NCBI GenBank assembly: GCA_001899635.1
Contig: MKVQ01000012.1
Coordinates: 62,001-126,000 of the forward strand
From: Myxococcales bacterium 68-20
GTDB lineage: Bacteria; Myxococcota_A; Polyangia; Polyangiales; Polyangiaceae
DNA length: 64,000 nucleotides
Direction: 5' to 3'
Each line of letters starts with the position of its first letter. The first letter of the stretch is position 1. The position numbers and the translations under genes were made by a program. The notes under the pieces are model-generated. The model searched no databases, was not told the DNA's origin, and saw only the letters and a list, made by a program, of their open reading frames with translations. Shown one piece after another: positions 1 through 64,000 of this stretch.

Positions 1-73
1 CCGTCGGTCCGCGACTCACCGTCTTCCCCTGAGAAGCGCTCCGGAGGCACGGGGATTGCTCGCGACGCGGTCC

Positions 74-538
74 ATGCGTTTGCTTTCTTCCCTCCTCGTG
101 ATCGCGTTCGTCGGCATCGGTACCCTCGCCACCACGGCTTGCGAGGAGAAAGTCTGCACACTGATGGGGTGCGGCGCGGAAGGAGTCACGGTCGAGTTCA
201 CGCTCCGCGAGCGGGGCGCCTATGTCATCGATGTCGTGGTCGACGGCGAGCGAACGACCTGTCGCGCCACCCTGCCACTCCGCGCGGACGACTCTGGATG
301 CGGTGGGTCCGCCGTCGTGCTGACCAGATCGGGCTCGGCGCTCCCCGAGAGCGAGCACACGATCGGGCCGCTCAGGATCGCGAGCACCACGGCCACGGAG
401 GTCTCGATCCGGCTCGAGCGTGACGGCACGGTGGTCGCGGAGAAGAGCTTCTCCCCCGCGTACGAGACGACGCCAGGTCCGAACGGCCCCGAGTGCGACC
501 CGGCGAGCTGCACGAGCGCGCGCACGACGTTGCCGTGA
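74..538 (+). CDS. Small secreted lipoprotein, function unknown
   Basis: This 154-residue protein starts with a hydrophobic signal segment (residues 3-19) that ends in a weak lipobox, TTAC, with Cys23 as the probable lipidated residue. Two more cysteines follow at once (CEEKVCTLMGCG), then a mixed beta-type sequence. I chose the ATG at 74 because it sits directly before the signal segment; a TTG at 56 in the same frame would add six residues. I recognise no domain. It ends 25 bases before the convergent SMR gene. The protein is probably exported and membrane-anchored; its role is unknown. Confidence 0.65.
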   Translation: MRLLSSLLVIAFVGIGTLATTACEEKVCTLMGCGAEGVTVEFTLRERGAYVIDVVVDGERTTCRATLPLRADDSGCGGSAVVLTRSGSALPESEHTIGPLRIASTTATEVSIRLERDGTVVAEKSFSPAYETTPGPNGPECDPASCTSARTTLP

Positions 539-562
539 TGCAGTGCGATTCCCGACCGTCGC

Positions 563-907
563 TCAATGAGCCGCGGACTTGGAGAAGAGGTTCACGATCA
601 CGACGCCGACGACGATGAATCCGAGTCCAATCACGGCGGCGCGGTCGAGCGGTTGCCGAAGAACGACGTAGCCCACCGTCGAGATCAGCACGATCCCGAG
701 TCCACTCCAGATGGCGTAGGCGATCCCGACGGGGATGGTCTTGAGCGCCTGCGACAGCAAGTAGAACGAGCACAAGTAGCAACCGGCCATGACGATGGTC
801 GGAACGAGCTTGGTGAACTGCTCCGACTTCTGCAGATAGGTCGTGCCGGTCACTTCGAGCACGATGGCGAGACCGAGCGCGCCGTAGGTCGTGACTGCGG
901 GACTCAT
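563..907 (-). CDS. SMR-family multidrug efflux transporter
   Basis: The product is 114 residues with four predicted membrane helices, the usual size of a small multidrug resistance protein (EmrE/QacE/SugE type). The essential membrane glutamate of the family is present as Glu18 in the first helix (LAIVLEVTGT), and the third-helix signature AYAIWSGLGIV is clear. Such proteins work as dimers and exchange protons for lipophilic cations or guanidinium-type compounds. The start codon overlaps the stop of the upstream TetR gene by four bases (ATGA at 904-907), so the two are co-transcribed and probably translationally coupled. The substrate cannot be told from the sequence. Confidence 0.93.
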   Translation of the reverse strand: MSPAVTTYGALGLAIVLEVTGTTYLQKSEQFTKLVPTIVMAGCYLCSFYLLSQALKTIPVGIAYAIWSGLGIVLISTVGYVVLRQPLDRAAVIGLGFIVVGVVIVNLFSKSAAH

Positions 908-1458
908 GACTTCCTCGTCAGACCGAGGAGCGCCTGGCGGAGAGCCTTGCTGGGGGGCGCGCCTTGGCCGAGCAACGCCGCCAGCCAGATTCCATCAGCG
1001 GCATGACGTGCGAGCTCCAACGCTGGCGCGGAGTCCGTCTGCTTGTTCTGCTTCAGCTGCCCGTCGAGCCAGTCCGCCCACCGCTGCTTCAATCGTGGTT
1101 CGGTGACCGAGGACATCATCAACGCCGACCACTGGACGACTTCCTCACCGCCGAGCAGCTCGAGCGTTGCGTTGATGTAGGCGCGCGTGAAGCGCCCGAA
1201 GCGTTCCGGATCGGCGTCCATCAATTGCCGTACGCGGCCTTCGAACGACTGCAGCAGCTCGTCGAAGATCGCGTCGACAAGCGCCTGTTTCGTCGGGAAG
1301 TGGTGCAGAAGCCCTCCCTTCGTGACGCCGGCGGTATCGGCCACCGCCTGCAGCGACAGCCCAGCGACACCGTGCTCGACGCAGAGACGCGCCCCATGCT
1401 CGAGCAGTCGGCGCCTGACGAGTGCAGGCTCCTTCTTTCGCTCGTACGCGCTTGCCAT
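904..1458 (-). CDS. TetR-family repressor of the adjacent SMR pump
   Basis: The 184-residue protein has a typical N-terminal TetR helix-turn-helix at about residues 34-59 (LSLQAVADTAGVTKGGLLHHF), followed by an all-helical ligand-binding part. It is the first gene of a two-gene operon with the SMR transporter, and a near-perfect inverted repeat lies immediately upstream of its start codon. The arrangement suggests that it represses its own operon until an exported compound binds. The ATG at 1458 is supported by the position of the N-terminal helix and of the operator just outside the gene. Confidence 0.92.
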   Translation of the reverse strand: MASAYERKKEPALVRRRLLEHGARLCVEHGVAGLSLQAVADTAGVTKGGLLHHFPTKQALVDAIFDELLQSFEGRVRQLMDADPERFGRFTRAYINATLELLGGEEVVQWSALMMSSVTEPRLKQRWADWLDGQLKQNKQTDSAPALELARHAADGIWLAALLGQGAPPSKALRQALLGLTRKS

Positions 1459-1463
1459 GAGCC

Positions 1464-1489
1464 AAAGATACCATCTGGTTGGTATCTTT
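1464..1489. promoter_or_regulatory. TetR operator (inverted repeat) of the TetR-SMR operon
   Basis: The sequence AAAGATACC, eight spacer bases, GGTATCTTT is a perfect 9-bp inverted repeat. The core ATACC(A)...(T)GGTAT resembles operators of AcrR-like TetR proteins. It ends six bases from the TetR start codon, so a bound repressor would block transcription or initiation. It is A/T-rich against a high-GC background. Binding by this TetR is inferred from position and symmetry. Confidence 0.75.
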
Positions 1490-1682
1490 CAAGCCAGGCG
1501 CAGGCGCGACCGCGACCCGCCGTGCGGCAGCGGTGGAGCTGAAGGACACTCGCGCGATCATCATCGAGCGGACGTTCCGCGCTCCGGCCTGAAGCCCGGC
1601 CGGGCGTCGGTCGGCCGGCTCACGTGTCGGGCATGACCGCTGCAAGAACGCGGAATCGCGACGCGGACGAGAGGGCTCGGCA

Positions 1683-1934
1683 ATGAGGACACTGCACTAC
1701 CAATTCGCTAGAACGCAAACCGACGAGCACGCCAGAACGCATGCGTTGACCGAGTTCGACCTGTACGACCCGATGCAGCGATTCGGTCGCGAGCTCTTCG
1801 ACACCGATGAGGATTGGTCTCACTTCGAGCCCGAGATCAGCACCATGCGAAAGAAGCACGGCCCCAACGCGTGGACGCGCTGCAAGGACACGCTTCGTCG
1901 GGCATGGCGCCATCGAGCGCGAGCGAAGTATTGA
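1683..1934 (+). CDS. Small hypothetical protein
   Basis: This is an 83-residue reading frame with a plausible ATG and a weak purine-rich stretch upstream. The product is polar, rich in Arg, His, Asp and Glu, has no signal or membrane segment, and ends in a basic tail. I do not recognise the family. The less GC-biased codon use and balanced composition make it better than a chance frame, but there is no other support. Confidence 0.4.
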   Translation: MRTLHYQFARTQTDEHARTHALTEFDLYDPMQRFGRELFDTDEDWSHFEPEISTMRKKHGPNAWTRCKDTLRRAWRHRARAKY

Positions 1935-2273
1935 CCCGTCGCTCCGGGTACACTCGAGGAGCTCAGGGAACGCGTCGCCCTCGAGAGGGTCACGTGGGCG
2001 TCCTGGACGAATCGGTTCAATAGGACCGTCGGCATTGCCTAGGTCATCGAATCGCGTGCCGCATCGCCCGTGGGGGATGACGAATCATCCGGTCGACCGA
2101 CCGGTGAGGCGCTGCACTCAGCCCAACGCGCGTGCCTCACATGGGTCGGGATCGTACTCCTCCTGTTTCGTATGGAGCGACGGACTCGGCGCGACGAGCT
2201 CGGAGACTTTCAAAGCCCCTCGCTGACTCACGAACAAGCCCGACGCCCCATCTCTGGCTCAGCGATTTCGAGC
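1935..2273. other. Gene-free stretch, nothing recognised
   Basis: These 339 bases lie between a rightward small gene and the 3' end of a leftward membrane-protein gene. Short frames exist on both strands, but none has a convincing start or composition. I see no strong hairpin or repeat. Confidence 0.4.
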
Positions 2274-2885
2274 TCAGTGACGAATCGCTGACAACGTCCG
2301 CGCACCGATCGCGGCTCCGCTGACGAGCAGCGCTCCGCCGACGCTCAACATCGCGATGAGAGTCATGAAGATGGGCGTGTTTCCGAGGACGCCGATGATA
2401 CCGAGGACGAGCGCGCCGAGACCGACGAGGAAGTGAACGGCCGACGCGGCCATGAGCCCTCGACTCGTCATTCCGCCACCCGCCTCGGGCTCCACCGTTG
2501 GAGCTCGGCTCGAGAGGAGCAAGCCCACTCCGACGACGATCGCTGCCACGGGTAGCAACGTCGGGGCCTCGATGCGGAGGAGACTGAGTACGCCAAGCGC
2601 GATCGCCGCGACCGCCGCGATCGAGTCCGCGCCGATGCTGCTCTTGGCCAGGGTGCGCTCGGCTCGGGTATAGCGCCCGTGAACCCGCGACGCGACGGTA
2701 GCCGCCTCGAAGAGCAGCGCTACGCCAACAGCGATCGTAGCGACCGCCGCAAAGGGACGGATTGCGTTGCCGGCAAGCCCGAGAATCGAAAGCACTACAG
2801 CGGCGAGCCCGGCCAAAGCCTCGACGGCAGATCCACCCGCCGCCACGCCCTCGTGCTCGTTCTTGGTCAATTCGATGTTCTGCAT
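2274..2885 (-). CDS. Integral membrane protein, function unknown
   Basis: The 203-residue product is mostly hydrophobic, with about six predicted helices arranged as three similar hairpins, each built of Ala/Gly/Val-rich helices with the pattern GLAAVVLSILGL, AVAAIALGVLSLL and GLGALVLGIIGVL. The repetition suggests internal triplication of a two-helix unit. I chose the ATG at 2885 because an AGGAG ribosome-binding site lies 10 bases upstream; a start at 2945 would add 20 charged residues. It may be co-transcribed with the small membrane protein upstream (2982-3305). The neighbourhood is rich in envelope-stress proteins, but no function can be assigned. Confidence 0.7.
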   Translation of the reverse strand: MQNIELTKNEHEGVAAGGSAVEALAGLAAVVLSILGLAGNAIRPFAAVATIAVGVALLFEAATVASRVHGRYTRAERTLAKSSIGADSIAAVAAIALGVLSLLRIEAPTLLPVAAIVVGVGLLLSSRAPTVEPEAGGGMTSRGLMAASAVHFLVGLGALVLGIIGVLGNTPIFMTLIAMLSVGGALLVSGAAIGARTLSAIRH

Positions 2886-2981
2886 GACGATAGCTCTCCT
2901 GTTCTCGTCAGACCCTTCGATTTGCATTTGCTGGTCCAGGATCACGCGCGGCGAGCCCCAGCTTCCACCTCTACTGCGGGC

Positions 2982-3305
2982 TCACATGGCCGTTATGGGA
3001 GGCTCGACGCGCTCGCCATTCGAGGGCGGAGCGCCCTCGATGCGCTTCTCCCGACGATGAATGATCCGCTCGTTCACCTTCCCGTAGGTGCCCTTCGCGG
3101 CGCCGAGAGCCCTCGATCGCGTGCCGGGCGACAAGTACATCAGCGCAGCAATTCCGCTCAGTGCGAGGCCGATACTGCCGAGCGTGTACGCCGCGACCGG
3201 TGTCCGCCTTCGTCTCGTCAGATACGGAACGGCCGGAAGCACAGCGATCAGGTTCTTGAGGACGCGGTTGACGGTTCGGTCGATCTGCCGCTTGTTGATC
3301 TTCAT
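2982..3305 (-). CDS. Small basic protein with one or two membrane segments
   Basis: From the ATG at 3305 the product is 107 residues: a basic N-terminus (MKINKRQIDRTVNRVLKN), a hydrophobic stretch (about 18-28), a run of arginines, a clear membrane helix (about 38-57) and a charged C-terminal tail. In-frame upstream starts at 3323 and 3419 are possible, but the added residues look non-coding. The family is not recognised. It is 96 bases upstream of, and in the same direction as, the multi-helix membrane protein. Confidence 0.55.
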   Translation of the reverse strand: MKINKRQIDRTVNRVLKNLIAVLPAVPYLTRRRRTPVAAYTLGSIGLALSGIAALMYLSPGTRSRALGAAKGTYGKVNERIIHRREKRIEGAPPSNGERVEPPITAM

Positions 3306-3517
3306 GGCGAATCGAGCGTGCATCGCCCGTACCGCCAACGTTGCAGAGCCGACGCTCGCTTTGCTCTCCACGCCAATGCTTGCCTTCGAGCAGCGGGCCC
3401 CCTCGGCTCGCCTTTGCAAAGCAGCTCTTCGGTCCCCAAGACTGCCTGATCGCCGAATTCTGCCGTGGCTCGCGGACGGGGCGCACCCCTTGCAGGGTTC
3501 AGGAATAGGAGGCTGTC

Positions 3518-3784
3518 ATGTCGATCCTATTCTTCATCCTGTTCGGCCTTATCGTCGGCTTTCTCGCACGAGCCATCATGCCGGGGAAGCAATCGATGGG
3601 CTTGATCGCCACTGCGCTGCTTGGCATTGTCGGGTCGTTCTTCGGCGGGTTCGTCGGCAATCTCGTCTATCACCGCCCGCTCCTCGAGGCCCATTCCTCG
3701 GGCTTCGTCGGGAGCATCCTCGGAGCGCTGGCCATTCTTGCGATCGTCACGTACGCCGGTCGGCGTCGGGGCGCCTACGCCTGA
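3518..3784 (+). CDS. GlsB/YeaQ/YmgE-family stress membrane protein
   Basis: The product is 88 residues with three glycine-rich membrane helices (about 1-20, 28-50 and 65-82), the size and layout of the transglycosylase-associated/GlsB family, including the typical start FILFGLIVGFLARAIMPG and the later GFVGSILGALAIL. Members are small inner-membrane proteins induced by general, acid or envelope stress; no enzyme activity is established for them. The start is fixed by a strong AGGAGG-type ribosome-binding site seven bases upstream. Its neighbours (CsbD, MscS-type and OsmC proteins) also fit a stress response. Confidence 0.9.
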   Translation: MSILFFILFGLIVGFLARAIMPGKQSMGLIATALLGIVGSFFGGFVGNLVYHRPLLEAHSSGFVGSILGALAILAIVTYAGRRRGAYA

Positions 3785-4096
3785 GCGAATCGAACGCCGT
3801 TCCGGTTCGTACTCGCGTCGTATTCGCAACCGGGCGAATGCGCGCGCAAACGACCGAAGCCGATGGATCGAATCCATTGGCTGCGTTGAAGGCACCCAAG
3901 AGTCGCCCCGCCTTGCTGTCCTCTTCGTGGGATCGAGACGCATGACGCATGTGAGGCAAGAGCGCTCCGCTTCACCTCCGCGTCTCCTCGAGACTTGCAG
4001 GCATTCGCCTGCGGTCCACTGCGCAGGATGCGGCACGACGCTTGCGACGCTTGGCCGTATGCGCCAATCGAGGTGCATGGAACCAGGAGCCGAGCG
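3785..4096. other. Gene-free stretch upstream of the CsbD gene
   Basis: These 312 bases must contain the promoter of the CsbD-like gene. The only structure I noticed is a short inverted repeat, ATGGAT-cga-ATCCAT, at 3863-3877. No convincing reading frame is present. Confidence 0.35.
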
Positions 4097-4396
4097 ATGG
4101 GCACGGTAGCAGAGCGTGGCAAGGGCATGGCCGAGCAAGTTGGCGGCAAGATCGAGCAAGGTGTCGGCAAGGTCGTCGGCAGCGATAAGATGCAGGCTGA
4201 AGGCAAGACGGCGGAGCTGAAGGGCGAAGCCAGGGAGGAGGCCGCGAAGGCCGCTGAGCGCACGAAGGCCACTGCACAGGAAGCTGGCGGTGCGATCGAG
4301 AAGGGTGTCGGAACGATCGTCGGCAGCGAGAAGATGCAGGCAGAAGGAGCGGCCAAGCAGGAGACAGGCGAAGCTCGGCACAAGGCAAACCAGTAG
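4097..4396 (+). CDS. CsbD-family stress protein with two tandem CsbD units
   Basis: The 99-residue hydrophilic, Lys/Glu/Gly-rich protein holds two copies of the CsbD signature: one around residues 9-48 (KIEQGVGKVVGSDKMQAEG) and one around 58-95 (AIEKGVGTIVGSEKMQAEG). CsbD proteins are small general-stress proteins of unknown biochemical function, usually with a single unit of about 60 residues, so this is an internal duplication. I chose the ATG at 4097 because AGGAGC lies 7 bases upstream and the family similarity begins here; the frame is open back to 3995. A set of three tandem hairpins follows the stop codon. Confidence 0.9.
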   Translation: MGTVAERGKGMAEQVGGKIEQGVGKVVGSDKMQAEGKTAELKGEAREEAAKAAERTKATAQEAGGAIEKGVGTIVGSEKMQAEGAAKQETGEARHKANQ

Positions 4397-4407
4397 GCAC
4401 GCCTCGT

Positions 4408-4479
4408 CCAGCAGGAGTCGTCGGGCTCCTGCCAGCAGGAGTCGTCGGGCTCCTGCCAGCAGGAGTCGTCGAGCTCCTG
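4408..4479 (+). repeat. Three tandem 24-bp units, each a hairpin, after the CsbD gene
   Basis: Units lie at 4408-4431, 4432-4455 and 4456-4479. The first two are identical and the third differs by one base. Each contains the perfect inverted repeat GCAGGAG...CTCCTGC around an eight-base loop, so the RNA could form three hairpins in a row, or alternative pairings between units. The array begins 12 bases after the CsbD stop, so it could act as a terminator or stabilise the 3' end of the message. The rest of the 4397-4696 interval shows nothing else I can name. Confidence 0.8.
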
Positions 4480-4696
4480 CGCTCGAGCTCGAGCCCACTA
4501 GGAACCGCTTCATTCGCGAGGCGGGCGGCCGTGTCCATTTCCATCACTCCCGTTCACGCGGCGCTCGGTCCATGCACGCTCCTCCTTTCGCCGCCTGAAC
4601 TGCGCGGTTCGTCGCTCATCGTTCTCGCCCTTTCGTTCGTCGCGCAGGTGCTCGTCGTACATCTGTGCAACTCATCGAACCGGGAGAGGTGACATC

Positions 4697-5320
4697 ATGC
4701 TTCTCACGACAGCCGTGATTCCGAGGACCGATCTCGTCAGTCTCGTGGAGTCGATCACACCGCTCTGCGTGACCATCGACAAGGAACGAAACCGGACCAT
4801 CTCGCTGGGGCGACCGAAGGTCGAGCTCGTCGCTGGTCGCGGACTGCGCCTGCGTGGCGACGCCCACGTTCATTGGGACTTCGCGCACGTTCCGATACCG
4901 GTGACGATCAACACATGGCAGCTCGTGCTCGTGCCTCGGGTTTCGTCACGTGGTCGTTCGCACGTCCTGTCGTTCGCCCCCGACCTGGAAGAGCTCGACG
5001 TGAAGTTGGTCCCCGGATTCGTCGACGAGAAGATCGCCAATGCGATCCGAGATGCCATCTCGCATCATCGCGACCGACTCGCGTGGGACTTCGGGCGGAC
5101 ACTTTCGAAGCGCCTACCCCTCCCCGCGAACGTCTCGCCATCGAACACGTTCGAGATCTTTCCGGTAGGGGGCGACGTCTCGGTGGGCGAAGCGGAGATC
5201 CGCCTGGCGCTTCGATTCGAAACGCGCTTCGAACCACGCGCCGCCGAGGCCGAGAGCGATGCCGCGCAGAAGCGGGCGCCGGCGCTGCAGGAGACGACGG
5301 CACGCGCCTCTGGACACTGA
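4697..5320 (+). CDS. Hypothetical soluble protein
   Basis: The product is 207 residues without a signal peptide or membrane segment. It looks like a mixed alpha/beta protein: an N-terminal strand-rich part, a helical part near 115-140 (FVDEKIANAIRDAISHHRDRLAWDF), then more strands and an Ala/Glu-rich tail. The layout reminds me of lipid-binding tubular folds, but I cannot name a family. The start is supported by GGGAGAGG about seven bases upstream. It lies between the CsbD gene and the MscS-type gene, all on the same strand. Confidence 0.6.
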   Translation: MLLTTAVIPRTDLVSLVESITPLCVTIDKERNRTISLGRPKVELVAGRGLRLRGDAHVHWDFAHVPIPVTINTWQLVLVPRVSSRGRSHVLSFAPDLEELDVKLVPGFVDEKIANAIRDAISHHRDRLAWDFGRTLSKRLPLPANVSPSNTFEIFPVGGDVSVGEAEIRLALRFETRFEPRAAEAESDAAQKRAPALQETTARASGH

Positions 5321-5509
5321 CCCCAGAGCTCGAAGCGTTCAGCTTCTCGTTCCGTCACGCGGCCGGGTCGTCATCGGCGTGAACGCGGAACGGAGGACCG
5401 GACGGGCTACCGAACGTATGGCCTTCCAGGGCGCGGACGAGCGCACGTGAAGGGCGACGCGGAGGGCACGCAGATTGCTCGACGTCGAGGGTATCGCTGG
5501 AGGCGAACC

Positions 5510-6220
5510 ATGGAAACCACGGTAGATTGGCTGACTCTCGCGTTCGGGAAGCTCGTTGCGTTCCTTCCGAGCTTGATAGCAGGACTCGTAGTTCTGCTCG
5601 TTGGTTACATCATCGGCGTTCTGCTAGCCAAGGCGACGCGAGTGCTCGCACATCGGCTCGGATTCGACCGATTCATTGTTCGCCTTGGACTCGGGGAGCC
5701 GAAGGGGGAGAGCGCCGCGTCCAACGTCCTCGGTAAGCTGGTCTTCTTCTTCGTGATGGTCGCAACGATCATGCAGACGGCCCGCGTCTGGGATCTCACG
5801 TTCGTTGCAGCTGGCCTCGCGCGGTTCCTCGCGTACGTCCCGCACGTCCTCGCCGCCTGCGTCGTCTTCGCGGTCGCGCTGTTCCTCGGCAATTGGGTGC
5901 GCGATCGGCTCATGCGCGGCGCCGTCGAAGGTGAGGATCGCCGCGTGCGCATCAGTGTGCTGCCGTCCGCCGTCCGTGCCGGCATCATCGCGCTCGGTTC
6001 GTTCATGGCGCTTCGCGAGCTGCAGATTGCGCCCGAGATCGTCAACGCTGCATTCATTCTCCTCCTCGCGGCCGCGGCAGTCGCAACTGCACTCGCATTC
6101 GGGCTCGGCGCTCGAGACGTCGCGGGACGCGTCGCCCAGTCCTGGTACGATCGTCGTCGGGTCCAAACCGGATTTGCGCGCGACATCGAGATGCCCTCGG
6201 TAGAGCGACAACCCACGTAA
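5510..6220 (+). CDS. MscS-type conserved TM-helix membrane protein
   Basis: The 236-residue protein carries the conserved TM-helix repeat found in mechanosensitive-channel-like proteins: residues about 8-50 (PSLIAGLVVLLVGYIIGVLLA, then KATRVLAHRLGFDRF) and a second copy at about 106-145 (LARFLAYVPHVLAACVVFAV, then ALFLGNWVRDRL). Further hydrophobic segments end in FGLGARDVAGR, a motif typical of MscS channel pores. It lacks the long cytoplasmic MscS domain, so it is a short relative. A role in osmotic balance of the inner membrane is plausible. I chose the ATG at 5510, which has GGAGGCG upstream; the frame is open back to 5447. Confidence 0.8.
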   Translation: METTVDWLTLAFGKLVAFLPSLIAGLVVLLVGYIIGVLLAKATRVLAHRLGFDRFIVRLGLGEPKGESAASNVLGKLVFFFVMVATIMQTARVWDLTFVAAGLARFLAYVPHVLAACVVFAVALFLGNWVRDRLMRGAVEGEDRRVRISVLPSAVRAGIIALGSFMALRELQIAPEIVNAAFILLLAAAAVATALAFGLGARDVAGRVAQSWYDRRRVQTGFARDIEMPSVERQPT

Positions 6221-6446
6221 TCAGCGACGCGCACGCCGCGGCGGAGGCGCTCCGTCTGGCTCACCTCGTCTCGCCCTCCGTGGCTGCGCATCGAACGCGA
6301 CACGGAGGACCATCCCCCTTCCTACGGGCAGGCGCGGCGAGACCTTCCCTCGCGGGGTCGGTCGAACGGCGCGGCACGGACGCGCCCGCCTTCTCCGCGA
6401 CAGCGCGAGCATCGACGTCCGCGGGCGAGCGATGTAGCGTCGGGCC

Positions 6447-6923
6447 ATGAGCAGCACCCATCACTTCGCAGCGCACCTCGTGTGGACCGGCGCGTCGAAT
6501 GGCCCCGTCCGCGACTACGAGAGCTACTCGCGGGAGTTCGAGGTCGAGATCGACGGCAAGCCTGCGCTGAAGGGCTCGGCGGCTCCGCCCTTTCGCGGTC
6601 TGTCCCATCTCCACAACCCCGAAGATCTGCTCGTAGCAGCGCTGAGCTCCTGCCACTGCCTCTCGTACCTCGCGCTCTGCGCTCGCGCGCGGATCGTGGT
6701 CGAGGCGTACGAGGACGACGCCACCGGCACGATGGCCTTCGATCGCGTGGCGAAGGTGATGAGGTTCACCGAGGTCGTTCTTCGTCCGAAAGTCCGACTC
6801 GCCGCCGGCGCGGACGTCGACAAGGCACGCGCGCTCCACGAGAACGCGCACCACGAGTGCTTCATCGCCAACTCGGTCAACTTCCCCGTCCGCAACGAAC
6901 CGACGATCACCGTCGGCGGCTAG
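6447..6923 (+). CDS. OsmC-family peroxide-handling protein
   Basis: The 158-residue protein matches the OsmC/Ohr fold. It has the two conserved cysteines of thiol peroxidases of this family, Cys69 in ALSSCHCLSYL and Cys138 in HHECFIANSVNFPV, on opposite halves of the protein. The early HLVWTG and the DYESYSREFEVEIDGKP strand region fit OsmC-like members rather than Ohr. OsmC proteins reduce organic hydroperoxides and often respond to osmotic or oxidative stress. It is convergent with the Rieske gene, 48 bases away. Confidence 0.9.
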   Translation: MSSTHHFAAHLVWTGASNGPVRDYESYSREFEVEIDGKPALKGSAAPPFRGLSHLHNPEDLLVAALSSCHCLSYLALCARARIVVEAYEDDATGTMAFDRVAKVMRFTEVVLRPKVRLAAGADVDKARALHENAHHECFIANSVNFPVRNEPTITVGG

Positions 6924-6971
6924 AGGACGCCACCGGCACATCGCCCATCGCCGAGCCGCGTGCGCCCGCCG

Positions 6972-7337
6972 CTACGCGGTCTCGACGATGCCGTTCGCGA
7001 CCCGCACGGGCCATGGTGAGAGCCGTGCGCCCGCGCAAGGACCACCGACGCACATACCGTCTTCGACGCGGAAGAGCGCGCCGTGCCACGCACAATTGAC
7101 GAGCGTCTTGTCGGGCGTCAGATAGTCGTCGAGCTTCCGCGCGAGCGGCAAGCCCTGATGCGGGCATTGGTCCACGTAGCCGAAGACTTCGTCGCCGCGT
7201 CGAACCACGAACCCGTGAAAGAACGCGTCGCCGATCTGCAGGACGAAGTTGCGCGCGCCCTCGACGCCGATGGCATCGAGAGAGCAGAGCTGAACGCCCG
7301 CGGGCGTCGTGTACACGCGTTTCCGTGCTTCCGTCAT
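6972..7337 (-). CDS. Rieske [2Fe-2S] ferredoxin-like protein
   Basis: The 121-residue soluble protein contains both halves of the Rieske cluster motif: Cys58-Pro-His60 in DQCPHQGLPL and Cys82-Ala-Trp-His85 in NCAWHGALF. Together they give the two Cys and two His ligands of the cluster. There is no signal or membrane anchor, so it resembles the small Rieske proteins that feed electrons to oxygenases or nitrite-reductase-like enzymes. No oxygenase gene is adjacent, so the partner is unknown. Confidence 0.92.
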   Translation of the reverse strand: MTEARKRVYTTPAGVQLCSLDAIGVEGARNFVLQIGDAFFHGFVVRRGDEVFGYVDQCPHQGLPLARKLDDYLTPDKTLVNCAWHGALFRVEDGMCVGGPCAGARLSPWPVRVANGIVETA

Positions 7338-7727
7338 CGAGCGGTAGAGGGGGCGGCGGTCTGGTCGATCGATCGCTCGGGCGTCACTGGCAAGTCGCGG
7401 GACGGTAGCACGAGCCTCGCCGGCGGGTGAAAGACGGAGGCTGGAGGCGCCTCGCTCCGGGCGCGAGAACTGCCGAGATCTTCAATCCACGGCTGACGAA
7501 CGCGACCCGGTGGGCGCACGCGGCGACGACGCCTCGCGCTCGTCGTAGCGGTCGCGCTATAGCGGTGCTCACTTGGAGTGACCTCCGATTCACGCCCGCC
7601 CGTTGGGCGAGCGGGCGTGAATCTCCGGTCAAAGCGAGTACGTGTGAGCCGACCGCTTCGAGCTTTCAGGATCGGCGCAACTGAGTTGCGCCTTAGCTCT
7701 TGGCTGATGTTAGTTTCGGGCACTCCG
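7338..7727. other. Intergenic region with a long perfect hairpin (7587-7623)
   Basis: This 390-base stretch separates the divergent Rieske and MoxR genes and must hold both promoters. Its striking feature is a perfect 13-bp inverted repeat, GATTCACGCCCGC at 7587-7599 and its complement at 7611-7623, with an 11-base loop that can itself form two extra pairs. There is no T-run, and the hairpin lies about 105 bases upstream of the MoxR start, so an intrinsic terminator is unlikely. It could be an operator or an old palindromic element. I see no gene. Confidence 0.6.
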
Positions 7728-8726
7728 ATGACGCCCGAGGCATTCCAAGAGACCTTCGACCGCATCCGCGCGCAGATGGCCCACGTCGTCGTCGGGCAGG
7801 AGGAGCTCGTCTTCGGGCTCCTCGTCACGGCGATCGCCGGCGGTCATGTGCTCATCGAGGGCGCGCCCGGCCTCGGCAAGACCCTCGTGGCGCGAGCGTT
7901 CGCACGCGTCTCGGGGGCGAGCTTCAAGCGGATCCAGTTCACGCCCGACCTCATGCCGAGCGACGTCACGGGCTCCAGCGTCTTCGAGCGACAGCGCGGC
8001 GACGGCGGAGGGACCTTCACCTTCGTCCCGGGTCCGATCTTCTGCCAACTCCTCCTCGCCGACGAGATCAACCGTGCCCCGGCGAAGACGCAGTCGGCGC
8101 TCCTCGAGGCGATGCAGGATCATCAGGTCACGGTCGACGGCACGTCGCGTCCCTTGCCGGCGCCGTTCATCGTCGTCGCGACGCAGAACCCCGTCGAATC
8201 GCAAGGCACCTATCCCCTCCCCGAAGCCCAGCTCGATCGCTTCCTGATGAAGGTCACCGTGGCGGATCCGCCGCGCGAGGTCGAGCAGCAGATCGTGAAG
8301 AACCACGCCACCGGCTTCGATCCGACCGACCTCTCGGCGCTCGTTCCCGTGACGTCGCCGGAGGAGCTCGTCGCGATGAGCGCGCTCGCGGGAAAGGTGC
8401 GCGTCGACGATGCCGTCGTCGGTTACGTCGTCGACCTCGCCCGGCGCACCCGCGAGGATCGCGCGATCGAGCTCGGCGCATCACCCCGAGCCTCGATCGC
8501 GATGATGAAGGCCGCGCAGGTCGTCGCCGCGAGCGAGGGGCGCGACTTCGTCACCCCCGACGACGTGAAGTCCGTCGCCAAGCCAGTCCTTCGTCATCGC
8601 GTGATGCTGCATCCGGACGCCGAGCTCCAAGGCATCAGCGCCGACGAGCGCATCGACGACATCCTGCGATCGGCGCCGGTGCCGCGCGCTGCCCCCGAGG
8701 TCCACGCCGCGGCCGCGTCGGCCTGA
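7728..8726 (+). CDS. MoxR-family AAA+ ATPase
   Basis: The 332-residue protein has a Walker A motif GAPGLGKT at residues 45-52, a Walker B LLLADE at 108-113 followed by INRAPAKTQSALLEAM, and sensor-type ATQNPVE near 151, all diagnostic of MoxR ATPases. MoxR proteins act as chaperones that mature or insert metal centres into partner complexes, typically with VWA or DUF58 proteins. The next gene encodes a DUF58 protein 16 bases downstream, the usual pairing. I chose the ATG at 7728; an ATG at 7707 in the same frame is possible. Confidence 0.95.
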   Translation: MTPEAFQETFDRIRAQMAHVVVGQEELVFGLLVTAIAGGHVLIEGAPGLGKTLVARAFARVSGASFKRIQFTPDLMPSDVTGSSVFERQRGDGGGTFTFVPGPIFCQLLLADEINRAPAKTQSALLEAMQDHQVTVDGTSRPLPAPFIVVATQNPVESQGTYPLPEAQLDRFLMKVTVADPPREVEQQIVKNHATGFDPTDLSALVPVTSPEELVAMSALAGKVRVDDAVVGYVVDLARRTREDRAIELGASPRASIAMMKAAQVVAASEGRDFVTPDDVKSVAKPVLRHRVMLHPDAELQGISADERIDDILRSAPVPRAAPEVHAAAASA

Positions 8727-8742
8727 GCGCGGGACAGCGCAC

Positions 8743-10047
8743 GTGGTCCCCACCAAGCGCCTGGTGAGCCTCGCCTTCGTCGCGGCTGCCGTCGCGCTCG
8801 TCGCCGGCTACGTGCCGGGCGTGGATGCCGCGTGGATCGGGATCGACGCGCTCCTCGTCGCCATGTGCGGAGCGGATGCCCTCGCCGGCCGGCAGCGGCG
8901 CGTGGAGGCCGAGCGGCGCGTCGCCGACATCTTCTCCGTCGGTCGACCGAACACGGTCACGATCGTCCTCTCGAACCGCAGCGACCGTCCGATCACGGGG
9001 ACGGTGATGGACGATCCGATCGAGGACGCCACCGTGACCGCGCTCCCGGGACACTTCGAGATCCCGCCACGGAGCTCCGCCGAGCTCCGCTACGAGATCA
9101 CCCCGACGCGGCGCGGGAAGCGAAGCCTCGGCGGGATCACCGTCCGCTACGCGCTGCCGCTCGGCCTCCTGTCGCGTCAGGAGCGGATCGAGCTCCCGCG
9201 GGACGTCGACGTCTATCCCGACGTCCATGCCGCGCGTGCGCTCGAGATGCTCCGCCGCCAGGGACGCGAGGATGCACGGCTCGGCTCGCTTCGCGTCCGC
9301 GGCGGCGACACCGAGTTCGAGCGCCTCCGGCCGTACCAGCGCGGCGACGAGATGAAGCACGTCGACTGGCGCGCCTCCGCACGACGCGACGATCTCGTCG
9401 CGCGGCAGTACCAGGCGGAGTCGAACCAGAACGTCGTCTTCGCGCTCGACGTCGGGCGAGGGATGCGCGGAGAAAGCGGCGGGCTCACGAGCGTCGATCA
9501 CGCGCTCGCCGCGGCGCTGCTCACCGCCGACGTCGCGCTCCGTGGCGGCGATCGCGCCGGTCTGCTCACGTTCGACGATCGCCCGCGGAGCTTCCTCCGC
9601 CCCACCGGAGGCCGCTCGGGAGGCCGCAAGCTGACGCGCGCAGTCTACGCGCTCGACGCAGGCCTGGCGGCGACCGACTACCGATCGGCGATGGTGTTCC
9701 TGAAGACGCAGGTGAAGGCGCGCTCGCTCTTCGTCATCTTCACCAACCTGCTCGATCCACGCGGCGCGAAGGACCTCGCCACGGCGGTGCGGAGCCTGAT
9801 GCCAAGGCACCTCCCGCTCTGCGTCCTCATGCGAGACGTCGAGGTCGAAGCCCTCGCGCTGGCGAAGACGGAGAACGAGGGAGACGTGCTCGTGCGCGCG
9901 GCGGCGGCGGAGTCGATCTCGTGGCGCGACGGCATCGTCCGGAGCCTCCGCAACGCGGGCGCGCTCGTCCTCGATGCACGTCCGGAGGACGTGACGCCTC
10001 TCCTCGTGAAACGCTACCTCGAGGTGAAGGCGCGCCGCCTCCTCTGA
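8743..10047 (+). CDS. DUF58 domain protein, partner of MoxR
   Basis: The 434-residue protein has two N-terminal membrane helices (about 8-45), a strand-rich middle part, and the DUF58 signature FERLRPYQRGDEMKHVDWRA at about 192-211, followed by a VWA-like C-terminal domain (VVFALDVGRGM at about 231). The second DXS-type metal motif is degenerate (DVGRG instead of DxSxS). It starts with GTG 16 bases after the MoxR gene, so the two form an operon. DUF58 proteins are thought to be targets of MoxR ATPases. The VWA and transglutaminase genes that often follow are absent here. Confidence 0.9.
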   Translation: MVPTKRLVSLAFVAAAVALVAGYVPGVDAAWIGIDALLVAMCGADALAGRQRRVEAERRVADIFSVGRPNTVTIVLSNRSDRPITGTVMDDPIEDATVTALPGHFEIPPRSSAELRYEITPTRRGKRSLGGITVRYALPLGLLSRQERIELPRDVDVYPDVHAARALEMLRRQGREDARLGSLRVRGGDTEFERLRPYQRGDEMKHVDWRASARRDDLVARQYQAESNQNVVFALDVGRGMRGESGGLTSVDHALAAALLTADVALRGGDRAGLLTFDDRPRSFLRPTGGRSGGRKLTRAVYALDAGLAATDYRSAMVFLKTQVKARSLFVIFTNLLDPRGAKDLATAVRSLMPRHLPLCVLMRDVEVEALALAKTENEGDVLVRAAAAESISWRDGIVRSLRNAGALVLDARPEDVTPLLVKRYLEVKARRLL

Positions 10048-10145
10048 GCCACGCGCTCGCGGTGCGAGCTCATGCGCAGGCGGAGCCCTGTCCACCGAGC
10101 GCTGCGCGCGCTCCGCCCGATGCGCGCTGTGGTACGAATCGGACC

Positions 10146-11195
10146 ATGAGGCGCGCTCTTCGTGCACCACTGGTCGGGGCGGCGACGCTCACCGTCATCG
10201 GGACGTTCGCGGTCGACGCCGCAGCGCAGCCTGCGTGCACCACGCCGAAGACGATGTGCGCGGGTCACTCCGGATATTACGCGCCGTCCGAAGACCTCGA
10301 ACGCCTCACCGCCGTCGCCGATCCGATCCTGCGTGACGTGCGCGCGTGCCTCGACGGCATCGGCGCGAAGCACGTCGCGTCCGTTCTCGTCATCCGCTGG
10401 GACTCGGAGGGCAAGCCGGTCGACGTGAGGATCGACGTCCCCGGCTACGAAGGCCTCCCGTGCGTGCAGAAGGCGCATGCGAAGGTCGCCATGCTCGAGA
10501 ACCCGCGCGAGACGGCGATCCGCTGCGAGCTCGGCTGCCCGCCGCCGCCGAAGCCGGCACCGGCGCCCGCGCCGATCGTCGTGGCGCCTCCTGCACCGAC
10601 GACGGCCCCGGCGCCAGCACCGCAGCCTGCCCCTGCCCCTGCCCCTGCGCCTGTCCCCGCCCCCGCACGCGCGCCCGAAGGGCCACGCTACGAGAAGGTC
10701 TGGTACGGCTACCAGACGCTCATCGCCGACGGCCTGTCGCTCGCACTCCTCACTGGTGGCGTCGTGGCGAAAGCTTCGGAGCCGATCGTCGCGGGCTACG
10801 TCGGCTTCGTCCTCGCCTCGCCGATCGTCCACATGGCGCACGGCAACGTCGGCCCGGGCTTCGGAAGCATCGGCACCCGCCTCTTCGTGCCCTGGATCGG
10901 CGCAGGCATCGGAGCGATCACCGGCCTGATCGTCGGCGGGACGAGCGGGAGCGGCGCAGTCGCAGACTTCGGCAGCCGCGCCAACGGAGCGCTCAACGGC
11001 GCGGTCATCGGTACCGTGATCGGCGTCGTCGGTTGTATCGCCATCGACGCGGCCGGGCTCGCGTACACAAAGGAGCGCGTCGACGATGCCAACGTCTCGC
11101 TCGCGCCGCGCCCTCCCCAGCCCACCTTCACGCTGGCGCCCTCGTTCGACCTCCGCAGCGATCGCGCGTCGGTCGGCGTCGTCGGGCGCTTCTGA
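10146..11195 (+). CDS. Exported protein with proline-rich linker and glycine-rich membrane part
   Basis: The 349-residue product has a signal peptide ending near AAAQPA (about residues 1-28), a small Cys-containing domain (residues 30-130) with the DSEGKPVDVRIDVPGYEGLP pattern seen in exported domains of myxobacterial proteins, a Pro/Ala-rich linker (about 131-178) and a hydrophobic Gly-rich part (about 190-305) with several short membrane-like stretches. It ends in a short strand, SVGVVGRF, suggesting outer-membrane association. I do not recognise a family. It lies 98 bases after the DUF58 gene on the same strand and could share its transcript. Confidence 0.75.
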   Translation: MRRALRAPLVGAATLTVIGTFAVDAAAQPACTTPKTMCAGHSGYYAPSEDLERLTAVADPILRDVRACLDGIGAKHVASVLVIRWDSEGKPVDVRIDVPGYEGLPCVQKAHAKVAMLENPRETAIRCELGCPPPPKPAPAPAPIVVAPPAPTTAPAPAPQPAPAPAPAPVPAPARAPEGPRYEKVWYGYQTLIADGLSLALLTGGVVAKASEPIVAGYVGFVLASPIVHMAHGNVGPGFGSIGTRLFVPWIGAGIGAITGLIVGGTSGSGAVADFGSRANGALNGAVIGTVIGVVGCIAIDAAGLAYTKERVDDANVSLAPRPPQPTFTLAPSFDLRSDRASVGVVGRF

Positions 11196-11229
11196 TCGGA
11201 TCGCCACGGACACGCGCGGCGCGCGGGCG

Positions 11230-11691
11230 TCACCTTCGCATTCGCGGGTCGAACGTGAAGCGGCGCGGCAGCCCGAACACGACCTTCGCCATGTCGGGGT
11301 GGCGCGGGTTCAAGAGGACGTTGTGCTCGTCCGGGATGACGGCCGACGGGACCCGGAGGGCGACAGAGCGCCCCTCCGCGACCCACTCGCTCCCGAGCCG
11401 GCGTAGCGCGGGCGGCCCGGGGACCTTCCGCCAGCTCTTCGGGAGCTTCGTCGGATCGATGTCCTCCACGGCGAGCGAGCCTGGGATCTCCACGCGGATC
11501 GAGACGAGATCGTCGGGGAGGTCGTCCGGATCGAGATGTACGAAGACCTCGAGACAGGCGAGGGCGAGCGAGCCCGCGCAGTACACGACGCCGACGCCCT
11601 TGTCGTTCCACCGACCGGGAAAAAGGCGCGCCCCCTCCCCGTCGAATGCGGTCTTTGCGCGCGAGGCCTTGCAGATTCGCCAGGCGATCAC
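11230..11691 (-). CDS. RES-domain toxin (NAD-degrading type)
   Basis: The 153-residue protein is a compact RES domain: AWRICKASRAKTAFDGEGAR, LFPGRWNDKGVGVVYCAGSL and ALACLEVFVHL hold the conserved Arg, Tyr and Glu positions of the family. Well-studied RES toxins (for example MbcT) break down NAD+. It starts with GTG one base after the stop of the antitoxin gene (stop at 11693-11695), which is the usual antitoxin-first order. Longer in-frame starts exist but would read through antitoxin sequence. The gene is convergent with the exported-protein gene, 34 bases away. Confidence 0.92.
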   Translation of the reverse strand: MIAWRICKASRAKTAFDGEGARLFPGRWNDKGVGVVYCAGSLALACLEVFVHLDPDDLPDDLVSIRVEIPGSLAVEDIDPTKLPKSWRKVPGPPALRRLGSEWVAEGRSVALRVPSAVIPDEHNVLLNPRHPDMAKVVFGLPRRFTFDPRMRR

Positions 11692-11692
11692 G

Positions 11693-12142
11693 TCAGACGA
11701 AGACCCCGTGCTCGATCCGACCGAGCTCCTCGAGGACGGCACCTGCGCCGACGTCCGTGTCGAGCAGCTGGAGCGGGACCTCGCCCCCCAGCGCACGGTT
11801 CGGCTTCACGACCCAGCGGCGCGCCTTCTCGACGGAGCCGAGCACGACCGTCGCCTGCGCGAGCACGCGGGCGAGCCGCACGAGGCGCTCCGACTCCTCC
11901 GCATCGAGGGGTTGGTTCCGCTCGATACGACGCGCGATCGTACGCTTCGCGAGCCCCAGCGACTCGGCCGTCGCCTGGACGGACATGTCGAGCCGCGCCG
12001 CAACCGAGGTGAACGCGTTCGCAGGCAGCCCCTTTCGAATGATCGGCGCGAGCTCGAGCGGATCGCGGACGCGCTGCCTCAGGCCGAGCATCGAGGCCGT
12101 CTCGCCGAGGACGTCGCTCCGTGCCGTTGCGCTCCGTGCCAT
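11693..12142 (-). CDS. Xre/MbcA/ParS-type antitoxin
   Basis: The 149-residue protein has an N-terminal Xre-like helix-turn-helix (about 46-75, MSVQATAESLGLAKRTIARR) and the C-terminal toxin-binding domain once called DUF2384 (about 85-149, ERLVRLARVLAQATVVLGS, WVVKPNRALGGEVPLQLLDT). These antitoxins cap the active site of RES toxins and repress their own operon. The toxin gene follows after one base. Overlapping inverted repeats just upstream of the ATG are probable operator sequences. Confidence 0.93.
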   Translation of the reverse strand: MARSATARSDVLGETASMLGLRQRVRDPLELAPIIRKGLPANAFTSVAARLDMSVQATAESLGLAKRTIARRIERNQPLDAEESERLVRLARVLAQATVVLGSVEKARRWVVKPNRALGGEVPLQLLDTDVGAGAVLEELGRIEHGVFV

Positions 12143-12171
12143 TTGGCATCATCTTAGGTGCCAATCGGCAC
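12143..12171. promoter_or_regulatory. Probable autoregulatory operator of the RES/Xre pair
   Basis: Two overlapping inverted repeats lie directly before the antitoxin start: TTGGCA (12143-12148) with TGCCAA (12159-12164), and GTGCC (12158-12162) with GGCAC (12167-12171). Positions next to the start codon are typical for antitoxin-bound operators. Binding is inferred, not shown. Confidence 0.55.
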
Positions 12172-12259
12172 GACGCAAGCGGGTCGACACCTGCACGGGA
12201 CGAGGCTCACCGCCGACTCGCCCCCAGGCATCGCCGGCCACGCGCCCGATGACCAGACG

Positions 12260-13279
12260 TCAGCGATTCGCGACGTCGACCCGGTAGGCACTGCGCTGCT
12301 CCTCGCGCACGTCGATGGTCCGACCGAGGAATCGACGGAGGAGCTCGACGTGCGTGCGCAGGTGCGTCGTAGGCGTGACCGTCCGGAACGAGCCGCCCGC
12401 CCCGAGCGCCATCGGCAGAACGAGCTGATCGGCCAGGTGCTCGCCGACGGGGACGTCGGCCTCGAGCCATGCTCGGACCTCGCGGGCGACGCGCGCGGCC
12501 ACCTCTTCGGCGCGCACGCCGCGCTCGCCGAAGCCCGAGAACACCTCGGTCACATGCTCCGCCTCCACGAGCGCGAGCAGCACGTTGCCCGGTCCGGCGC
12601 TCGTCACCACCTCCGGGCGCGCATCCGCATCGTGCCAGCCGAGGAGCCCGACGAGCGCGGCGATCTCGCGTTGGGCGACATGCGCTGGCAGGCGCGACGA
12701 GAGCGCGCGAATACGCTTCGCGCGGATCGCGCCCCGCTCCTCGAGCACGAGCGCGCCGAGCGCCGGGCATGCCTGGATCTCGACGCGGACGAGACCGCCT
12801 CCTGCCGGATAGAGGCCCGCCGCGACGAGCTCCGACGAGATCTTCGCGCCCATCCGTCGCAGGAGCGGCAGGTACGTCGTCTCGAAGAACGGATAGGGCG
12901 GCGACATCGGGTTGTGCGTGCCCCCGGAGACCTCCACAACGGATGCGTCACGCGCCGAGAGCAACGCCGGCAAGAGCGTCTGCACGACGAGCATCGCGCT
13001 CCCCGCCGAGCCGACATCGAAGCGATACGTCCCGCCTCGCACCGTGCGCGGCGAGAACGTGACCGTACGCGATCCGAGCTCGTCGCCGGTCACCTCCGCA
13101 TTCGAGACCTCTTGTGCCGCTCGAAGCGCCGTCAGGTGTTGCCGCAAGAGCCCGGGCTTGGCGCGTCCGGCGCGCACGTTCTCGATGGTCACCGGCGTCC
13201 CCGTGACCATCGAGAGAGTCAGCGCCGTTCGCACGATCTGCCCGCCACCCTCGCCGCCCCCGCCGTCGATCACGAGCAT
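12260..13279 (-). CDS. rtcA: RNA 3'-terminal phosphate cyclase
   Basis: The 339-residue protein matches RtcA over its full usual length. It begins with the diagnostic DGGGGEGGGQIVRTALTLSM (residues 5-24), has the insert-domain region around 150-260, the HLADQLVLPMALG motif at 281-293, and TTHLRTHVELLRRFLG at 304-319, where His306 is the likely AMP-accepting histidine. The enzyme uses ATP to convert RNA 3'-phosphates into 2',3'-cyclic phosphates. No RtcB ligase or RtcR regulator is adjacent. It is divergent from the M36 protease gene across a 288-base gap that must hold both promoters. Confidence 0.96.
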   Translation of the reverse strand: MLVIDGGGGEGGGQIVRTALTLSMVTGTPVTIENVRAGRAKPGLLRQHLTALRAAQEVSNAEVTGDELGSRTVTFSPRTVRGGTYRFDVGSAGSAMLVVQTLLPALLSARDASVVEVSGGTHNPMSPPYPFFETTYLPLLRRMGAKISSELVAAGLYPAGGGLVRVEIQACPALGALVLEERGAIRAKRIRALSSRLPAHVAQREIAALVGLLGWHDADARPEVVTSAGPGNVLLALVEAEHVTEVFSGFGERGVRAEEVAARVAREVRAWLEADVPVGEHLADQLVLPMALGAGGSFRTVTPTTHLRTHVELLRRFLGRTIDVREEQRSAYRVDVANR

Positions 13280-13567
13280 CGCCCTACCCCTTCACGCACG
13301 ACACCTGCCGGTTCCCGTGCGCCACGTCCAAGAGATCCTTCATACGCCCCGAACATGGTGCTGCGGGCGCGGACCGCCAAGGCGAGCTGCTCTTGCCGCG
13401 GAGAGCGGGAGCCCGTCGCCTGGTTCGGAACAAGCGCGACCTTGGGTGATTCGCCCTCGAACGGCAGAGCCAGAGTCTTCGCGCGCACGCATCACGACAT
13501 CGTCGCATGGCATTTCCTCACGCATTGTCCGGCGCGCGCGAGCGCCGCGAGAGTATCGTGCGTCGCG

Positions 13568-16500
13568 GTGCCCGCATTCCGCCACGCGCTTCGTCGCCAT
13601 CGTGTCCTTGGTCCCATCACACTCGGTCTGCTCGTTGCCGTTGGCTGCAGCAGCGACCCTTCCTCGAGCGGGCTCGAGCCCAGCGTGTCGAGTGCACGGC
13701 CGGCGCTGGACAGCGCGTCGAGCGTCGATCCCGCATCGGCTTTCGTCACCTCGTTCGACGACGCGCTCGGCACGCCGACGTTTCTCCGAGCGGCTCGCTC
13801 GAACGTCGTTCGTCGTCGAAACACGAGCCCCGAGCGAGCGGCACGGGCGCACCTCGAAGCACTCGCTTCCCGTTACCGACTTCCGCGCAGGGCACTCGAT
13901 TCGGCCGTCGTCACGCAGGTGAGCGACTCAGGCAAAAACGGCGTGATCGTCGTCTTGCGGCAGAGAATCGGTGGCGTCGACGTCATCGAGCGTGATGCGA
14001 AGGTCCTGTTGGACGAGAACCTCTCGCTCGTCGCAATCGGCGGTGCGCTGCACCCTGCCGCGTTCGCGCATTCGAAGCTCGGTCGTTTCGCGCTCGGCGC
14101 GGAGGAGGCTGCAGCGCGAGCCTTCGACACGCTGTACCCGCCGTCCGGCTCCTCGACCGCGACGCGCTTCGTGGCCGCCGATTCGCGCGCGGACGGAGAC
14201 GACGCGTTCGTCCTTGCCGGTGGCACCTCCGCAGACGGCGTTCGCCTTCTTCGTCCGGTGCGCGCGAAGCGGGTCTACTTCCCCGCCGGCGAGCGGCTCG
14301 TGCCGGCTTACGCCGTCGAGATCATCGCTGAGGTGTCGGGCCCGGCCGGCCAACACGATGATGCCTACGCGCTGCTCGTGGCGGCGGACGACGGACGGAT
14401 CCTCCGGCGGAGAAGCCTCGTTCACCACGCGGCGTACACGTACCGCGTCTTTGCCGACGCGTCGGGCCGTCATACGCCGATGGACGGCCCCATCGCGAAC
14501 CTCACCCCGCATCCGACGGGACTCGCCGACAAGACGAGCGTGTCCTTCGTGCCGCCGAACCTCATCACCATCGACGGCTTCAACGCGACCCGGGACCCCT
14601 GGCTCCCGGCAGGCGCCACGGAGACGCGCGGCAACAACGTCGACGCGTACACGGACGACGACGTGGACGGCTTCTCGGCCGGGGACCTGCGCGCTTCGGT
14701 TACCGCGCCTGGAACGTTCGACCGGCTCTTCGACGTCTCGCTCGAGCCGACAGCGTCGACCAACCAGAGGATGGCAGCGGTGACGAACGCGTTCTTCGTC
14801 ACGAACTGGCTCCACGACGACTGGTACGACGTCGGGTTCGACGAGGCCTCGGGCAACGCGCAAGCCTCGAACTACGGGCGCGGAGGCAGCGAGGGCGATC
14901 CGCTCCTCGTCCAGGTCCAGGACAGCGCCGCCGCCGGCAAGCGGAACAACGCGAACGCGATGACGCCTGCCGACGGCTCGTCGCCGCGCCTGCAGTTCTA
15001 CCTCTGGGATGGACCAATCGAGGGCTCCCTCACGGTGACGCCCGGCGGCTCGTTCGCAGCGGGCGCGGCAACGTTCGGTCCGCAGTCGTTCACGCTCGAG
15101 AAGAACATCGTCCTCGCGAGCGGCCCCGCAGGCTCGACAGCGTGCGGGACGCTCTCCAACGTCACGGACAAGGTCGTCCTCATCGATCGGGGAGGCTGCA
15201 CGTACGAGTCGAAGGCCAAGAACGCGCAGAACGCCGGCGCCACCGGTGTGATCATCGCGAACAACACGGCGGGCGAGATCGCGCCCATGACCGACGATCC
15301 GGTCGTGACCGGGGTGACGATTCCGGTTCTGTCGATCACGCAAGCCGCCGGCACGACGATCAAGGCCCAGCTCCAAGGGAACGCGGTCATGCCGGCGCGG
15401 ATGCATCGGACGAGCTCGCCCGCACGCGACTCCGCGCTCGACGCGTCGATCATCGCCCATGAGTGGGGCCACTACCTCCACCACCGCCTCGTGCGCTGCT
15501 CCACCGAGCAGTGCGGTGCCGAGAGCGAAGGCTGGGCGGACTTCATCGCGCTGCACATGTCGCTTCGCCCGGGCGACCAGCTCGGCGGCACGTTCGCGGT
15601 CGCGCAGTATTCGACACCGGCCCTCTCGAGCGATACCGCCTACTTCGGATTGCGGCGCTTCCCGTATTCGGTCGATTTCACGAAGAACGCCCTCACGTTC
15701 AAGCACATCACGAACGGCGTCGCGCTTCCGGACACTCCGATGAACAGCCGCGCGGGCGGCGTGAACGCCGAAGTCCACAACGCCGGCGAGGTGTGGGCCT
15801 CGATGTTGTGGGAAGCCTACGTCGCGCTCCAGAGGCGTGCGGCGGGTCCGGCGCCGGCCTACACGTTCGACGAGGCGCGAAAGCGAATGGCGTCGTACGT
15901 CGTGGGAGGCATGAAGCTCGCTCCCGCGAATCCGACCTACACGGAGCAGCGCGACGCGCTCCTCGCAGCGGCGTTCGCACGCGACGCGGCGGATGGCAAC
16001 GCGCTCGCAGAGGGATTTGCGCGTCGCGGAGCGGGCAGCTGCGCCGTCTCTCCGGCACGCGATTCGAGCACCTTCGACGGCGTCGTCGAGAGCTTCGAGC
16101 TGAAGGCCGACGCCTCGATCGCGTCGATCGTCATCGACGATGCGGTCCTGTCATGCGACACCGACGGCATCATCGATGCCGGAGAGACCGGGCGGGCGGT
16201 CGTTCGCATCACGAACCGTGGAGGGGCAGCGCTCGTCGGCGCGCAGCTCGCCGCGACGACCTCGCTCGCGGGGGTGACGTTCCCGAAGGGAGCAACGATC
16301 GCGGTGCCGGCGATCGCGCCGTTCACCACGCTCGATGTGCCTGTGGAGATTGCCCTGGCTGCCGCGATTACGGGGCAGCAGCAGCTCGACGTCTCGTTCG
16401 CGCTCACGACGCCGGGCGCGTGCTCTGCCTCCGTGAGCGCGTCGGCGAGCGTGCGCGCCAACATCGACGAGAAGAGCGCATCGTCCGCCACGGACGATGT

Positions 16501-17575
16501 CGAGGCGACCACGACGACGTGGACGGCGACGGATCTCGACGCCAGCTCGCTCGCGTCGACCATCTGGAAGCGCGTGGAGACGGCGCCCATCGCACACGCG
16601 TGGCACGCCGACGACTACACGGCACCATCCGATACGGCGCTCGTGTCTCCGGCGTTCGACGTCGGCGCAGCGGGCTCCTTCACCGTGACCTTCTCGCATC
16701 GGTACCGGTTCGAGAGCGACAATGGAGTGCACTACGACGGTGCCGTGATCGAGGTCTCGTCCGACGACGGTGTGACATGGGTGGATGCATCGACGCTCGC
16801 AACGCCGGGCTACGGAGGCGACATCGGTGATCCGACCGGCGCCGCCACGAATACCCTCAGGGGACGTCGAGGCTACGTCGCAGAGAGCGCCGGCTGGCCT
16901 GCGCGCACGACCGAGACGCTCGACTTCGGCTCCGCCCTCGCCGGAAAGCGCGTGAAGCTTCGCTTCCGCGTCGCGACCGACGACGCGGTCGGAGCGACCG
17001 GCTGGGAGATCGACGACATTCACGTCACGGGCGCGCTCAACACGCCCTTCGCGGCGATCGTGGACGACGACGGCGTCTGCACGAACATCCCGACGGCAAA
17101 CGCGGGCCCCGATCAGACGGTCAGCAGCGGCGCGACGGTGAAGCTCGACGGCAGCCGCAGCGCCACGACGCGTGATGCCGGGACGCTCGCATTCGCGTGG
17201 AAGCAGACGGCAGGACCGACGGTGACGCTGTCAGAGGGGACTTCAGTGACAGCAACGTTCACGGCGCCGCCGGTGACCGCGAAAGAGAAGCTCACCTTCG
17301 AGCTGTCGGTGCGCGACGGCCTGGCCTCGGCGACGGACACGGTCGACGTCGTGGTCGAGCCCAAGGCGAATGGGCCGGACGGTGCAGGCGGCGAGGGCGG
17401 TGGAGCTGTCGACGTCGGCTCCGGGGAGCCCGAGGCGAGCGGCGGTGGGCCCGGTACGCAAGGGGGCGGCTGCCGGAGCGCGGGCGGAGCGGGCTCGAGC
17501 GGAAGCGGACTGGGTGCATCGGCGCTCGCCCTCGCACTCGCTACACTCGTCGGGCGGCGCCGACGCTCGAAGTGA
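13568..17575 (+). CDS. Secreted M36 (fungalysin-type) metalloprotease with PA domain and MYXO-CTERM-like tail
   Basis: The 1335-residue product starts with a signal ending in a possible lipobox (AVGC, Cys27). A propeptide follows, then the M36 catalytic domain with zinc motif HEWGH (residues 631-635) and the third-ligand motif EGWADF (Glu654). A protease-associated (PA) domain is inserted at about 495-610 (IDRGGCTYESKAKNAQNAGA, VTGVTIPVLSI). After the catalytic part come beta-sandwich domains, a PKD-like domain (NAGPDQTVSSGATVKLDGS, about 1178) and a Gly-rich stretch ending GGGCRSAGG, a hydrophobic segment and RRRR, which fits MYXO-CTERM sorting. I chose GTG 13568 because it directly precedes the signal; the open frame further upstream is antisense to rtcA. 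Confidence 0.92.
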   Translation: MPAFRHALRRHRVLGPITLGLLVAVGCSSDPSSSGLEPSVSSARPALDSASSVDPASAFVTSFDDALGTPTFLRAARSNVVRRRNTSPERAARAHLEALASRYRLPRRALDSAVVTQVSDSGKNGVIVVLRQRIGGVDVIERDAKVLLDENLSLVAIGGALHPAAFAHSKLGRFALGAEEAAARAFDTLYPPSGSSTATRFVAADSRADGDDAFVLAGGTSADGVRLLRPVRAKRVYFPAGERLVPAYAVEIIAEVSGPAGQHDDAYALLVAADDGRILRRRSLVHHAAYTYRVFADASGRHTPMDGPIANLTPHPTGLADKTSVSFVPPNLITIDGFNATRDPWLPAGATETRGNNVDAYTDDDVDGFSAGDLRASVTAPGTFDRLFDVSLEPTASTNQRMAAVTNAFFVTNWLHDDWYDVGFDEASGNAQASNYGRGGSEGDPLLVQVQDSAAAGKRNNANAMTPADGSSPRLQFYLWDGPIEGSLTVTPGGSFAAGAATFGPQSFTLEKNIVLASGPAGSTACGTLSNVTDKVVLIDRGGCTYESKAKNAQNAGATGVIIANNTAGEIAPMTDDPVVTGVTIPVLSITQAAGTTIKAQLQGNAVMPARMHRTSSPARDSALDASIIAHEWGHYLHHRLVRCSTEQCGAESEGWADFIALHMSLRPGDQLGGTFAVAQYSTPALSSDTAYFGLRRFPYSVDFTKNALTFKHITNGVALPDTPMNSRAGGVNAEVHNAGEVWASMLWEAYVALQRRAAGPAPAYTFDEARKRMASYVVGGMKLAPANPTYTEQRDALLAAAFARDAADGNALAEGFARRGAGSCAVSPARDSSTFDGVVESFELKADASIASIVIDDAVLSCDTDGIIDAGETGRAVVRITNRGGAALVGAQLAATTSLAGVTFPKGATIAVPAIAPFTTLDVPVEIALAAAITGQQQLDVSFALTTPGACSASVSASASVRANIDEKSASSATDDVEATTTTWTATDLDASSLASTIWKRVETAPIAHAWHADDYTAPSDTALVSPAFDVGAAGSFTVTFSHRYRFESDNGVHYDGAVIEVSSDDGVTWVDASTLATPGYGGDIGDPTGAATNTLRGRRGYVAESAGWPARTTETLDFGSALAGKRVKLRFRVATDDAVGATGWEIDDIHVTGALNTPFAAIVDDDGVCTNIPTANAGPDQTVSSGATVKLDGSRSATTRDAGTLAFAWKQTAGPTVTLSEGTSVTATFTAPPVTAKEKLTFELSVRDGLASATDTVDVVVEPKANGPDGAGGEGGGAVDVGSGEPEASGGGPGTQGGGCRSAGGAGSSGSGLGASALALALATLVGRRRRSK

Positions 17576-17714
17576 GGGGCAGCTGGCAACCGTACCGAGC
17601 GCGAGCGTGGGGCCGCGAGCGCGCCCTCGAGGCGCCCGCGGACACGGCGCGAGAAGACGAGGCTTCCCTCCGGCGCGCGAATGGGCGAAGACAGGGGGCA
17701 GGAGGTATCGAGAG

Positions 17715-18314
17715 ATGTCTGTTCTCGTTGGAAAGAAGGCGCCGGACTTCACCGCAGAGGCCGTTCACGGAGACGGAAAGATCGCGTCGTTGACGCTGTC
17801 GGAGCACGCGAAGGGCAAGTACGCCGTCGTGTTCTTCTACCCGCTCGACTTCACGTTCGTCTGCCCGTCGGAGCTCATCGCGTTCGATCATCGCCTCGAG
17901 GAGTTCACGAAGCGCAACGTCGCCGTCCTCGGCGTCTCAATCGACTCCCAGTTCACCCACGCCGCCTGGCGCAACACGCCCGTCGACAAGGGCGGCATCG
18001 GCCCCGTCGGCTACCCGCTCGTGGCGGACGTGAAGCACGAGATCTGCAAGGCCTACGACGTCGAGAGCGAGGGCGGCGTCGCGTTCCGCGGCTCGTTCCT
18101 GATCGACAAGGCGGGCGTCGTCCGCCACCAGGTCGTCAACGACCTGCCGCTCGGCCGCAACATCGACGAGATGCTGCGCATGGTCGACGCCCTGCAGTTC
18201 ACCGAGGAGCACGGCGAAGTGTGCCCCGCGGGCTGGAACAAGGGGAAGAAGGGCATGAAGGCCGACGCGAGCGGCGTCGCCGAGTACCTCGCGACCCACG
18301 CCAAGGACCTCTGA
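17715..18314 (+). CDS. Typical 2-Cys peroxiredoxin (AhpC/TSA family)
   Basis: The 199-residue protein has the peroxidatic site FYPLDFTFVCPSE (Cys50) and the resolving cysteine in HGEVCPAGW (Cys170), as in AhpC/Prx1-type enzymes. The GGIGPVGYP loop associated with oxidation-sensitive peroxiredoxins is present at about 93-101. It reduces hydrogen peroxide and organic hydroperoxides using thioredoxin or a similar donor. No AhpF-like reductase is next to it. The ATG at 17715 follows a good GGAGG site 9 bases upstream. A GC-rich hairpin about 50 bases after the stop is the likely terminator. Confidence 0.97.
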   Translation: MSVLVGKKAPDFTAEAVHGDGKIASLTLSEHAKGKYAVVFFYPLDFTFVCPSELIAFDHRLEEFTKRNVAVLGVSIDSQFTHAAWRNTPVDKGGIGPVGYPLVADVKHEICKAYDVESEGGVAFRGSFLIDKAGVVRHQVVNDLPLGRNIDEMLRMVDALQFTEEHGEVCPAGWNKGKKGMKADASGVAEYLATHAKDL

Positions 18315-18364
18315 GTCCAAGACGCGCACGCGACGCCACCGGTAACGGTGGCGAGCGCCCCGGC

Positions 18365-18392
18365 CGCGGGGTGGTGACCTTGCCACCCCGCG
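18365..18392 (+). terminator. GC-rich hairpin after the peroxiredoxin gene
   Basis: A perfect 10-bp stem, CGCGGGGTGG / CCACCCCGCG, encloses an eight-base loop, 50 bases after the stop. There is no T-run, which is common for terminators in GC-rich genomes, so it could also serve as a 3' stabiliser. Confidence 0.55.
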
Positions 18393-18465
18393 CGCCGTGC
18401 GCAGCGAGGCGGCGCGATAGGAAAGCCACCGCGCTCGCTGGTTCGGCTCGTGTATAGACGGGAGC

Positions 18466-21012
18466 GTGGCCGCCCCTCGCACGCAGCGAACATACGCTCT
18501 CTCTCGGAACGAACGTGGTCTGAAGCAAGGTTCGCCCGTCGCTCTCGTGAGCGCGCTCCTCGTGACGTTCGTGCTCGCCTGCAGCAGCGAGAAGACTGTC
18601 GAGGGCGACTCGGGAGCACCTTTCGGCGAAGAAGCTGACGCCGGCGAGGGCACCGCGCCCCGCGACGCGGGCACCAATACGACGACCGACGCTGGCGGCG
18701 ATGCCGGCAAGACGGACGGCGGTGCGAGGTGTGAGCCCGCTTGCGGCTCGGGCGAGTTTTGCGATGCGAGCGGCCTCTGTCGCGTCTGCGATGCGGACCG
18801 CGGATGCGCCGCCCCCGAGCTCTGCGATGCAGCCGCGAACGGCGGGAAGGGCGCGTGCAAGGTCTGCCGCGTCACGGCAGCTACGCCCCACGACGGCTGC
18901 ACGGCGCCGACGAGCCATTGCGATGAGGCCGTCAATGGCGGCAAGGGCGCGTGCAAGGTCTGTCTCGCGACCAACGAGGGCTGCCAGGGCGCGCAGACGT
19001 GCAGTGCCGACGGTTCGGCGTGCGAAGGCTGCGCGAACGATGCCTCGTGTGCTCCGGCGACGCCGGTGTGCCGAACGGACACCGCACCATCGACCTGCGT
19101 CGAGTGCACCGCTGCGAGCTCAGGGCGGTGTGATGCGACCAAGCCCGCCTGCGCGAACGACTTCTGCGGCTGCTCGACGGACGCCCAATGCGCGGCCGTG
19201 CCGGACAGCCCGCTCGACGTCTGCGATACGACCGCCGCCAACGGACGCGGTCAGTGCATCGTGTGCAGCACCGACACGCACTGCATCGATCCGAACCGTC
19301 CTCGTTGCGATGCCAAGGTTGCGTGCGTCTGCAACGACAACAGCGACTGCCCGCTCGATCGCGTCTGCGCCGCCGGCTCGCGCGCTTGCGAGGCCGCTCC
19401 CCTCGCCGTCACACCGGCGACGACGAGCGCTCAGATCCAGGCATTCGTCGCCGCCCCCGCCGGCGCGCTCACCCCGCCCTTGCCGATCGCCGGGGCCTTC
19501 GTCACGTTCATCAAGCCGGCCGTCGTCGGTCAGGCCGCCGCCGAGCCGGTGGGCTTCTTCGTCCAAGCCATGGCGACAGGTCCGGCGATGTTCGTGTCGG
19601 ACGCCGCGGCGCTCGGCCAGGTCCACGTCGGCGATCGCATCAGCTTCGACGCCTCCGTCAAGACGAGCCCCGGAGGGCTCACCATCGCGACCACGGTGAC
19701 GAACCTCACGATCGTGAGCCGCGGCCACGCCGTTCAGAATCTCGCGACCGTGCAGCCCGCGGGGTTGAAACGCGATCGCTCCGCCGACGACACGGCGACG
19801 CTCGTGACCGGCGTCGCGAACGTGGCTTCCACGCTCGTCACGCTGCGCGGCAAGATCGGCGCGGACGCGACCGACAGTACCGGCTTCGCGAGCCACGCGA
19901 TCACCACCGCGGGGATCGGGACCGCGAGCAACGACCTGCGTCTACGCGTGCCGGCGGCGCTGAGCAGCGCGCTCGACATCACGCCCGGTTGTGACTTCAC
20001 GCTGCACGTCGGCCCGATCTGGCGCTCCGGCACCGCGGCGCTGCCCTCGGCGTTCTCGGCGTCGGACCTCACGATCGCCAACTGCCCGGCCCCCACGCTG
20101 GTCGCCGTCGCTCCGAAATCGCTCACGCAACTCGAGCTGACGTTCGATCGAACCATCGCAGCGCCCAGCATCGTCGACGTGACGACGCAGTTCACCTTCA
20201 CCGGAGGCCTCGTCGCGACCGCTGCGCAGGTCACCGGGAAGACCGTCACATTGACGACGAGCAGCCAGACCGCGGGCGCGAACTACACCATCAGCGTCGC
20301 CACGAGCGTCACTGATACGGCCGGAAAGCCGATCTCGGGGCTCGCCAACACGAAGACGTTCCGCGGCTTCCGCCCGACGGCGATCGTCCGAATCACCGAG
20401 GTCCAGCCGAGTGCGGCAAACAACAAGGACCTTGTCGAGCTGCAGGTCATCAGCGGTGGAAGCACGAACGGCCTCGAGCTCTTCCAGGACATCATCAGCC
20501 CGACGCTGCTCGCGACACTTCCCGACGTGACCGTCGCCACCGGCGACATCATCGTCATCCACCTGGCCTCCGACGTCGCAAGCGAGACCACGTCGAAGAC
20601 GGAGTTTCCTGCCCTCACCAACGCCGACAACTACGACACGGCGTGGGACATCCAGGGCGGAGCGACCGGCATCACGAGCACCAATCGAGTCCTCGTGGTC
20701 CGCGACGCGACCGGCGCCATCCAGGACGGAGTTGCCTTCACTCGAATCTCGGGAGCGCCGCCGGCGGCCTTTCCCGGAGACCTGCAGCGACTGCAAGCAG
20801 AGGGGCACTGGCTGCCGGCGGACTGCAGCGGAGTCCCCTGCACGTACACGTCGACACCGACGGCGCAGCAAGTCTCGGCGGACTGGACCGGAATCCCGCC
20901 CAGCAACCAGTCGAAGACGAGCAACTCGATTCGCCGGGTCTCCATGACGGACACGAACGGCAAGGACGACTGGGCGGTCGGAGCTCCGTCCTGGGGCCTC
21001 CCCAACCCGTGA
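18466..21012 (+). CDS. Cys-rich lipoprotein with Ig-like and lamin-tail-like domains
   Basis: The 848-residue protein starts at GTG 18466 (GGGAGC just upstream) and has a signal ending in a lipobox, VLAC, with Cys39. An Asp/Gly/Ala-rich stalk is followed by about 240 residues of cysteine-rich repeats (GGKGACKVC, CSTDAQCAAVP, CNDNSDCPLDRVC). Next comes a long beta-rich part, including an SbsA/Big-like domain near 545-625 (SLTQLELTFDRTIAAPSIVD). The C-terminus (about 640-770: ITEVQPSAANNKDLVELQVI, GDIIVIHLAS) resembles a lamin-tail-type domain. It is probably displayed on the cell surface. Its last 275 bases overlap the 3' end of the convergent desaturase-type gene. Confidence 0.8.
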   Translation: MAAPRTQRTYALSRNERGLKQGSPVALVSALLVTFVLACSSEKTVEGDSGAPFGEEADAGEGTAPRDAGTNTTTDAGGDAGKTDGGARCEPACGSGEFCDASGLCRVCDADRGCAAPELCDAAANGGKGACKVCRVTAATPHDGCTAPTSHCDEAVNGGKGACKVCLATNEGCQGAQTCSADGSACEGCANDASCAPATPVCRTDTAPSTCVECTAASSGRCDATKPACANDFCGCSTDAQCAAVPDSPLDVCDTTAANGRGQCIVCSTDTHCIDPNRPRCDAKVACVCNDNSDCPLDRVCAAGSRACEAAPLAVTPATTSAQIQAFVAAPAGALTPPLPIAGAFVTFIKPAVVGQAAAEPVGFFVQAMATGPAMFVSDAAALGQVHVGDRISFDASVKTSPGGLTIATTVTNLTIVSRGHAVQNLATVQPAGLKRDRSADDTATLVTGVANVASTLVTLRGKIGADATDSTGFASHAITTAGIGTASNDLRLRVPAALSSALDITPGCDFTLHVGPIWRSGTAALPSAFSASDLTIANCPAPTLVAVAPKSLTQLELTFDRTIAAPSIVDVTTQFTFTGGLVATAAQVTGKTVTLTTSSQTAGANYTISVATSVTDTAGKPISGLANTKTFRGFRPTAIVRITEVQPSAANNKDLVELQVISGGSTNGLELFQDIISPTLLATLPDVTVATGDIIVIHLASDVASETTSKTEFPALTNADNYDTAWDIQGGATGITSTNRVLVVRDATGAIQDGVAFTRISGAPPAAFPGDLQRLQAEGHWLPADCSGVPCTYTSTPTAQQVSADWTGIPPSNQSKTSNSIRRVSMTDTNGKDDWAVGAPSWGLPNP

Positions 21013-22021
21013 CGCCCGACGCGGGGCCTGCGTCGGGGGTCCTTCGCTGGCCTCCTCTGGCGAGGACACGCAGCGCCGAGCGAACCGGCGAGATCAGCAT
21101 CGAGAGCGGCGTCGGAGCGTGGTTCCGCTCCGAGCGAGGCAGCCCGACGCGCATCGGACGGCGCCCCTCCGAGAGGAGCAGAGTGCCGAAGACGCGGTCC
21201 CAGAGCGCGAGCGCCGAGCCGTAGTTGCCGTGAGGCGCGCCAGCATCACGTGCATGATGCATCTGATGCTGCGCGGGACTGATCACCCAGCGCTCCGCCC
21301 ATGCCGGAAAGCCGAGCCACACATGGGAGTGGCGAAGGTTCGCTCCAAGCGCAGTCCACATGAATCCGAGCGCGTCGACGCCGAGCACCTCGAACGCGCG
21401 GAGCTTCCCGGGGAACGCCCACATGAAGAGCCCCGTCACGCCCCCTGCCGCGAGGGCCCCGCGCACACGGTTCATCCAGCTTTCGAGCGGATGCACGCGA
21501 TAGAGCGTCAGCGGAGTGAGCACCTCGGCGGAGTGGTGCACCTTGTGGAGCTCCCACAGCGCGGGGACGCGATGCATCAGGCGATGCACGAGGTAGCGCG
21601 AGAGATCGTCGGCGAGGAACAGGCAGAGCGAGAACGCGACGAAGAGCGCTCCGCGCTGGGCGATCGGCTGAGCGGGCGTCGGACCGAGCACTTCACGCAC
21701 GTTGCCGCAGACGACGAGCGCCACGCCCAGCACCGAGACACGGAACGGCCAGGCCAACAATGCCTGCGTCGCGCCGCGTACGAAGAGCCAGACGACGTCG
21801 AGGCGCGACGAGCGATGGAGGAGCAGCTTGCGCGGGAACAGGTAGCGAAGCAGCCTGGTCCCGCGCGGACGCTCGACGCGTGCCTTCTTCGCCCTGCGCC
21901 ACGCGTAGGCAGCGAGGAGCAGCGACGTCAGGATGAACGGCGCGAAGACGCGATGGTTCGGCCCCAGGAGCTCCGTCAGAGGTTCGAGGAGCTCCTCACG
22001 GAAGTCGGGCGCCATGGTCAT
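20738..22021 (-). CDS. Sterol desaturase/fatty acid hydroxylase family membrane enzyme
   Basis: The 427-residue frame has membrane helices and the three histidine clusters that bind a di-iron centre: HRLMH (146-150), HKVHH (159-163) and HQMHH (252-256), plus further conserved His at 231, 233 and 264. The family hydroxylates or desaturates sterols and other lipids at the membrane. The family part ends near residue 330. The last 91 residues are low-complexity Ser/Pro/Arg sequence encoded antisense to the end of the convergent lipoprotein gene, so this is probably a read-through extension. It starts 22 bases after the imelysin-like gene and probably belongs to the same operon. Confidence 0.88.
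   Translation of the reverse strand: MTMAPDFREELLEPLTELLGPNHRVFAPFILTSLLLAAYAWRRAKKARVERPRGTRLLRYLFPRKLLLHRSSRLDVVWLFVRGATQALLAWPFRVSVLGVALVVCGNVREVLGPTPAQPIAQRGALFVAFSLCLFLADDLSRYLVHRLMHRVPALWELHKVHHSAEVLTPLTLYRVHPLESWMNRVRGALAAGGVTGLFMWAFPGKLRAFEVLGVDALGFMWTALGANLRHSHVWLGFPAWAERWVISPAQHQMHHARDAGAPHGNYGSALALWDRVFGTLLLSEGRRPMRVGLPRSERNHAPTPLSMLISPVRSALRVLARGGQRRTPDAGPASGVTGWGGPRTELRPPSRPCRSCPSWRPGESSCSSSTGCWAGFRSSPPRLAAPSVSTCTCRGLRCSPPAASAPLLAVAAGLRERPPAALPRFE
21015..21037. terminator. Hairpin between convergent genes, inside the desaturase frame
   Basis: CCCGACGC / GCGTCGGG with a seven-base loop forms a perfect 8-bp stem three bases after the rightward lipoprotein stop. Its symmetry allows it to work in both directions. 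It lies within the desaturase reading frame near residue 330, close to where family similarity ends. Confidence 0.55.
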
Positions 22022-22043
22022 CGGGTGCGAACCTGCACGCGGC

Positions 22044-23297
22044 CTAGTCGTTGTCGCCCTCGACGCGTCCCGGCAGCTCGAGGTTCAGGACGGTCACGAC
22101 CTCCGTCTTCAGCAGGCCTCCGAGCTTGCGGAGAGCGTCGTGCAGCGTCCTCGCCGCGGCGCTCTTCGCGCGGAGCTCGTCTTCGAGCTTCTGCTCCGGG
22201 ATCGCGGACAGCGCCGCATCGACCTCGGCGAGCGCGGCGTGCACGGAGGTCGCCACGCGCGCGGCACCGACACCCTCGAGCAGATCGTCGAAGCCGAGCC
22301 CCGCTCCGCCTTCACCGCAGCCGAAGAAGATCGCGCGGAAGCCGGCGAGGTTCGCGGCTAGGTGGGCGCGACCGAGCTTCGAGTGGAGCGCCTCGACCTG
22401 ATCGCCACAATCGATCGTGCACGAGCCGGTGAGCGCGAGGGGCCGTCCGACCTTCTCGTCCTTCAGCTCGACGTCGACATAGAAGAGGGCGTCCATCACC
22501 GAGTTGAGCGCGAGCTGCTGCGAGCCGTAGTGACGGCTGCCGGTGCCTGCGCTCTCGAGCTCGGCGAGGAAGTTGCCGCCGCCGGGCTCCCACTTCTGGA
22601 CGAGCGCGCCCAACCGGGCCGCGACGTCCTCGACGACCACCCGAGCGTACGCCGCGCGACGGCGCGAGAGCTCGCCGGCCTCGAGCGCCTGCCACGTGCC
22701 TCCTGCGTTGATCGCCGACGTGTCGGCGCAGGCGTTCGTCGCGCCCTCGTTCCAGAGCAGATACTCGACGGCGGCGAGCCCGCGGGTGTTGACGGCTCCC
22801 TTCGCCGCAAAGTCGGCGGCCTCGTAGCCCCGCGCGACGAGCGTCTCGTCGACGAGGCAGCGGTTCACGTTCGGCCAGGCATAGACGAGATCGCGGATCC
22901 CCTCTCCGCCGGGAGCCACCTTCTTCGCGAGGGGGCCGAACTGCATGACCTCGATGCGCTGGTAGTCGACCATCGCGTCGGCGAACGCCGTGCGCGCCGC
23001 GGTCAGCGAGGCGGCGCTCTGTTCCGACTCGTGCTGGCGAACGGCCTCGGCGAGGAGCGCCGACTTCTGCGCGGTCTTTCGATAGCCGTCGAGCGCACAC
23101 TGGCCGAACGCGCCGAGCAGCGTGCTCCGCGTGAACGAGCCGGCGTCCGAGACGAGCGTCGTCGGATCACTCGCCGGCTGCCGTGACGAGCCTTCGCTGT
23201 CGCAGCCGGGACTGGCGGCGAGGAGATACGAAGCGAGAGCCGCGCTGGCGAGAGCCGCGCAGACGACCGGGGCACTACGAGGAGAACGGGGCTTCAT
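22044..23297 (-). CDS. Imelysin-like (peptidase M75 family) lipoprotein
   Basis: The 417-residue protein has a signal ending in SPGC (Cys32) and an all-helical body typical of imelysin/IrpA-like proteins. The recognisable signature is GLAAVEYLLWN near 173-183, corresponding to the GxHxxE motif but with Ala at the His position; the DYQRIEVMQFGP segment near 111 is also characteristic. Imelysin proteins are periplasmic and often iron-regulated, with proposed roles in iron uptake; peptidase activity is doubtful for many. The gene lies 115 bases after the DUF4920 gene and 22 bases before the desaturase-type gene, all leftward. Confidence 0.88.
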   Translation of the reverse strand: MKPRSPRSAPVVCAALASAALASYLLAASPGCDSEGSSRQPASDPTTLVSDAGSFTRSTLLGAFGQCALDGYRKTAQKSALLAEAVRQHESEQSAASLTAARTAFADAMVDYQRIEVMQFGPLAKKVAPGGEGIRDLVYAWPNVNRCLVDETLVARGYEAADFAAKGAVNTRGLAAVEYLLWNEGATNACADTSAINAGGTWQALEAGELSRRRAAYARVVVEDVAARLGALVQKWEPGGGNFLAELESAGTGSRHYGSQQLALNSVMDALFYVDVELKDEKVGRPLALTGSCTIDCGDQVEALHSKLGRAHLAANLAGFRAIFFGCGEGGAGLGFDDLLEGVGAARVATSVHAALAEVDAALSAIPEQKLEDELRAKSAAARTLHDALRKLGGLLKTEVVTVLNLELPGRVEGDND

Positions 23298-23411
23298 CGG
23301 CACGCGCGAGTACGAGACGGATCGAGGTTGTCCACTCCTGCATGCCCTCCATGGCGCGTGGGCGCCCGGTCCGTCGAGCGCACGCACGCTCTTCGAAGGG
23401 AGGGAGGCGAG

Positions 23412-23966
23412 CTACTTCTTGCGACCGCGCATCTCGACGCCGCTCGCCGTGAACTCGATGACCTCGGCGGATCCGTCGGCCTTCTTGCCCGGGACCTCGG
23501 CGCCCTCGTCTTCCATGTGCTGCACTTCCTCGGCCGTCATCGACGTGACCTTCGTGACGCCTTCCATGCGGACGCGGGCGCCGCGCGAGTTGAGCGGAAC
23601 GAAGAAACCGTAATCCTTGAAGCGAACGGTGAGCGAGGTCGCGGAGCGATCGTCCGCGGGACGGACATCCATCCAGCAACCCTTCTTCTGGCAGTTCTGA
23701 CGGACGACGCCGGAGGTGATGACCTTCTTGCCGCGATACGCCGTCGGGTTCGCGAGGAGCTCCTCGAAGGAAACCACCTTGCTGTTACCGAGCTCGTCGC
23801 CGAACAGCTCGAAGGGCTCCTCGACGGCGGGCGTCTCCTCCGCGGTCTCCTCGGTGGCGGCGGGCTCGCCGGCCGGGGCGCCGACGGATGCCGGTCCCTT
23901 CTGGACCTCCGTACCGCACGCGAAGAGCCCACTGAAAAGCAGAACGACGACGTGGCGAGCTTCCAT
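23412..23966 (-). CDS. DUF4920 lipoprotein
   Basis: The 184-residue protein has a short signal ending in LFAC (Cys17), an acidic Ala/Glu/Thr-rich stalk and a DUF4920 domain at about 60-150 with the key pattern GKKVITSGVVRQNCQKKGCW followed by a strand-rich FKDYGFFVPL section. Two conserved cysteines (NCQKKGC) could bind metal or form a disulphide. Function is unknown for the family, but it is exported. Starts at 23987 and 24002 are possible; I prefer 23966 because it puts the signal at the N-terminus and leaves the Fur-like box upstream. Confidence 0.85.
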   Translation of the reverse strand: MEARHVVVLLFSGLFACGTEVQKGPASVGAPAGEPAATEETAEETPAVEEPFELFGDELGNSKVVSFEELLANPTAYRGKKVITSGVVRQNCQKKGCWMDVRPADDRSATSLTVRFKDYGFFVPLNSRGARVRMEGVTKVTSMTAEEVQHMEDEGAEVPGKKADGSAEVIEFTASGVEMRGRKK

Positions 23967-23986
23967 GCGGGCTCGTATGTCATTCA

Positions 23987-24001
23987 TGAAAATGACTTTC
24001 A
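23987..24001. promoter_or_regulatory. Fur-like box upstream of the DUF4920-imelysin-desaturase operon
   Basis: TGAAAATGACTTTCA has the 7-1-7 symmetry of Fur boxes and matches TGATAATNATTATCA at 11 of 14 positions. It lies in an A/T-rich island within GC-rich DNA, with TATTAAT beside it as a possible -10 element for leftward transcription. It is 21 bases from the DUF4920 start and also 39 bases before the divergent lipoprotein gene at 24040, so it could control both. Imelysin genes are Fur targets in several bacteria. Confidence 0.6.
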
Positions 24002-24039
24002 ATATTAATAGGTCGAGCTAAAGCTAGGGAGCACGGAAC

Positions 24040-24798
24040 ATGAACGATCCTCGATGGAAGGCGGCCGTCTCATTTGTGTTCGGGCTCTGTCTCCTCGGCT
24101 GCAGCGAGGACGGCGCCGGTCCCGCAACAAGCGCGGACGGTGGGGCGGAGCGTGACGCTCGAGGCGTCGATCCGTTCTGCCGGACGCGCCCGCGGCTCTC
24201 GTTCTGTGAAGACTTCGACGAGGGCCCACTGCCGGGACGCTTCGTGCGGATCGAGGGGAACCCCGAGATCGTGAGCCTCGCGCCGAACACGGACGCGCCT
24301 TCGGCCCCGAACGCGGTCCAGATCGCTCACTCGCCGTCGGCGACCGACGCGCGCCTCGTGCTCCAAGGCGCGCGAGGTGCAAAATACAACTTGTTCTTCT
24401 TCGTGAGGCTCGAGCCCGGGCACGGGCGCCTCGAGCTCGCCGGCTTCGACGATGGCGACTATCACCTCGAGATCGGCGTAGGGGAGGACAACCGCTGGTA
24501 CGTGGAGGAGCGTCCCGGTCCGGTCGATGGCGGCACGCCGACGACGCGAACGCTGGCTACGACGGTCGAGCCCGAGCTCTCGACGTTCTCCAGCGTGCGC
24601 TTCGACGTCTACGTCGACGGCGCGGGCGTCGGTCACATGCGCTTCCGCTCGGGCGATAGCGTGGTGTTCCAGAGCGAGCCGCTCACCTTCGGCGATGGGA
24701 AGACCACGCTCACGCCGACGATCTACGTCGGTGCGCGTCTCCGTGTCGGCGCGCCGTCGTCAGTGTGGCTCGACAGCGTGTCGGTCGGCGAAGACTGA
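24040..24798 (+). CDS. Lipoprotein with a lectin/LamG-like beta-sandwich, function unknown
   Basis: The 252-residue protein has a signal ending in LLGC (Cys21), a short Asp/Gly-rich stalk, and a beta-rich body whose start CRTRPRLSFCEDFDEGPLPG and end SSVWLDSVSVGED are the pattern of concanavalin/LamG-like domains found in many myxobacterial lipoproteins. I do not see catalytic residues. The ribosome-binding site GGGAG lies 8 bases upstream of the ATG. It is divergent from the DUF4920 gene and shares the A/T-rich promoter region with the Fur-like box. Confidence 0.75.
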   Translation: MNDPRWKAAVSFVFGLCLLGCSEDGAGPATSADGGAERDARGVDPFCRTRPRLSFCEDFDEGPLPGRFVRIEGNPEIVSLAPNTDAPSAPNAVQIAHSPSATDARLVLQGARGAKYNLFFFVRLEPGHGRLELAGFDDGDYHLEIGVGEDNRWYVEERPGPVDGGTPTTRTLATTVEPELSTFSSVRFDVYVDGAGVGHMRFRSGDSVVFQSEPLTFGDGKTTLTPTIYVGARLRVGAPSSVWLDSVSVGED

Positions 24799-24924
24799 AC
24801 GGCATCATCGCATCGACAGCGCGGCGGCCCGTAGAGCCGGCACCTCTCCCGCCGGATCCGCACGCGCAGGCGATGCGAGAAATGCCGGAGACGGAAGACG
24901 GACGCGTATCATCGCGGTCTCGCG

Positions 24925-26289
24925 ATGGAGCGCCCCCGGAAGGAGACGAGACGCCGTCGGGTTCTGTCCCGATGGCGGCGGCCGTGGATACGGTCGATCG
25001 TCTTCGGCAGCGCGGTGATCGTCCTCACCGTCCACGCGGCCGCGTGTGCGCTCGCGCTCGTCTACCTGCCTCGCGGGTTTGCGCCGAGCGACATTCACTC
25101 GTGGAGCAACACGTGGCTCCCGGCCGCCGCGGTGATCGTCATCGTGGGCGCACTCCTGCGCTTCGTGTTCTTCCAGTCCTCCGGCCTCTTCGTCTCGCTC
25201 GTCTCCGCTGCGATCGCCGGTGGCTGGCTCGCGGCCGTCGGCACGAGCGCCGTCCTCTTTCCGATCTCGTTCGACGTCGAACGCGCGATCGGTCCGGGCG
25301 CGATCGCGCTCGCGCTCGGGACGCTCGCGTGGGCGACGAAGCTCAGGACCGCTCCAAGCATCGTCGCTGCCCTGGTCGGCGCGGCCTTCGGCTTCGTCGA
25401 GGTGCTCGCTCTGAGGGCGCCGCCACCTTCGACTCGTCCCGCGGGAGGCACCCTCGCCGAGGTGAAGGGGGAGCCGACCAAAGACGATGCGGCGACGGGC
25501 CAGGTCTCCTTCCCTTGCGGAAAGGAGCACGTGCGCGTTCGGCCGCTCCTCACGTTCGAGAGCCGGTCACCCGATGCGACCTGGACCGTGCTCGCGCCGC
25601 CGGACTCGTTCGGTCCGCGCCGCAAGTTCGAGGCGTTCGCGAAGGAGAAGAACGGCTTTCGTGCGTCATACACGGATGACGGCGTCACCTCGCTCGTCGC
25701 CACGAAGGACGCGAAAGGCCTCGAGATCGAGGCGGTCTCGAAGCTGCCGCGCGCGGTGTACTCGCACCTGAACACGTTCACGACGATCTACGTCCCGTTC
25801 GAGACCTCGCTCTCGTTCAGCGCGACCGGACCGGAGAAGCTCGTCATCGAGCCGGCCGACTTCCCTGCCGGCGGCCCGATGCAATTCGCCTATCTCGGCG
25901 CCGACATGGCGCTTCACGTCGTCCGCGCGACCGATGACGAGAAGGGCCCGTACACCGAGCTCGCGAAGGGACGCCTCGGGCGCGACGAGCCGCTGACGAT
26001 CGAGATCCGTCACAAGGACGGAAGCCCCGGGACGTGCAAGCTCACGTTCAAGGACTGGACCTCTCAGGTCAGCACCGAGCCCTCCCCTTCGGCCGGCTTC
26101 GGCCTGCCTCAGAACTCGATTCAACTGCTATCGCGCGGGAAGGAGGCGTTCATCGTGTTGACCCTTGCCGAGACCGGCCCCGGCCGCGGATGGCAGTCGG
26201 TCGGTCACGCCGAAGGCACGTACCGAAACCGGATCCGCGTCGACACGGTGATGACGGAGCCAGCCCCCGCCAAGCCGGGAACGCGCTGA
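24925..26289 (+). CDS. Membrane protein with large extracytoplasmic domain, function unknown
   Basis: The 454-residue protein begins with a very basic cytoplasmic tail, then five predicted membrane helices (about 24-48, 63-83, 87-113, 122-138, 144-164), followed by about 285 residues of soluble, beta-rich sequence. The soluble part ends in a region that looks like a beta-sandwich (SIQLLSRGKEAFIVLTLAET). I recognise no family. It stands alone between a lipoprotein gene and the decarboxylase gene, all rightward. Confidence 0.75.
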   Translation: MERPRKETRRRRVLSRWRRPWIRSIVFGSAVIVLTVHAAACALALVYLPRGFAPSDIHSWSNTWLPAAAVIVIVGALLRFVFFQSSGLFVSLVSAAIAGGWLAAVGTSAVLFPISFDVERAIGPGAIALALGTLAWATKLRTAPSIVAALVGAAFGFVEVLALRAPPPSTRPAGGTLAEVKGEPTKDDAATGQVSFPCGKEHVRVRPLLTFESRSPDATWTVLAPPDSFGPRRKFEAFAKEKNGFRASYTDDGVTSLVATKDAKGLEIEAVSKLPRAVYSHLNTFTTIYVPFETSLSFSATGPEKLVIEPADFPAGGPMQFAYLGADMALHVVRATDDEKGPYTELAKGRLGRDEPLTIEIRHKDGSPGTCKLTFKDWTSQVSTEPSPSAGFGLPQNSIQLLSRGKEAFIVLTLAETGPGRGWQSVGHAEGTYRNRIRVDTVMTEPAPAKPGTR

Positions 26290-26407
26290 CGTTCGCTCGC
26301 GGCAGAGCTGCTCCTCAGGCGCCTTCGCCAGCGCTGCCCCATCCAGCAGTGCTCGCGCGCGGCACGGCGAGTGCACTCCTCGCAGCGCCCGGCGATGGAG
26401 AAGGGTC

Positions 26408-27868
26408 GTGGACCAGAACGAAGCTCCAGTCCTCGACGCACTGGACGAATACCACCGGCGCGAGCGCTACGGGTTCACGCCTCCAGGACACCGGCAGGGC
26501 CGAGGTGTCGACGAGCGCACGCTGCGCACGCTCGGCATCGACACGTTCCGCAACGACGTGCTCGCGAGCGCCGGTCTGGACGATCGCTCCCGGGGCAACC
26601 GCTACCTGGAGAAGGCGCAGCAACTCATGGCGGAGGCGGTCGGCGCGAAGAAGACCTTCTTCTCGACCTGCGGCAGCTCGCTCTCGGTGAAGGCAGCCAT
26701 TCTCGCCGTCACTGGCGGGACCGGAGACATCCTCATCGGCCGGGACGCGCACAAATCCGTGACCGCCGGGCTCATCCTCTCCGGTCTCCAACCGCGGTGG
26801 GTACGGCCGCGGTGGGACGACGAGCTGCACCTCGCGCACCCGCCGTCGCCGGAGAGCCTCGAACGGATGTGGCAGCGGCATCCCGACGCCGCTGCTGCGC
26901 TGATCGTGAGCCCGACGCCATACGGCACCTGCGCCGATCTCGAGGCGATGGCGGAGATCTGTCACGCCCGAGGCAAGCCGCTCATCGTGGACGAGGCGTG
27001 GGGTGCTCACCTGCCGTTCCACGACGACCTCCCGACTTGGGCCATGGATGCCGGCGCTGACATCTGCGTCGTGAGCGTGCACAAGATGGGGCTCGGGTTC
27101 GAGCAGGGCTCCGTCTACCACCTCCAGGGATCGCTCGTTGACCCGACCCGGCTCAGCCAATGTGCCGACCTCCTCTCGACGACGAGCCCCAACGTCCTCA
27201 TCTACGCAGCCATCGATGGGTGGCGCCGTCAGATGGTCCAGAAGGGAGAGGCGCAACTGGGTCGCGCGCTCGAGCTCGCTGGTCGCGTGCGTCGAAGAAT
27301 CGAGGATCTGCCGGGACTGCACGTGCTGCGCGACGAGCTCCTAGGCGTAGAGGCATCGCATGACCACGACCCGCTACACGTGCTGATCGACGTCGAGCGG
27401 CTCGGGATCAGCGGCTATCGAGCGGCGGACTGGCTCCGGGACAACTGCGGTATCGACATGGGGATCTCCGATTCCCGACGCATCGAAGCCACGATGTCCC
27501 TCTCGGACGACGAAACGACGACCGATCGCCTGCTCGAAGCGTTGAAGGCGCTCATCGCGGCGGCTCCGAGCATTCCGTCGCCGTCGCGGGTCGAGCTCCC
27601 CACGAGCTCGGATCTGGAGCTGGAGACGGTGCTTCTCCCGCGCGACGCGTTCTTCGGTCCGGCGGAGGTCATCCCCACGGAGGAGGCAGACGGACGGATC
27701 GCCGCCGAGCAGGTCACGCCCTATCCGCCCGGCATTCCGGTGATCCTGCCGGGCGAGCGAATCAACCGCAACGTCATCGAGTACCTACGCACGGGTGTCG
27801 AGGCCGGCATGGTGCTTCCCGACCCTGCCGATCCCTCGATGCAGACGATCCGCGTGGTGCAGCAGTAG
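26408..27868 (+). CDS. Orn/Lys/Arg decarboxylase (group III, PLP-dependent)
   Basis: The 486-residue enzyme has the fold-type I signature of bacterial basic amino acid decarboxylases: TPPGHRQG near 24-31, STCGSSLSVKAAI at 86-98, VDEAWGAHLPFH (Asp195, His201) and SVHKMG with Lys226 as the PLP-binding lysine. The C-terminal part (TPYPPGIPVILPGERI) is also typical. It lacks the N-terminal wing domain of the E. coli CadA/SpeC type and resembles the shorter Gram-positive SpeA/YaaO type. The product would be agmatine, cadaverine or putrescine; the exact substrate is uncertain. GTG 26408 is the only good start. Its stop is one base from the stop of the convergent gene. Confidence 0.93.
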   Translation: MDQNEAPVLDALDEYHRRERYGFTPPGHRQGRGVDERTLRTLGIDTFRNDVLASAGLDDRSRGNRYLEKAQQLMAEAVGAKKTFFSTCGSSLSVKAAILAVTGGTGDILIGRDAHKSVTAGLILSGLQPRWVRPRWDDELHLAHPPSPESLERMWQRHPDAAAALIVSPTPYGTCADLEAMAEICHARGKPLIVDEAWGAHLPFHDDLPTWAMDAGADICVVSVHKMGLGFEQGSVYHLQGSLVDPTRLSQCADLLSTTSPNVLIYAAIDGWRRQMVQKGEAQLGRALELAGRVRRRIEDLPGLHVLRDELLGVEASHDHDPLHVLIDVERLGISGYRAADWLRDNCGIDMGISDSRRIEATMSLSDDETTTDRLLEALKALIAAAPSIPSPSRVELPTSSDLELETVLLPRDAFFGPAEVIPTEEADGRIAAEQVTPYPPGIPVILPGERINRNVIEYLRTGVEAGMVLPDPADPSMQTIRVVQQ

Positions 27869-27869
27869 C

Positions 27870-29660
27870 TCAGCGGATGGGGTCGAGCGGCGTCTCGACG
27901 AGCTTCCGCTGGGCCATGCCACCGGGGTACGCGTAGCTCGCGTAGCTGTCCCAACCCCAGATCGTTGCCGTGAACGGCCCCTCGCTCCGCATGCGCTGAA
28001 GGCCGTAATGGCAGACGCTCGTGCCGAACGTATCGCCCGGGCCCTTGTTCCGAGAGAGGTCGACCCGGACGAACTCGTACTCGCCCCGCGTGCCGATGGG
28101 CTTCCACCCCGTCAAGTTGCCGGCGCACTCGAGCCAGACGTCCTTGAACTCGCCCCGGGTCTTCGCGCGCACGACGACGAGCGACGTCTCGGAGTAGGTC
28201 GGGTCCGCATAGAAGCTGTAGGCGTTCAGATATTGCCCCGCGGGAACGACGTTGACGAACTCTGGATCGCCCCGGCCCGCATAGCCCGCTCCGACCTCCC
28301 CCGTGCCTGCGCCTCCGGTCATGTGGGCGGATAGATAGATTGGATGGTCGACGTCCTGCGTCCGAACGACAAATGCGTCGCCCGTCCCCGAATAGAACGT
28401 CGCGAGCTCGCCGGCGGACATGGTCGTCGGGGCGCCGGGCGGCACTGCGGGATCGTAGTCGAGGCGCGTCCCGTCCCGCGCCGCGACGATACGATACGGC
28501 ACGGCCTCGTGCTCGTTGCCGAGCCGTGGGCGATAGCCGACGCCGACGTATTCGGATCCCCATTGCTCGAACGCCGGGATTTGTTGAGCGACGATGTCGC
28601 CGTAGTAGTGGTTCGCCGGAATGTTCGCGCAGGCGTTTCCGCCGATCGTCGACGTCGGCTTGTTCGAAGTGACGATGCTCCCGGTCAGCTCTTGGCCTTG
28701 GACCAGTTGCAAGAATTGCCCCTTGCCGAGGCGGTACGTTGCCGGCACGCGTGCCGGACTACTCGCGACGTCCTTGCCTCCCACAATGGCGAGGGTCGGA
28801 AGGATCGTCACTTCGGTGTCGTCCTCGGATGCGAGGATTTGCGCCGATGGACCACCGACGCCGAGCCCCCAGCCGTTGACGAGAATGTGCTGCTTCGCCC
28901 AGCTCGCGACGGGCAGGACGAGCGTGGCCGTGGGCTGAAAGCTCTTGGCTCCGCCGAACGGATAAATCGTGGAGACGGCCGCCGGCACGGTCGTCTTCAG
29001 GTGAAACGCGGAGCCGCGCGCCGTCCCGCTGAGGATGCCACGGACGATCGTGGTGGCGACGGCGCCCTCGGGGCAGGGCACGAACGTCGCCTCCCACGAT
29101 GGGAGTGGAACCGTCGGATCGCCATCCGACAGGAACAGCGACACGCTCTCGTTCGGGGGGATGGGCCCGACGTGCGGCGTCAACGACGCGTCGCCCGGAT
29201 TCAAGCGGAAGATCGACTTCGAGATGTCGATCTCTTTCCCGTCGAGCTCGAGCGAGACCTCGATCGGCTGGGTCGACGGATTCACGATGTACGCGGCGTA
29301 GCAAGACGGAGCGGTGAGCGCTGCAGCCGCCGGCGGAGCCTGGAGATAGAATTCGCAGCCGTTCGAGCTCTTGTCGGCGGCGGCGGCGGCGCAGGGCTCC
29401 TGACACAGTCCGGCGCCGCATGCGAGCTCGGGTCGGCACATCTCGACCACACTGCCGGTACAGGTGTCGATGACCGAGCGGCCGTCGAGCGAGCACTGGA
29501 ACAGGCAGCTCGGCGCGTCCGCCCCGGCATCCACCACGAAGGTTTGCTCGCGGCGGACGAACCCGCCTCGATCGTTGCCGCAGGCGCCCAGAAACGCCGC
29601 CGAGATGGTCGGGCCGAGAATCGCCGCCACCGCTCCGAGCGAGAGACGCACACGCGTCAT
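27870..29660 (-). CDS. IgGFc-binding-type lipoprotein
   Basis: The 596-residue product has a signal ending in LGAC (Cys27), a short Cys-containing segment (residues 45-100), and a long beta-rich domain matching the IgGFc-binding family (about 200-560), with recognisable segments ILASEDDTEVTILPTLAIVG, YRLGKGQFLQLVQGQELTGS and GGNACANIPANHYYGD. The name comes from mucin-like animal proteins; in bacteria these are surface proteins, presumably adhesive, with unknown ligands. The start codon overlaps the stop of the RCC1 gene (ATGA at 29657-29660). It is the last gene of the long leftward operon. Confidence 0.88.
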   Translation of the reverse strand: MTRVRLSLGAVAAILGPTISAAFLGACGNDRGGFVRREQTFVVDAGADAPSCLFQCSLDGRSVIDTCTGSVVEMCRPELACGAGLCQEPCAAAAADKSSNGCEFYLQAPPAAAALTAPSCYAAYIVNPSTQPIEVSLELDGKEIDISKSIFRLNPGDASLTPHVGPIPPNESVSLFLSDGDPTVPLPSWEATFVPCPEGAVATTIVRGILSGTARGSAFHLKTTVPAAVSTIYPFGGAKSFQPTATLVLPVASWAKQHILVNGWGLGVGGPSAQILASEDDTEVTILPTLAIVGGKDVASSPARVPATYRLGKGQFLQLVQGQELTGSIVTSNKPTSTIGGNACANIPANHYYGDIVAQQIPAFEQWGSEYVGVGYRPRLGNEHEAVPYRIVAARDGTRLDYDPAVPPGAPTTMSAGELATFYSGTGDAFVVRTQDVDHPIYLSAHMTGGAGTGEVGAGYAGRGDPEFVNVVPAGQYLNAYSFYADPTYSETSLVVVRAKTRGEFKDVWLECAGNLTGWKPIGTRGEYEFVRVDLSRNKGPGDTFGTSVCHYGLQRMRSEGPFTATIWGWDSYASYAYPGGMAQRKLVETPLDPIR

Positions 29661-31033
29661 GGCATCACCACTTCCTGCGGAACGAAACTCGGTATCCGGA
29701 GCTTTCCGTTGCCGAGCTGTCCGTAAAAGTTCGTTCCCCAGCAATACACTTTGCCGCTCGTCAAAAGGGCACACGTGCTGTTCGGCGTCGTCCTCACCTG
29801 GGCGGCGGGAGCGGGAAGCCCCCGGACCTTCACGGCCGCGGGCGCGTAGTCCGTCGTTCCGTCGCCGGCCTGGCCACTCGCGTTGTTCCCCCAGCAGTAG
29901 ACGGCACCCGACGCCGCGACCGCGCACCATCGCTGGTGTCGCTCGATGGTGTCCCCGGTGCCGACGGTGCGCGTCGTGGCGATCTGGACGAGCGGCTCAG
30001 GGGTGACGACCGGCTCGGGGAGCGCGCGGTCGAGGTTCGGATGCTTGGGATTCGATGAAGCGACGGCGCCCCAGCAGTAGCCCGTCCCACCGGCAGTCGC
30101 ACATGCGTTGTCGCCGGCGACATCCAGCGATGAGACGTGCTCCAACACGATCGGGCGCGGCCGTGGCTCGGGGAAGCGCGACGACACACGCGCGAGCGGA
30201 GGATTCGCTCCCCAGCTCAAGGTCGTGCCGTCCGTGCGGAGGGCGAACGAGGCCACGCCCACGTGGATATCGCGGATCGGCGCGCCCGCAGGGACCGGGA
30301 CCGAGCGAGGAGGCACGATCTTCCCCGCAGAGAGCTCGTCGAGCGGCGCAATCTGAGCGGCCTTGTTCTTTCCCCAGCAGAAGACGCCGTCCTCGACGAC
30401 GGCACATCCGGTCTCCGTTCCCATGCCCACGCGTTTCGCGGGAGGGATCGACATCTTCACCGGCGCGCGTTGGTGACTCGCGGTGCCCGCGTCGCCGGGA
30501 AGATTCGGTCCCCAACACCAGACGGCTCCGCTCTTGTCGAGAGCGCACGTGTGATCGAGCTGCACGACGTCCGAAAGACCGCGGACGAGTGCGGGAGTCG
30601 CGTCGTCCGCGCTCCCCGCGTCCTCCCCCCGCCCGAGCTGGCCGGCCTGGTTCGCGCCCCAGCATGCGACCGTGCCGTCGTCGAGCAGCGCACAGAAACC
30701 CTCGCCACGATCGACCGTGCCAGAGCTAACGAGCGACTCGTCGGCCCCGAGGGTCGTCACGAGCGACCGGGCGCACGGAGGAGTCGCGCAGTCGATCGGG
30801 AGAGGTCCGCCGTCGAACCACGGACGTGACGTCGCGTCGGCCGGCCCTGCATCTTCGGGGTGCGAAGCGTCGTCCGTCGTCACAGACGTGTCCGCGCCGC
30901 CATCGGAGGGCGCGCCTCGTGCGGTGCCGTCCTCATTCGAACAGCTCGCGCCCGCGCCGATTGTCGCCAAACAACCGACGACAGCAAGCGCAAAGAAGGA
31001 ATGCCCATCAAGGAGTCGTTTTATGAAGCGCAT
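29657..31033 (-). CDS. RCC1-repeat lipoprotein
   Basis: The 458-residue protein has a signal ending in GASC (Cys31), an Asp/Ser-rich stalk, and seven RCC1-type blades of the cysteine variety common in myxobacteria, for example CALLDDGTVACWGANQ, CAVAASGAVYCWGNN and CALLTSGKVYCWGTN. These should fold into a seven-bladed propeller for protein-protein contacts on the cell surface. The start at 31033 lies 26 bases inside the end of the upstream gene, with GAAGG just before the ATG. The downstream IgGFc-type gene overlaps by ATGA. Confidence 0.9.
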   Translation of the reverse strand: MRFIKRLLDGHSFFALAVVGCLATIGAGASCSNEDGTARGAPSDGGADTSVTTDDASHPEDAGPADATSRPWFDGGPLPIDCATPPCARSLVTTLGADESLVSSGTVDRGEGFCALLDDGTVACWGANQAGQLGRGEDAGSADDATPALVRGLSDVVQLDHTCALDKSGAVWCWGPNLPGDAGTASHQRAPVKMSIPPAKRVGMGTETGCAVVEDGVFCWGKNKAAQIAPLDELSAGKIVPPRSVPVPAGAPIRDIHVGVASFALRTDGTTLSWGANPPLARVSSRFPEPRPRPIVLEHVSSLDVAGDNACATAGGTGYCWGAVASSNPKHPNLDRALPEPVVTPEPLVQIATTRTVGTGDTIERHQRWCAVAASGAVYCWGNNASGQAGDGTTDYAPAAVKVRGLPAPAAQVRTTPNSTCALLTSGKVYCWGTNFYGQLGNGKLRIPSFVPQEVVMP

Positions 31034-32345
31034 AACCTTCACCGATCGCCCAGATATTGGAGTTGGACGTGCCACGAATTTTGTAAAGGCGTCGATCGAG
31101 CGGCCCACTAGGCTGCGACACTCGCGAAAGCGAGTAGCTTCCGCCATCCCAGACGTCGTTCCCGCGAAGGACGAAGCCGCCCCGTCCGCTGAGCCACGCA
31201 TCTCGCCCGGTGGCCCACAGCGAGGTCACGGGGCCCAGAAACGTCAGCGAAGAGTCCAAGTTCGAGATGTCGACCGAATAGCCATCACCGTCGACCGATA
31301 TCCTGAGGGCGTCGATGCCTCCTTTGAGCCCGATGAACTGCCCCGGCGCCACTGCCTGGATGTCGGCGAGCCATCCGCGCTCGCCCAGAAAGATGGCTCC
31401 GGCTCGCTCGGTGCAGGACAAGGTATCCTTGCTCAGCACGCCGTCCGCGATGCGTCGATACTCTCCCCCGGTTTTCCGGACGACGAGTGCGCACCCATAA
31501 CTGCTCCGGGCCCTCGCCCCGGTGAACCAGACGTCGTCAGGGTTCGTTCCCGCCGCTCCCGTGAAGTAAAGGTGCTCGTCGAAGTCGTGCCTCCCGTCCG
31601 GCGCTGCCGGATCGTTTGCGACGTACTCCAAGACCCACCCCGGCGCGCCGCCGTCGACGCTCTTCCAGTGGTAGATCGAGTTGGTGAACCAGGCGTAGAC
31701 GTCGTTCGCGCTCGTCCCCCACACTCCGAGCGCCGGTGCGCGAAATGGCGATCGATCATATGGAGATCGATCGTATGGATATCCATCCTCGAGATTTACA
31801 CCGCGGTCGGGGTGGCTACGATCTTCGAGCTCATGTCGCGTCCACGACCACGTCGTCGCGGGCGCGATCGGACGCGAGCCGTGGAAGATGTAGCCAGGCG
31901 CTACCCCGTAATAAACCTCATCCTCGTTCGGTGCCCAAACCTTGCCGACGTAGGAGACGCTCGTGAATTCATGTTGCGAGCCGTCATCGATGTACGCCCA
32001 CGTTTGCTCGCTCTCGTTCCATTCGAGGACCTTGACGCCGAGCGTCGAGCTCTCGGCGATAGCGAAGGCGCGCTCGCCGACCGGCCAGATATCCCTCATG
32101 ACGAGGTCCGGATCGGGCAGTGCGGTCACGCACCAGCCCGCGTTGCTGCACGTCGATTCCGGGGCGGCGCCCTCGGTCTCTGCGTCCCTTTCGGGAGCTC
32201 CGCCGTCCGGGACCGCGGTCTGTCCGCCATCCGACTCGGGTTCGCGGACCGGGTTCGTTTCGTCTCCCGACGCGGCACACGCCAAGAACGCGGACGCGCA
32301 GGCCAGGGAGACCCAGGTGCATGCGAGGACATGTGCGCTTCTCAT
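31008..32345 (-). CDS. Propeller-like lipoprotein, function unknown
   Basis: The 445-residue protein has a signal with two possible lipoboxes (SLAC Cys16, FLAC Cys23), an acidic stalk and a repetitive beta-rich body with motifs such as IWPVGERAFAIAES, VWGTSANDVYAWF and LWATGRDAWLSG, which are typical of the secreted VWAVG-type propellers of myxobacteria. A short tandem repeat, PYDRSPYDRSP, lies near residue 190. It starts in an ATGA overlap with the upstream propeller gene and ends 26 bases into the RCC1 gene. Confidence 0.85.
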   Translation of the reverse strand: MRSAHVLACTWVSLACASAFLACAASGDETNPVREPESDGGQTAVPDGGAPERDAETEGAAPESTCSNAGWCVTALPDPDLVMRDIWPVGERAFAIAESSTLGVKVLEWNESEQTWAYIDDGSQHEFTSVSYVGKVWAPNEDEVYYGVAPGYIFHGSRPIAPATTWSWTRHELEDRSHPDRGVNLEDGYPYDRSPYDRSPFRAPALGVWGTSANDVYAWFTNSIYHWKSVDGGAPGWVLEYVANDPAAPDGRHDFDEHLYFTGAAGTNPDDVWFTGARARSSYGCALVVRKTGGEYRRIADGVLSKDTLSCTERAGAIFLGERGWLADIQAVAPGQFIGLKGGIDALRISVDGDGYSVDISNLDSSLTFLGPVTSLWATGRDAWLSGRGGFVLRGNDVWDGGSYSLSRVSQPSGPLDRRLYKIRGTSNSNIWAIGEGYALHKTTP

Positions 32346-33529
32346 GGCTTTCCTCCGAGGGAAAGAAGCACTCCTTCCCCACCGACCCAGACGTGCCCTG
32401 GCGAAGCGACCCACACGGTATTGAGTTTCGGGCGGTTCCCTCGGAGCCCCGCGATCTTCACGCGCGACCAGCTCGTGCCGTCGTAGTGCAGGACGACGCC
32501 GGCGTTCCCGACTGCCCAGACGTCGGAGGCCGACGATCCCCATACTGCGTTGAGTGCTTCGTTCGTCGGGACGTCCGAAACGACGTCCCAGAGGTCCGGG
32601 TCGCCGGTGTAGTGCCGGACGGTCCCCGCGACGCCGACGGCCCACGCTTCGGACGCGGAGGCGGCCCAGACGCCGGTGAGCGCGTTCCACGTCTGCGTGT
32701 CGAATGCTTTCGTGCTCGGGGTGTCGCTCTCGGCGTTCGTGATGCGAACCGCCTCGCCTGCCATCCCCACCGCCCACAGGTCGTTCGCCGAGGCTCCGTG
32801 GATGCTCGCCATCTGACCGCACCGGAGGGTGGCGCAGACGTCCGACGCTATCCCGGGACCGAGCTCGAACGTCGACGAAGGCGACAGGCGCAATCGCCAA
32901 AGGCCGGCATCCTGTTGTCCATCGTAGGCCGCCAACCAGAACGACGCTGCGCCGGGAGCTCCCCATCCCGATCTGAGGTGAATGTAAAACTGAATCGAGA
33001 ACTCGTACTCGGGTGGCGGCGTTGCCTTGTGGAAGGTCCAGCCGTCCGAGGAGGGCGGGGCGCCACCGTCGACGTGGAGACCGCGTGCATAGATGCGCGT
33101 CAGAGAGGCAAGCGATACCTCTTCGGAGTCGCGCAGCCACAGAGCCCGCAGTGTCTCTCCGCTTCCCGGCTCGAGGCGTCTCCATGACGTGCCGTCGAAG
33201 TGCACGAGCGCCCCGAGCGCGCCCGCAGCCCAGACATCGCTGGCGGAGCGCCCTCGGATCACCATGATCTGCCTCACCGGATCGATGCTCCCGCCGGCCG
33301 TGCCGGGGTCGAACGGACCGTTCGAACAGAGTGCATCGGGAGTGCACTCGTCTGGAAAGTACTCGCAATCGGCACATGGGCCCGCGGCTTCGCGCGGCGC
33401 GCCGTCTGCGCCCCCGTCATCGCGCGAGTCCGGCACGAACGACGGCTCGTCCGAGGGGCCCTCGCTCGGCAGCACCTCCGTCGATGCGCACGCCGTAACG
33501 CCGACGAGGCATATCAGCCATCGGTTCAT
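32342..33529 (-). CDS. Propeller-like lipoprotein, function unknown
   Basis: The 395-residue protein has a short signal ending in VTAC (Cys14), a small Cys-rich stalk (ADCEYFPDECTPDALC) and repeated blades with the pattern SDVWAAGALGALVHFDGTSW, NDLWAVGMAGEAVRI, SEAWAVGVAGTVRHY and SDVWAVGNAGVVLHYDGTSW. These W-A-V-G repeats form beta-propellers in many secreted myxobacterial proteins. It overlaps both neighbours by ATGA (33526-33529 and 32342-32345), so translation is probably coupled. Its ligand is unknown. Confidence 0.88.
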   Translation of the reverse strand: MNRWLICLVGVTACASTEVLPSEGPSDEPSFVPDSRDDGGADGAPREAAGPCADCEYFPDECTPDALCSNGPFDPGTAGGSIDPVRQIMVIRGRSASDVWAAGALGALVHFDGTSWRRLEPGSGETLRALWLRDSEEVSLASLTRIYARGLHVDGGAPPSSDGWTFHKATPPPEYEFSIQFYIHLRSGWGAPGAASFWLAAYDGQQDAGLWRLRLSPSSTFELGPGIASDVCATLRCGQMASIHGASANDLWAVGMAGEAVRITNAESDTPSTKAFDTQTWNALTGVWAASASEAWAVGVAGTVRHYTGDPDLWDVVSDVPTNEALNAVWGSSASDVWAVGNAGVVLHYDGTSWSRVKIAGLRGNRPKLNTVWVASPGHVWVGGEGVLLSLGGKP

Positions 33530-34734
33530 CGCGTCTCTCCTCCGTCGGGCGCGGTTTGCTCACAAGGCTCGACGACGCACCGACCGCCGACACACGCTTG
33601 GCCGGCGACCGCATCGCACGCCCTCCCGCAAGCGCCGCAGTTTCGCGGATCACTGTCGGTGTTTACTTCGCAACCGTCCGCGAGGTTGCCGTTGCAGTCA
33701 GCCGCGCCCTGGCGGCAGGCGTGCGTGCATACGCCAGACGAACAGACGGCATCGATGTTCTTCGAGTTGGCGAATTCTCTCTCGATGGCACAGCTGACAC
33801 CGCAGACCCCGCAGGAGCCCATGTTCGAAGACAGATCGACGCACTGGCCCTGGCACGACTCGCCGAAGCACAACGTGTCACACCACGTTTGGCCCTCGGG
33901 GCATGCGCAGGCGTAGCGGTCTTTGACGATGTCGAACTTGCATTCTTGTCCCGCGCCGCATTTGTTGCCGCAGGCGGCGCAATTGTCCTTCGTATCGAGG
34001 GCAGCTTCACATCCGTTGGATGGATCGCCGTCGCAATCAGCATATCCGTGGTTGCATTTGGCGCGCCCACACTGAGCGTCGACGCAGCCGAAATATCCGT
34101 TCGCAGGCGGAGGACCGCCATCGCCAGCGTCATCGCTGTTGCAGACGTTGCCGCATGTTCCGCAGTTCTGGTCGTTTTTCTTGGGGTCGACGCACTCTCC
34201 GCTGCAGTAGATCGTGTCGCCCACGCATCCACATCCGAATTCCTGCGTCTGAACGTTGCGGGGGACGCAAGGCTTGGCCGGATCCGGACATTTGTCTCCG
34301 CACGCATTGCAATTGTCGTTGCTGCCGGGAGCGGTTTCGCAGCCGTTTTCGTCGAAGCCGTCACAGTCGAACAGTCGCGGCTTGGAGCTACATTGCAGGA
34401 CGCAGCGCCCTTCGATGCATTCGTACGTTCTTGCGCGAATGGTCGGACACGCGTGACCGCACTCGCCGCAGTTTTTCCTGTCCCGCAGCAGGTCGACGTC
34501 GCACGGGAAACGCGAGTTTTCGCACGTCGTGAATCCCTTGGGGCACTTGTTCGAGGGGCAATACTCGATGAGCCCCGCTTCTTCCGGAACGACTACCGCG
34601 GCGTCCTCGTTCGTGAAGGACGGCGGAGGGTCGTTCACGTCCACGCGCCCGACGACGTCCCGCGTGCTGGTACATCCCGCTGCCGCGGCCCACGCCACTG
34701 CGAGCGCGCAAGCCACCAATGCTCGAGCTTTCAT
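33526..34734 (-). CDS. Cys-rich repeat lipoprotein
   Basis: The 402-residue protein has a signal ending in AAGC (Cys21) and a body with more than forty cysteines arranged in repeats such as NCGECGHACP, NCGTCGNVCN, NCAACGNKCG and NCGACGRACD, with DCDGDPSNGCE-type segments between them. Such modules are frequent in large secreted proteins of Polyangia and are probably disulphide-stabilised stalks or binding modules. It begins the run of five coupled lipoprotein genes, 51 bases after the membrane TPR protein gene. Confidence 0.88.
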   Translation of the reverse strand: MKARALVACALAVAWAAAAGCTSTRDVVGRVDVNDPPPSFTNEDAAVVVPEEAGLIEYCPSNKCPKGFTTCENSRFPCDVDLLRDRKNCGECGHACPTIRARTYECIEGRCVLQCSSKPRLFDCDGFDENGCETAPGSNDNCNACGDKCPDPAKPCVPRNVQTQEFGCGCVGDTIYCSGECVDPKKNDQNCGTCGNVCNSDDAGDGGPPPANGYFGCVDAQCGRAKCNHGYADCDGDPSNGCEAALDTKDNCAACGNKCGAGQECKFDIVKDRYACACPEGQTWCDTLCFGESCQGQCVDLSSNMGSCGVCGVSCAIEREFANSKNIDAVCSSGVCTHACRQGAADCNGNLADGCEVNTDSDPRNCGACGRACDAVAGQACVGGRCVVEPCEQTAPDGGETR

Positions 34735-34785
34735 CGAAACAGTCTCCTGAAGAACACTGATGACCGCGCGGCTCGCTCGGCCGCC

Positions 34786-35520
34786 TTACGGCTCTGAATG
34801 CTTTTCCTCGCCGAGCACCCGACGGCATCGCGCGGCGCCGGCCTGCGCCTGGACGGACAGCGCACCACCGGGCCGGCTCGACAGCGCGCGCTCGTAGAGT
34901 GCCAACGCGCCTCGCGGATCCCCGAGGTGCTCGAGGCGAAGCGATGCGAGGGCGACGGTCGCTGCATACGACTCGTCGACCTGCGAGCCCATGACACGTT
35001 CGTAGAGCGCCGCAGCACGCGCCCATTCGCGTTGCCCGCGGGCACGATTGGCCTCCGCCAGGAGGTCGGAGGCCGTCTCTCGCGGGCGGGCGCTCGGATC
35101 GCTCACCTTCGCCGGAGCGGGTGCGGTAGACGGCGACGGCGCCACGGCGTTCGGCAGGGCGTCGACCGACACGGAGTCGATCGTCGCCGGCGCGGTCGGC
35201 GCCGAGTCGATCGCCGGCTGCTCGGGCGTGGCGATGATGGAGCTCGCAGGTGCAGCGGCGATCGTCGGACCGGCACACGTGCCGTCCACACACTCGCTCG
35301 ATCGCACGCTGTAGGCCAGGCCGAGGACGGCCAGCGCGCCGCCCACGCCGGCGATCGCGAAGAGCGATCGCGAGCTCCGAAGCGCCAGCCCCGTGCCGGC
35401 GGTCGGGAGCGCCCGATCGACGATCTTCGACGCGAGCGCTTTGGCCTCGTCGGTGGCGAGAGGCGACGCGGGCCCCGCTTCACTGTCCAGCTCGAAGGCG
35501 TCGAGCCATTCCGGCTTCAT
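34786..35520 (-). CDS. Membrane-anchored TPR-like protein, probable partner of the adjacent sigma factor
   Basis: The 244-residue protein has a cytoplasmic N-terminus of about 50 residues, one membrane helix (about 51-71), a Pro/Ala/Ser-rich stretch and a C-terminal TPR-like helical part (about 155-235: AEANRARGQREWARAAALYE, AALALYERALSSRPGGALS-type periodicity). The layout (N-terminal cytosolic segment, single helix, external domain) and the ATGA overlap with the sigma gene suggest an anti-sigma factor or signal sensor. The usual zinc anti-sigma motif is not visible, so the role is inferred from context. Confidence 0.75.
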   Translation of the reverse strand: MKPEWLDAFELDSEAGPASPLATDEAKALASKIVDRALPTAGTGLALRSSRSLFAIAGVGGALAVLGLAYSVRSSECVDGTCAGPTIAAAPASSIIATPEQPAIDSAPTAPATIDSVSVDALPNAVAPSPSTAPAPAKVSDPSARPRETASDLLAEANRARGQREWARAAALYERVMGSQVDESYAATVALASLRLEHLGDPRGALALYERALSSRPGGALSVQAQAGAARCRRVLGEEKHSEP

Positions 35521-36110
35521 CGCGAGTCTCCCTCTTTCGCGTCCATCTGGCGACGCAGATGCTGCATTCCCAGACGCAGGCGGCTTCGGGCCGTCTCGAG
35601 CGGCACGTCCATCTCTTCGGCGACCTCGGCGGCGCTCATGCCGAGCACGTGGTGGAGAACGACGGTGAACCTCTGCTCGACCGGCAGCGCGTCGAGGGCA
35701 GCAGCGATGCGTGTGCGCGTCGCGTAGGCGCCGGCGACGTCGTGGGGCGCCGCCACGTCTTCTTCGACCTGAGGGGACTCGTGCCGGGCACGGCGCCGCT
35801 GCCGGCGAAGCTGGGCGAACGTCGCGCGAACGACGACGCGATCGACCCACGCCTGGAACGAGCCCGTCGGGCGATAGCTCGGAAGACTGTGGAGGACGGT
35901 GACGAGCGCCTCTTGAGTGACGTCGTCGATGTCGCTGCTTCGCGTGAGGTAACGGACGAGGTTGCGAACCCTGGGCAGCAGCTCCAGGGCGAGCTCCTGG
36001 GCCGCCGCACGATCGCCGCGCGCCGCCGCTTCGATCCGCCCCTGCGGCCGCTCGGCGGACGCGAGCTCGATCCGAGTCGGTGACGTCAAGGCAACGTTGC
36101 CCACGTTCAT
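35517..36110 (-). CDS. ECF-type RNA polymerase sigma factor
   Basis: The 197-residue protein has sigma region 2 at about 30-100 (RVRNLVRYLTRSSDIDDVTQ, then EALVTVLHSLPSYRPTGSF) and region 4 at about 135-187 (ALDALPVEQRFTVVLHHVLG, AEVAEEMDVPLETARSRLRL). The IDDVTQEAL segment is the conserved -10-recognition helix. It is the second gene of the long leftward operon and overlaps the TPR-protein gene by ATGA. I prefer the ATG at 36110; one at 36131 would add seven residues. Confidence 0.92.
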   Translation of the reverse strand: MNVGNVALTSPTRIELASAERPQGRIEAAARGDRAAAQELALELLPRVRNLVRYLTRSSDIDDVTQEALVTVLHSLPSYRPTGSFQAWVDRVVVRATFAQLRRQRRRARHESPQVEEDVAAPHDVAGAYATRTRIAAALDALPVEQRFTVVLHHVLGMSAAEVAEEMDVPLETARSRLRLGMQHLRRQMDAKEGDSR

Positions 36111-36193
36111 ACAAGGATCGGCGCGACGCAAATCGGGTCATCGTCGCCGTACGATTTCACGCCGAGCACAGCCGTAGCCGCGCACGCCGGCGC

Positions 36194-37312
36194 CTACCAG
36201 GCCGGGCCGAAGTCCAGCGAAGCGCTGAGATACGGTTGAAGCGGCCAGAGCGCGAGCTCTCGGACGTCACGCCCACCCGGGCCCTCGTAGCTGAACGCCG
36301 GAGGGAAGAAGACGAAGTCCGCGCCGACGCCGATGGCCACGCGCGGCCACGAGCGATGAGGCGCCCACGCGATACGTGCCTCCGGACCGACGTAACCGTG
36401 GACGTTGACCTGCGACGCGCTCGCCACGAGGCGCGCGACACGCGGCCGTGTGGAGCGGAGGAAGAGCGCGACGCCCGCATGAACGTCGAACGTCGCGGTC
36501 ACCTGCTCCCCGAGCTGCCAGCGGCCCCCGGCAAACACGCCGAAGGTATGGCGGCGGATGAGGAGCGAGCCGACCGAATCGCGACGCACGTCGGTGACTC
36601 CGAGCGTCAGCGCAGCACCGCCCTCGAAGGTACCGCGCGCGAGCCCAAGACGATGGCTCACGGCGGCGGACGGCGTCGCGTGAGCGACCACGGCCCGGGC
36701 GCCGACCGCGGTGAACGGTGTCCACGCGGCGTGCGGCTCGCGAGCGACTGCCTCGACGGGCGCCTTGGGCGCCGCCGGCGTGCGCGTCACGACGGGCGCA
36801 TCGAGCGGCGCCGGCGCATCACGAGCGGGGGATGCCTCGGGCTCATCGACCGCCGGGCCCTCGATCGGGCGACCGATGGGCTCGCCGGCGAGGAGCGACT
36901 GCAAGACGTCCCTCACGAGCAGGCTCGACGTCTCGAGCATCGCGGACGGCGACCCTGCCCCCTGATCGACACGGTGAACGAACAACCGGCGTGCCCGCGG
37001 GTCCGTAACGAAGATCGTGATGTCCCCGCGAGCGGCGACCACGAACCAGACGACCGCGCGCGCGCCGTAGGAACGGGCGACGACGTCTGCGCGGGCCTGC
37101 GCCGCCTCGGCGTCCGGCTCGATCGGCTCGGGCACGCGTACGATCGTCAGTGGCAGGTCGCTCGTTTGCCCGCGGACCCGCTCGAGCACCGCGTCGGCGA
37201 CCGGGCGATCGACTCGGACGACGCAGACCATCGACTCGGCTCGTGCGATCGATGTCGTCACGAGGACGAGTAGCCACGCAGCGAGCGCCATCCAAAGCCC
37301 GCGCGCCGCCAT
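36194..37312 (-). CDS. Exported protein with probable outer-membrane barrel domain
   Basis: The 372-residue protein has a signal peptide (about 1-25, ending ARAES), an N-terminal alpha/beta domain (about 28-150), a Pro/Ala linker (about 155-195) and a C-terminal part of alternating amphipathic strands ending in YLSASLDFGPAW, with an aromatic final residue as in outer-membrane barrels. It lies 83 bases before the sigma gene on the same strand and is likely the first gene of the operon. It could be the surface sensor or export partner; this is inference. Confidence 0.75.
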   Translation of the reverse strand: MAARGLWMALAAWLLVLVTTSIARAESMVCVVRVDRPVADAVLERVRGQTSDLPLTIVRVPEPIEPDAEAAQARADVVARSYGARAVVWFVVAARGDITIFVTDPRARRLFVHRVDQGAGSPSAMLETSSLLVRDVLQSLLAGEPIGRPIEGPAVDEPEASPARDAPAPLDAPVVTRTPAAPKAPVEAVAREPHAAWTPFTAVGARAVVAHATPSAAVSHRLGLARGTFEGGAALTLGVTDVRRDSVGSLLIRRHTFGVFAGGRWQLGEQVTATFDVHAGVALFLRSTRPRVARLVASASQVNVHGYVGPEARIAWAPHRSWPRVAIGVGADFVFFPPAFSYEGPGGRDVRELALWPLQPYLSASLDFGPAW

Positions 37313-37515
37313 GAGACACGGAACTTACCGCGCCCCCTCCAAGGCCATCCAGCGGATTTCTTGCGCTCGTACCGCCGAATGCTCGAGCTCACTCGATTCA
37401 GACGAGCCCGCCCCTGCCAAACCGAGCACGCGCTGACGACTCCACAAAACGCGACCGGCAACGAACGCTGAGCGTCGCCGCCGGTCAATCTCGCTCGTGA
37501 ATCGCACCGCGCCGC

Positions 37516-37538
37516 GTCCTCCCGGCGAACGGGAGGAC
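37516..37538 (-). terminator. Terminator hairpin of the S1-domain gene
   Basis: GTCCTCCCG (37516-37524), a five-base loop and CGGGAGGAC (37530-37538) form a perfect 9-bp stem 12 bases after the S1 gene's stop (leftward). No T-run follows, as is common at high GC. It also separates this gene from the sigma-factor operon. Confidence 0.7.
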
Positions 37539-37550
37539 ACGCGCTGCGCG

Positions 37551-39725
37551 TCACTTGCTCGGGGTCGTGTTCCGCTTCGCCAGGAGATCGGCGAACGTGC
37601 CGAACTTCGCCTCGCGCTTCACCTGCGCGCGGTACTGCTGGTAGGCGTTGCGCTCGTTATCCTCGTTGAGCGCCTTGATCGAGAGCTTCAGCTCGCCGCG
37701 GCGAGGATCGTGCTCGGTGATCTTGACGTCGAGCTGCTTGCCGACCGGGAAGAGCTTCCTGAGCTCCGTGCCGCGGGGCGTGCCCGTGGCGGCGGCGCTG
37801 ATGAAGCCGCGGGCATGACGGCCCGTCGCGCCGAGGACGCGGACGGCGAGGCCGCCCGACTCCACGGCCACGACGACGACCTTCACGACCTTGTGGAGCT
37901 GGATCCGCTGCGGCTCCTCGTTCGCGGCCTCTCCCGTCGGAGCGGGGTGGAGCGCGATGCGGTGCTGGCGCGAATCGACGCTCGCGACCACGACCTCGAT
38001 CTCGTCACCGACCTTCACCACCTCTTCGGGGTGCTCGATCCGCTTCACCGAGAGATCGGCGCTGTGGATGAGGCCGTCGATGCCGGACTCGAGCTCGATG
38101 AACGCGCCGAACGGCTGGAGGCGCGCCACCTTGCCGGTGTGCCGCGTGCCCTGCGCGTACTTCTGCGCGACCTGGCTCCAGGGATCTTCGATCGCCGCCT
38201 TGCGCGAGAGCCAGAGCTTCCCGCGCTCGTCGAGGCGAAGGATCTTCACCTTCACCGTCTCGCCGATCTTGAAGACGTCCTTCGGCTGATCGGCGCGGTT
38301 GTGGCTCATCTCGCTGAGCGGGACGAGACCCTCGACACCGCCGACGTCGACGAAGGCTCCGAAGGGAACCACCGTCCGAACGACGCCGTCGACGACGCCG
38401 CCCATCGGGATGTTCTTGAGCGCTTCCTCGCGCTTCTCCTTCGCCTCGGTCTCGAGCATCGCGCGGCGCGAGAGGACGACGTCGCGCCCGCGCTTCGCGT
38501 ACTGGGTGACCGCGAACGGCAATCGCTTGCCGACGAGATGCGAGAGGTCCGAGCCCGGACGAAGCTCGACGTGCGAGGCCGGCGCGAACGCGCGGAGGCC
38601 GTCGACGTCGACCTCGACACCGCCCTTGATGGTGCCGGTGACGAGCCCGAAGATCAGGGCGCCCGAACGCGAGGCCTCGGCGACGACGGGCTTCGCCTTC
38701 TGCACGCGCTTCGGATGGTGCGTGAGGACGACGAGGCCGCCGCGGCCGCCGTCGTTGTGGACGAGGCCGACGAACGAAGCGCCCGGCTCCAGAATGACGT
38801 TCGGGAGCTGCGGGGTCTTGTCCTCGACCTTGCTCGCGTCGTCGGCGGGCGCGGCCTCGGTGCCTTCGACGGGCGCGCCTGCTTCGGCGGGCGCACCTGC
38901 TTCGCTCTCACCCTTCGTCTCGGCCGGCGTGGCCGCTACCGTAACGGGCTCCTGCGGAGCGGACGGGGTCTCCTCCGCATTGGCAGGGGCAGCGTCGGCC
39001 TCGGCGGAAGCCTCTTCCGCCGTCGCGGCCTCCTCGGATGCCTCGGATGCCTCGGATGCGCCCTCGGCGGACGCACCGTTGGAGCGGGCGGCCGCGAGCT
39101 CGTCGGCCTCCTTCTTGTCGGCCTTCGTGTACTCCTCGACGTCATCCTCGGTGATGAGGAGCTCGCGGAGGTCGAAGATCGCCTTCGCCTTGCCCGAGAG
39201 GTCGACGAAGAGCGCGTCCTCGGTGAACTCGATCACCTTTCCGAAGACGACGTCGCCGACGTTGAACGCCGGACGCTCGCGCTCGACACGCTCGCGCTTC
39301 GGCTTCGGCTGACGCGGCTCACGGGGCGGTCGCGGTTCGCCACCTTCGGGCGCAGCTGCGCCATCGGTCGCGGGCGCACCTTCGGCGGTCTGACCTTCGG
39401 CCTGCGGGCCCTTCTTCTTCCGCCGCCGGCGACGACGCTTCTTCGGAGCGCCATCGGCCGTGGCCTCGGGCGCACCGCCTTCGGCGGCCTCGGCGCCATC
39501 GGCGTCGGCGTCACTTTCGTCTCCGCCCTCATCGTCGCCACCAGCGGATCCCGCCGGCGCATCGACGTGCGCCTCTGCTCCAGCCTCCTTCGACTGTTCG
39601 ATGGAAGCGGTGTGTGAAGACGCCTCGACCGGCGGCGCAACATCGTGCGCTCGAGCCGGTGCCTGCGGCGACGGAGCCTCCGCGGCGGGAGGGGTGTTGG
39701 GATCGGGGGTCTGGGGATCGGTCAT
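37551..39725 (-). CDS. S1-domain RNA-binding protein with basic N-terminus
   Basis: The 724-residue protein has an acidic Ala-rich N-terminus, a very basic tract KKRRRRRRKKKG (about 95-106), and several S1 RNA-binding domains. The first S1-like fold (about 155-345) is interrupted by roughly 110 residues of Ala/Glu repeats; further domains lie at about 357-425, 440-512 (GVVDGVVRTVVPFGAFVDVG), 526-594 (GKVARLQPFGAFIELESGID) and, less clearly, 612-686. It resembles ribosomal protein S1 and related translation or RNA-turnover factors, but the basic tract and the split domain are unusual for plain S1. I chose the ATG at 39725; one at 39743 is possible. Confidence 0.9.
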   Translation of the reverse strand: MTDPQTPDPNTPPAAEAPSPQAPARAHDVAPPVEASSHTASIEQSKEAGAEAHVDAPAGSAGGDDEGGDESDADADGAEAAEGGAPEATADGAPKKRRRRRRKKKGPQAEGQTAEGAPATDGAAAPEGGEPRPPREPRQPKPKRERVERERPAFNVGDVVFGKVIEFTEDALFVDLSGKAKAIFDLRELLITEDDVEEYTKADKKEADELAAARSNGASAEGASEASEASEEAATAEEASAEADAAPANAEETPSAPQEPVTVAATPAETKGESEAGAPAEAGAPVEGTEAAPADDASKVEDKTPQLPNVILEPGASFVGLVHNDGGRGGLVVLTHHPKRVQKAKPVVAEASRSGALIFGLVTGTIKGGVEVDVDGLRAFAPASHVELRPGSDLSHLVGKRLPFAVTQYAKRGRDVVLSRRAMLETEAKEKREEALKNIPMGGVVDGVVRTVVPFGAFVDVGGVEGLVPLSEMSHNRADQPKDVFKIGETVKVKILRLDERGKLWLSRKAAIEDPWSQVAQKYAQGTRHTGKVARLQPFGAFIELESGIDGLIHSADLSVKRIEHPEEVVKVGDEIEVVVASVDSRQHRIALHPAPTGEAANEEPQRIQLHKVVKVVVVAVESGGLAVRVLGATGRHARGFISAAATGTPRGTELRKLFPVGKQLDVKITEHDPRRGELKLSIKALNEDNERNAYQQYRAQVKREAKFGTFADLLAKRNTTPSK

Positions 39726-39851
39726 GACGAAAGGCGTGGGCAAAATGGCCCTGGAAAAACGGGGGCACCTTAGCGCACGGGCCGGTAGGGGCGCCAGACC
39801 CGTGTTGAAGAGGGCGAAGAGCGCCGGAACTGGCCGGCCGGGGCAGAGAAC

Positions 39852-41750
39852 CTAACGACTCGCTTCCACCGCGCCAACCTGCGCCGGGCCTGGATTTCGT
39901 TCGGATCCGGAGGTCGACGCCGCTGCGACCTGAACCTGCGGCGCCCGAGCGCGGAGATGGGCGGGACGCGTGCCGGGCGGCGCGATCGCATCGAAAGCGA
40001 GGCCGTGAGCCGCAAGACGGTTCTGATAATAGAACAGGAGCCGCGTGTCGCGGAGCACGAGCTCGTTGCCGCGCGGCGCGAGCACCTCGTTCGTGTGGTA
40101 GCCCGCGAAGGCTCGGAGGGCGTCCTCGACGATGGCGTCGCCGCGCTTCCCCTTCATCGTCGGGGACACGACGATCTCTCCGCGCGCCTCCATCGCGGTC
40201 AGGCGTTCGACGATGACGTCGACGTCCTCCGCAAGCTCGGCCTTGGGGATCGAGATGTCGTTCCGGTGCCGGAGGACGGTGAAGAGGTCCGCCTTGCCGA
40301 CCGCCCGACGGAGCCGCTCGAACGCGCACGCCGCCACGGCATGCGTCGCCAGCACGACGGTGTCGCGCTTGAAGGCCTCGACGATGCGCTCACCGAGCTC
40401 GCGCGTGTACTCCGCGTCGCGCGCCGGATCGAGGACGGGCTTGTTCTCGCGCCCGATGACGTAGCGCTCGGCGGCCACCGCCCGGTCGCGCGCGTCGTGG
40501 CTGATGCCCTCGTCGTCGACCTGGTTTCCGAAGCAATCGAGAGGACGCGAGTAACGGATGACGCACGCGCCATCGAGACCGAGGAGCTTATTCGAGAACG
40601 AGGCGACGCGGGCGAAGCGCGTCGATTCGTCGTCCTCGATGATGTAGCGATGCTTGCCCTCCTCCTGGAGGAAGTCGTCGATCAGCGTCTCTGCCTCGAG
40701 CGTGAGGAGGTAATTGATCGTCGCCGGGACGAAGAAGACGGGCTGCTTTTTGCCGCGCACCGTGCTCCGCACGAAGGCCTCGATACCGGTACCGGCGAGG
40801 CCGAGCTTGAGCCTCCGCTCGACTCCTCCGGAGCGGGAGCGCGTGCCGCCCGGGAAGAAGAGCGAGTGATAGCCGCGCTCGATCAGCACCGACGAGTACG
40901 TCTTGAGCACGTCCTTGTACAGCGAGTGCCTCAGCCGACGGTCGACGCGATAGGCGCCGAGGTTGTGCATGAAGTAGCTGAGGACCGGATTGGTGAAGAG
41001 GTTCTTGCCGGCACCGTAGACCGCGGGCGGAAGCCCTGCGCGCTCGATCGCGAACCCGAATACGACGGAGTCGAGGTTCGACAGGTGCGTCGGGACGTAG
41101 ACGACCGTACCGATCTCGGAGAGGCGCCGGATGTGCTCGCGCGGCCCCTGGACGAGGATCCGGCTGTCGAGCGCCGTCAGATCGAACGACGCCGGAAGGT
41201 TGCGAAGCGTCGCGCGGGGAGAGAGGAGCGCGCCGAGGAGCGGCGCCGTCACGCGGGACGCGACCTTGTAGACGCGCCGATCGAAGTTGCCCGCGACGTC
41301 CCACGCGTAGCGCTCGGCGTAATGCTTCAGCCGTTCGCGCAGCTCCGAGTCGGTCATCCGCCCGAGCTGCGCCGCGAGCGAACGCCACTCCGCGAGGTCC
41401 GGATGCCCCGAGCTCTGGAGGCGCTTCGTCTCGAGGTAAGCGGCCTCGTTGAGAGCGAGGAGCGGATCACGCGTCTGAGCCGTGACGCGATGAACGACCT
41501 CCTCCACGATCGAGGAGCGGGCTGCGTTGAAGCCGAAGATCGGAGCGGTCACGATCCCCATGAGACCCGCCTCCTCGCGTCTCGTAAAGCCGCGAAGCAC
41601 GCCGAGCCGCGCGAGCTCCGCGACGCTCGGAAATGCCTGGGAAATGCGGCTCCGTCCCGCCCACGAGAGAAGCGCTCGGCTCACTGCGCGCGGCACGCGA
41701 CGTGAACTTGGGGCTCGCGCCACCCGCAGAGGTGGGCCTTCGGCCCGCAT
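39852..41750 (-). CDS. PlsB-like glycerol-3-phosphate/lysophospholipid acyltransferase
   Basis: The 632-residue protein contains the acyltransferase block I motif THLSNLD (His222, Asp227), block II around YRVDRRL, and block III FFPGGTRSRSG (about 298-308), plus FVPATINY of block IV. The length and long helical flanks fit the PlsB/GPAT branch. It would transfer acyl chains to glycerol-3-phosphate at the inner membrane. The true start is uncertain: the first codons lie within a GC hairpin, and a GTG about 18 codons later is equally plausible. It is divergent from the DoxX gene. Confidence 0.88.
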   Translation of the reverse strand: MRAEGPPLRVARAPSSRRVPRAVSRALLSWAGRSRISQAFPSVAELARLGVLRGFTRREEAGLMGIVTAPIFGFNAARSSIVEEVVHRVTAQTRDPLLALNEAAYLETKRLQSSGHPDLAEWRSLAAQLGRMTDSELRERLKHYAERYAWDVAGNFDRRVYKVASRVTAPLLGALLSPRATLRNLPASFDLTALDSRILVQGPREHIRRLSEIGTVVYVPTHLSNLDSVVFGFAIERAGLPPAVYGAGKNLFTNPVLSYFMHNLGAYRVDRRLRHSLYKDVLKTYSSVLIERGYHSLFFPGGTRSRSGGVERRLKLGLAGTGIEAFVRSTVRGKKQPVFFVPATINYLLTLEAETLIDDFLQEEGKHRYIIEDDESTRFARVASFSNKLLGLDGACVIRYSRPLDCFGNQVDDEGISHDARDRAVAAERYVIGRENKPVLDPARDAEYTRELGERIVEAFKRDTVVLATHAVAACAFERLRRAVGKADLFTVLRHRNDISIPKAELAEDVDVIVERLTAMEARGEIVVSPTMKGKRGDAIVEDALRAFAGYHTNEVLAPRGNELVLRDTRLLFYYQNRLAAHGLAFDAIAPPGTRPAHLRARAPQVQVAAASTSGSERNPGPAQVGAVEASR

Positions 41751-41815
41751 TGTATTTGCATCCTTTCCGAGTCGAAGAGCGCCCGGCGAAGCGGACGCGA
41801 CGGAAGGGCTTCACG

Positions 41816-42400
41816 ATGAGCACCACGACGAATACGGACCTGAGACAACCCACGGACACGGACGACGTGATCGGTCGCGCGAGAGCCGACATGCTCGAGC
41901 CGGGTCACTCGCTCCTCCAACGTCTCGTCGCGACCGACAGCCGGGTCGCTCCGGCGATCGCGCGCCTCTCGCTCGGGCTCGTGATCCTCCCCCACGCGCT
42001 CCAGAAGACGCTGGGCTGGTTCGGAGGCCCGGGCTTCTCGGGCGCCTACGAGGCGTTCAGGACGACGATGCACATCCCCGGGCCGCTCGCGTTCCTGGCG
42101 ATCTTCGCCGAGCTCGCCGGCTCGATCGGGCTCATCCTCGGTGTGCTCACGCGAGTTTCCGCGGTCGCGGTCATCGCCGTGATGCTCGGAGCGATCGGCA
42201 TCGTCCACCTGCCGAACGGCTTCTTCATGAACTGGTCCGGGCTACAGGCGGGTGAAGGCTTCGAGTATCACCTGCTCGCGATCGCGCTCGGCATCGTCTG
42301 CCTGCTCGAGGGCGGCGGGCGCGTCTCCGTCGACCGCGCGCTCATGCGCTGGCGACCGGCGAACGGCGGAAGCGTGAGCCCGGTGCTGATGGAACGCTGA
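41816..42400 (+). CDS. DoxX-family membrane protein
   Basis: The 194-residue protein has about 40 polar N-terminal residues, then four membrane helices with typical DoxX segments: ARLSLGLVILPHALQKTLGW, LAIFAELAGSIGLILGVLTR and IGIVHLPNGFFMNW. DoxX-like proteins are small redox-associated membrane proteins; the exact role is usually unknown. The start at 41816 is preferred over upstream in-frame ATGs because upstream sequence overlaps the divergent acyltransferase gene. It converges with the creatininase gene, nine bases apart. Confidence 0.88.
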   Translation: MSTTTNTDLRQPTDTDDVIGRARADMLEPGHSLLQRLVATDSRVAPAIARLSLGLVILPHALQKTLGWFGGPGFSGAYEAFRTTMHIPGPLAFLAIFAELAGSIGLILGVLTRVSAVAVIAVMLGAIGIVHLPNGFFMNWSGLQAGEGFEYHLLAIALGIVCLLEGGGRVSVDRALMRWRPANGGSVSPVLMER

Positions 42401-42413
42401 GCGCCTCGCTCAG
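42397..42413. terminator. Small symmetrical hairpin spanning two convergent stop codons
   Basis: CTGAGCG-CCT-CGCTCAG is a perfect 7-bp stem with a three-base loop. It covers the stop codons of both the DoxX gene and the creatininase gene, so it could act in both directions. Confidence 0.4.
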
Positions 42414-43162
42414 GCCGGGCGGCGCTTCGCGAGGCCCTCGGTGACCTCGGTGACGACCATGGTGACGAGGCGCGCGTAGAGCTCGTCGCCCTCCTCGCTC
42501 GTCGCCTCGGCGGGAGCTCCGGTATAGGCGCGGTCCATCCCGATCTCGGCGAACGTGGCCTTGCCTGCCTTGATCGCCTCGCTGAGGCTGAGGCCGATCT
42601 TCGGGAGATCGCCAAGCGTGCCCTTCACCCGTTTGCCCGCGGCGAGGACGAGCGACGTCTCGTAGCGACCCGCGTGGCACTCGCCGCGCTTGAACTCGTC
42701 GGAGAGCGTACGGCCCCAGCGACGCGTGAGCGGGCACGCGACCGAAGCGGCGCCCTCGGGAAGCCCGTCGATGGCGGCGCGAACCGCAACGTCGTGGGCG
42801 GGCTCGAGGTGGTTGTTCACGAAACACACATGCGTGAAGCCGCAGTCGAGGAGGCGCTCGGCGATGGCGCGCAGCATCGCCGTGAGCGCGGCAGCGGGCA
42901 CGCCGATCGCGCCGGAGAACCCGCGAGCGTACTCGGTCACGCCGTAGGGCACGCTCGGCGCAACGACCGCGCGGACACCGGCTCCCTCGAGCGCGTCGGC
43001 GGCGCGCGCGGCGCAGGCCTCGCTGATCGTGGTGTCGGTGTGGAGCGGCAGATGCGGGCCGTGCGGCTCGACGCTTCCGACCGGGACGATCGCGACGGAC
43101 GGGCCAGCCGAGACGATCTCGGCGACCTCCTCGTAGGTGAGGTCCGCGAGGTGACGAGCCAT
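42410..43162 (-). CDS. Creatininase-family metal-dependent amidohydrolase
   Basis: The 250-residue protein carries the family's metal-binding motif VGSVEPHGPHLPLHTDT (Glu32, His34, Asp43), a degenerate NNH segment (CFVNNHLEPAHD near 108) and the GECHAGRYETSL motif (near 179) with a conserved Glu. The family includes creatinine amidohydrolase, MftE and enzymes acting on formamidopyrimidines, so the substrate is open. Its ATG shares one base with the stop codon of the upstream CoA-ligase gene, implying a functional link. Confidence 0.88.
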   Translation of the reverse strand: MARHLADLTYEEVAEIVSAGPSVAIVPVGSVEPHGPHLPLHTDTTISEACAARAADALEGAGVRAVVAPSVPYGVTEYARGFSGAIGVPAAALTAMLRAIAERLLDCGFTHVCFVNNHLEPAHDVAVRAAIDGLPEGAASVACPLTRRWGRTLSDEFKRGECHAGRYETSLVLAAGKRVKGTLGDLPKIGLSLSEAIKAGKATFAEIGMDRAYTGAPAEATSEEGDELYARLVTMVVTEVTEGLAKRRPA

Positions 43163-44799
43163 CAGGACCGACCGCTCCCACCGCTGAGGGCGCGGAGCGC
43201 CTTCTTGTCGACCTTGCCGCGATCGTTCTTCGGCAAGTCGTCGACGAACTCGATCACGCGCGGGTACTTGTAGCGCGCGAGCGTGGTCTTCACGTGCTCC
43301 TGGAGCGCGCTGACGAGCTCGGGCGTGCCGGCATGCCCGGCGCGCACCACGATGAACGCCTTCGTCTTCACGAGCCCTTCGTCCTCGATCCCGATGACCG
43401 CCGCCGCAGCGACCGCCGCATGCCCGAGGAGGCACTCCTCCACCTCGAGCGGCGCGACCCACTGTCCGCCGACCTTCAAGAGATCGTCCGCGCGGCCGGC
43501 GAAGTAGAGGTACCCCTCCTCGTCGATGCGGAAGAGGTCGCCCGTCCGGCACCAGTGACCGTGGAAGGTGCGCCAGCTCTTGTCGCGATCGAGCCAGTAG
43601 CCCTGGCTGACGCTGTCGCCCTTCACCCAGAGCACGCCGATCTCACCGGGCGCACACGGCGTCGCGCCGGCGCCCTCGGCCTCCTCGGGCAGGATGCGGA
43701 GCTCGTAGCCGGCGACCACCTTGCCGAGCGATCCGGGCTTGATGTCGCCGGGCCGGTTCGACGCGTAGATGTGGAACATCTCCGCCGAGCCGATGCCGTC
43801 GTAGACGTCGCTCGCGAAGCGCTCGAGCCAGCGGCGCAAGAGCGGCTCGGGGAGCGCCTCGCCGGCGGAGAGCGAGAAGCGGATGCTCGAGAGATCGAGC
43901 CCGGGCTTGCCCTCCTTCGCGAGCGCGTCGTCGTGCTCGAGGAGCTTGCCGAGCATCGTCGGTACGTTCGTCACGATCGTGGGCCGGTACATCGCGATCG
44001 CGTTCTCGAGGCTCTCGGGCGAGGGGCGCTCGCTGAACAGCCCCGTGGTGGCGCCGACGGCGAACGGGAACAGCAAGCTCGTCCCCGTCGCATAGCCGAA
44101 GAACAGGCGCGGCACGCTGACGGTGACGTCGTCCCGGCGATAGCCCACCGTCTTCTTCGCGTAGACCTCGGTGTTGAACGCGAAGTCGCGGTGCGTGTGG
44201 ATGTTCGCCTTCGGCTCACCGGTCGAGCCGCTCGTGAAGAGCCAGATCGCCGGCTCGTCGCGGTGCACCTTCACCGGATCCATCGGCGCGGCTGCTTCGA
44301 GCGCGGTGGAGAGCTCCCTCACCTTCCCCGAGAAGCTCGTGCCCGCGATGCGCGCCTCGGGATCGCTGCCCGTCGCCGCGTCGGGCACGACGAACATCGC
44401 CTGGACCTCGCTCTCCTCGGCGTCGACGACGGGCCGAAGGACCTCCGCGACCGCAGGCACGGTGACGATCGCAGTCGCACGCGTGTAGCCGACGAGGTAC
44501 TCGAGCGTCTCCGGAGGCGCGAGCGGATTGCCCATCGCGACGACAGCTCCGCACGCGAGCGTGCCGAAGAGCGTCCAGGCAAAGGGCGGCACGTCCGGAA
44601 GGATGATGAGGACACGCTCGCCTCGCCGCACCCCCGCGGCCCGGAGCAGGCTCGTCATCCGCCGGGTCTTGTCGGCCACGACGTCGTACGTCCAGCTCCG
44701 TTCACCGAAGCGAACGGCGGCCTTGCTCCCGAGGCCCTCGTCGAGACGGTCAAAGAGGAAGTAGCGCGCGAGGCTCAGGTCTTCGGGGAACGCGATCAC
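43162..44799 (-). CDS. Benzoate-CoA ligase family enzyme
   Basis: The 545-residue enzyme is an AMP-forming acyl-CoA synthetase. It shows LFTSGSTGEPK (187-197), the benzoate-CoA-ligase-type run VYAKKTVGYRRDD, SVPRLFFGYATGTSLLFPF, RTGDLF and the C-terminal GKVDKKALR with the catalytic lysine. It activates an aromatic or related carboxylic acid to its CoA thioester; the precise acid is not certain. GTG 44799 is the start. It is followed by the creatininase-family gene with a one-base overlap. Confidence 0.92.
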   Translation of the reverse strand: MIAFPEDLSLARYFLFDRLDEGLGSKAAVRFGERSWTYDVVADKTRRMTSLLRAAGVRRGERVLIILPDVPPFAWTLFGTLACGAVVAMGNPLAPPETLEYLVGYTRATAIVTVPAVAEVLRPVVDAEESEVQAMFVVPDAATGSDPEARIAGTSFSGKVRELSTALEAAAPMDPVKVHRDEPAIWLFTSGSTGEPKANIHTHRDFAFNTEVYAKKTVGYRRDDVTVSVPRLFFGYATGTSLLFPFAVGATTGLFSERPSPESLENAIAMYRPTIVTNVPTMLGKLLEHDDALAKEGKPGLDLSSIRFSLSAGEALPEPLLRRWLERFASDVYDGIGSAEMFHIYASNRPGDIKPGSLGKVVAGYELRILPEEAEGAGATPCAPGEIGVLWVKGDSVSQGYWLDRDKSWRTFHGHWCRTGDLFRIDEEGYLYFAGRADDLLKVGGQWVAPLEVEECLLGHAAVAAAAVIGIEDEGLVKTKAFIVVRAGHAGTPELVSALQEHVKTTLARYKYPRVIEFVDDLPKNDRGKVDKKALRALSGGSGRS

Positions 44800-44873
44800 G
44801 ACCGTAGTCGCTTACCTCCGAGCCGCCCTCCGAGACAAGGGTGCAGCGCCTGTCGCCCCGCGTCATTCGCGTG

Positions 44874-44938
44874 GAGCTCGCGGCGCGGATGACGCCGTGC
44901 GCGGCTCGACCGTTGCGCGCGGCGTCATCCGCGAGCTC
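44874..44938 (-). terminator. Long inverted repeat after the response-regulator gene
   Basis: CGCGGATGACGCCG at 44884-44897 is perfectly complementary to 44920-44933. The stem can extend inward by about six more pairs (one G-U) and outward, after a three-base bulge, through GAGCTCG (44874-44880) and CGAGCTC (44932-44938), giving over 20 pairs in total. It lies 29 bases after the leftward response-regulator stop and before the CoA-ligase start, so a terminator is the simplest reading. It is the longest inverted repeat I found in the window. Confidence 0.65.
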
Positions 44939-44966
44939 GCACGGAAGCGCGCTTGGCGACCTCTCG

Positions 44967-45620
44967 TCAGCGTCGAACGAGCCCCTCACGCCACGCGTAG
45001 ACGGCAGCCTGCGTCCGATCCTCGAGGTCGAGCTTGGCGAGCACGTTGCTCACGTGGCTCTTCACCGTCTTTTCGCTCAGCGAGAGCCGAGCCGCCATCT
45101 CCGCATTCGTGAGCCCCTCGGCGATGAGCCGCAGGATGTCGAGCTCGCGCGCGGTGAGCTCGGCATGCAGGGGCCGGACGCGTTCGGTCCGGAGCGCCCG
45201 CGTGATCTGGGCGCTCACGCGCGGTCCGAGGACGGCTTCGCCTCGCGCTGCCCGTCGCACGACGTCGATCAGCGCCGTAGCGCTGGTCGCCTTCGACAGA
45301 TACGAGAGCGCACCGGCACGAAGGGCCGGGACGACGTGCTCCTCCTCCGACGAGGAGGTGAGGATCACGACGTGGGCCTGTGGATGGACGGCGTTGATCC
45401 GCCGGGTGGCTTCCACCCCACCGATGCCGGGCATCAAGACGTCCATCAACACCACGTCGGGGCGCTCGTCGCGAGCGAGCTCGACCGCGGCCTCGCCCGT
45501 GTCGGCCTCGGCGACGATCGTGAAATCGGGCTGCGTCTCGAGGAGCGCGCGCAGTCCCTGACGGACGATCGTGTGATCGTCGACGATGAGCACTTTCACC
45601 ACGGACGTCTGCTCGTTCAC
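44967..45620 (-). CDS. NarL/FixJ-type response regulator
   Basis: The 217-residue protein has a receiver domain (acidic pair Asp14-Asp15, phosphoacceptor Asp60 in VVLMDVLMPG, Lys in YLSKATSA) and a C-terminal LuxR-type helix-turn-helix (about 150-210, LTARELDILRLIAEGLTNAE, LSEKTVKSHVSNVLAKL). GTG 45620 overlaps the kinase stop (GTGA), so the pair is translationally coupled. It should be phosphorylated by the adjacent kinase. Its target promoters are unknown. Confidence 0.94.
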   Translation of the reverse strand: MNEQTSVVKVLIVDDHTIVRQGLRALLETQPDFTIVAEADTGEAAVELARDERPDVVLMDVLMPGIGGVEATRRINAVHPQAHVVILTSSSEEEHVVPALRAGALSYLSKATSATALIDVVRRAARGEAVLGPRVSAQITRALRTERVRPLHAELTARELDILRLIAEGLTNAEMAARLSLSEKTVKSHVSNVLAKLDLEDRTQAAVYAWREGLVRR

Positions 45621-47071
45621 TCTGCCTCTCGAAACGTCACCTCGACGCACAGACCCCCGCGAACGGACGGCATCAATCGAAGCATCCCACCAGGCAACGC
45701 CGCAACTCGCGCGCGCATCGACGTGATGCCGAAGCCGTCCTGGGTGCCGTCGGGCATGCCCTGGCCGTCGTCGTCGATGCGGAGACTGAGCTCGCCACCG
45801 GGGCCGCTCTGGAATCGGACATCCACGTTCGCCGCGCCGCTGTGACGGGCGACGTTCGAGAGCGCTTCCTGGACGATGCGCATGAGCGCATCACCGATGG
45901 CGGGCTGAAGCTGCGCATCGACTGTGACGTGATGGGCGGCGATCCCGGTGCGCCGTGACCAGGCCAGCACTTCACGACGAAGCGCGTCGGGCCATGGTGC
46001 GTCCAGCGACGATGGCCGCAGCTGGGCGAGCACGGCGACCAGCTCGCGCTGCGCATTCTCGAGCAAACCGCTCGCCTCGTCGATCCGCGCCGTCGTTCGT
46101 GTCGGATCGCGCTCGGCGGTGGCCCGGGCCGCACCGAGTAGCATCGCGGTGGCGAAGAGTTGTTGCTTCACCCCGTCGTGCAGTTCCCGCGCGAGGCGAC
46201 TCCGTTCCTCCGCGGCGGCGAGCGCTTCGCGAAGCGCCACGGCTCCGCGGAGCTCCGTCGCCATGGCATCGAGCCCCGCAGCGAGATCCTGGAGCTCGTC
46301 GTCGTGGCTGCTGTTGCTCGCGACGACGTCGAAGCGTCCACCCGCCCAGGCCTTCGCTGCCCGACCGATCCGGTCGAGCCGCTGGGCGATGCCGCGCGTG
46401 ACGATCGCACCGAACGCGAGACCGACGAGGCCGCCGAGGATCGCGACGACGGCGCCGTTCGTGGCGAGAAACCTCGCGCTCGCACGCACCCACGAGCCGG
46501 GCGTGAACGGCGGCTCGAGCCGCGCCCAGATCGCGCCGGCGCCGGATCCGTCCGGCGCACGAAGCGCGTGCGCGACCGAGACGCCTCCGTCTGCGCGACG
46601 AAAGGCACGCGTCGATGGAGGCGTCACGCCCGCGAGCGCGCGCTCGATCCGCTCGCGCTCTTCCGTCGTCGGCACGGGCGGAGGAGCATCGACGCATCCC
46701 GTTCGCCGGCAAGCGAAGGCGTACCGGGACGCACCGCTGCCGTCGACGAGCGTGACGATGCCGCCACGCATGGGCCCGACCTCGATGGAGAGCTGGATCG
46801 GCTCGTCGACCCCCTCGCCAGCGCTCGTGAAGGCGTCGGCGATCACGCGCGACAACGCCTCCCGATCGAGCGGCTCACGTACGGCGAGCATTGCGACGCG
46901 CGCGGCGGTCTCCTCGGTCCCACGGGCGAGGTCGTCGACGAACGCCTGCGAACGAAGCACGTACCAGCCGAGCAGAGCGAGGAGCACCGCTTCGAGGGCG
47001 ACGATCGCGATGACGGACGACACCGCGTATGCGATGGCGAGCCTGCGCCTCAGGCGCCGAAAAGCCGACAT
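45617..47071 (-). CDS. Sensor histidine kinase (HisKA_3 type)
   Basis: The 484-residue protein has two membrane helices (about 15-37 and 205-225) flanking a periplasmic sensor domain of about 165 residues, a HAMP linker (about 226-280), the phosphoacceptor motif RSRLARELHDGVKQQLF with His298, and a C-terminal ATPase domain (ALMRIVQEALSNVARHSGA; DDDGQGMP). The periplasmic part has a Cys pair (Cys121, Cys126) that might form a disulphide. It is the first gene of the kinase/regulator pair and is divergent from the lipase-like gene. Confidence 0.94.
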   Translation of the reverse strand: MSAFRRLRRRLAIAYAVSSVIAIVALEAVLLALLGWYVLRSQAFVDDLARGTEETAARVAMLAVREPLDREALSRVIADAFTSAGEGVDEPIQLSIEVGPMRGGIVTLVDGSGASRYAFACRRTGCVDAPPPVPTTEERERIERALAGVTPPSTRAFRRADGGVSVAHALRAPDGSGAGAIWARLEPPFTPGSWVRASARFLATNGAVVAILGGLVGLAFGAIVTRGIAQRLDRIGRAAKAWAGGRFDVVASNSSHDDELQDLAAGLDAMATELRGAVALREALAAAEERSRLARELHDGVKQQLFATAMLLGAARATAERDPTRTTARIDEASGLLENAQRELVAVLAQLRPSSLDAPWPDALRREVLAWSRRTGIAAHHVTVDAQLQPAIGDALMRIVQEALSNVARHSGAANVDVRFQSGPGGELSLRIDDDGQGMPDGTQDGFGITSMRARVAALPGGMLRLMPSVRGGLCVEVTFREAE

Positions 47072-47121
47072 GCTCCTTCTCGAGCGTAGGAGCTTGGCAT
47101 GGGCACCGTTGCGTTGCCACG

Positions 47122-47169
47122 GCCTGGAGACCGAGACCGAGCTCCGCCTGGAGACCGAGGCCGAGCTCG
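47122..47169. repeat. Two tandem 24-bp copies between kinase and lipase-like genes
   Basis: 47122-47145 and 47146-47169 are near-identical 24-base copies (GCCTGGAGACCGAG...CCGAGCTC) with differences at one internal base and the last base. They lie in the 180-base divergent promoter region, so they could be a pair of protein-binding sites. Confidence 0.6.
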
Positions 47170-47251
47170 GCCGGGCGGCGGATGCGCAGATCGAGCGGAG
47201 CCGCCATCTTGCTCGCGTCGGCGGCCTGGATGGCCATCCACAGAGGAGATC

Positions 47252-48520
47252 ATGCTTCGAACGCTCGCACGCTTTTCATCGACGACTTCGATCACGGCTT
47301 TCACGCTCGCGCTCACGCTTGCCGCCTGCTCTCCCGACGAGACGAAGGCTTCCACAGGTACCGGTCCCCATGGTGACGCCGGCATCGACGCCGAGACACC
47401 GCCGGCAGGGCGCGGGCGCCTCGTCAGCGCCCAGCTCCAGTCGACGATCACCCGCGCACAGCTCGAGGAGCTCCGCGAGAAGTCGGGGCTGACGACCGTT
47501 CCCGCGCCGAAGTTCGACGTCGCATGCTCGACGATCCGCTACGAGACGATCGACCTCCACGATGCGCCGGTCGAAGCATCCGGCCTCGCATGCGTACCGC
47601 TCGGCGTGGCCGGTCCGCGCCCCTTGTTGTCGTATCAGCACGGCACGACGACCGCCGACAGCCAGGTCCCGTCCGGAGAGGCCGGTGCAGGGATCTTCCT
47701 CGCCTTCCTCTACGCGGCCTCGGGCTACGTGGTCTCGGCGGCGGACTACCTCGGCCTCGGAGCGGCACCGGGGTTCCACCCCTATCTCCACGCCGCGTCG
47801 GAGGCGACCGCGTCGATCGACATGATCCGCGCCACGCGCCAGCATGCTCGCGATTCGGGGGTCGAGCTCGGATCGCAGCTCTTCCTCGCCGGCTATTCGC
47901 AAGGGGGGCACGCCACGATGGCGCTTCATCGAGCGCTCGAGGCCGGCCATGCCGCCGAGCTTCCCGTGACCGCCGCAATGCCGATGGCCGGCTCCTACGA
48001 CATGTCGCAGACCACGATCGAGGCCGTGTTCGCGACCCCTGCGCCATCGACGCCGACCTACCTCGCGTACGCGCTCCTCGCCTACGACATGGTCTACGAC
48101 GTCTATCCTTCACCGGAGGTGGCCTTTGCGGAGCCCGCGAAGGTGGGCTCGCTGTTCGACCGAAAGCGCACCTTCGACGAGATCGCCAAGGAGATGCCGA
48201 CGACGCCGGAGGCCGTCTTGCGCCCCGAGTTCCTGAATGCTTTCCGGACGGATCCGAACCACTCGTTCAGGGCCGCGCTTCGCGCAAACGACGTCTACGA
48301 CTGGAAGCCGCGCGCTCCCGTCCGCCTCTGTCATGGTGGAGCCGATCGCGACGTGACCTTCCAGAACTCGGTCGTCGCGCACGATCGGATGAAGGCGCTC
48401 GGGGCCGACGTCGAGCTCGTCGCCGTCGGCGCGGAGCTCGATCACGACACCGCAGGCATCCCGTGCGAGGTCGCCGCACGCGCCTACTTCGACGCGCTCG
48501 TCCCGGGCGATACGCCGTAA
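47252..48520 (+). CDS. Alpha/beta-hydrolase (secretory lipase-like) lipoprotein
   Basis: The 422-residue protein has a signal ending in LAAC (Cys26), an Asp/Gly/Thr-rich stalk and an alpha/beta-hydrolase domain with the nucleophile elbow GYSQGG (Ser216), an oxyanion region LSYQHGTTT, a probable acid Asp in CHGGADRDVTF and a late His in ELDHDTAG. It resembles secretory lipases of the LIP family, which act on esters outside the cytoplasm. An excellent GAGGAG site lies 3-8 bases before the ATG. The gene is divergent from the two-component system and may be one of its targets. Confidence 0.88.
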   Translation: MLRTLARFSSTTSITAFTLALTLAACSPDETKASTGTGPHGDAGIDAETPPAGRGRLVSAQLQSTITRAQLEELREKSGLTTVPAPKFDVACSTIRYETIDLHDAPVEASGLACVPLGVAGPRPLLSYQHGTTTADSQVPSGEAGAGIFLAFLYAASGYVVSAADYLGLGAAPGFHPYLHAASEATASIDMIRATRQHARDSGVELGSQLFLAGYSQGGHATMALHRALEAGHAAELPVTAAMPMAGSYDMSQTTIEAVFATPAPSTPTYLAYALLAYDMVYDVYPSPEVAFAEPAKVGSLFDRKRTFDEIAKEMPTTPEAVLRPEFLNAFRTDPNHSFRAALRANDVYDWKPRAPVRLCHGGADRDVTFQNSVVAHDRMKALGADVELVAVGAELDHDTAGIPCEVAARAYFDALVPGDTP

Positions 48521-48842
48521 TCACAGCGCCACCACGAAGGCACCTCGATGACTGGAGCTGGCCGCGCGAGCCCCCGGGAGCCCCGGAAGCCTCCCGCGCC
48601 TCGCACGCCGCTCCAAGTCCGGGTCGGCCCGAGCCGCAGCTCCCGTCGTCGAGGATGCAGGCGTTCGCACCGCCTTCGCGCTGCGCACGCGAGCCGCCGT
48701 GCTCGCGAAGATTCGCTCGCGAGTTTTGGTGACGCGGGGAGCGGGGCCCAACTTTTCGAGAGCACGCCGACGCGCAAGCGACGAATCTCCGGGACTTCTC
48801 GAACGGATCGCGATGGCACGAGCTCTGCTGTTTGGGCTCGCC
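48521..48842. other. Gene-free stretch
   Basis: These 322 bases separate the lipase-like and beta-lactamase-like genes, both rightward. An in-frame ATG at 48813 could extend the downstream signal peptide by ten residues. I see no clear terminator or other feature. Confidence 0.35.
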
Positions 48843-50648
48843 ATGAGAACGACATTCACCACGGCCTTCGTGCTCCTTACCGCGCTCACTGCTTCGACGT
48901 TCGGTCCCGGGTGTACTGAGCCGGAGAGCTCTCCAGGCGCAAGCGCCCCGGACGACGACGTCCCGCCCGCTCCCGATGCAGGGCCGCCATATTCGGGCGG
49001 CCCGTCCCCCGACCAGATCCCCGCGCAAGGCACCATGCATGCGGGGCTCGAGGAGCTCGACGACGTCATCAAGAAGTTCATGCGCGCGACGTGCACGGGC
49101 TCGGTCGTCTTCGCGCTCGGCTTCGGTGGCAAGCCGCTCGTCTCGCGTGGCTACGGCTACAGGGAGGGGCCGCCGAACAAGAAGTGCGCGGCGGACACGG
49201 ATCCGTTCATCGGCGCGAACAAGATGAAGCCCGATGCGGCGTTTCGGATCGGTTCGAACAGCAAGGCGTTCACCGCCGCGATCGTTCGCATCGTGCTGAA
49301 GCAGAAGCTTGCGGCGCTCGGGCGACCGACGACCGATCAAGAGGTCGAGAGTCTGAAGGTGTTCGACCCGGCGCTCGATCTCGTGCCGGCCCGTCTGCGC
49401 AATGCCGTGCTCGTCGGCTCGACGACGGCCGCTCCGAACTGCATTCAGCCACCTGTGGGAGGTTCCAAGGTGACGATGAGAGGCACCCCTGACCCGCGCC
49501 TGCGAGACATCACGGTGGGTCAGCTGCTGGGGCACATCAGCGGTCTGCCTCAGGGAGGCAACCCCGTAACCAACAAGCTCGCCGCCATTCGAGGCATCGA
49601 CTCGGTGCAGGAGCTCGACGCGGAGGCTGGGACTCTCGGCGTCTCCAGCGAGAAGCAGGTCGAGCTCGCCGAAAAGCACGATGGTGGGCACTTCATTCGG
49701 CAGGAGAACCTCGAGGAGTACCTGCTCGCCAACGCCGACCTATGCCTCGAGTTCGAGCCGGGGAAGAGGCCCGCGGGAGCGAATGGCTACTCCAACATCG
49801 GCTACGGTTACCTGCAGGCCATTGCGGAGCACGTGAGCGGGCGCACTCTGCACGCGCCGCTGGGACTGCCGGAAAAACACCCCGAGTCGCTGATGGCGCA
49901 GTTCCTATCCACGCGACTTGGCATCACGAAAGGCGCCGACTCGGCGTACGGTGTTTACCTTTCGCAGACCATTCCCGCGCTTCGCGATTCGTCGGAGCCC
50001 GTCTACCGAGCCTGGGATGGCCAGTCGCTGAACGGTCGCTTCCGGGACGTGAAACGTCCTTGGTGCATCTGGAGCGAGGATGAAAAGAAGTGCGACGCCT
50101 CGCAGTTCCTTGCAGGAAAGAGCCGCTACAACTGGAGCTTCGTCGACACGAAGGTAGCCGTCGGCGACCGGGACGACGGCTACTCCGGCGGTCCCGGGCT
50201 CTTTGCAGCCGAGATGCCGATCCTCCTCGAGTTCATGGCCAAGTACTGGGTCAACGGAGATGGAGCGACACCGTTCTACGGGCGTGAGCGTTCGACGAAT
50301 CCGTCGCCGGACCAGATCCGAGAGCACAGAGGCGCGCTCGCCGGGACGCACTCCACCATCACGAGCTTCACCGGCGCAACAGTCAACCACAACGTGGTCC
50401 CGACCAAACCGGACGGCGAGTTCGATTTGGTCGCGTACAAGAAGCAGCTCGACGAGAACAACGCGACTACTTCCCAGTGCAAGCTGCCCGCGGGCATCGA
50501 CATGGCGTTCGCCGCGAATCAGGTGAACGACGCCACCTGCCCAGCGGACATCTGCAATGCCTACGGAGGGCTCCGAGAGGCGCTCAAGGAGAAGCTCTGC
50601 ACGATCGACTGGCTGAAGGTCAGTCCGCAGATCAGCAGCAACGACTGA
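48843..50648 (+). CDS. Class C beta-lactamase/penicillin-binding-type serine hydrolase, lipoprotein
   Basis: The 601-residue protein has a signal ending in GPGC (Cys24), a Pro/Asp-rich stalk and a beta-lactamase-type domain with the SxxK motif (Ser138-Asn-Ser-Lys141 in RIGSNSKAF), the YxN motif (Tyr316-Ser-Asn318 in GYSNIGYGYL) and the TVGQLLGHISGLP segment that usually lies between them. The length exceeds a plain beta-lactamase because of insertions with several cysteines. It may act on peptidoglycan or esters rather than antibiotics. ATG 48813 is an alternative start. Confidence 0.85.
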   Translation: MRTTFTTAFVLLTALTASTFGPGCTEPESSPGASAPDDDVPPAPDAGPPYSGGPSPDQIPAQGTMHAGLEELDDVIKKFMRATCTGSVVFALGFGGKPLVSRGYGYREGPPNKKCAADTDPFIGANKMKPDAAFRIGSNSKAFTAAIVRIVLKQKLAALGRPTTDQEVESLKVFDPALDLVPARLRNAVLVGSTTAAPNCIQPPVGGSKVTMRGTPDPRLRDITVGQLLGHISGLPQGGNPVTNKLAAIRGIDSVQELDAEAGTLGVSSEKQVELAEKHDGGHFIRQENLEEYLLANADLCLEFEPGKRPAGANGYSNIGYGYLQAIAEHVSGRTLHAPLGLPEKHPESLMAQFLSTRLGITKGADSAYGVYLSQTIPALRDSSEPVYRAWDGQSLNGRFRDVKRPWCIWSEDEKKCDASQFLAGKSRYNWSFVDTKVAVGDRDDGYSGGPGLFAAEMPILLEFMAKYWVNGDGATPFYGRERSTNPSPDQIREHRGALAGTHSTITSFTGATVNHNVVPTKPDGEFDLVAYKKQLDENNATTSQCKLPAGIDMAFAANQVNDATCPADICNAYGGLREALKEKLCTIDWLKVSPQISSND

Positions 50649-50738
50649 CGATGTCCGAGAGCGAGCCGTTCGGCTCTCTCGCAGCGAAGGCGGATACGCG
50701 ATCCGAGAGGTCTGCGACCGCCTTCGCTGCGCGCCTCG

Positions 50739-52151
50739 TCATTCGAAGATGCAGCGAGCGCCGATGGCGTAGTAGCCGTTGGCCTCGCCGTTCGAGCCCT
50801 GCGGCGGCCAGCTCTTCATGTCGGTGAGCTTCTCGTGGTTCTCCCACGACATCGTGTAGCTGAAGCGGCGGACACCGTCGTTCGCCCACGTGAGCATGTT
50901 GCCGACCGCATCTTGGATGCCGATCTTGTTCACGCCCTTCGGACGCCGCCCCGGCGGCGCAACGTAGAAGGTCCGGTCGAGCGGGCCGCTATTGCCATCC
51001 ATCCGCAGGTTCGCAGGCGGGTTCGGCGTGGCGTAGCTGTAGCGATGCACGAGGCGCTCATCGGCCGGGTGCTGCGATGCGTTGTACGGCGTGTTGTCCT
51101 GGAACTGCCAGGGCCACGTGTTGTCGCCGTCGTTCGTCATGATCGCGACGTTCTCGGCGTGGCTCGTGAGCCGACCGCCGTCGTAGACGCAGAGCGCCTG
51201 CGCGAGGTGCCACGGGACGCAGTTGAGCGCCTTCTCGTCGAGCACGTCCTTCGAGAAGTCGCTCGTCTCGCCGGGGATGTCCTGCCAGTACGTCCGTGCT
51301 CCCTTTCCCTGCTGGCTGATCGAGCAGCCGCGCTTCACGTTCGGGCCGAGCATGAAGAGCGCTTCGTCCATCGACCCCGGGAGGATGTCGGTCCAGTCGT
51401 CGTTCCAGCCCGAAGGGCTCGCCTGTGCCCATTGTTTGAGGTTGCCGCCGAAGCGCTCGACGAAGGCGCGCATACGTCCCGCGGTGACGTGGTACTTGCC
51501 GATGCGCTTGCCCCCGCTGCTCTGCGCGGTGGCGCAGCAGCTCTCGTGCTTCGCGCCGGCCTCACCGGTCTCGCCGGCGCCGCAGGTGTCGCCGCCGAAA
51601 TGACCGGTGCAGCTCTTGAACTCGACGCACTTCTTCGCGTACGAGCACGCGTCGCTCGCGCAATCGTCGTCGCCAGCGCACCCCTTGTCGACTCCGCACT
51701 TCGGCGCCTTCGTACCGCCGCAGTCGACGTCGGTCTCGTCACCGTTCCTGATCTTGTCGTCCGGTGAAGGCGCCTTGCAGGTGCCGCCGATGCACGAGCT
51801 ACTCTCGCAATCGCCGGCGACGTTGCACGCCTTGCCGTCGGCGCATTTCGGTGCGGCCTGACCACCGCAGTCGACGTCGGTCTCGTCGCCGTTCTTGATC
51901 CCATCGGTCGGATTGCCACCGGCCACGACCGCCGTGCATTTGCCCGCCGTACACGTGAGCGACTTGCACTCCGACCCGTCGACGCATTCCGCGCCTTGAT
52001 CCTTGCCGTCGGGATTCGGCACCCCCGCGTTCTCGACGTCGCTCGAACAGGCAGCGGTGCCGGCGAGGACGACGCTCACGACCGAGGTGAAGCTGAACAG
52101 GACGCGCGAGACGCGCGAGCTCGGGGCGGTGACATGGTTCACGCGAGCCAT
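50739..52151 (-). CDS. Lipoprotein with Cys-rich repeats and a formylglycine-generating-enzyme-like domain
   Basis: The 470-residue protein has a signal ending in TAAC (Cys35), two repeats of the form GIKNGDETDVDCGG and KIRNGDETDVDCGG followed by CxxxxDCxSxxC units, and a C-terminal domain of the SUMF1/FGE-sulfatase fold (about 215-470) with CVPWHLAQALCVYDGGRLTS and IGIQDAVGNMLTWAND. FGE-fold proteins oxidise a sulfatase cysteine or serve as binding modules; here no sulfatase gene is near and the domain is attached to an exported lipoprotein. I chose ATG 52151; one at 52205 would add 18 residues. Confidence 0.85.
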   Translation of the reverse strand: MARVNHVTAPSSRVSRVLFSFTSVVSVVLAGTAACSSDVENAGVPNPDGKDQGAECVDGSECKSLTCTAGKCTAVVAGGNPTDGIKNGDETDVDCGGQAAPKCADGKACNVAGDCESSSCIGGTCKAPSPDDKIRNGDETDVDCGGTKAPKCGVDKGCAGDDDCASDACSYAKKCVEFKSCTGHFGGDTCGAGETGEAGAKHESCCATAQSSGGKRIGKYHVTAGRMRAFVERFGGNLKQWAQASPSGWNDDWTDILPGSMDEALFMLGPNVKRGCSISQQGKGARTYWQDIPGETSDFSKDVLDEKALNCVPWHLAQALCVYDGGRLTSHAENVAIMTNDGDNTWPWQFQDNTPYNASQHPADERLVHRYSYATPNPPANLRMDGNSGPLDRTFYVAPPGRRPKGVNKIGIQDAVGNMLTWANDGVRRFSYTMSWENHEKLTDMKSWPPQGSNGEANGYYAIGARCIFE

Positions 52152-52244
52152 CTCGCATTCGTGTCTGCACGAAACGCACCCGCACATGGATCGAGGACGA
52201 CTCACTCGGTTTCACGAATGCCGTCGCGCGAAGCGGAGATGGCG

Positions 52245-52264
52245 GTCACCCGAACTGTCACCCG
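52245..52264. promoter_or_regulatory. Direct repeat upstream of the FGE-like lipoprotein gene
   Basis: GTCACCCG occurs twice, at 52245-52252 and 52257-52264, a spacing of 12 bases or about one helical turn. It lies about 95 bases upstream of the leftward start. It could be a site for an activator such as a LuxR-type protein; the evidence is weak. Confidence 0.25.
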
Positions 52265-52362
52265 GTGATGGCTTCTCGGTGGATCTCGGCATTCCCACCC
52301 GCAAATTCCCGGGTTTCGTGAGATTGAATTGATCTCGTGACGGCGCAACAGCCGGGGCCGGG

Positions 52363-52659
52363 TCAGCTGCCGTTCTTGCGTGCGTGACTCCGCACCCGAC
52401 GCCGCAACGTCAGGTTGTTCCGCACGAGCCCGCCCGCCAGGAGCATCGCGCAAGTGAACGCCACGACGTTGCCGGCGTCGGGCACGACCGCGATCACGAC
52501 GAAGCCGGCGAAGTTCAGGAGGCCGAGCGGGAGCGCTAGACGATCGCTCGTGAGCCCGACGAGGGCGAGCGTGACCGCAAACACGAGCAGCATTCCGAGC
52601 GGCGCGGCTGTCACCGGAAGGTCGAGCGCGCCCGCGCCAACGCGACGTGGAGAAGGCAT
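52363..52659 (-). CDS. Small membrane protein, function unknown
   Basis: From the ATG at 52659 the 98-residue product has two or three membrane helices (about 20-38, 45-64 and 67-84) and a strongly basic C-terminus (LTLRRRVRSHARKNGS). I do not recognise the family. The frame continues upstream to 52905, but that part is antisense to a sigma-factor remnant and is not credible. The hydrophobic periodicity makes a real gene likely, though not certain. Confidence 0.45.
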   Translation of the reverse strand: MPSPRRVGAGALDLPVTAAPLGMLLVFAVTLALVGLTSDRLALPLGLLNFAGFVVIAVVPDAGNVVAFTCAMLLAGGLVRNNLTLRRRVRSHARKNGS

Positions 52660-52956
52660 TCCTCGCGCGCTCAGGTCGAAGCAGTCGTCACTCTCCGCGC
52701 GCGATCGCACCATCCTCCGCTGCAGCTCGTCGACGACGTGCCCGCCGAAGCGATCGGCCGCATGTACGGAGTTCACCGAGCCACCGCAACGCGCTGGATC
52801 CTCCAGGCCAAGCAAGCCGTCTTCGATGAGACGCGCGGCGAGCTGGAGCGCCGCTACGCAATGTCGACCGACACGTTCGAGAGCATCGCGCATGACGTCG
52901 TCCACGGCCTCGACGCGAGTCTGTCGACCTTCCTTCGCGCGCCCGACGACGAATGA
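52660..52956 (+). pseudogene. Remnant of an ECF sigma factor (region 4)
   Basis: From 52720 the frame reads LQLVDDVPAEAIGRMYGVHR, ATATRWILQAKQAVF and so on to HGLDASLSTFL, the C-terminal half of a myxobacterial sigma factor. The sequence that should precede it, SARDRTILR, lies in another frame (52694-52720), so one base seems lost at the junction, and the still earlier RAQVEAVVTL is back in the first frame. No start or region 2 exists upstream. It looks like a truncated, frameshifted copy; a short protein from GTG 52738 is possible but unlikely to work. Confidence 0.65.
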
Positions 52957-53047
52957 CGCCCCCCAAGGGTCGTCGCCTCCCCCTCCGCACGGAGTGGCGG
53001 GTAGGTGCTGTCTCGTTGACGACGTTGGGATACCCTCGTCGCCCTCG

Positions 53048-54163
53048 ATGCCGCGTCGATCGCGCCACGCTCGGGTCCTCGCTCTGACGGAGCGGATCTA
53101 TGACGCCGCGCTCGAGCCGGCGCGGTGGTCCGAGGCGCTCGACGCCATCCGTGCCGAGCTCTTTGCCGCCGCCGCGACCCTGCGCGTGCAGTCGTTTGCT
53201 CCCGCTTCCGTCCAGCAGACGTGGGTGGGCTTCGAGCCGGCATTCCTGGAGGCATACGCGCAGCACTACTGGCGCGAGGAGGTGTGCTCCTCGAGCTGGC
53301 CGGTGGCGCGCACCGCCACCGCCGACGTGCTCGCTCCGGCACAGCTCCGACGACGGAGCGCATTCTTCCACGAGCTCTGCGTCCCCTTCGGGCTCGACGA
53401 CCTCGTGGGCGGCCACATCGACGCATCGTCCGAGGGCGTCGTGACGATCAGCATCATGAAGCGACGCGGACGCCGTCCCTTCGGTGCAAACCATACGGCG
53501 CTTCTCGATGGGATCCTCCCTCACCTACGCCGAGCAATACGGATCAACGGCGCGCTCGGCCGCGCAGAGGACGAGCGGCCGCTCTGTTGGGACCTGATCG
53601 ACCGACTGCCCGTCGGGGTCTTCGCGATCGGAGGCGACGGACGCGTTCGGCACATGAACAAGGAAGGCGAGCGCCTACTCGGCCACGGGCTCCGGCTCGA
53701 GACAGGCACCCTTTGTACGTCGCTACCGAGCGCGACGTCGGCGCTCAGAGCTCTGATCGCGGCGGCGAGATCCTGCGCGACCTCGACGGCCCCGCCGCTC
53801 GCGGTCGCCGTGCCGAGGCCGAGCGCGCCTCCGCTCAGCGCGCTTGCCATGCCTGCGGGCCGGGACCGACCGCTCGGCGGCGTCGGACGGGCGGACGTCC
53901 TCTTGATCGTCACCGATCCTCTCGCGCGCTTCGAGGCACCGGCGGCCGTGCTCATGCGCCTGTTCGGGCTCACGGCAGCGGAAGCCCGTGTCGCGCTCCT
54001 GATCGGAAACGGCAAGGCTCCGAAGGAGGTCGCCGCCGCGCTCGGGACGTCGTGGAACACCGTCCGCGCGCAGCTACGCCAGATCTACGCAAAGACGCAG
54101 ACGAGCGGCCAGCAGTCCTTGATCCGACTGCTCGTGATGCTCGTCATGGCCGGCCACGCGTAA
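53048..54163 (+). CDS. LuxR-type transcriptional regulator
   Basis: The 371-residue protein ends in a LuxR-like helix-turn-helix (about 305-368: LTAAEARVALLIGNGKAPKE, ALGTSWNTVRAQLRQIYAKT). The N-terminal 180 residues look like a sensor domain; a PAS-like segment follows near 185-225 (LIDRLPVGVFAIGGDGRVRH). There is no receiver domain, so it probably senses a ligand directly. It follows the sigma-factor remnant on the same strand. Targets are unknown. Confidence 0.85.
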   Translation: MPRRSRHARVLALTERIYDAALEPARWSEALDAIRAELFAAAATLRVQSFAPASVQQTWVGFEPAFLEAYAQHYWREEVCSSSWPVARTATADVLAPAQLRRRSAFFHELCVPFGLDDLVGGHIDASSEGVVTISIMKRRGRRPFGANHTALLDGILPHLRRAIRINGALGRAEDERPLCWDLIDRLPVGVFAIGGDGRVRHMNKEGERLLGHGLRLETGTLCTSLPSATSALRALIAAARSCATSTAPPLAVAVPRPSAPPLSALAMPAGRDRPLGGVGRADVLLIVTDPLARFEAPAAVLMRLFGLTAAEARVALLIGNGKAPKEVAAALGTSWNTVRAQLRQIYAKTQTSGQQSLIRLLVMLVMAGHA

Positions 54164-54662
54164 TGCGCTGCGCCCCTGGGCGCGGGTGGCAAGGCACTTC
54201 ATCCATCCGGACGATGGGCTCCGCGCTGCCTCGCCCTTCGTCGCCTTGGTCTGCAAGTCGACGGCGACCACTCCGCCCCCGAGCTCACGCCATTGGGCGC
54301 GAGCTCGGCAGCACATCCGAGAAACGTGATGGAGAGGAGAGACGCTGGAGGCACGGGCGAAGGTGGTTGCTCATGCCGATCGACGCGGCGGCAGGCCGTT
54401 GTCGCAGGTTCTCGAGAACCTCACATCTCGCTGCTTCACTTCACGATCAGCCCGTTGACGGAAGAAGGGGGAAAGAAGAAGGCCGACGACCGCTCGTGGA
54501 GTCGAGCGGCGCGCCGGCCTTCTTTCGATCGACGATTGTCGGGGTCGGGCCTTCGCCGTCTTCTGCTCGCCATCCACCGTCCACCGCTCTGCCGCCCGCG
54601 TGATGCGCATGCCGTAGACGGAGCGGTGGACGAATACGACGAAGAGGACTGTACCCGAGCAG
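54164..54662. other. Intergenic region between convergent genes, with palindrome and terminator
   Basis: This 499-base region contains no credible gene. It holds a perfect 16-bp palindrome, AGGTTCTCGAGAACCT, at 54406-54421 and a strong bidirectional terminator at 54478-54522. The palindrome might be a protein site, but one such palindrome is expected by chance in a window of this size. Confidence 0.5.
54478..54522. terminator. Bidirectional terminator
   Basis: GAAGGCCG (54478-54485) pairs with CGGCCTTC (54515-54522), and inside it CCGCTCG (54490-54496) pairs with CGAGCGG (54503-54509) around a six-base loop. A-rich sequence precedes and T-rich sequence (TTTCG) follows, so it should work for both the rightward LuxR gene and the leftward 926-residue lipoprotein gene. 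Confidence 0.8.
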
Positions 54663-57443
54663 CTACTTCACATCGCTGCCACCACCGCAGACGTTCGCTG
54701 TACCGCCACCGCCGCAGGTCTGGGGCGCCAGGCACGGCGGGCAATGGACGATCCCACCGCAGCCGTCAGCCACGTCACCGCACTGCGCCCCGGCCTGCTC
54801 GCAGGTGCGTGGCGTGCACGGAGGCGTCCCGCACTTTCCGTTCACGCACGGCATTCCCTGTGGGCACGCGCACGTGTTCAGACCGCCGCAACCGTTCGCG
54901 ACCGGGCCGCACGCCGAGCCGGCGGCGGGGACCGGACAGCTCGTCGGGTTGCACGTGCCCGAACCGCAGACGTTTGCCCCGCCGCCGCCGCACACCTGGC
55001 CGGGCGCGCATGGGGGACAATCGAGCGAGCCTCCGCAACCGTCCGCGATCTTTCCACACTGGTTCGGGGTGCACGCCTGCGGGGTGCACGGAGGGCTACC
55101 GCACTTGCTGGGCACTCCGCCTCCACCGCAGGTCATGCCCCCCTTGCAGTCCGGGCATGTGATGACGTTCCCGCAACCATCCCCGGCCTGGCCGCACTCG
55201 ATGCCCTGAGACGCGCAGTCCTTCGGCGTGCAGGTCGGGGGCTTCGGCGGGACGGTGTTGATGCACGACGCGAGGTCGAAGAGCATGAAGGCGAGGACCT
55301 TCTCCTGCGCGGTCATCGCGTTGTTGTTGCACTCCGCCGGGAAGACCGCGTCTTGCGTCGCGCTGTTCGCCGTGACGTGGAAGTCGCTGTAGAGGACGCG
55401 CCCGCACTGCTGCGCCGGCGGCTTCGTGATGTCGGTGTTGAACGTGTAGTGCTGGAGGCTCGCGACGCTCGGCGTGAATCCCGTCGTCGTACGGAGCCAG
55501 GCCTGACCGCCGGAGAAGACCGGCTCGTCGACGTCGTGGCGCGCCTCGTCGATGTTGATCTGGGGAGCAGGCGCGTACGGCGGCGGTGTCGCCGGCAACG
55601 GAGCGAGCAGCCCGCCGACCGACGGCTGATTCAGCCACTGCGCGAAGGCGACGCCCTTCGGGAAGGAGGTGTCGAGCGACGTGGTCGCGCTGCTCCACTG
55701 GGCACCGTTCGCCGGACCGAAGTCGGCGGTGGTGGCCCACGGGAACGGCGTCCCCGCTGCACCCCACGGCGGCGGGCTCGGAACCGCGGTCGAGAACTTG
55801 TTGTAGAGCCACACGTAGCTGAAGTGCGTCGCGTACACGCGCCCGCCCTTGTTGGCGTAGTTGAGGAGGTTCATTCGCGCCGAGACGGGTTTGTTCACCT
55901 CCCCGCCCCTGCAGGCGAAGATCGTCATGTCGTATTTGTCGAGCTCGGGCTGCGAATTGTAGAGGTCGGTTGCGGAAGGCGTGGCGAAGCTGGTCTGGTT
56001 GCACGTCCCCTTGTTGCCCGGACACTTGCCGCCGAAGTTCGTGCACGCCGCGCCGTTCGAGCTGCACACGCCCTGCGCCCTCGAGATGACGGCGCCGTTG
56101 TCCTGGTAGAGGCGAATGCGCCCCGTGCCGGACGGATTGGTGAACTCGCTATCGGAAATGCCAATCTTGCGGAAGACGCACTCGAGCGCGTCGACGTTGC
56201 CGGTCACGATCGCGGTGAGCGGGATGTCGCCCTCGGCCTGGTTCTTCGGCAGGCTCGACTTGCCCGAATCGACGAGGGTGTTCCCGCACGCCGTCGTCTG
56301 GATGGTGAACTCCTTTCGCCATCGACCGAGCTGGATGACGACAGGGATGTCGTTCACCTTGCCCGCGGCCGTACTGCTGACCGGCACGTTCGAAAGGAAG
56401 AATTTCCCGTCCGCTCCGGTCGTGGTGCTGACGAGCGGATTGCCGGAGGCCGCGCCGCACTGCTCGCACGTGACGCCCGGAATGAACGCGTTGACCGCCC
56501 CGTTCGGGACGTAGACGAGCGCGCCGTAGATCGGGAGCGTGCCGTTCGGCGCGAAGACGGTTCCGCTGATGCTGGTCGTGCCGCCGCCGGGGCACGTCGT
56601 CTGCTGCAGGCAGAGGCCGGTGCACGGCGCGCCGCCGTTGTTCCCGCAGACGTTCGCGACGCCGCCACCACCGCAGCGCTCACCGGCGGGGCAGGTCGCG
56701 CCGCAGCTCACGATGCCGCCGCAGCCGTCCGCGATCGGACCGCAGTTGAGCCCCGCGGGGCATGCGACGAGCGGCTTGCAGGCCTTTCCGCACTGACTCG
56801 GCACGCCCGCACCGCCACAGCTCTCGCCCGCCGCTGCGTTGCACGTTCCGCACTGTATGAGGCTCCCGCAGCCATCCGAGATCGGACCGCAGTTCGCCCC
56901 GACGTCAGCGCACGTGAGCGGCGTGCAGCCAGCACCGCCGTCGGCGCCTGCGTCAGCGCCTCCGACGAGTTTCGATCCGCACTTGCTCGGTCCGCCGCCA
57001 CCGCAGTACTCGCCTGCCGGGCACGCACCGCAGGACGCGATGGTGCCGCCGCAACCGTCGCCGGCCGCACCGCAGTTCTGGTCGAGATCCGCGCACGTGA
57101 GCTTCGTGCACGAGGGGGCTCCGCACTGGCTCGGCGTCCCGCCACCACCGCACGTCTGATCGGCGGGACAACCACCGCAGTCGACGATGCCTCCGCAGCC
57201 ATCACCGATCAGGCCGCAGTTGGCCTTCACGTCGCCGCACGTGAGCTTCTTGCAGTCCCGGGCTGGCGCCGCCGCGTCCTCGCCGGTGACGAACACTCCG
57301 GGCGTGCTCGTGCCCGCCTCCTCCGCAAGGCCGGAGCTTTCAGGGAACACATTCGCGTCCCCGGAGGTGCCACACGCGAAAACGACCGCGCATATGGACA
57401 CGGCAACTCCAAAGGAGCGCCACGTGATGTGCATCGAAGGCAT
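54663..57443 (-). CDS. Large Cys-rich lipoprotein with mirrored repeat arms
   Basis: The 926-residue protein has a signal ending in VFAC (Cys24). Four cysteine modules at the N-terminal side (about 62-270) and four at the C-terminal side (about 740-920) share the pattern C..LTC.D...NCG...DGCGG...CG.CPAG..CGGGG. Between them is a core of about 450 residues containing a carboxypeptidase-regulatory-like beta-sandwich (SGTVFAPNGTLPIYGALVYV) and a domain with YDMTIFACRGGEVNKP and GGRVYATHFSYVWLY. The modules look like disulphide-rich stalks or carbohydrate-binding units; function is unknown. GGAG lies eight bases before the ATG. Confidence 0.85.
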   Translation of the reverse strand: MPSMHITWRSFGVAVSICAVVFACGTSGDANVFPESSGLAEEAGTSTPGVFVTGEDAAAPARDCKKLTCGDVKANCGLIGDGCGGIVDCGGCPADQTCGGGGTPSQCGAPSCTKLTCADLDQNCGAAGDGCGGTIASCGACPAGEYCGGGGPSKCGSKLVGGADAGADGGAGCTPLTCADVGANCGPISDGCGSLIQCGTCNAAAGESCGGAGVPSQCGKACKPLVACPAGLNCGPIADGCGGIVSCGATCPAGERCGGGGVANVCGNNGGAPCTGLCLQQTTCPGGGTTSISGTVFAPNGTLPIYGALVYVPNGAVNAFIPGVTCEQCGAASGNPLVSTTTGADGKFFLSNVPVSSTAAGKVNDIPVVIQLGRWRKEFTIQTTACGNTLVDSGKSSLPKNQAEGDIPLTAIVTGNVDALECVFRKIGISDSEFTNPSGTGRIRLYQDNGAVISRAQGVCSSNGAACTNFGGKCPGNKGTCNQTSFATPSATDLYNSQPELDKYDMTIFACRGGEVNKPVSARMNLLNYANKGGRVYATHFSYVWLYNKFSTAVPSPPPWGAAGTPFPWATTADFGPANGAQWSSATTSLDTSFPKGVAFAQWLNQPSVGGLLAPLPATPPPYAPAPQINIDEARHDVDEPVFSGGQAWLRTTTGFTPSVASLQHYTFNTDITKPPAQQCGRVLYSDFHVTANSATQDAVFPAECNNNAMTAQEKVLAFMLFDLASCINTVPPKPPTCTPKDCASQGIECGQAGDGCGNVITCPDCKGGMTCGGGGVPSKCGSPPCTPQACTPNQCGKIADGCGGSLDCPPCAPGQVCGGGGANVCGSGTCNPTSCPVPAAGSACGPVANGCGGLNTCACPQGMPCVNGKCGTPPCTPRTCEQAGAQCGDVADGCGGIVHCPPCLAPQTCGGGGTANVCGGGSDVK

Positions 57444-57784
57444 GACAGCTCTCCGCGATCGACACCGAGTGAGCTCGGTCGTCGCCCGGGTAGGGAGCCT
57501 AAGGCGGCCCTCGAGCCCAACAATGGTCTCCGACGAATTAGCGGGGAGCAGATCGTACCCCGCCCCCGATCGCTACCCACGCGACCCGCCGCAGCGAGCG
57601 CGCTCGTCGATGGCGGTAGGGTTGGTCTTCGACGGACGAGGCCCGCAGCCTCAGCGACGCTTCGCTCGCGGCGCGCGGTGACGAGCTCAGGACGGAAAGG
57701 ACCGCTCGGCCCGGCTCAATCGCGGGGCGATACGCCTTGCGCGCCCACGCTGGCGGCGGGCCGCCGTTCGAGGGCGCGTGGTGA
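57444..57784. other. Gene-free stretch; promoter of the large lipoprotein and end of the acyl-CoA operon
   Basis: These 341 bases separate two leftward genes. A very compact GC palindrome, GGCGGC-GG-GCCGCC, around 57752-57765 lies about 20 bases after the flavin oxidoreductase stop and might help termination. I see no gene. Confidence 0.35.
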
Positions 57785-59230
57785 TCACTCCGATACGCGG
57801 ACCTCGATCGTCTCCGTCATCGGCCCGCGGTTGCCGGCGAGGTCGTACGGGCGGATCGCGTAGCGGTACTCGCCGCCTGCGACGACCCGATTGTCCTCGT
57901 AGCGCGTCGACACGGCACGGACGCTCGCGTGATGGACGAGGACGCCACCGGTCGCGACGCGTTCGGCGCGAAAGACCTGGTAGCCGTACATCGCCTCGTT
58001 GTCGGAGGCGGACTGCCAGCGGAGCAAGATCTTGCCTTCCTTGCACTCTGCACGCAGCCCGGCTCCCGCCGCCGGCCAGACCGGGGGCTCGGTGTCCGTG
58101 CTCTCGGGAGCCTGTCCGAGCTTCTTCGGCCAGAGCGTGCAGTCGACGCGACGGAAGCTCTCGTCGAGCGCCTTGCAGACGTTGCCGTAGAGGCAGCGCA
58201 CGACCGCGTCCTCGCGGCCCGTGCGCCACTTGTTGGGGAGATCGGGATCGGCGAGGAGCGCCCGCGCCATCCCGACGAGATCGCCCTGACCTCGCTCGAG
58301 CACCTTCTCGGCGATCGCGAGGGAGCCGAGCTTGCCGGCGGCGACGACCGGCGTGTCGAGACCGGCGGCGCGGAGCGAGGCGCGCACGGCCTCGGGGATG
58401 TAGAGGTTGGCGCCGTCGGGGTAGGCGCTCCCCGGCATGCAGCGATCGCCCGAATAGCCGGTGTACGGATAGAGCGGCTCGCCTTCGATGACGCGCGCGT
58501 CCTCGAACTTTCCGCCGGCCGAGAGCGAGACGTAGTCGACGCCGGCGCGCGCGAGCTCGATCGCGATCGGTCCCGCGTCGAGGGTCGTGTACCCGTTCCG
58601 GACGCACTCGTCGCCGACGAAGCGGACGCCGACGGTGAAGTCGTCGCCGACGCGCTCACGAACGTGACGGACCACACGGAGCGGGAGGCGGAGGCGATTG
58701 GCGAGCGTGCCGCCGTAGTCGTCCTTGCGCGGGTTGAGCCGCGAGAGGAACGACGAGAGCGTGTACGCGTGCGCCATGTGGAGCTCGACGCCGTCGAAGC
58801 CGCACTCACGAGCGCGCACGGCGGCGGCGCCGTAGGCGTCGACGATCGCGTCGATCTCCTCGAGCGAGAGCATGTCGACGGTCTGGCGCCAGCCGGAGCG
58901 CGAGATCTTGAGGAAGTGGATGATCTGCGGGACGACCTTGCTCGGGCCCGCGTCGTGGACGCGCGCGCAGAGGTCGGAGAGGCCCGGCTTGAACTCGTCC
59001 GACGAGATCCGGAGGAGAGGGCCGCTCTTCGCGCCGTGCACGGCCATCGCCTCGATGACGATGAGCCCGACGCCGCCGCGCGCGAAGCGGACGTACCGCG
59101 CGCGGATGTCGTCGTTGACGAGCCCGTCCTCGCCGGAGAGACGCGTCACCATCGCCGGCAGGACGAGCCGGTTCGGCAGGACGACGTTGCGTAGCGGGAA
59201 GGGCTGGAAGAGGACGCTCATCGCCATCAC
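57785..59230 (-). CDS. Old Yellow Enzyme-type flavin oxidoreductase fused to an FN3-like domain
   Basis: The 481-residue protein has an OYE-type TIM barrel (about 5-340): LPNRLVLPAMVTR, HMAHAYTLSSFLSRLNPRKD and VVAAGKLGSLAIAEKVLERG, GDLVGMARALLADPDLPNK. Where the 2,4-dienoyl-CoA reductase branch has a four-cysteine [4Fe-4S] motif, this protein has Cys346-LYG-NV-Cys352 and Cys364, with Gly349 in place of the second cysteine. The FAD/NAD domain of that branch is absent; instead an FN3-like domain (about 383-479) follows. The start overlaps the acyl-CoA dehydrogenase stop (ATGA). Reduction of an unsaturated CoA ester is a plausible role. Confidence 0.88.
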   Translation of the reverse strand: MMAMSVLFQPFPLRNVVLPNRLVLPAMVTRLSGEDGLVNDDIRARYVRFARGGVGLIVIEAMAVHGAKSGPLLRISSDEFKPGLSDLCARVHDAGPSKVVPQIIHFLKISRSGWRQTVDMLSLEEIDAIVDAYGAAAVRARECGFDGVELHMAHAYTLSSFLSRLNPRKDDYGGTLANRLRLPLRVVRHVRERVGDDFTVGVRFVGDECVRNGYTTLDAGPIAIELARAGVDYVSLSAGGKFEDARVIEGEPLYPYTGYSGDRCMPGSAYPDGANLYIPEAVRASLRAAGLDTPVVAAGKLGSLAIAEKVLERGQGDLVGMARALLADPDLPNKWRTGREDAVVRCLYGNVCKALDESFRRVDCTLWPKKLGQAPESTDTEPPVWPAAGAGLRAECKEGKILLRWQSASDNEAMYGYQVFRAERVATGGVLVHHASVRAVSTRYEDNRVVAGGEYRYAIRPYDLAGNRGPMTETIEVRVSE

Positions 59231-60429
59231 CTCGGCTGGGCCGTGAGCGCACCACCGATGATGAGCTTCTGGATCTCGGTCGTGCCCTCGTAGATGCGGA
59301 GCGGGCGGATCTCGCGGTAGAGGCGATCGAGAACGTTGCCTTCGGTCACGCCGAGGCCGCCGAAGAGCTGGACGCCACGATCGATGATCCGCTGCGCGGC
59401 CTCGGTCGCGAACATCTTCGCCATCGCCACCGAGACGCCGTCGCTCTTGCCTCGCGCAGCGTCACCCTTCGGCTGATCCTTCTCCCACGCCGCCCGGCAC
59501 ACGAGGAGTCGTGCGGCGTCGAGCTCGGTCGCCATCTCGGCGATCGCGGCCTGCGTGAGCTGGAAGTCCGAGAGCGGCTTGCCGAACTGGATCCGGCGGG
59601 TCACCCGCGAGATCGACTCGTCGATCGCACGTCGCGCCATGCCGGCTGCAGCGGCGCCGACCGACGTGCGGAAGACGTCGAGCGTGCCCAGCGCGAGGCG
59701 GAGGCCCATCCCGACCTCTCCGAGGAGGGCGGATGCGGGGACGCGGCAGCTCTTCATCCCGATGCGCCCGAGCGGATGATCGACGCTCATCGCGATCGGC
59801 TCCGTGACGAGGCCCTCCGATTTCGCATCGACGAGGAAAGCGCTGATGCCCTTCTTGCCGGCGGTGGGGTCGGCATTCGCGAACACGACGTAGTGGTCCG
59901 CGATCCCGACGTTCGAGATGAAGACCTTCTCGCCGTCGAGGATCCAGTGCTCGCCCTCGCGTCGCGCCGTCGTTCGCATCGAAGCGACGTCGCTGCCGGC
60001 CTCGGGCTCGGTGAGGGCAAAGGCGCAGACGCGCTCGCCGCGCACCACCTCGGCGAGGATCGAGGCGCGCCTCGCGCCCTCCCCGGCGAGGAGGATGGGA
60101 TGGGAGCCGAGGCCCTGGACTGCGAAGATCGAGTCCGCGAGCGGCGACGAATAGGCGAGCGCCTCGCGCGCGACGCACAGCGCGCGGACGTCCACGGCGG
60201 TCCCCTCCGCGTTCCACGCGCCGCCACCTTGGTTCGCGGGGACGAGGAGCTGGAGGAGCCCGAGCTCTCCGAGCCGCGGGATCACGCGCGGGGGATCGTG
60301 GAGCGCGACGTCGTCGTCACCGATCTTCTCGCATTCCTCGCCGAGCGCGCGATGCGGCGCGTCGAAGAACATCGGGAACGCAGCCCACGACGGGCGGAGC
60401 TTGCGGGGCGGATGGTTCGGCTCGGACAT
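59227..60429 (-). CDS. Acyl-CoA dehydrogenase
   Basis: The 400-residue enzyme has the family's FAD-binding segments: CAFALTEPEAGSDVASM (about 134-150), WILDGEKVFISN (about 161-172), the SRVTRRIQFGKPLSDFQLTQ block (about 274-293) and the C-terminal LFGGLGVTEGNVLDRLYREI. A catalytic base is plausibly Glu in YEGTTEIQK. It oxidises an acyl-CoA to the 2,3-enoyl form and passes electrons to ETF. The gene is three bases after the enoyl-CoA hydratase gene and overlaps the flavin oxidoreductase gene by ATGA. Confidence 0.95.
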   Translation of the reverse strand: MSEPNHPPRKLRPSWAAFPMFFDAPHRALGEECEKIGDDDVALHDPPRVIPRLGELGLLQLLVPANQGGGAWNAEGTAVDVRALCVAREALAYSSPLADSIFAVQGLGSHPILLAGEGARRASILAEVVRGERVCAFALTEPEAGSDVASMRTTARREGEHWILDGEKVFISNVGIADHYVVFANADPTAGKKGISAFLVDAKSEGLVTEPIAMSVDHPLGRIGMKSCRVPASALLGEVGMGLRLALGTLDVFRTSVGAAAAGMARRAIDESISRVTRRIQFGKPLSDFQLTQAAIAEMATELDAARLLVCRAAWEKDQPKGDAARGKSDGVSVAMAKMFATEAAQRIIDRGVQLFGGLGVTEGNVLDRLYREIRPLRIYEGTTEIQKLIIGGALTAQPR

Positions 60430-60432
60430 CGT

Positions 60433-61284
60433 TCACTTCCTCCCGGCGTCCTTGGATCCCCGACCGTCATCGAACGGGCCGCTCGCGCCGGCGAAGACGA
60501 TCGGGCGCTTCTCGGCCCACGCGTCGTACGCGGCGCGGAAATCGGGATGGTGCATGCAGATCGCCTGCACCTGCGCCTCGGCCTCGATCGCCTGGTCGAG
60601 GGTCATGCCGTGCTCGCTCTCGAGCATCTGCTTCGTCATCGAGTGCGCGAACGCCGGGCCGGACGCCAGGCGCTCGGCGAGCGCGCGCGCCGTTGCCACG
60701 CACTCCTCCGGAGTGACGACGCGGCCGAAGAGCCCGATGCGCTGCGCTTCTTCTGCGCCGATGATGTCGCCGAGGAAGAGCAGCTCCGTCGCACGGCCGA
60801 GACCGACGACGCGCGGGAGCAGGTAGGTCGCGCCCATGTCCGCGCCGCAGAGCCCGACCTTCGGGAAGATGAAGCCGATCTTGGCCGTCGAGCTCGCGAT
60901 CCGGAAGTCGCAGGCGAGCGCGATGACGGCGCCGGCCCCGACGGCGGTGCCGTTGATCGCCGCGATGACCGGCCGCCGGAGCGCGCGGATGTTCCGGATC
61001 AGCACGCCAGTGACGCGCGTGAACGCGACGAGTCCCTTCATGTCGCGCGCGAAGAGCTCGCCGATGATGCTCTCCACGTCGCCGCCGGAGCAGAACGCAC
61101 GGCCCTTGCCGGTAATGACGACGGCACGCACGCGATCCTCGTGTTCGAGCGCCGCGAACGTATCGCGGAGCTCCTCGTAGACCTCGAACGTGAGCGAGTT
61201 CAGTCGATCGGGCCGACTGAGCGTGATCGTCGCGACGCCGCTCGGAGAGAGCTCGTATTCGAAGGTCTTCGGCTGGATGGTCAT
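60433..61284 (-). CDS. Enoyl-CoA hydratase/isomerase family protein
   Basis: The 283-residue protein is a crotonase: RPDRLNSLTFEVY, GKGRAFCSGGDVESI (oxyanion loop), AAINGTAVGAGAVIALACDF and KVGLCGADMGATYLLPRVVG. At the position of the usual second catalytic glutamate it has an Asp-containing CGADMG segment, so it may be a hydratase of altered specificity or an isomerase/hydrolase. I chose ATG 61284; ATG 61314 in the same frame is possible. It sits in the operon between MarR and the acyl-CoA dehydrogenase. Confidence 0.92.
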   Translation of the reverse strand: MTIQPKTFEYELSPSGVATITLSRPDRLNSLTFEVYEELRDTFAALEHEDRVRAVVITGKGRAFCSGGDVESIIGELFARDMKGLVAFTRVTGVLIRNIRALRRPVIAAINGTAVGAGAVIALACDFRIASSTAKIGFIFPKVGLCGADMGATYLLPRVVGLGRATELLFLGDIIGAEEAQRIGLFGRVVTPEECVATARALAERLASGPAFAHSMTKQMLESEHGMTLDQAIEAEAQVQAICMHHPDFRAAYDAWAEKRPIVFAGASGPFDDGRGSKDAGRK

Positions 61285-61359
61285 GGGCGTCGTCCCGTTC
61301 GGAAGGTCCGGCATCGTTCGCCGGATCGGCTTGGTCCGCTGGACTCCGTCCAGCTCGGC

Positions 61360-61896
61360 TCAGCTCGTCTTCGAGCTGGAAACCTGTCGGCTCTCGTTCG
61401 GTAGCAGATGATCGCGGAGCTCGCCGAGGAGGCGTCGCAGCTCGCGTCGATCCTGCGCCGGGAGGCCGCTGATGAGCTCGTGCACGTGGCGCGCGTGGAG
61501 GGGCAGCAGCTCACGGATGAGCGCGCGGCCCTGACGGGTGAGCCACACGCGCGCGACCCGGCGATCCGACGGCTCGGGTCGCCGCTCGACCACACCGTCC
61601 CGCTCGGCGCGATCGACGAGCCCGGTGACGTTCCCCGCAGACACGAGCAGCGCACGGCTGAGCCCGGCCAGCGTCTGACCGTCCTGGCGCGCGAGGCTCG
61701 CGAGGAGATCGAAGCGCGCGAGCGTGATGCGGTCCTCGAGCTTGCGCCGAAGCTCCGCGAGCATCATCGCGTGGCACGACAAGAGGCGGAACCAGATGCT
61801 GACGGACTCGCCGGCAGGCTCGGTTCGGGCCTTCTTCCTGCCAGCGCTGGATCTGGCTGCGCCGTTCTTCCGTGTGCTCGGAGCGGCGGCGGGCAC
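61360..61896 (-). CDS. MarR-family regulator
   Basis: The 178-residue protein starts at GTG 61896, 11 bases after the RidA stop, with AGAAGG upstream. A basic Ala/Lys-rich N-terminus of about 30 residues is followed by a MarR winged helix (about 65-135: RFDLLASLARQDGQTLAGLS, LLVSAGNVTGLVDRAERDGV, then the wing RRPEPSDRRVARVWLT). MarR proteins in acyl-CoA or aromatic operons usually respond to a CoA thioester. It probably controls this five-gene operon. Confidence 0.9.
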   Translation of the reverse strand: MPAAAPSTRKNGAARSSAGRKKARTEPAGESVSIWFRLLSCHAMMLAELRRKLEDRITLARFDLLASLARQDGQTLAGLSRALLVSAGNVTGLVDRAERDGVVERRPEPSDRRVARVWLTRQGRALIRELLPLHARHVHELISGLPAQDRRELRRLLGELRDHLLPNESRQVSSSKTS

Positions 61897-61907
61897 GACC
61901 GGCCTTC

Positions 61908-62306
61908 TCAGCCCGGAAGCGCCGCCATGCCCTCGATCTCGACGAGAGCGCCGGGCTCGAGCAGGCCGGCGACCTTCACGAGGCTCATGGCCGGATAGAA
62001 CTTGCCGAGACGTGCGCGCCAGCCCTCGCCGATCGCGGCCGTGGCCGCGCGGTACGCGTCGAGGTCGGTGACGAACACCGTGATCTTCACGAGATGCTCG
62101 GTCGCTCCGCCGGCCTCGCGCACGACCGCGATGACGTTGTCGAGCGCCTGGAGGAACTGCGTGGCGAAGTCGGGGCTGACGATCCGCGCGTCCTTGTCCC
62201 ACGCGATCTGGCCCGAGATGTAGAGCGTGCGCCCCTGCGCGATGATGCCGTTCGAATAGCCGCGAGGCTTGGGGAAATGCGCGGGCGTGACGACCTGATA
62301 TGCCAT
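61908..62306 (-). CDS. RidA-family (YjgF/YER057c/UK114) protein
   Basis: The 132-residue protein has the RidA fold with YSNGIIAQGRTLYISGQIAW and the VKITVFVTDLDAYRA segment. RidA proteins deaminate reactive enamine/imine intermediates, using an arginine near the C-terminus; that arginine (normally in RAAVEV...) is not obvious in this copy (ALVEIEGMAAL), so it may belong to a branch without imine deaminase activity. The ATG at 62306 follows AGGAG seven bases upstream. It leads the operon with MarR. Confidence 0.9.
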   Translation of the reverse strand: MAYQVVTPAHFPKPRGYSNGIIAQGRTLYISGQIAWDKDARIVSPDFATQFLQALDNVIAVVREAGGATEHLVKITVFVTDLDAYRAATAAIGEGWRARLGKFYPAMSLVKVAGLLEPGALVEIEGMAALPG

Positions 62307-62394
62307 GTGACGCTCCTGCCGCCGAGCCATCAGCCAAGGAGTAGCGGCGAGGAAAGCCTTAGGCGCGATTGCTTCGGATGTAAAGGATCGGCGG

Positions 62395-63408
62395 TCATCG
62401 GCGAGCGGCCCGAGTGAGCCGATCGGCGACGGCCCACCACGCGGGCTCGTTCGGGACCTTCTCGATCACGACGAGATCGACCGCCGCTTCGTCGACGGTG
62501 TGGAGGGCTGCGAAGAGCCCGCGGGCATATCCGTCCGGCGCATCCGGCAAGACGACGAGGGGCGCACATCCCCCGGCGGCGCGCTCTGCGCCCTCTGTCA
62601 CGACGATCGCCGCGACGCTCGTGAACGCTCGGCCTCCAGCGGCGAGCGCCGCGGCGACGCCTTCCCCGCCCCGCTCCGCAAGCACGACGTTCGTGCGCGG
62701 GGCATAGTGCTTCGCCGCCATCCCCGGAGCCGCACGAGCGGCGTCGCCCTCGATGCTCACGAGCTCGTAGGAGATGCGCGGATCGATCGCGCGGAGCTGC
62801 TCGAGCGAGACCGCGCCCGGCCGGAGCACGCGCGGCGGATCGTGCGCGAGCGCGACCACCGTCGACTCGATCCCGAACGCGCAGGGCCCTGCATCGAGCA
62901 CGAGGTCGACGCGGTCGCCGAGCGAGCGCACGACGTGCTCCGCCGTCGTGGGCGAGACATGCGTGTGCGCGTTGGCGCTCGGCGCGGCCAGCGGCTCGCC
63001 GACGGCACGGATGAGCGCGAGCGCGACCGGATGCCTCGGCGCGCGGATCCCCACCGTATCGAGGCCGCCGCTCACCTCCGGCGGGACGTTCGCCGCGCGA
63101 GGCACGACCAGCGTGAGCGGACCAGGCCAGAGCTCGTTCGCGAGCCGCGAGGCGGTCGGGCTCCACGTTGCAGCATAGGACCGCGCCATCGCCTCGCCAT
63201 CCACGTGGAGGATCACGGGATGGCCTGCAGGGCGCCCCTTCGCGGCAAAGATCTTCGCGACCTCGTCCACGTGCAAGCCGCGCGCGCCGAGTCCGTAGAC
63301 CGTCTCGGTCGGGAACGCGACGAGCCCGCCCCGCTTCAGGATCGAGGCGGCCTCGGCGATGACCACGGGGTCCGGTTGAGCAGGATCGAGAGAGAGGATA
63401 CGCGGCAC
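62395..63408 (-). CDS. L-threonylcarbamoyladenylate synthase (Sua5/YrdC family)
   Basis: The 337-residue protein has the YrdC domain (about 10-205) with FPTETVYGLGA, AKGRPAGHPVILHV, ELWPGPLTLV and APSANAHTH, and a C-terminal Sua5 domain (about 225-337, MAAKHYAPRTNVVL). It makes threonylcarbamoyl-AMP from threonine, bicarbonate and ATP for t6A modification of tRNA. The start is a GTG at 63408, chosen because YrdC similarity begins there; longer frames upstream are not credible. It is divergent from the lipoprotein gene at 63505. Confidence 0.93.
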   Translation of the reverse strand: MPRILSLDPAQPDPVVIAEAASILKRGGLVAFPTETVYGLGARGLHVDEVAKIFAAKGRPAGHPVILHVDGEAMARSYAATWSPTASRLANELWPGPLTLVVPRAANVPPEVSGGLDTVGIRAPRHPVALALIRAVGEPLAAPSANAHTHVSPTTAEHVVRSLGDRVDLVLDAGPCAFGIESTVVALAHDPPRVLRPGAVSLEQLRAIDPRISYELVSIEGDAARAAPGMAAKHYAPRTNVVLAERGGEGVAAALAAGGRAFTSVAAIVVTEGAERAAGGCAPLVVLPDAPDGYARGLFAALHTVDEAAVDLVVIEKVPNEPAWWAVADRLTRAARR

Positions 63409-63504
63409 GACGCCGGGACCATAGCGCGGACGCGCTCGGGGCCAAGACTGCCCTCGCACGAGAGGATCCCCAACGCCACGATCCGAGCTACGTTGCCGAG
63501 GTCC

Positions 63505-64000
63505 ATGCCGAACAAACGCGATGCGGGCCGATCGGGCACCTCTGCGGGTCGTCGGGACACCGCTGCGGGTCGTTGGGCCGCGAGCCCGAGTCCTTCGTCT
63601 CGCGTCTGGTCGGGGGTGCTCGCGAGCATCGCGGCCGCCACCGTCGTGCTCGCCTGCGGTGGAGGCGGAGCGAAGACTCCCGCGACCGGCGCCGGCAGAG
63701 CCGATGCAGGCGCCGAGGGCGGCCCGGGAGCAGGGCTCACCACGAGCCCGCCGCCGAGCGGCCTCCCGCCGATGGCATCGATGCCGCCGCCCGGCGTCGC
63801 CGGATCGAAGAAGGCCAAGCGCCGTCCCGACGCTGCCCTCGCCGCCTGCAGCGGCGCGACGAGAACGCCGGCGAAGGATCCCGCCGACCTCGTGAAGCGT
63901 CTCGGCGACGGCTGCATGCAGGCATCGAAGATGAAGCCGGCTTCGGCGATGCTCCGCGGACAGCAGGCCGACAAGGACACGCACCAGGAGAACAAGCTCC
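63505..64000 (+). CDS. Lipoprotein, truncated by the window end
   Basis: The frame from ATG 63505 stays open to the last base, giving at least 165 residues. A basic N-region of 35 residues is followed by a hydrophobic segment ending in VVLAC (Cys51), a Gly/Ala-rich stalk, and a Pro-rich stretch (SPPPSGLPPMASMPPPG). Four further features, including two later cysteines and a Lys/Met-rich part, come before the window ends. The family cannot be judged from this part. Confidence 0.75.
   Translation, partial: MPNKRDAGRSGTSAGRRDTAAGRWAASPSPSSRVWSGVLASIAAATVVLACGGGGAKTPATGAGRADAGAEGGPGAGLTTSPPPSGLPPMASMPPPGVAGSKKAKRRPDAALAACSGATRTPAKDPADLVKRLGDGCMQASKMKPASAMLRGQQADKDTHQENKL

Follow-up and report, generated by a model that had tools for sequence, protein, structure and literature searches.

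About 128 diverged copies of an operon of an ECF sigma factor, a membrane TPR protein and five lipoproteins in a Labilithrix-like genome

The eight-gene operon described here, found in a 64-kb window (the whole stretch of DNA analyzed, 64,000 nt), belongs to a set of about 128 diverged copies within its genome. As the best explanation we propose, with somewhat more confidence than doubt, a repertoire of about 128 self-tuned operons of two modules, where a sensor module A (barrel, ECF sigma factor, and TPR protein as the presumed anti-sigma factor) controls via a relay the five-lipoprotein module B; the same joint estimate applies to module A as a cell-surface signaling device across Polyangiales. 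The lipoproteins of module B probably form one outer-membrane complex, placed, as judged from the sequences, behind many different A modules within one genus. No description of a comparable repertoire was found in the accessible portions of the open-licence literature searched.

The operon occupies positions 27870–37312 of the minus strand (all coordinates below are on this strand, those of genes including stop codons). The ORF coordinates confirm eight co-directional leftward genes with the junctions listed in the first-pass annotation, that is, from the barrel to the IgGFc gene, a gap of 83 nt, an ATGA overlap, a gap of 51 nt, and overlaps of 4, 4, 26, and 4 nt. The first gene (36194..37312, 372 aa, no Pfam match) encodes an exported protein, a presumed sensor barrel of a second, minor family. 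Then follow the ECF sigma factor with an ATG start (35517..36110, 197 aa; Pfam and TIGR02937 matches) and, joined to it by the ATGA overlap, the single-pass membrane TPR protein, presumably an anti-sigma factor (34786..35520, 244 aa). The lipoprotein genes encode CysR, a Stig1/MXAN_6577-like cysteine-rich protein (33526..34734, 402 aa); two propeller-type proteins, PropA (32342..33529, 395 aa) and PropB (31008..32345, 445 aa, no Pfam match); an RCC1-repeat protein (29657..31033, 458 aa), overlapping PropB by 26 nt; and an IgGFc_binding (PF17517) protein (27870..29660, 596 aa).

The 11.89-Mb genome carries 128 CysR-to-IgGFc cassettes, together covering 9.6% of its length, and a separate scan of the same genome yielded 129 CysR. 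After collapsing overlapping stop-to-stop ORFs by HMM envelope, all five lipoproteins were found in order in 115 of the 128 cassettes. An ECF sigma gene lies directly upstream in at least 121 cassettes, as sigma genes were placed by HMM with 150 of 280 candidates scored (a retrained gene finder still overlooked some); in seven of the 128 the block has no co-directional sigma gene. PF17517 has 141 matches in this genome and none in 14 control genomes. The copies are diverged, with median identities of 0.20–0.40 and maxima of 0.60–0.90, and even the closest ones differ by approximately 10% or more at the protein level. An assembly artefact was ruled out, the genome being 98.4% complete with 4.2% contamination and the copies far from near-identical.

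The junctions seen in the window recur among the paralogues: 4-nt overlaps at PropA (103/115 cassettes) and IgGFc (72/115), and the 26-nt overlap at RCC1 (51/115), all these counts meaning that such a start exists, perhaps not as the only one, since the start pickers are biased towards an overlap of about 4 nt (for the TPR ORF, also towards a membrane helix). The choice of Prop2 starts was poor, with the 4-nt overlap in 41 of 109 cases versus 71 of 78 in an earlier tally. Because the junctions recur in paralogues, the arrangement is more than chance, and the proposal of a single co-directional unit is supported.

Co-variation of the genes across cassettes separates the two modules. Mantel correlations, assessed with 40 permutations, are 0.71–0.83 between the lipoproteins, 0.42 for sigma–TPR, 0.40 for barrel–sigma, and 0.36 for barrel–TPR, while between the sensor and lipoprotein modules they range from –0.04 to 0.08. 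The sigma factor and a lipoprotein have a common nearest paralogue in only 2–5 cases out of 97. In 30 pairs of cassettes whose IgGFc proteins are at least 0.75 identical, the median sigma identity is 0.28, compared to 0.30–0.31 in lower bands (100 permutations for this comparison). There is, however, some counter-signal: among the 41 pairs whose sigma factors are at least 0.6 identical, IgGFc identity has a median of 0.55, compared to 0.40 at sigma identity below 0.4, and the sigma–CysR correlation, 0.08, slightly exceeds the largest permutation value, 0.07. For the N-terminus of CysR, the correlation is weak with sigma (0.09) and higher with mature CysR (0.21). Hence, the modules are nearly, not totally, independent. 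The tight co-variation of the lipoproteins is as expected of the parts of a complex, in line with the initial suggestion of one.

The junction of the modules is formed by the CysR linker and the IgGFc stop codon. In close pairs of cassettes, homology ends between –16 and +86 nt from the IgGFc stop in 22 cases out of 23, and begins +120 to +237 nt into CysR in 19 out of 23; in the pair with C6_31611 the CysR start was miscalled and the 5′ edge is unreadable. Between the window cassette and its paralogue C33_112950, homology begins at +203 in CysR and extends to –16 relative to the IgGFc stop; paralogue alignments place the reassorting five-lipoprotein block of the window at 27870..34563, from the CysR codons for YCPSNKCP to the IgGFc stop. 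The block edges are sharp, and strong gene-level mosaics within blocks are absent (0/103), so that blocks seem to be exchanged or copied between loci as a whole. This pattern, as well as the shared flanks at two of eight G003 loci described below, would also suit a repertoire resembling antigenic variation, with few cassettes expressed at once and block exchange altering the surface. We regard this as improbable, as gene content reveals no single expression site, 121 of 128 cassettes having their own sigma gene and 115 all five lipoprotein ORFs, and the distance of approximately 10% or more between the closest copies implies that block exchange is not recent.

Conservation of the gene order in relatives, which had been put forward as a test, is observed in G003 and in Labilithrix ACE_MYX7. 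At eight of the 16 G003 loci both the sigma factor and the IgGFc protein match one G000 cassette, with similar identities (59–92%); of these eight, two share a flank and six do not. The cassette was seen in one genus only, with 0 to 129 copies per genome, and in none of the 20 PF17517 regions sampled from nine genomes outside the genus. PF17517 itself is matched in 213 of 377 genomes of the phylum Myxococcota in a presence test with six candidates scored per genome; two other genome surveys were also presence tests, with 17 and 10 candidates scored per genome. The variable copy number and the missing shared flank in six of eight orthologous cassettes could point to a selfish proliferating gene cluster of little benefit to the host. 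This seems to us very doubtful: the eight conserved operon genes include no known mobility gene according to Pfam, omega is 0.14–0.43 in 15 of 16 orthologue gene comparisons, and of the 141 matches to PF17517 only two, each of them a fragment, contain a stop. The remaining comparison, PropA of L150 (omega 0.77, dN 0.70), was set aside as a misalignment. The orthologue pairs tested are thus under purifying selection.

The window sigma factor exceeds the curated cut-offs for regions 2 and 4, as an ECF sigma factor should: Sigma70_r2 scores 46.2 bits (cut-off 24), Sigma70_r4_2, 46.0 (25.7), and TIGR02937, 83.3 (42.9). An ORF immediately follows sigma in all 121 copies, with the ATGA overlap in 99 and one predicted membrane helix in 108. 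The TPR assignment made at first holds in part: a Pfam TPR match is present, but it falls under the curated cut-off. The claim of a sigma factor paired with a single-pass membrane protein lacking the zinc anti-sigma motif stands, HxxxCxxC being found in none of the 121 ORFs after sigma. According to a study of anti-sigma factors, Hx3Cx2C is used to call zinc-binding ASDIs and is not obligatory for every class I anti-sigma factor (PMC7406223). As is expected of an ASDI, the TPR protein is co-encoded and co-varies with its own sigma factor (r 0.42), the nearest neighbour being common in 49 of 97 cases. Class I anti-sigma factors have a sigma-binding four-helix domain at the N-terminus. TPR-like repeats are typical of scaffolds, and no anti-sigma domain model matched the TPR protein in Pfam and a further profile search, as would suit an assembly or scaffold protein, with sigma controlled in some other way. 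Given the constant position after sigma, the frequent translational overlap, the single predicted helix, the co-variation, and the recurrence of the same pair outside cassettes, a scaffold role instead of an anti-sigma one appears unlikely.

A short motif, [VIL]x[VIL]xxLP, read from the translation as VSVDALP in the window (35152..35172), lies in the part of the TPR protein that is presumed to be periplasmic. It is present in 57 and absent from 51 of 108 TPR proteins, compared to a mean of 4.1 and a maximum of 9 in shuffled sequences. A looser LP pattern (103/121 real, shuffle mean 61.85) was discarded in favor of the strict one.

A barrel-family exported ORF precedes sigma in 100 of the 121 sigma-bearing copies. 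The model of a main-family member (351 aa, pLDDT 82.8) has an OmpA-like eight-strand barrel with an extra N-terminal domain (residues 30–117, beta-alpha-beta3-alpha). Foldseek matches it to OmpA/OmpX/OmpW-type proteins (E 2.2e-7), and comparison with OmpW gives Z 17.7 with rmsd 2.7 over 168 residues, the PDB matches being dominated by the barrel part; the barrel profile had no significant match among PDB sequences (best E 0.38). The window protein belongs to the minor family, common to cassettes C48_75602 and C27_180353, and by its position and the main-family model may be an OmpA-like barrel as well. The barrel model also weakly matches chains of ribosome hibernation factors; judging by topology, these matches probably concern the N-terminal domain.

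The barrel–sigma–TPR triad is a separate, probable signaling module, order-wide in Polyangiales. Outside complete cassettes, 19 triads were observed, 12 with a lipoprotein gene within 300 nt downstream and seven without one; L205 was excluded, lowering the former count from 13, as what the rule had taken for a lipoprotein there was the barrel protein's own signal peptide. The LP motif is found in only one of 16 triads outside cassette-like loci. A sensor so often adjoining a lipoprotein gene might serve envelope quality control, reporting the delivery of lipoproteins to the outer membrane in an RseA- or Rcs-like manner and responding to internal assembly state instead of external ligands; the combination of an OmpA-like barrel, a lipoprotein, and an inner-membrane regulator recalls RcsF–OmpA–IgaA (PMC7553776, PMC4942254). 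We rate this explanation as rather unlikely, since one common regulator would suffice and 121 private sigma factors, nearly independent of lipoprotein lineage, are left unexplained.

All five cargo proteins of the window have a lipobox visible by eye. Pfam supports Stig1 for CysR and RCC1 repeats for the RCC1 lipoprotein. CysR matches NF041328 (MXAN_6577-like) in five stretches with 58 bits, below the curated cut-off of 100, and is not assigned to that family. The IgGFc protein covers PF17517 fully (positions 1–297 of 297, E 2.6e-100, 336 bits, gathering threshold 25.6) and belongs to it; its AlphaFold model (pLDDT 87.3) is nearly all beta, with no confident Foldseek match in PDB and no significant match of its profile to PDB sequences (best E 0.64). 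PropA has only a sub-threshold Pfam match to the Rax2 propeller, and the candidate propeller fold of PropA and PropB is suggested by repeat motifs spotted by eye. The mature N-terminus of CysR carries a tag, C...[LIV]G, read from the translation as CTSTRDVVG in the window (34648..34674); it is present in 50 of 84 CysR, absent from 34, and found in 4–13% of the other four lipoproteins.

Gapped words, k-mers, and ZOOPS applied to 99 regions upstream of barrel starts revealed no ECF-type promoter motif clearly above control regions, and footprints of close cassette pairs were uninformative or blurred, the starts being uncertain. TAGNNTC is enriched upstream of the barrel gene (17 of 53 TAG sites versus 4.6% background). 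As TAGNNTC/TG is also the commonest such element before 297 non-cassette genes (30/95), TAGNNT was rejected as an ECF site and read as a general –10 element. A sigma-70 scan of the window gave one site on the opposite strand, with 0.6 expected.

Under the preferred reading of relay-controlled two-module operons, the TPR protein would hold sigma at the inner membrane, and the N-terminal domain of the barrel would be periplasmic, connecting the outer membrane with the TPR protein as in FecA–FecR or OmpA–RcsF–IgaA. The CysR tag and the TPR motif may be strand-like peptides docking on the barrel relay, so that the state of the lipoprotein complex would decide sigma release. Released sigma would boost its own operon, each surface complex being tuned separately, and reassortment would yield related surface complexes with different inputs and regulators. 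Counting against this reading are the lack of a shared ECF promoter motif, the incomplete independence of the modules, the many CysR and TPR proteins devoid of the tag or the LP motif, the near absence of that motif from triads outside cassette-like loci, the seven triads with no lipoprotein gene close by, the sub-threshold TPR match, and the seven blocks that have no co-directional sigma gene. A more tentative possibility is combinatorial surface recognition by about 128 complexes, nearly all with a private sigma/anti-sigma sensor, the pairing of sensor and complex being shuffled by block movement. The 6.9-kb lipoprotein block would then move intact, from the CysR-linker junction to the last stop codon. 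Receptors would in this way diversify separately from their wiring, rather as in a receptor-repertoire system.

If the two-module reading is true, a single repertoire of surface complexes, reassorting and each under its own regulation, takes up approximately a tenth of a bacterial genome. Its 121 natural pairs of sigma and TPR proteins offer material for the study of signaling specificity, and natural recombination uncouples regulator from output, making the wiring directly testable. It also provides a lead on the role of PF17517 and RCC1 lipoproteins in myxobacteria, and a possible OmpA-barrel signaling triad common in Polyangiales.

Among known systems, the SusC/SusD loci of Bacteroides are likewise numerous paralogous operons for surface lipoproteins, and each has an ECF sigma/anti-sigma pair to itself. 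Unlike these, the present operon has no TonB-dependent barrel among its eight genes and has five fixed lipoproteins, and regulator and cargo reassort. The IgGFc protein has the same domain as other Myxococcota PF17517 proteins, but, unlike those sampled outside the genus, sits in a five-gene cassette; CysR differs from NF041328 proteins in its length (about 400 aa versus a 145-position model) and in opening a five-gene block. FecA–FecR–FecI comprises an outer-membrane barrel with a periplasmic N-terminal signaling domain, a single-pass inner-membrane regulator, and an ECF sigma factor (PMC9249621). Module A is similar in having a barrel with a separate N-terminal domain (in the modeled member), a presumed single-pass regulator, and an ECF sigma factor. 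It differs in the eight-strand OmpA-like barrel of the modeled main-family member, compared to the TonB-dependent receptor with a plug in Fec (no Pfam match to such a receptor among the eight window proteins), in lipoprotein cargo instead of a transporter, in overlapping sigma and regulator genes, and in 121 sigma-bearing copies per genome. In Escherichia coli, OmpA and IgaA are reported to compete for RcsF (PMC7553776, PMC4942254). The two systems have three types of part in common, here known as co-encoded genes: an eight-strand barrel (in the modeled member) that bears a soluble domain, a lipoprotein, and a regulator at the inner membrane, for which the TPR protein is the candidate here. 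Unlike Rcs, where the soluble domain of the barrel is C-terminal, here it is N-terminal, no kinase or receiver domain of an Rcs-type phosphorelay was matched among the eight proteins, the output is an ECF sigma factor, and the genes form one operon.

The eight genes of the operon (window 27870–37312, minus strand) and their junctions, confirmed from the window sequence, lie as the first-pass annotation had placed them, while its interpretation as a self-regulated, stoichiometric surface complex is supported only in part. Domain searches back the assignment of an ECF-type sigma factor, a cysteine-rich protein and RCC1 repeats, find the complete IgGFc_binding domain (PF17517) and give a weak match for the TPR region; lipoboxes, read by eye, are present in all five cargo proteins (CysR, PropA, PropB, RCC1, IgGFc). 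Past IgGFc lies a convergent gene whose end, at 27868, is separated by one base from the IgGFc stop at 27870. By eye, the window also seems rich in non-cassette lipoprotein genes (22044–23297, 23412–23966, 24040–24798 and 54663–57434), the last being a 923-aa lipoprotein-like ORF on the minus strand.

The real interest of the operon is that it belongs to a genus-limited, very large repertoire built of two modules, a sensor triad (barrel protein, sigma, TPR protein) and a block of five lipoproteins; we are highly confident of the anatomy and modularity of this cassette family. In the window's own genome, a DNA search that scored 40 of 611 first-look candidates yielded 91 matches and PF17517 yielded 141, of which 137 span the whole model, with no PF17517 matches in 14 control genomes. 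To cover all these places, 136 stretches were fetched and annotated with profiles made from the first 40 copies. Of the 141 IgGFc ORFs recovered, 128 belong to loci running from CysR through IgGFc, and the other 13 are fragments or lie in other contexts; an independent CysR-alignment search found 129 copies (150 of 209 candidates scored). All five lipoproteins occur in the same order in 115 of the 128 cassettes, and 121 have a co-directional sigma gene immediately upstream. The remaining seven, classified partly by eye, have an oppositely oriented sigma/TPR pair (two), a Hanks-type kinase gene (one), a contig edge (one) or nothing recognized (three). The kinase gene, named by eye, replaces the triad upstream of a complete five-lipoprotein block (L017, C42_280368). 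Two variant cassettes, L191 (C1:29000–38000) and L194 (C40:171500–180500), consist of the triad, CysR, one propeller and RCC1, with a different last lipoprotein in place of IgGFc.

The cassettes are spread over 35 of 52 contigs, 21 of them in nine tandem runs, and span 1.147 Mb, or 9.6% of 11.89 Mb; their G+C content (0.671) is nearly equal to that of all fetched DNA (0.676). As the median amino acid identity among copies ranges from 0.20 (barrel) to 0.40 (CysR, IgGFc), they form an old, diverged family. One in-frame TGA occurs in each of three CysR copies (C16:137038–138216 and C16:116647–117831 in this genome, C161:92065–93231 in the relative G006), possibly decaying copies or assembly errors. 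The genome contains at least 150 matches to the sigma-factor model TIGR02937; for Sorangium cellulosum So0157-2, 109 sigma factors are reported (PMC3696898).

An ORF follows the sigma gene in all 121 cassettes, with a 4-base overlap in 99, and has one predicted membrane helix in 108, starting at residues 50–75 in 94 of these, the ORF selection having preferred starts at –4 and the presence of a membrane helix. The zinc anti-sigma motif, said earlier to be lacking in the window TPR protein, is absent throughout (HxxxCxxC in 0 of 121). One family of exported, probably barrel-forming proteins precedes sigma in 100 of 121 cassettes; the window copy and two others have a second exported-protein family there. 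The model of a main-family protein (L015:5537–6589; pLDDT mostly >90, whole-chain mean 82.8) begins with a signal helix and a beta-alpha-beta3-alpha domain, which a proline-rich linker joins to an eight-stranded barrel, the latter matching OmpA, Ail, NspA and OmpX in Foldseek (E 2.2e-7 and weaker), with the best Z for OmpW (Z 17.7, rmsd 2.7, 168 residues). Since both ends of OmpA-type barrels lie in the periplasm, the extra N-terminal domain of the modeled protein should be periplasmic.

Two short peptide signatures, both read in the window copy, recur in the family. Of the 84 CysR copies with a located lipobox, 50 carry a tag, [LIV]G at +3 to +11 from the lipidated cysteine of the mature protein (shuffled control mean 13.9, maximum 23), while the other four lipoproteins have it in 8/101, 13/100, 8/105 and 4/109 copies. 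The LP motif, [VIL]x[VIL]xxLP, is found beyond the membrane helix of 57 of 108 TPR proteins (shuffled mean 4.1, maximum 9), typically 42 residues past the helix (median; interquartile range 38–46).

The modules vary almost independently. In Mantel-type distance correlations (97 copies with seven genes aligned, 40 permutations) r is 0.71–0.83 among the lipoproteins and 0.42 between sigma and its TPR partner, whereas sigma or the TPR protein correlates with any lipoprotein at 0.01–0.08, only sigma–CysR (0.08 vs. 0.07) exceeding its own permutation maximum (0.05–0.13 over all comparisons). The barrel protein follows sigma (0.40) and the TPR protein (0.36), not the lipoproteins (–0.04 to –0.01; 80 copies). 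The nearest paralog is shared by sigma and the TPR protein in 49 of 97 copies, among lipoproteins in 43–59, and across modules in 2–5. Median sigma identity is 0.28 in the 30 pairs whose IgGFc identity is 0.75 or higher, compared to 0.30–0.31 in lower bands. Conversely, median IgGFc identity is 0.55 in the 41 pairs whose sigma factors reach 0.6 or more, compared to 0.40 where sigma identity is under 0.4, and thus some inheritance of whole cassettes remains.

Fast evolution of sigma does not account for this near independence. In the relative G003, 16 of 20 fetched regions carry both sigma and IgGFc matches. At eight of these loci both point to the same cassette of the window's genome with similar identities (sigma/IgGFc 83/85, 70/67, 77/90, 65/71, 79/77, 92/92, 64/62 and 59/59); in two of the eight, L162 and L163, a short stretch of flanking DNA is common to that cassette region or a tandem neighbor (flanks up to 2.5 kb). 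At the other eight sigma and IgGFc point to different cassettes; L147, L149 and L160 are ambiguous, with low or mixed best matches, and at four of the clear loci sigma is only 26–38% identical to the sigma of the block's partner.

The boundary between the modules is visible in DNA. In 19 of 23 close pairs homology begins +120 to +237 nt past the CysR start, the remaining four being homologous upstream as well, and in 22 of 23 its other edge falls between –16 and +86 nt relative to the IgGFc stop. At base level, in two of three pairs shown, the onset is near the YCPS codons of CysR. No strong mosaics between the five block genes were seen in 103 copies, by a rule under which only partners at ≥75% identity count, which suggests that either the block moves whole or selection for matched partners removes mosaics. 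Sensor tracts in 15 high-sigma pairs shown end at CysR +54 to +174 in four and at –9 to –48 in four; in others they continue into CysR or end earlier. The CysR N-terminus correlates weakly with sigma (r 0.09) and a little more with mature CysR (0.21; 76 copies).

Within the genus, the CysR alignment at E 1e-30 matches eight of 12 genomes, with 129, 38, 11, 4, 2, 1, 1 and 1 copies, and none of the other four. Eight of 108 genomes of the family are matched, all in this one genus of 48; among 183 genomes of the order there are 12, and the four extra, from another family, are weak matches. The five-lipoprotein cassette was not found in 20 PF17517 regions of nine genomes outside the genus. First-look PF17517 counts in 377 genomes of the phylum are 144 in the window's genome and at most 27 elsewhere among the matches listed, with 47 in G003, absent from that listing; three genomes of the same class but another order (G446, G321, G436) have 23–27 each. 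The barrel family, in turn, is matched in 50 of 58 relatives, one of them being G005, where CysR has no match. Among 20 barrel regions chosen outside complete cassettes (10 from the window's genome, 10 from five others), 19 have the sigma/TPR pair (overlap –4 in 18, –8 in one); a lipoprotein gene lies within 300 nt in 12 of 19, with the tag in nine of 12. Excluding cut or variant cassettes (L188, L191, L194), the tag is present in eight of nine and the LP motif in one of 16. Thus the sensor is more widespread than the five-lipoprotein cargo, and is probably older. At one such triad (L195, C3:233500–238796) a 412-aa lipoprotein with the tag follows, having a VWA-like MIDAS motif by eye.

Searches of open-licence literature yielded no paper joining IgGFc-binding with myxobacteria or IgGFc with a sigma factor, and no title or abstract opening among the papers listed describes such a cassette system. 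Between species, omega is 0.14–0.43 in 15 of 16 gene comparisons over three cassettes, one being excluded as misaligned; thus no gene-wide positive selection is seen, and the genes are under purifying selection. The TPR protein and CysR genes lie close together, the median gap being 13 nt and 45 of 103 gaps ≤0, and sigma and the lipoproteins seem to share one transcript, which makes activation by sigma of its own operon plausible; motif searches found no promoter evidence for it. A TAGNNT element upstream of genes generally in this genome looks like its common –10 box.

We slightly favor the signaling mechanism proposed for the sensor and lipoproteins, and more tentatively consider recognition as a possible purpose of the repertoire. 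As the eight genes include no TonB-type receptor, unlike FecA–FecR–FecI, and no phosphorelay gene, unlike RcsF–OmpA–IgaA, the operon belongs to neither system. Still, the proposed signaling would follow the same logic as FecA–FecR–FecI (PMC9249621) and RcsF–OmpA–IgaA (PMC7553776, PMC4942254), where RcsF passes through barrels (PMC4942254) and is reported to be the object of competition between OmpA and IgaA (PMC7553776).
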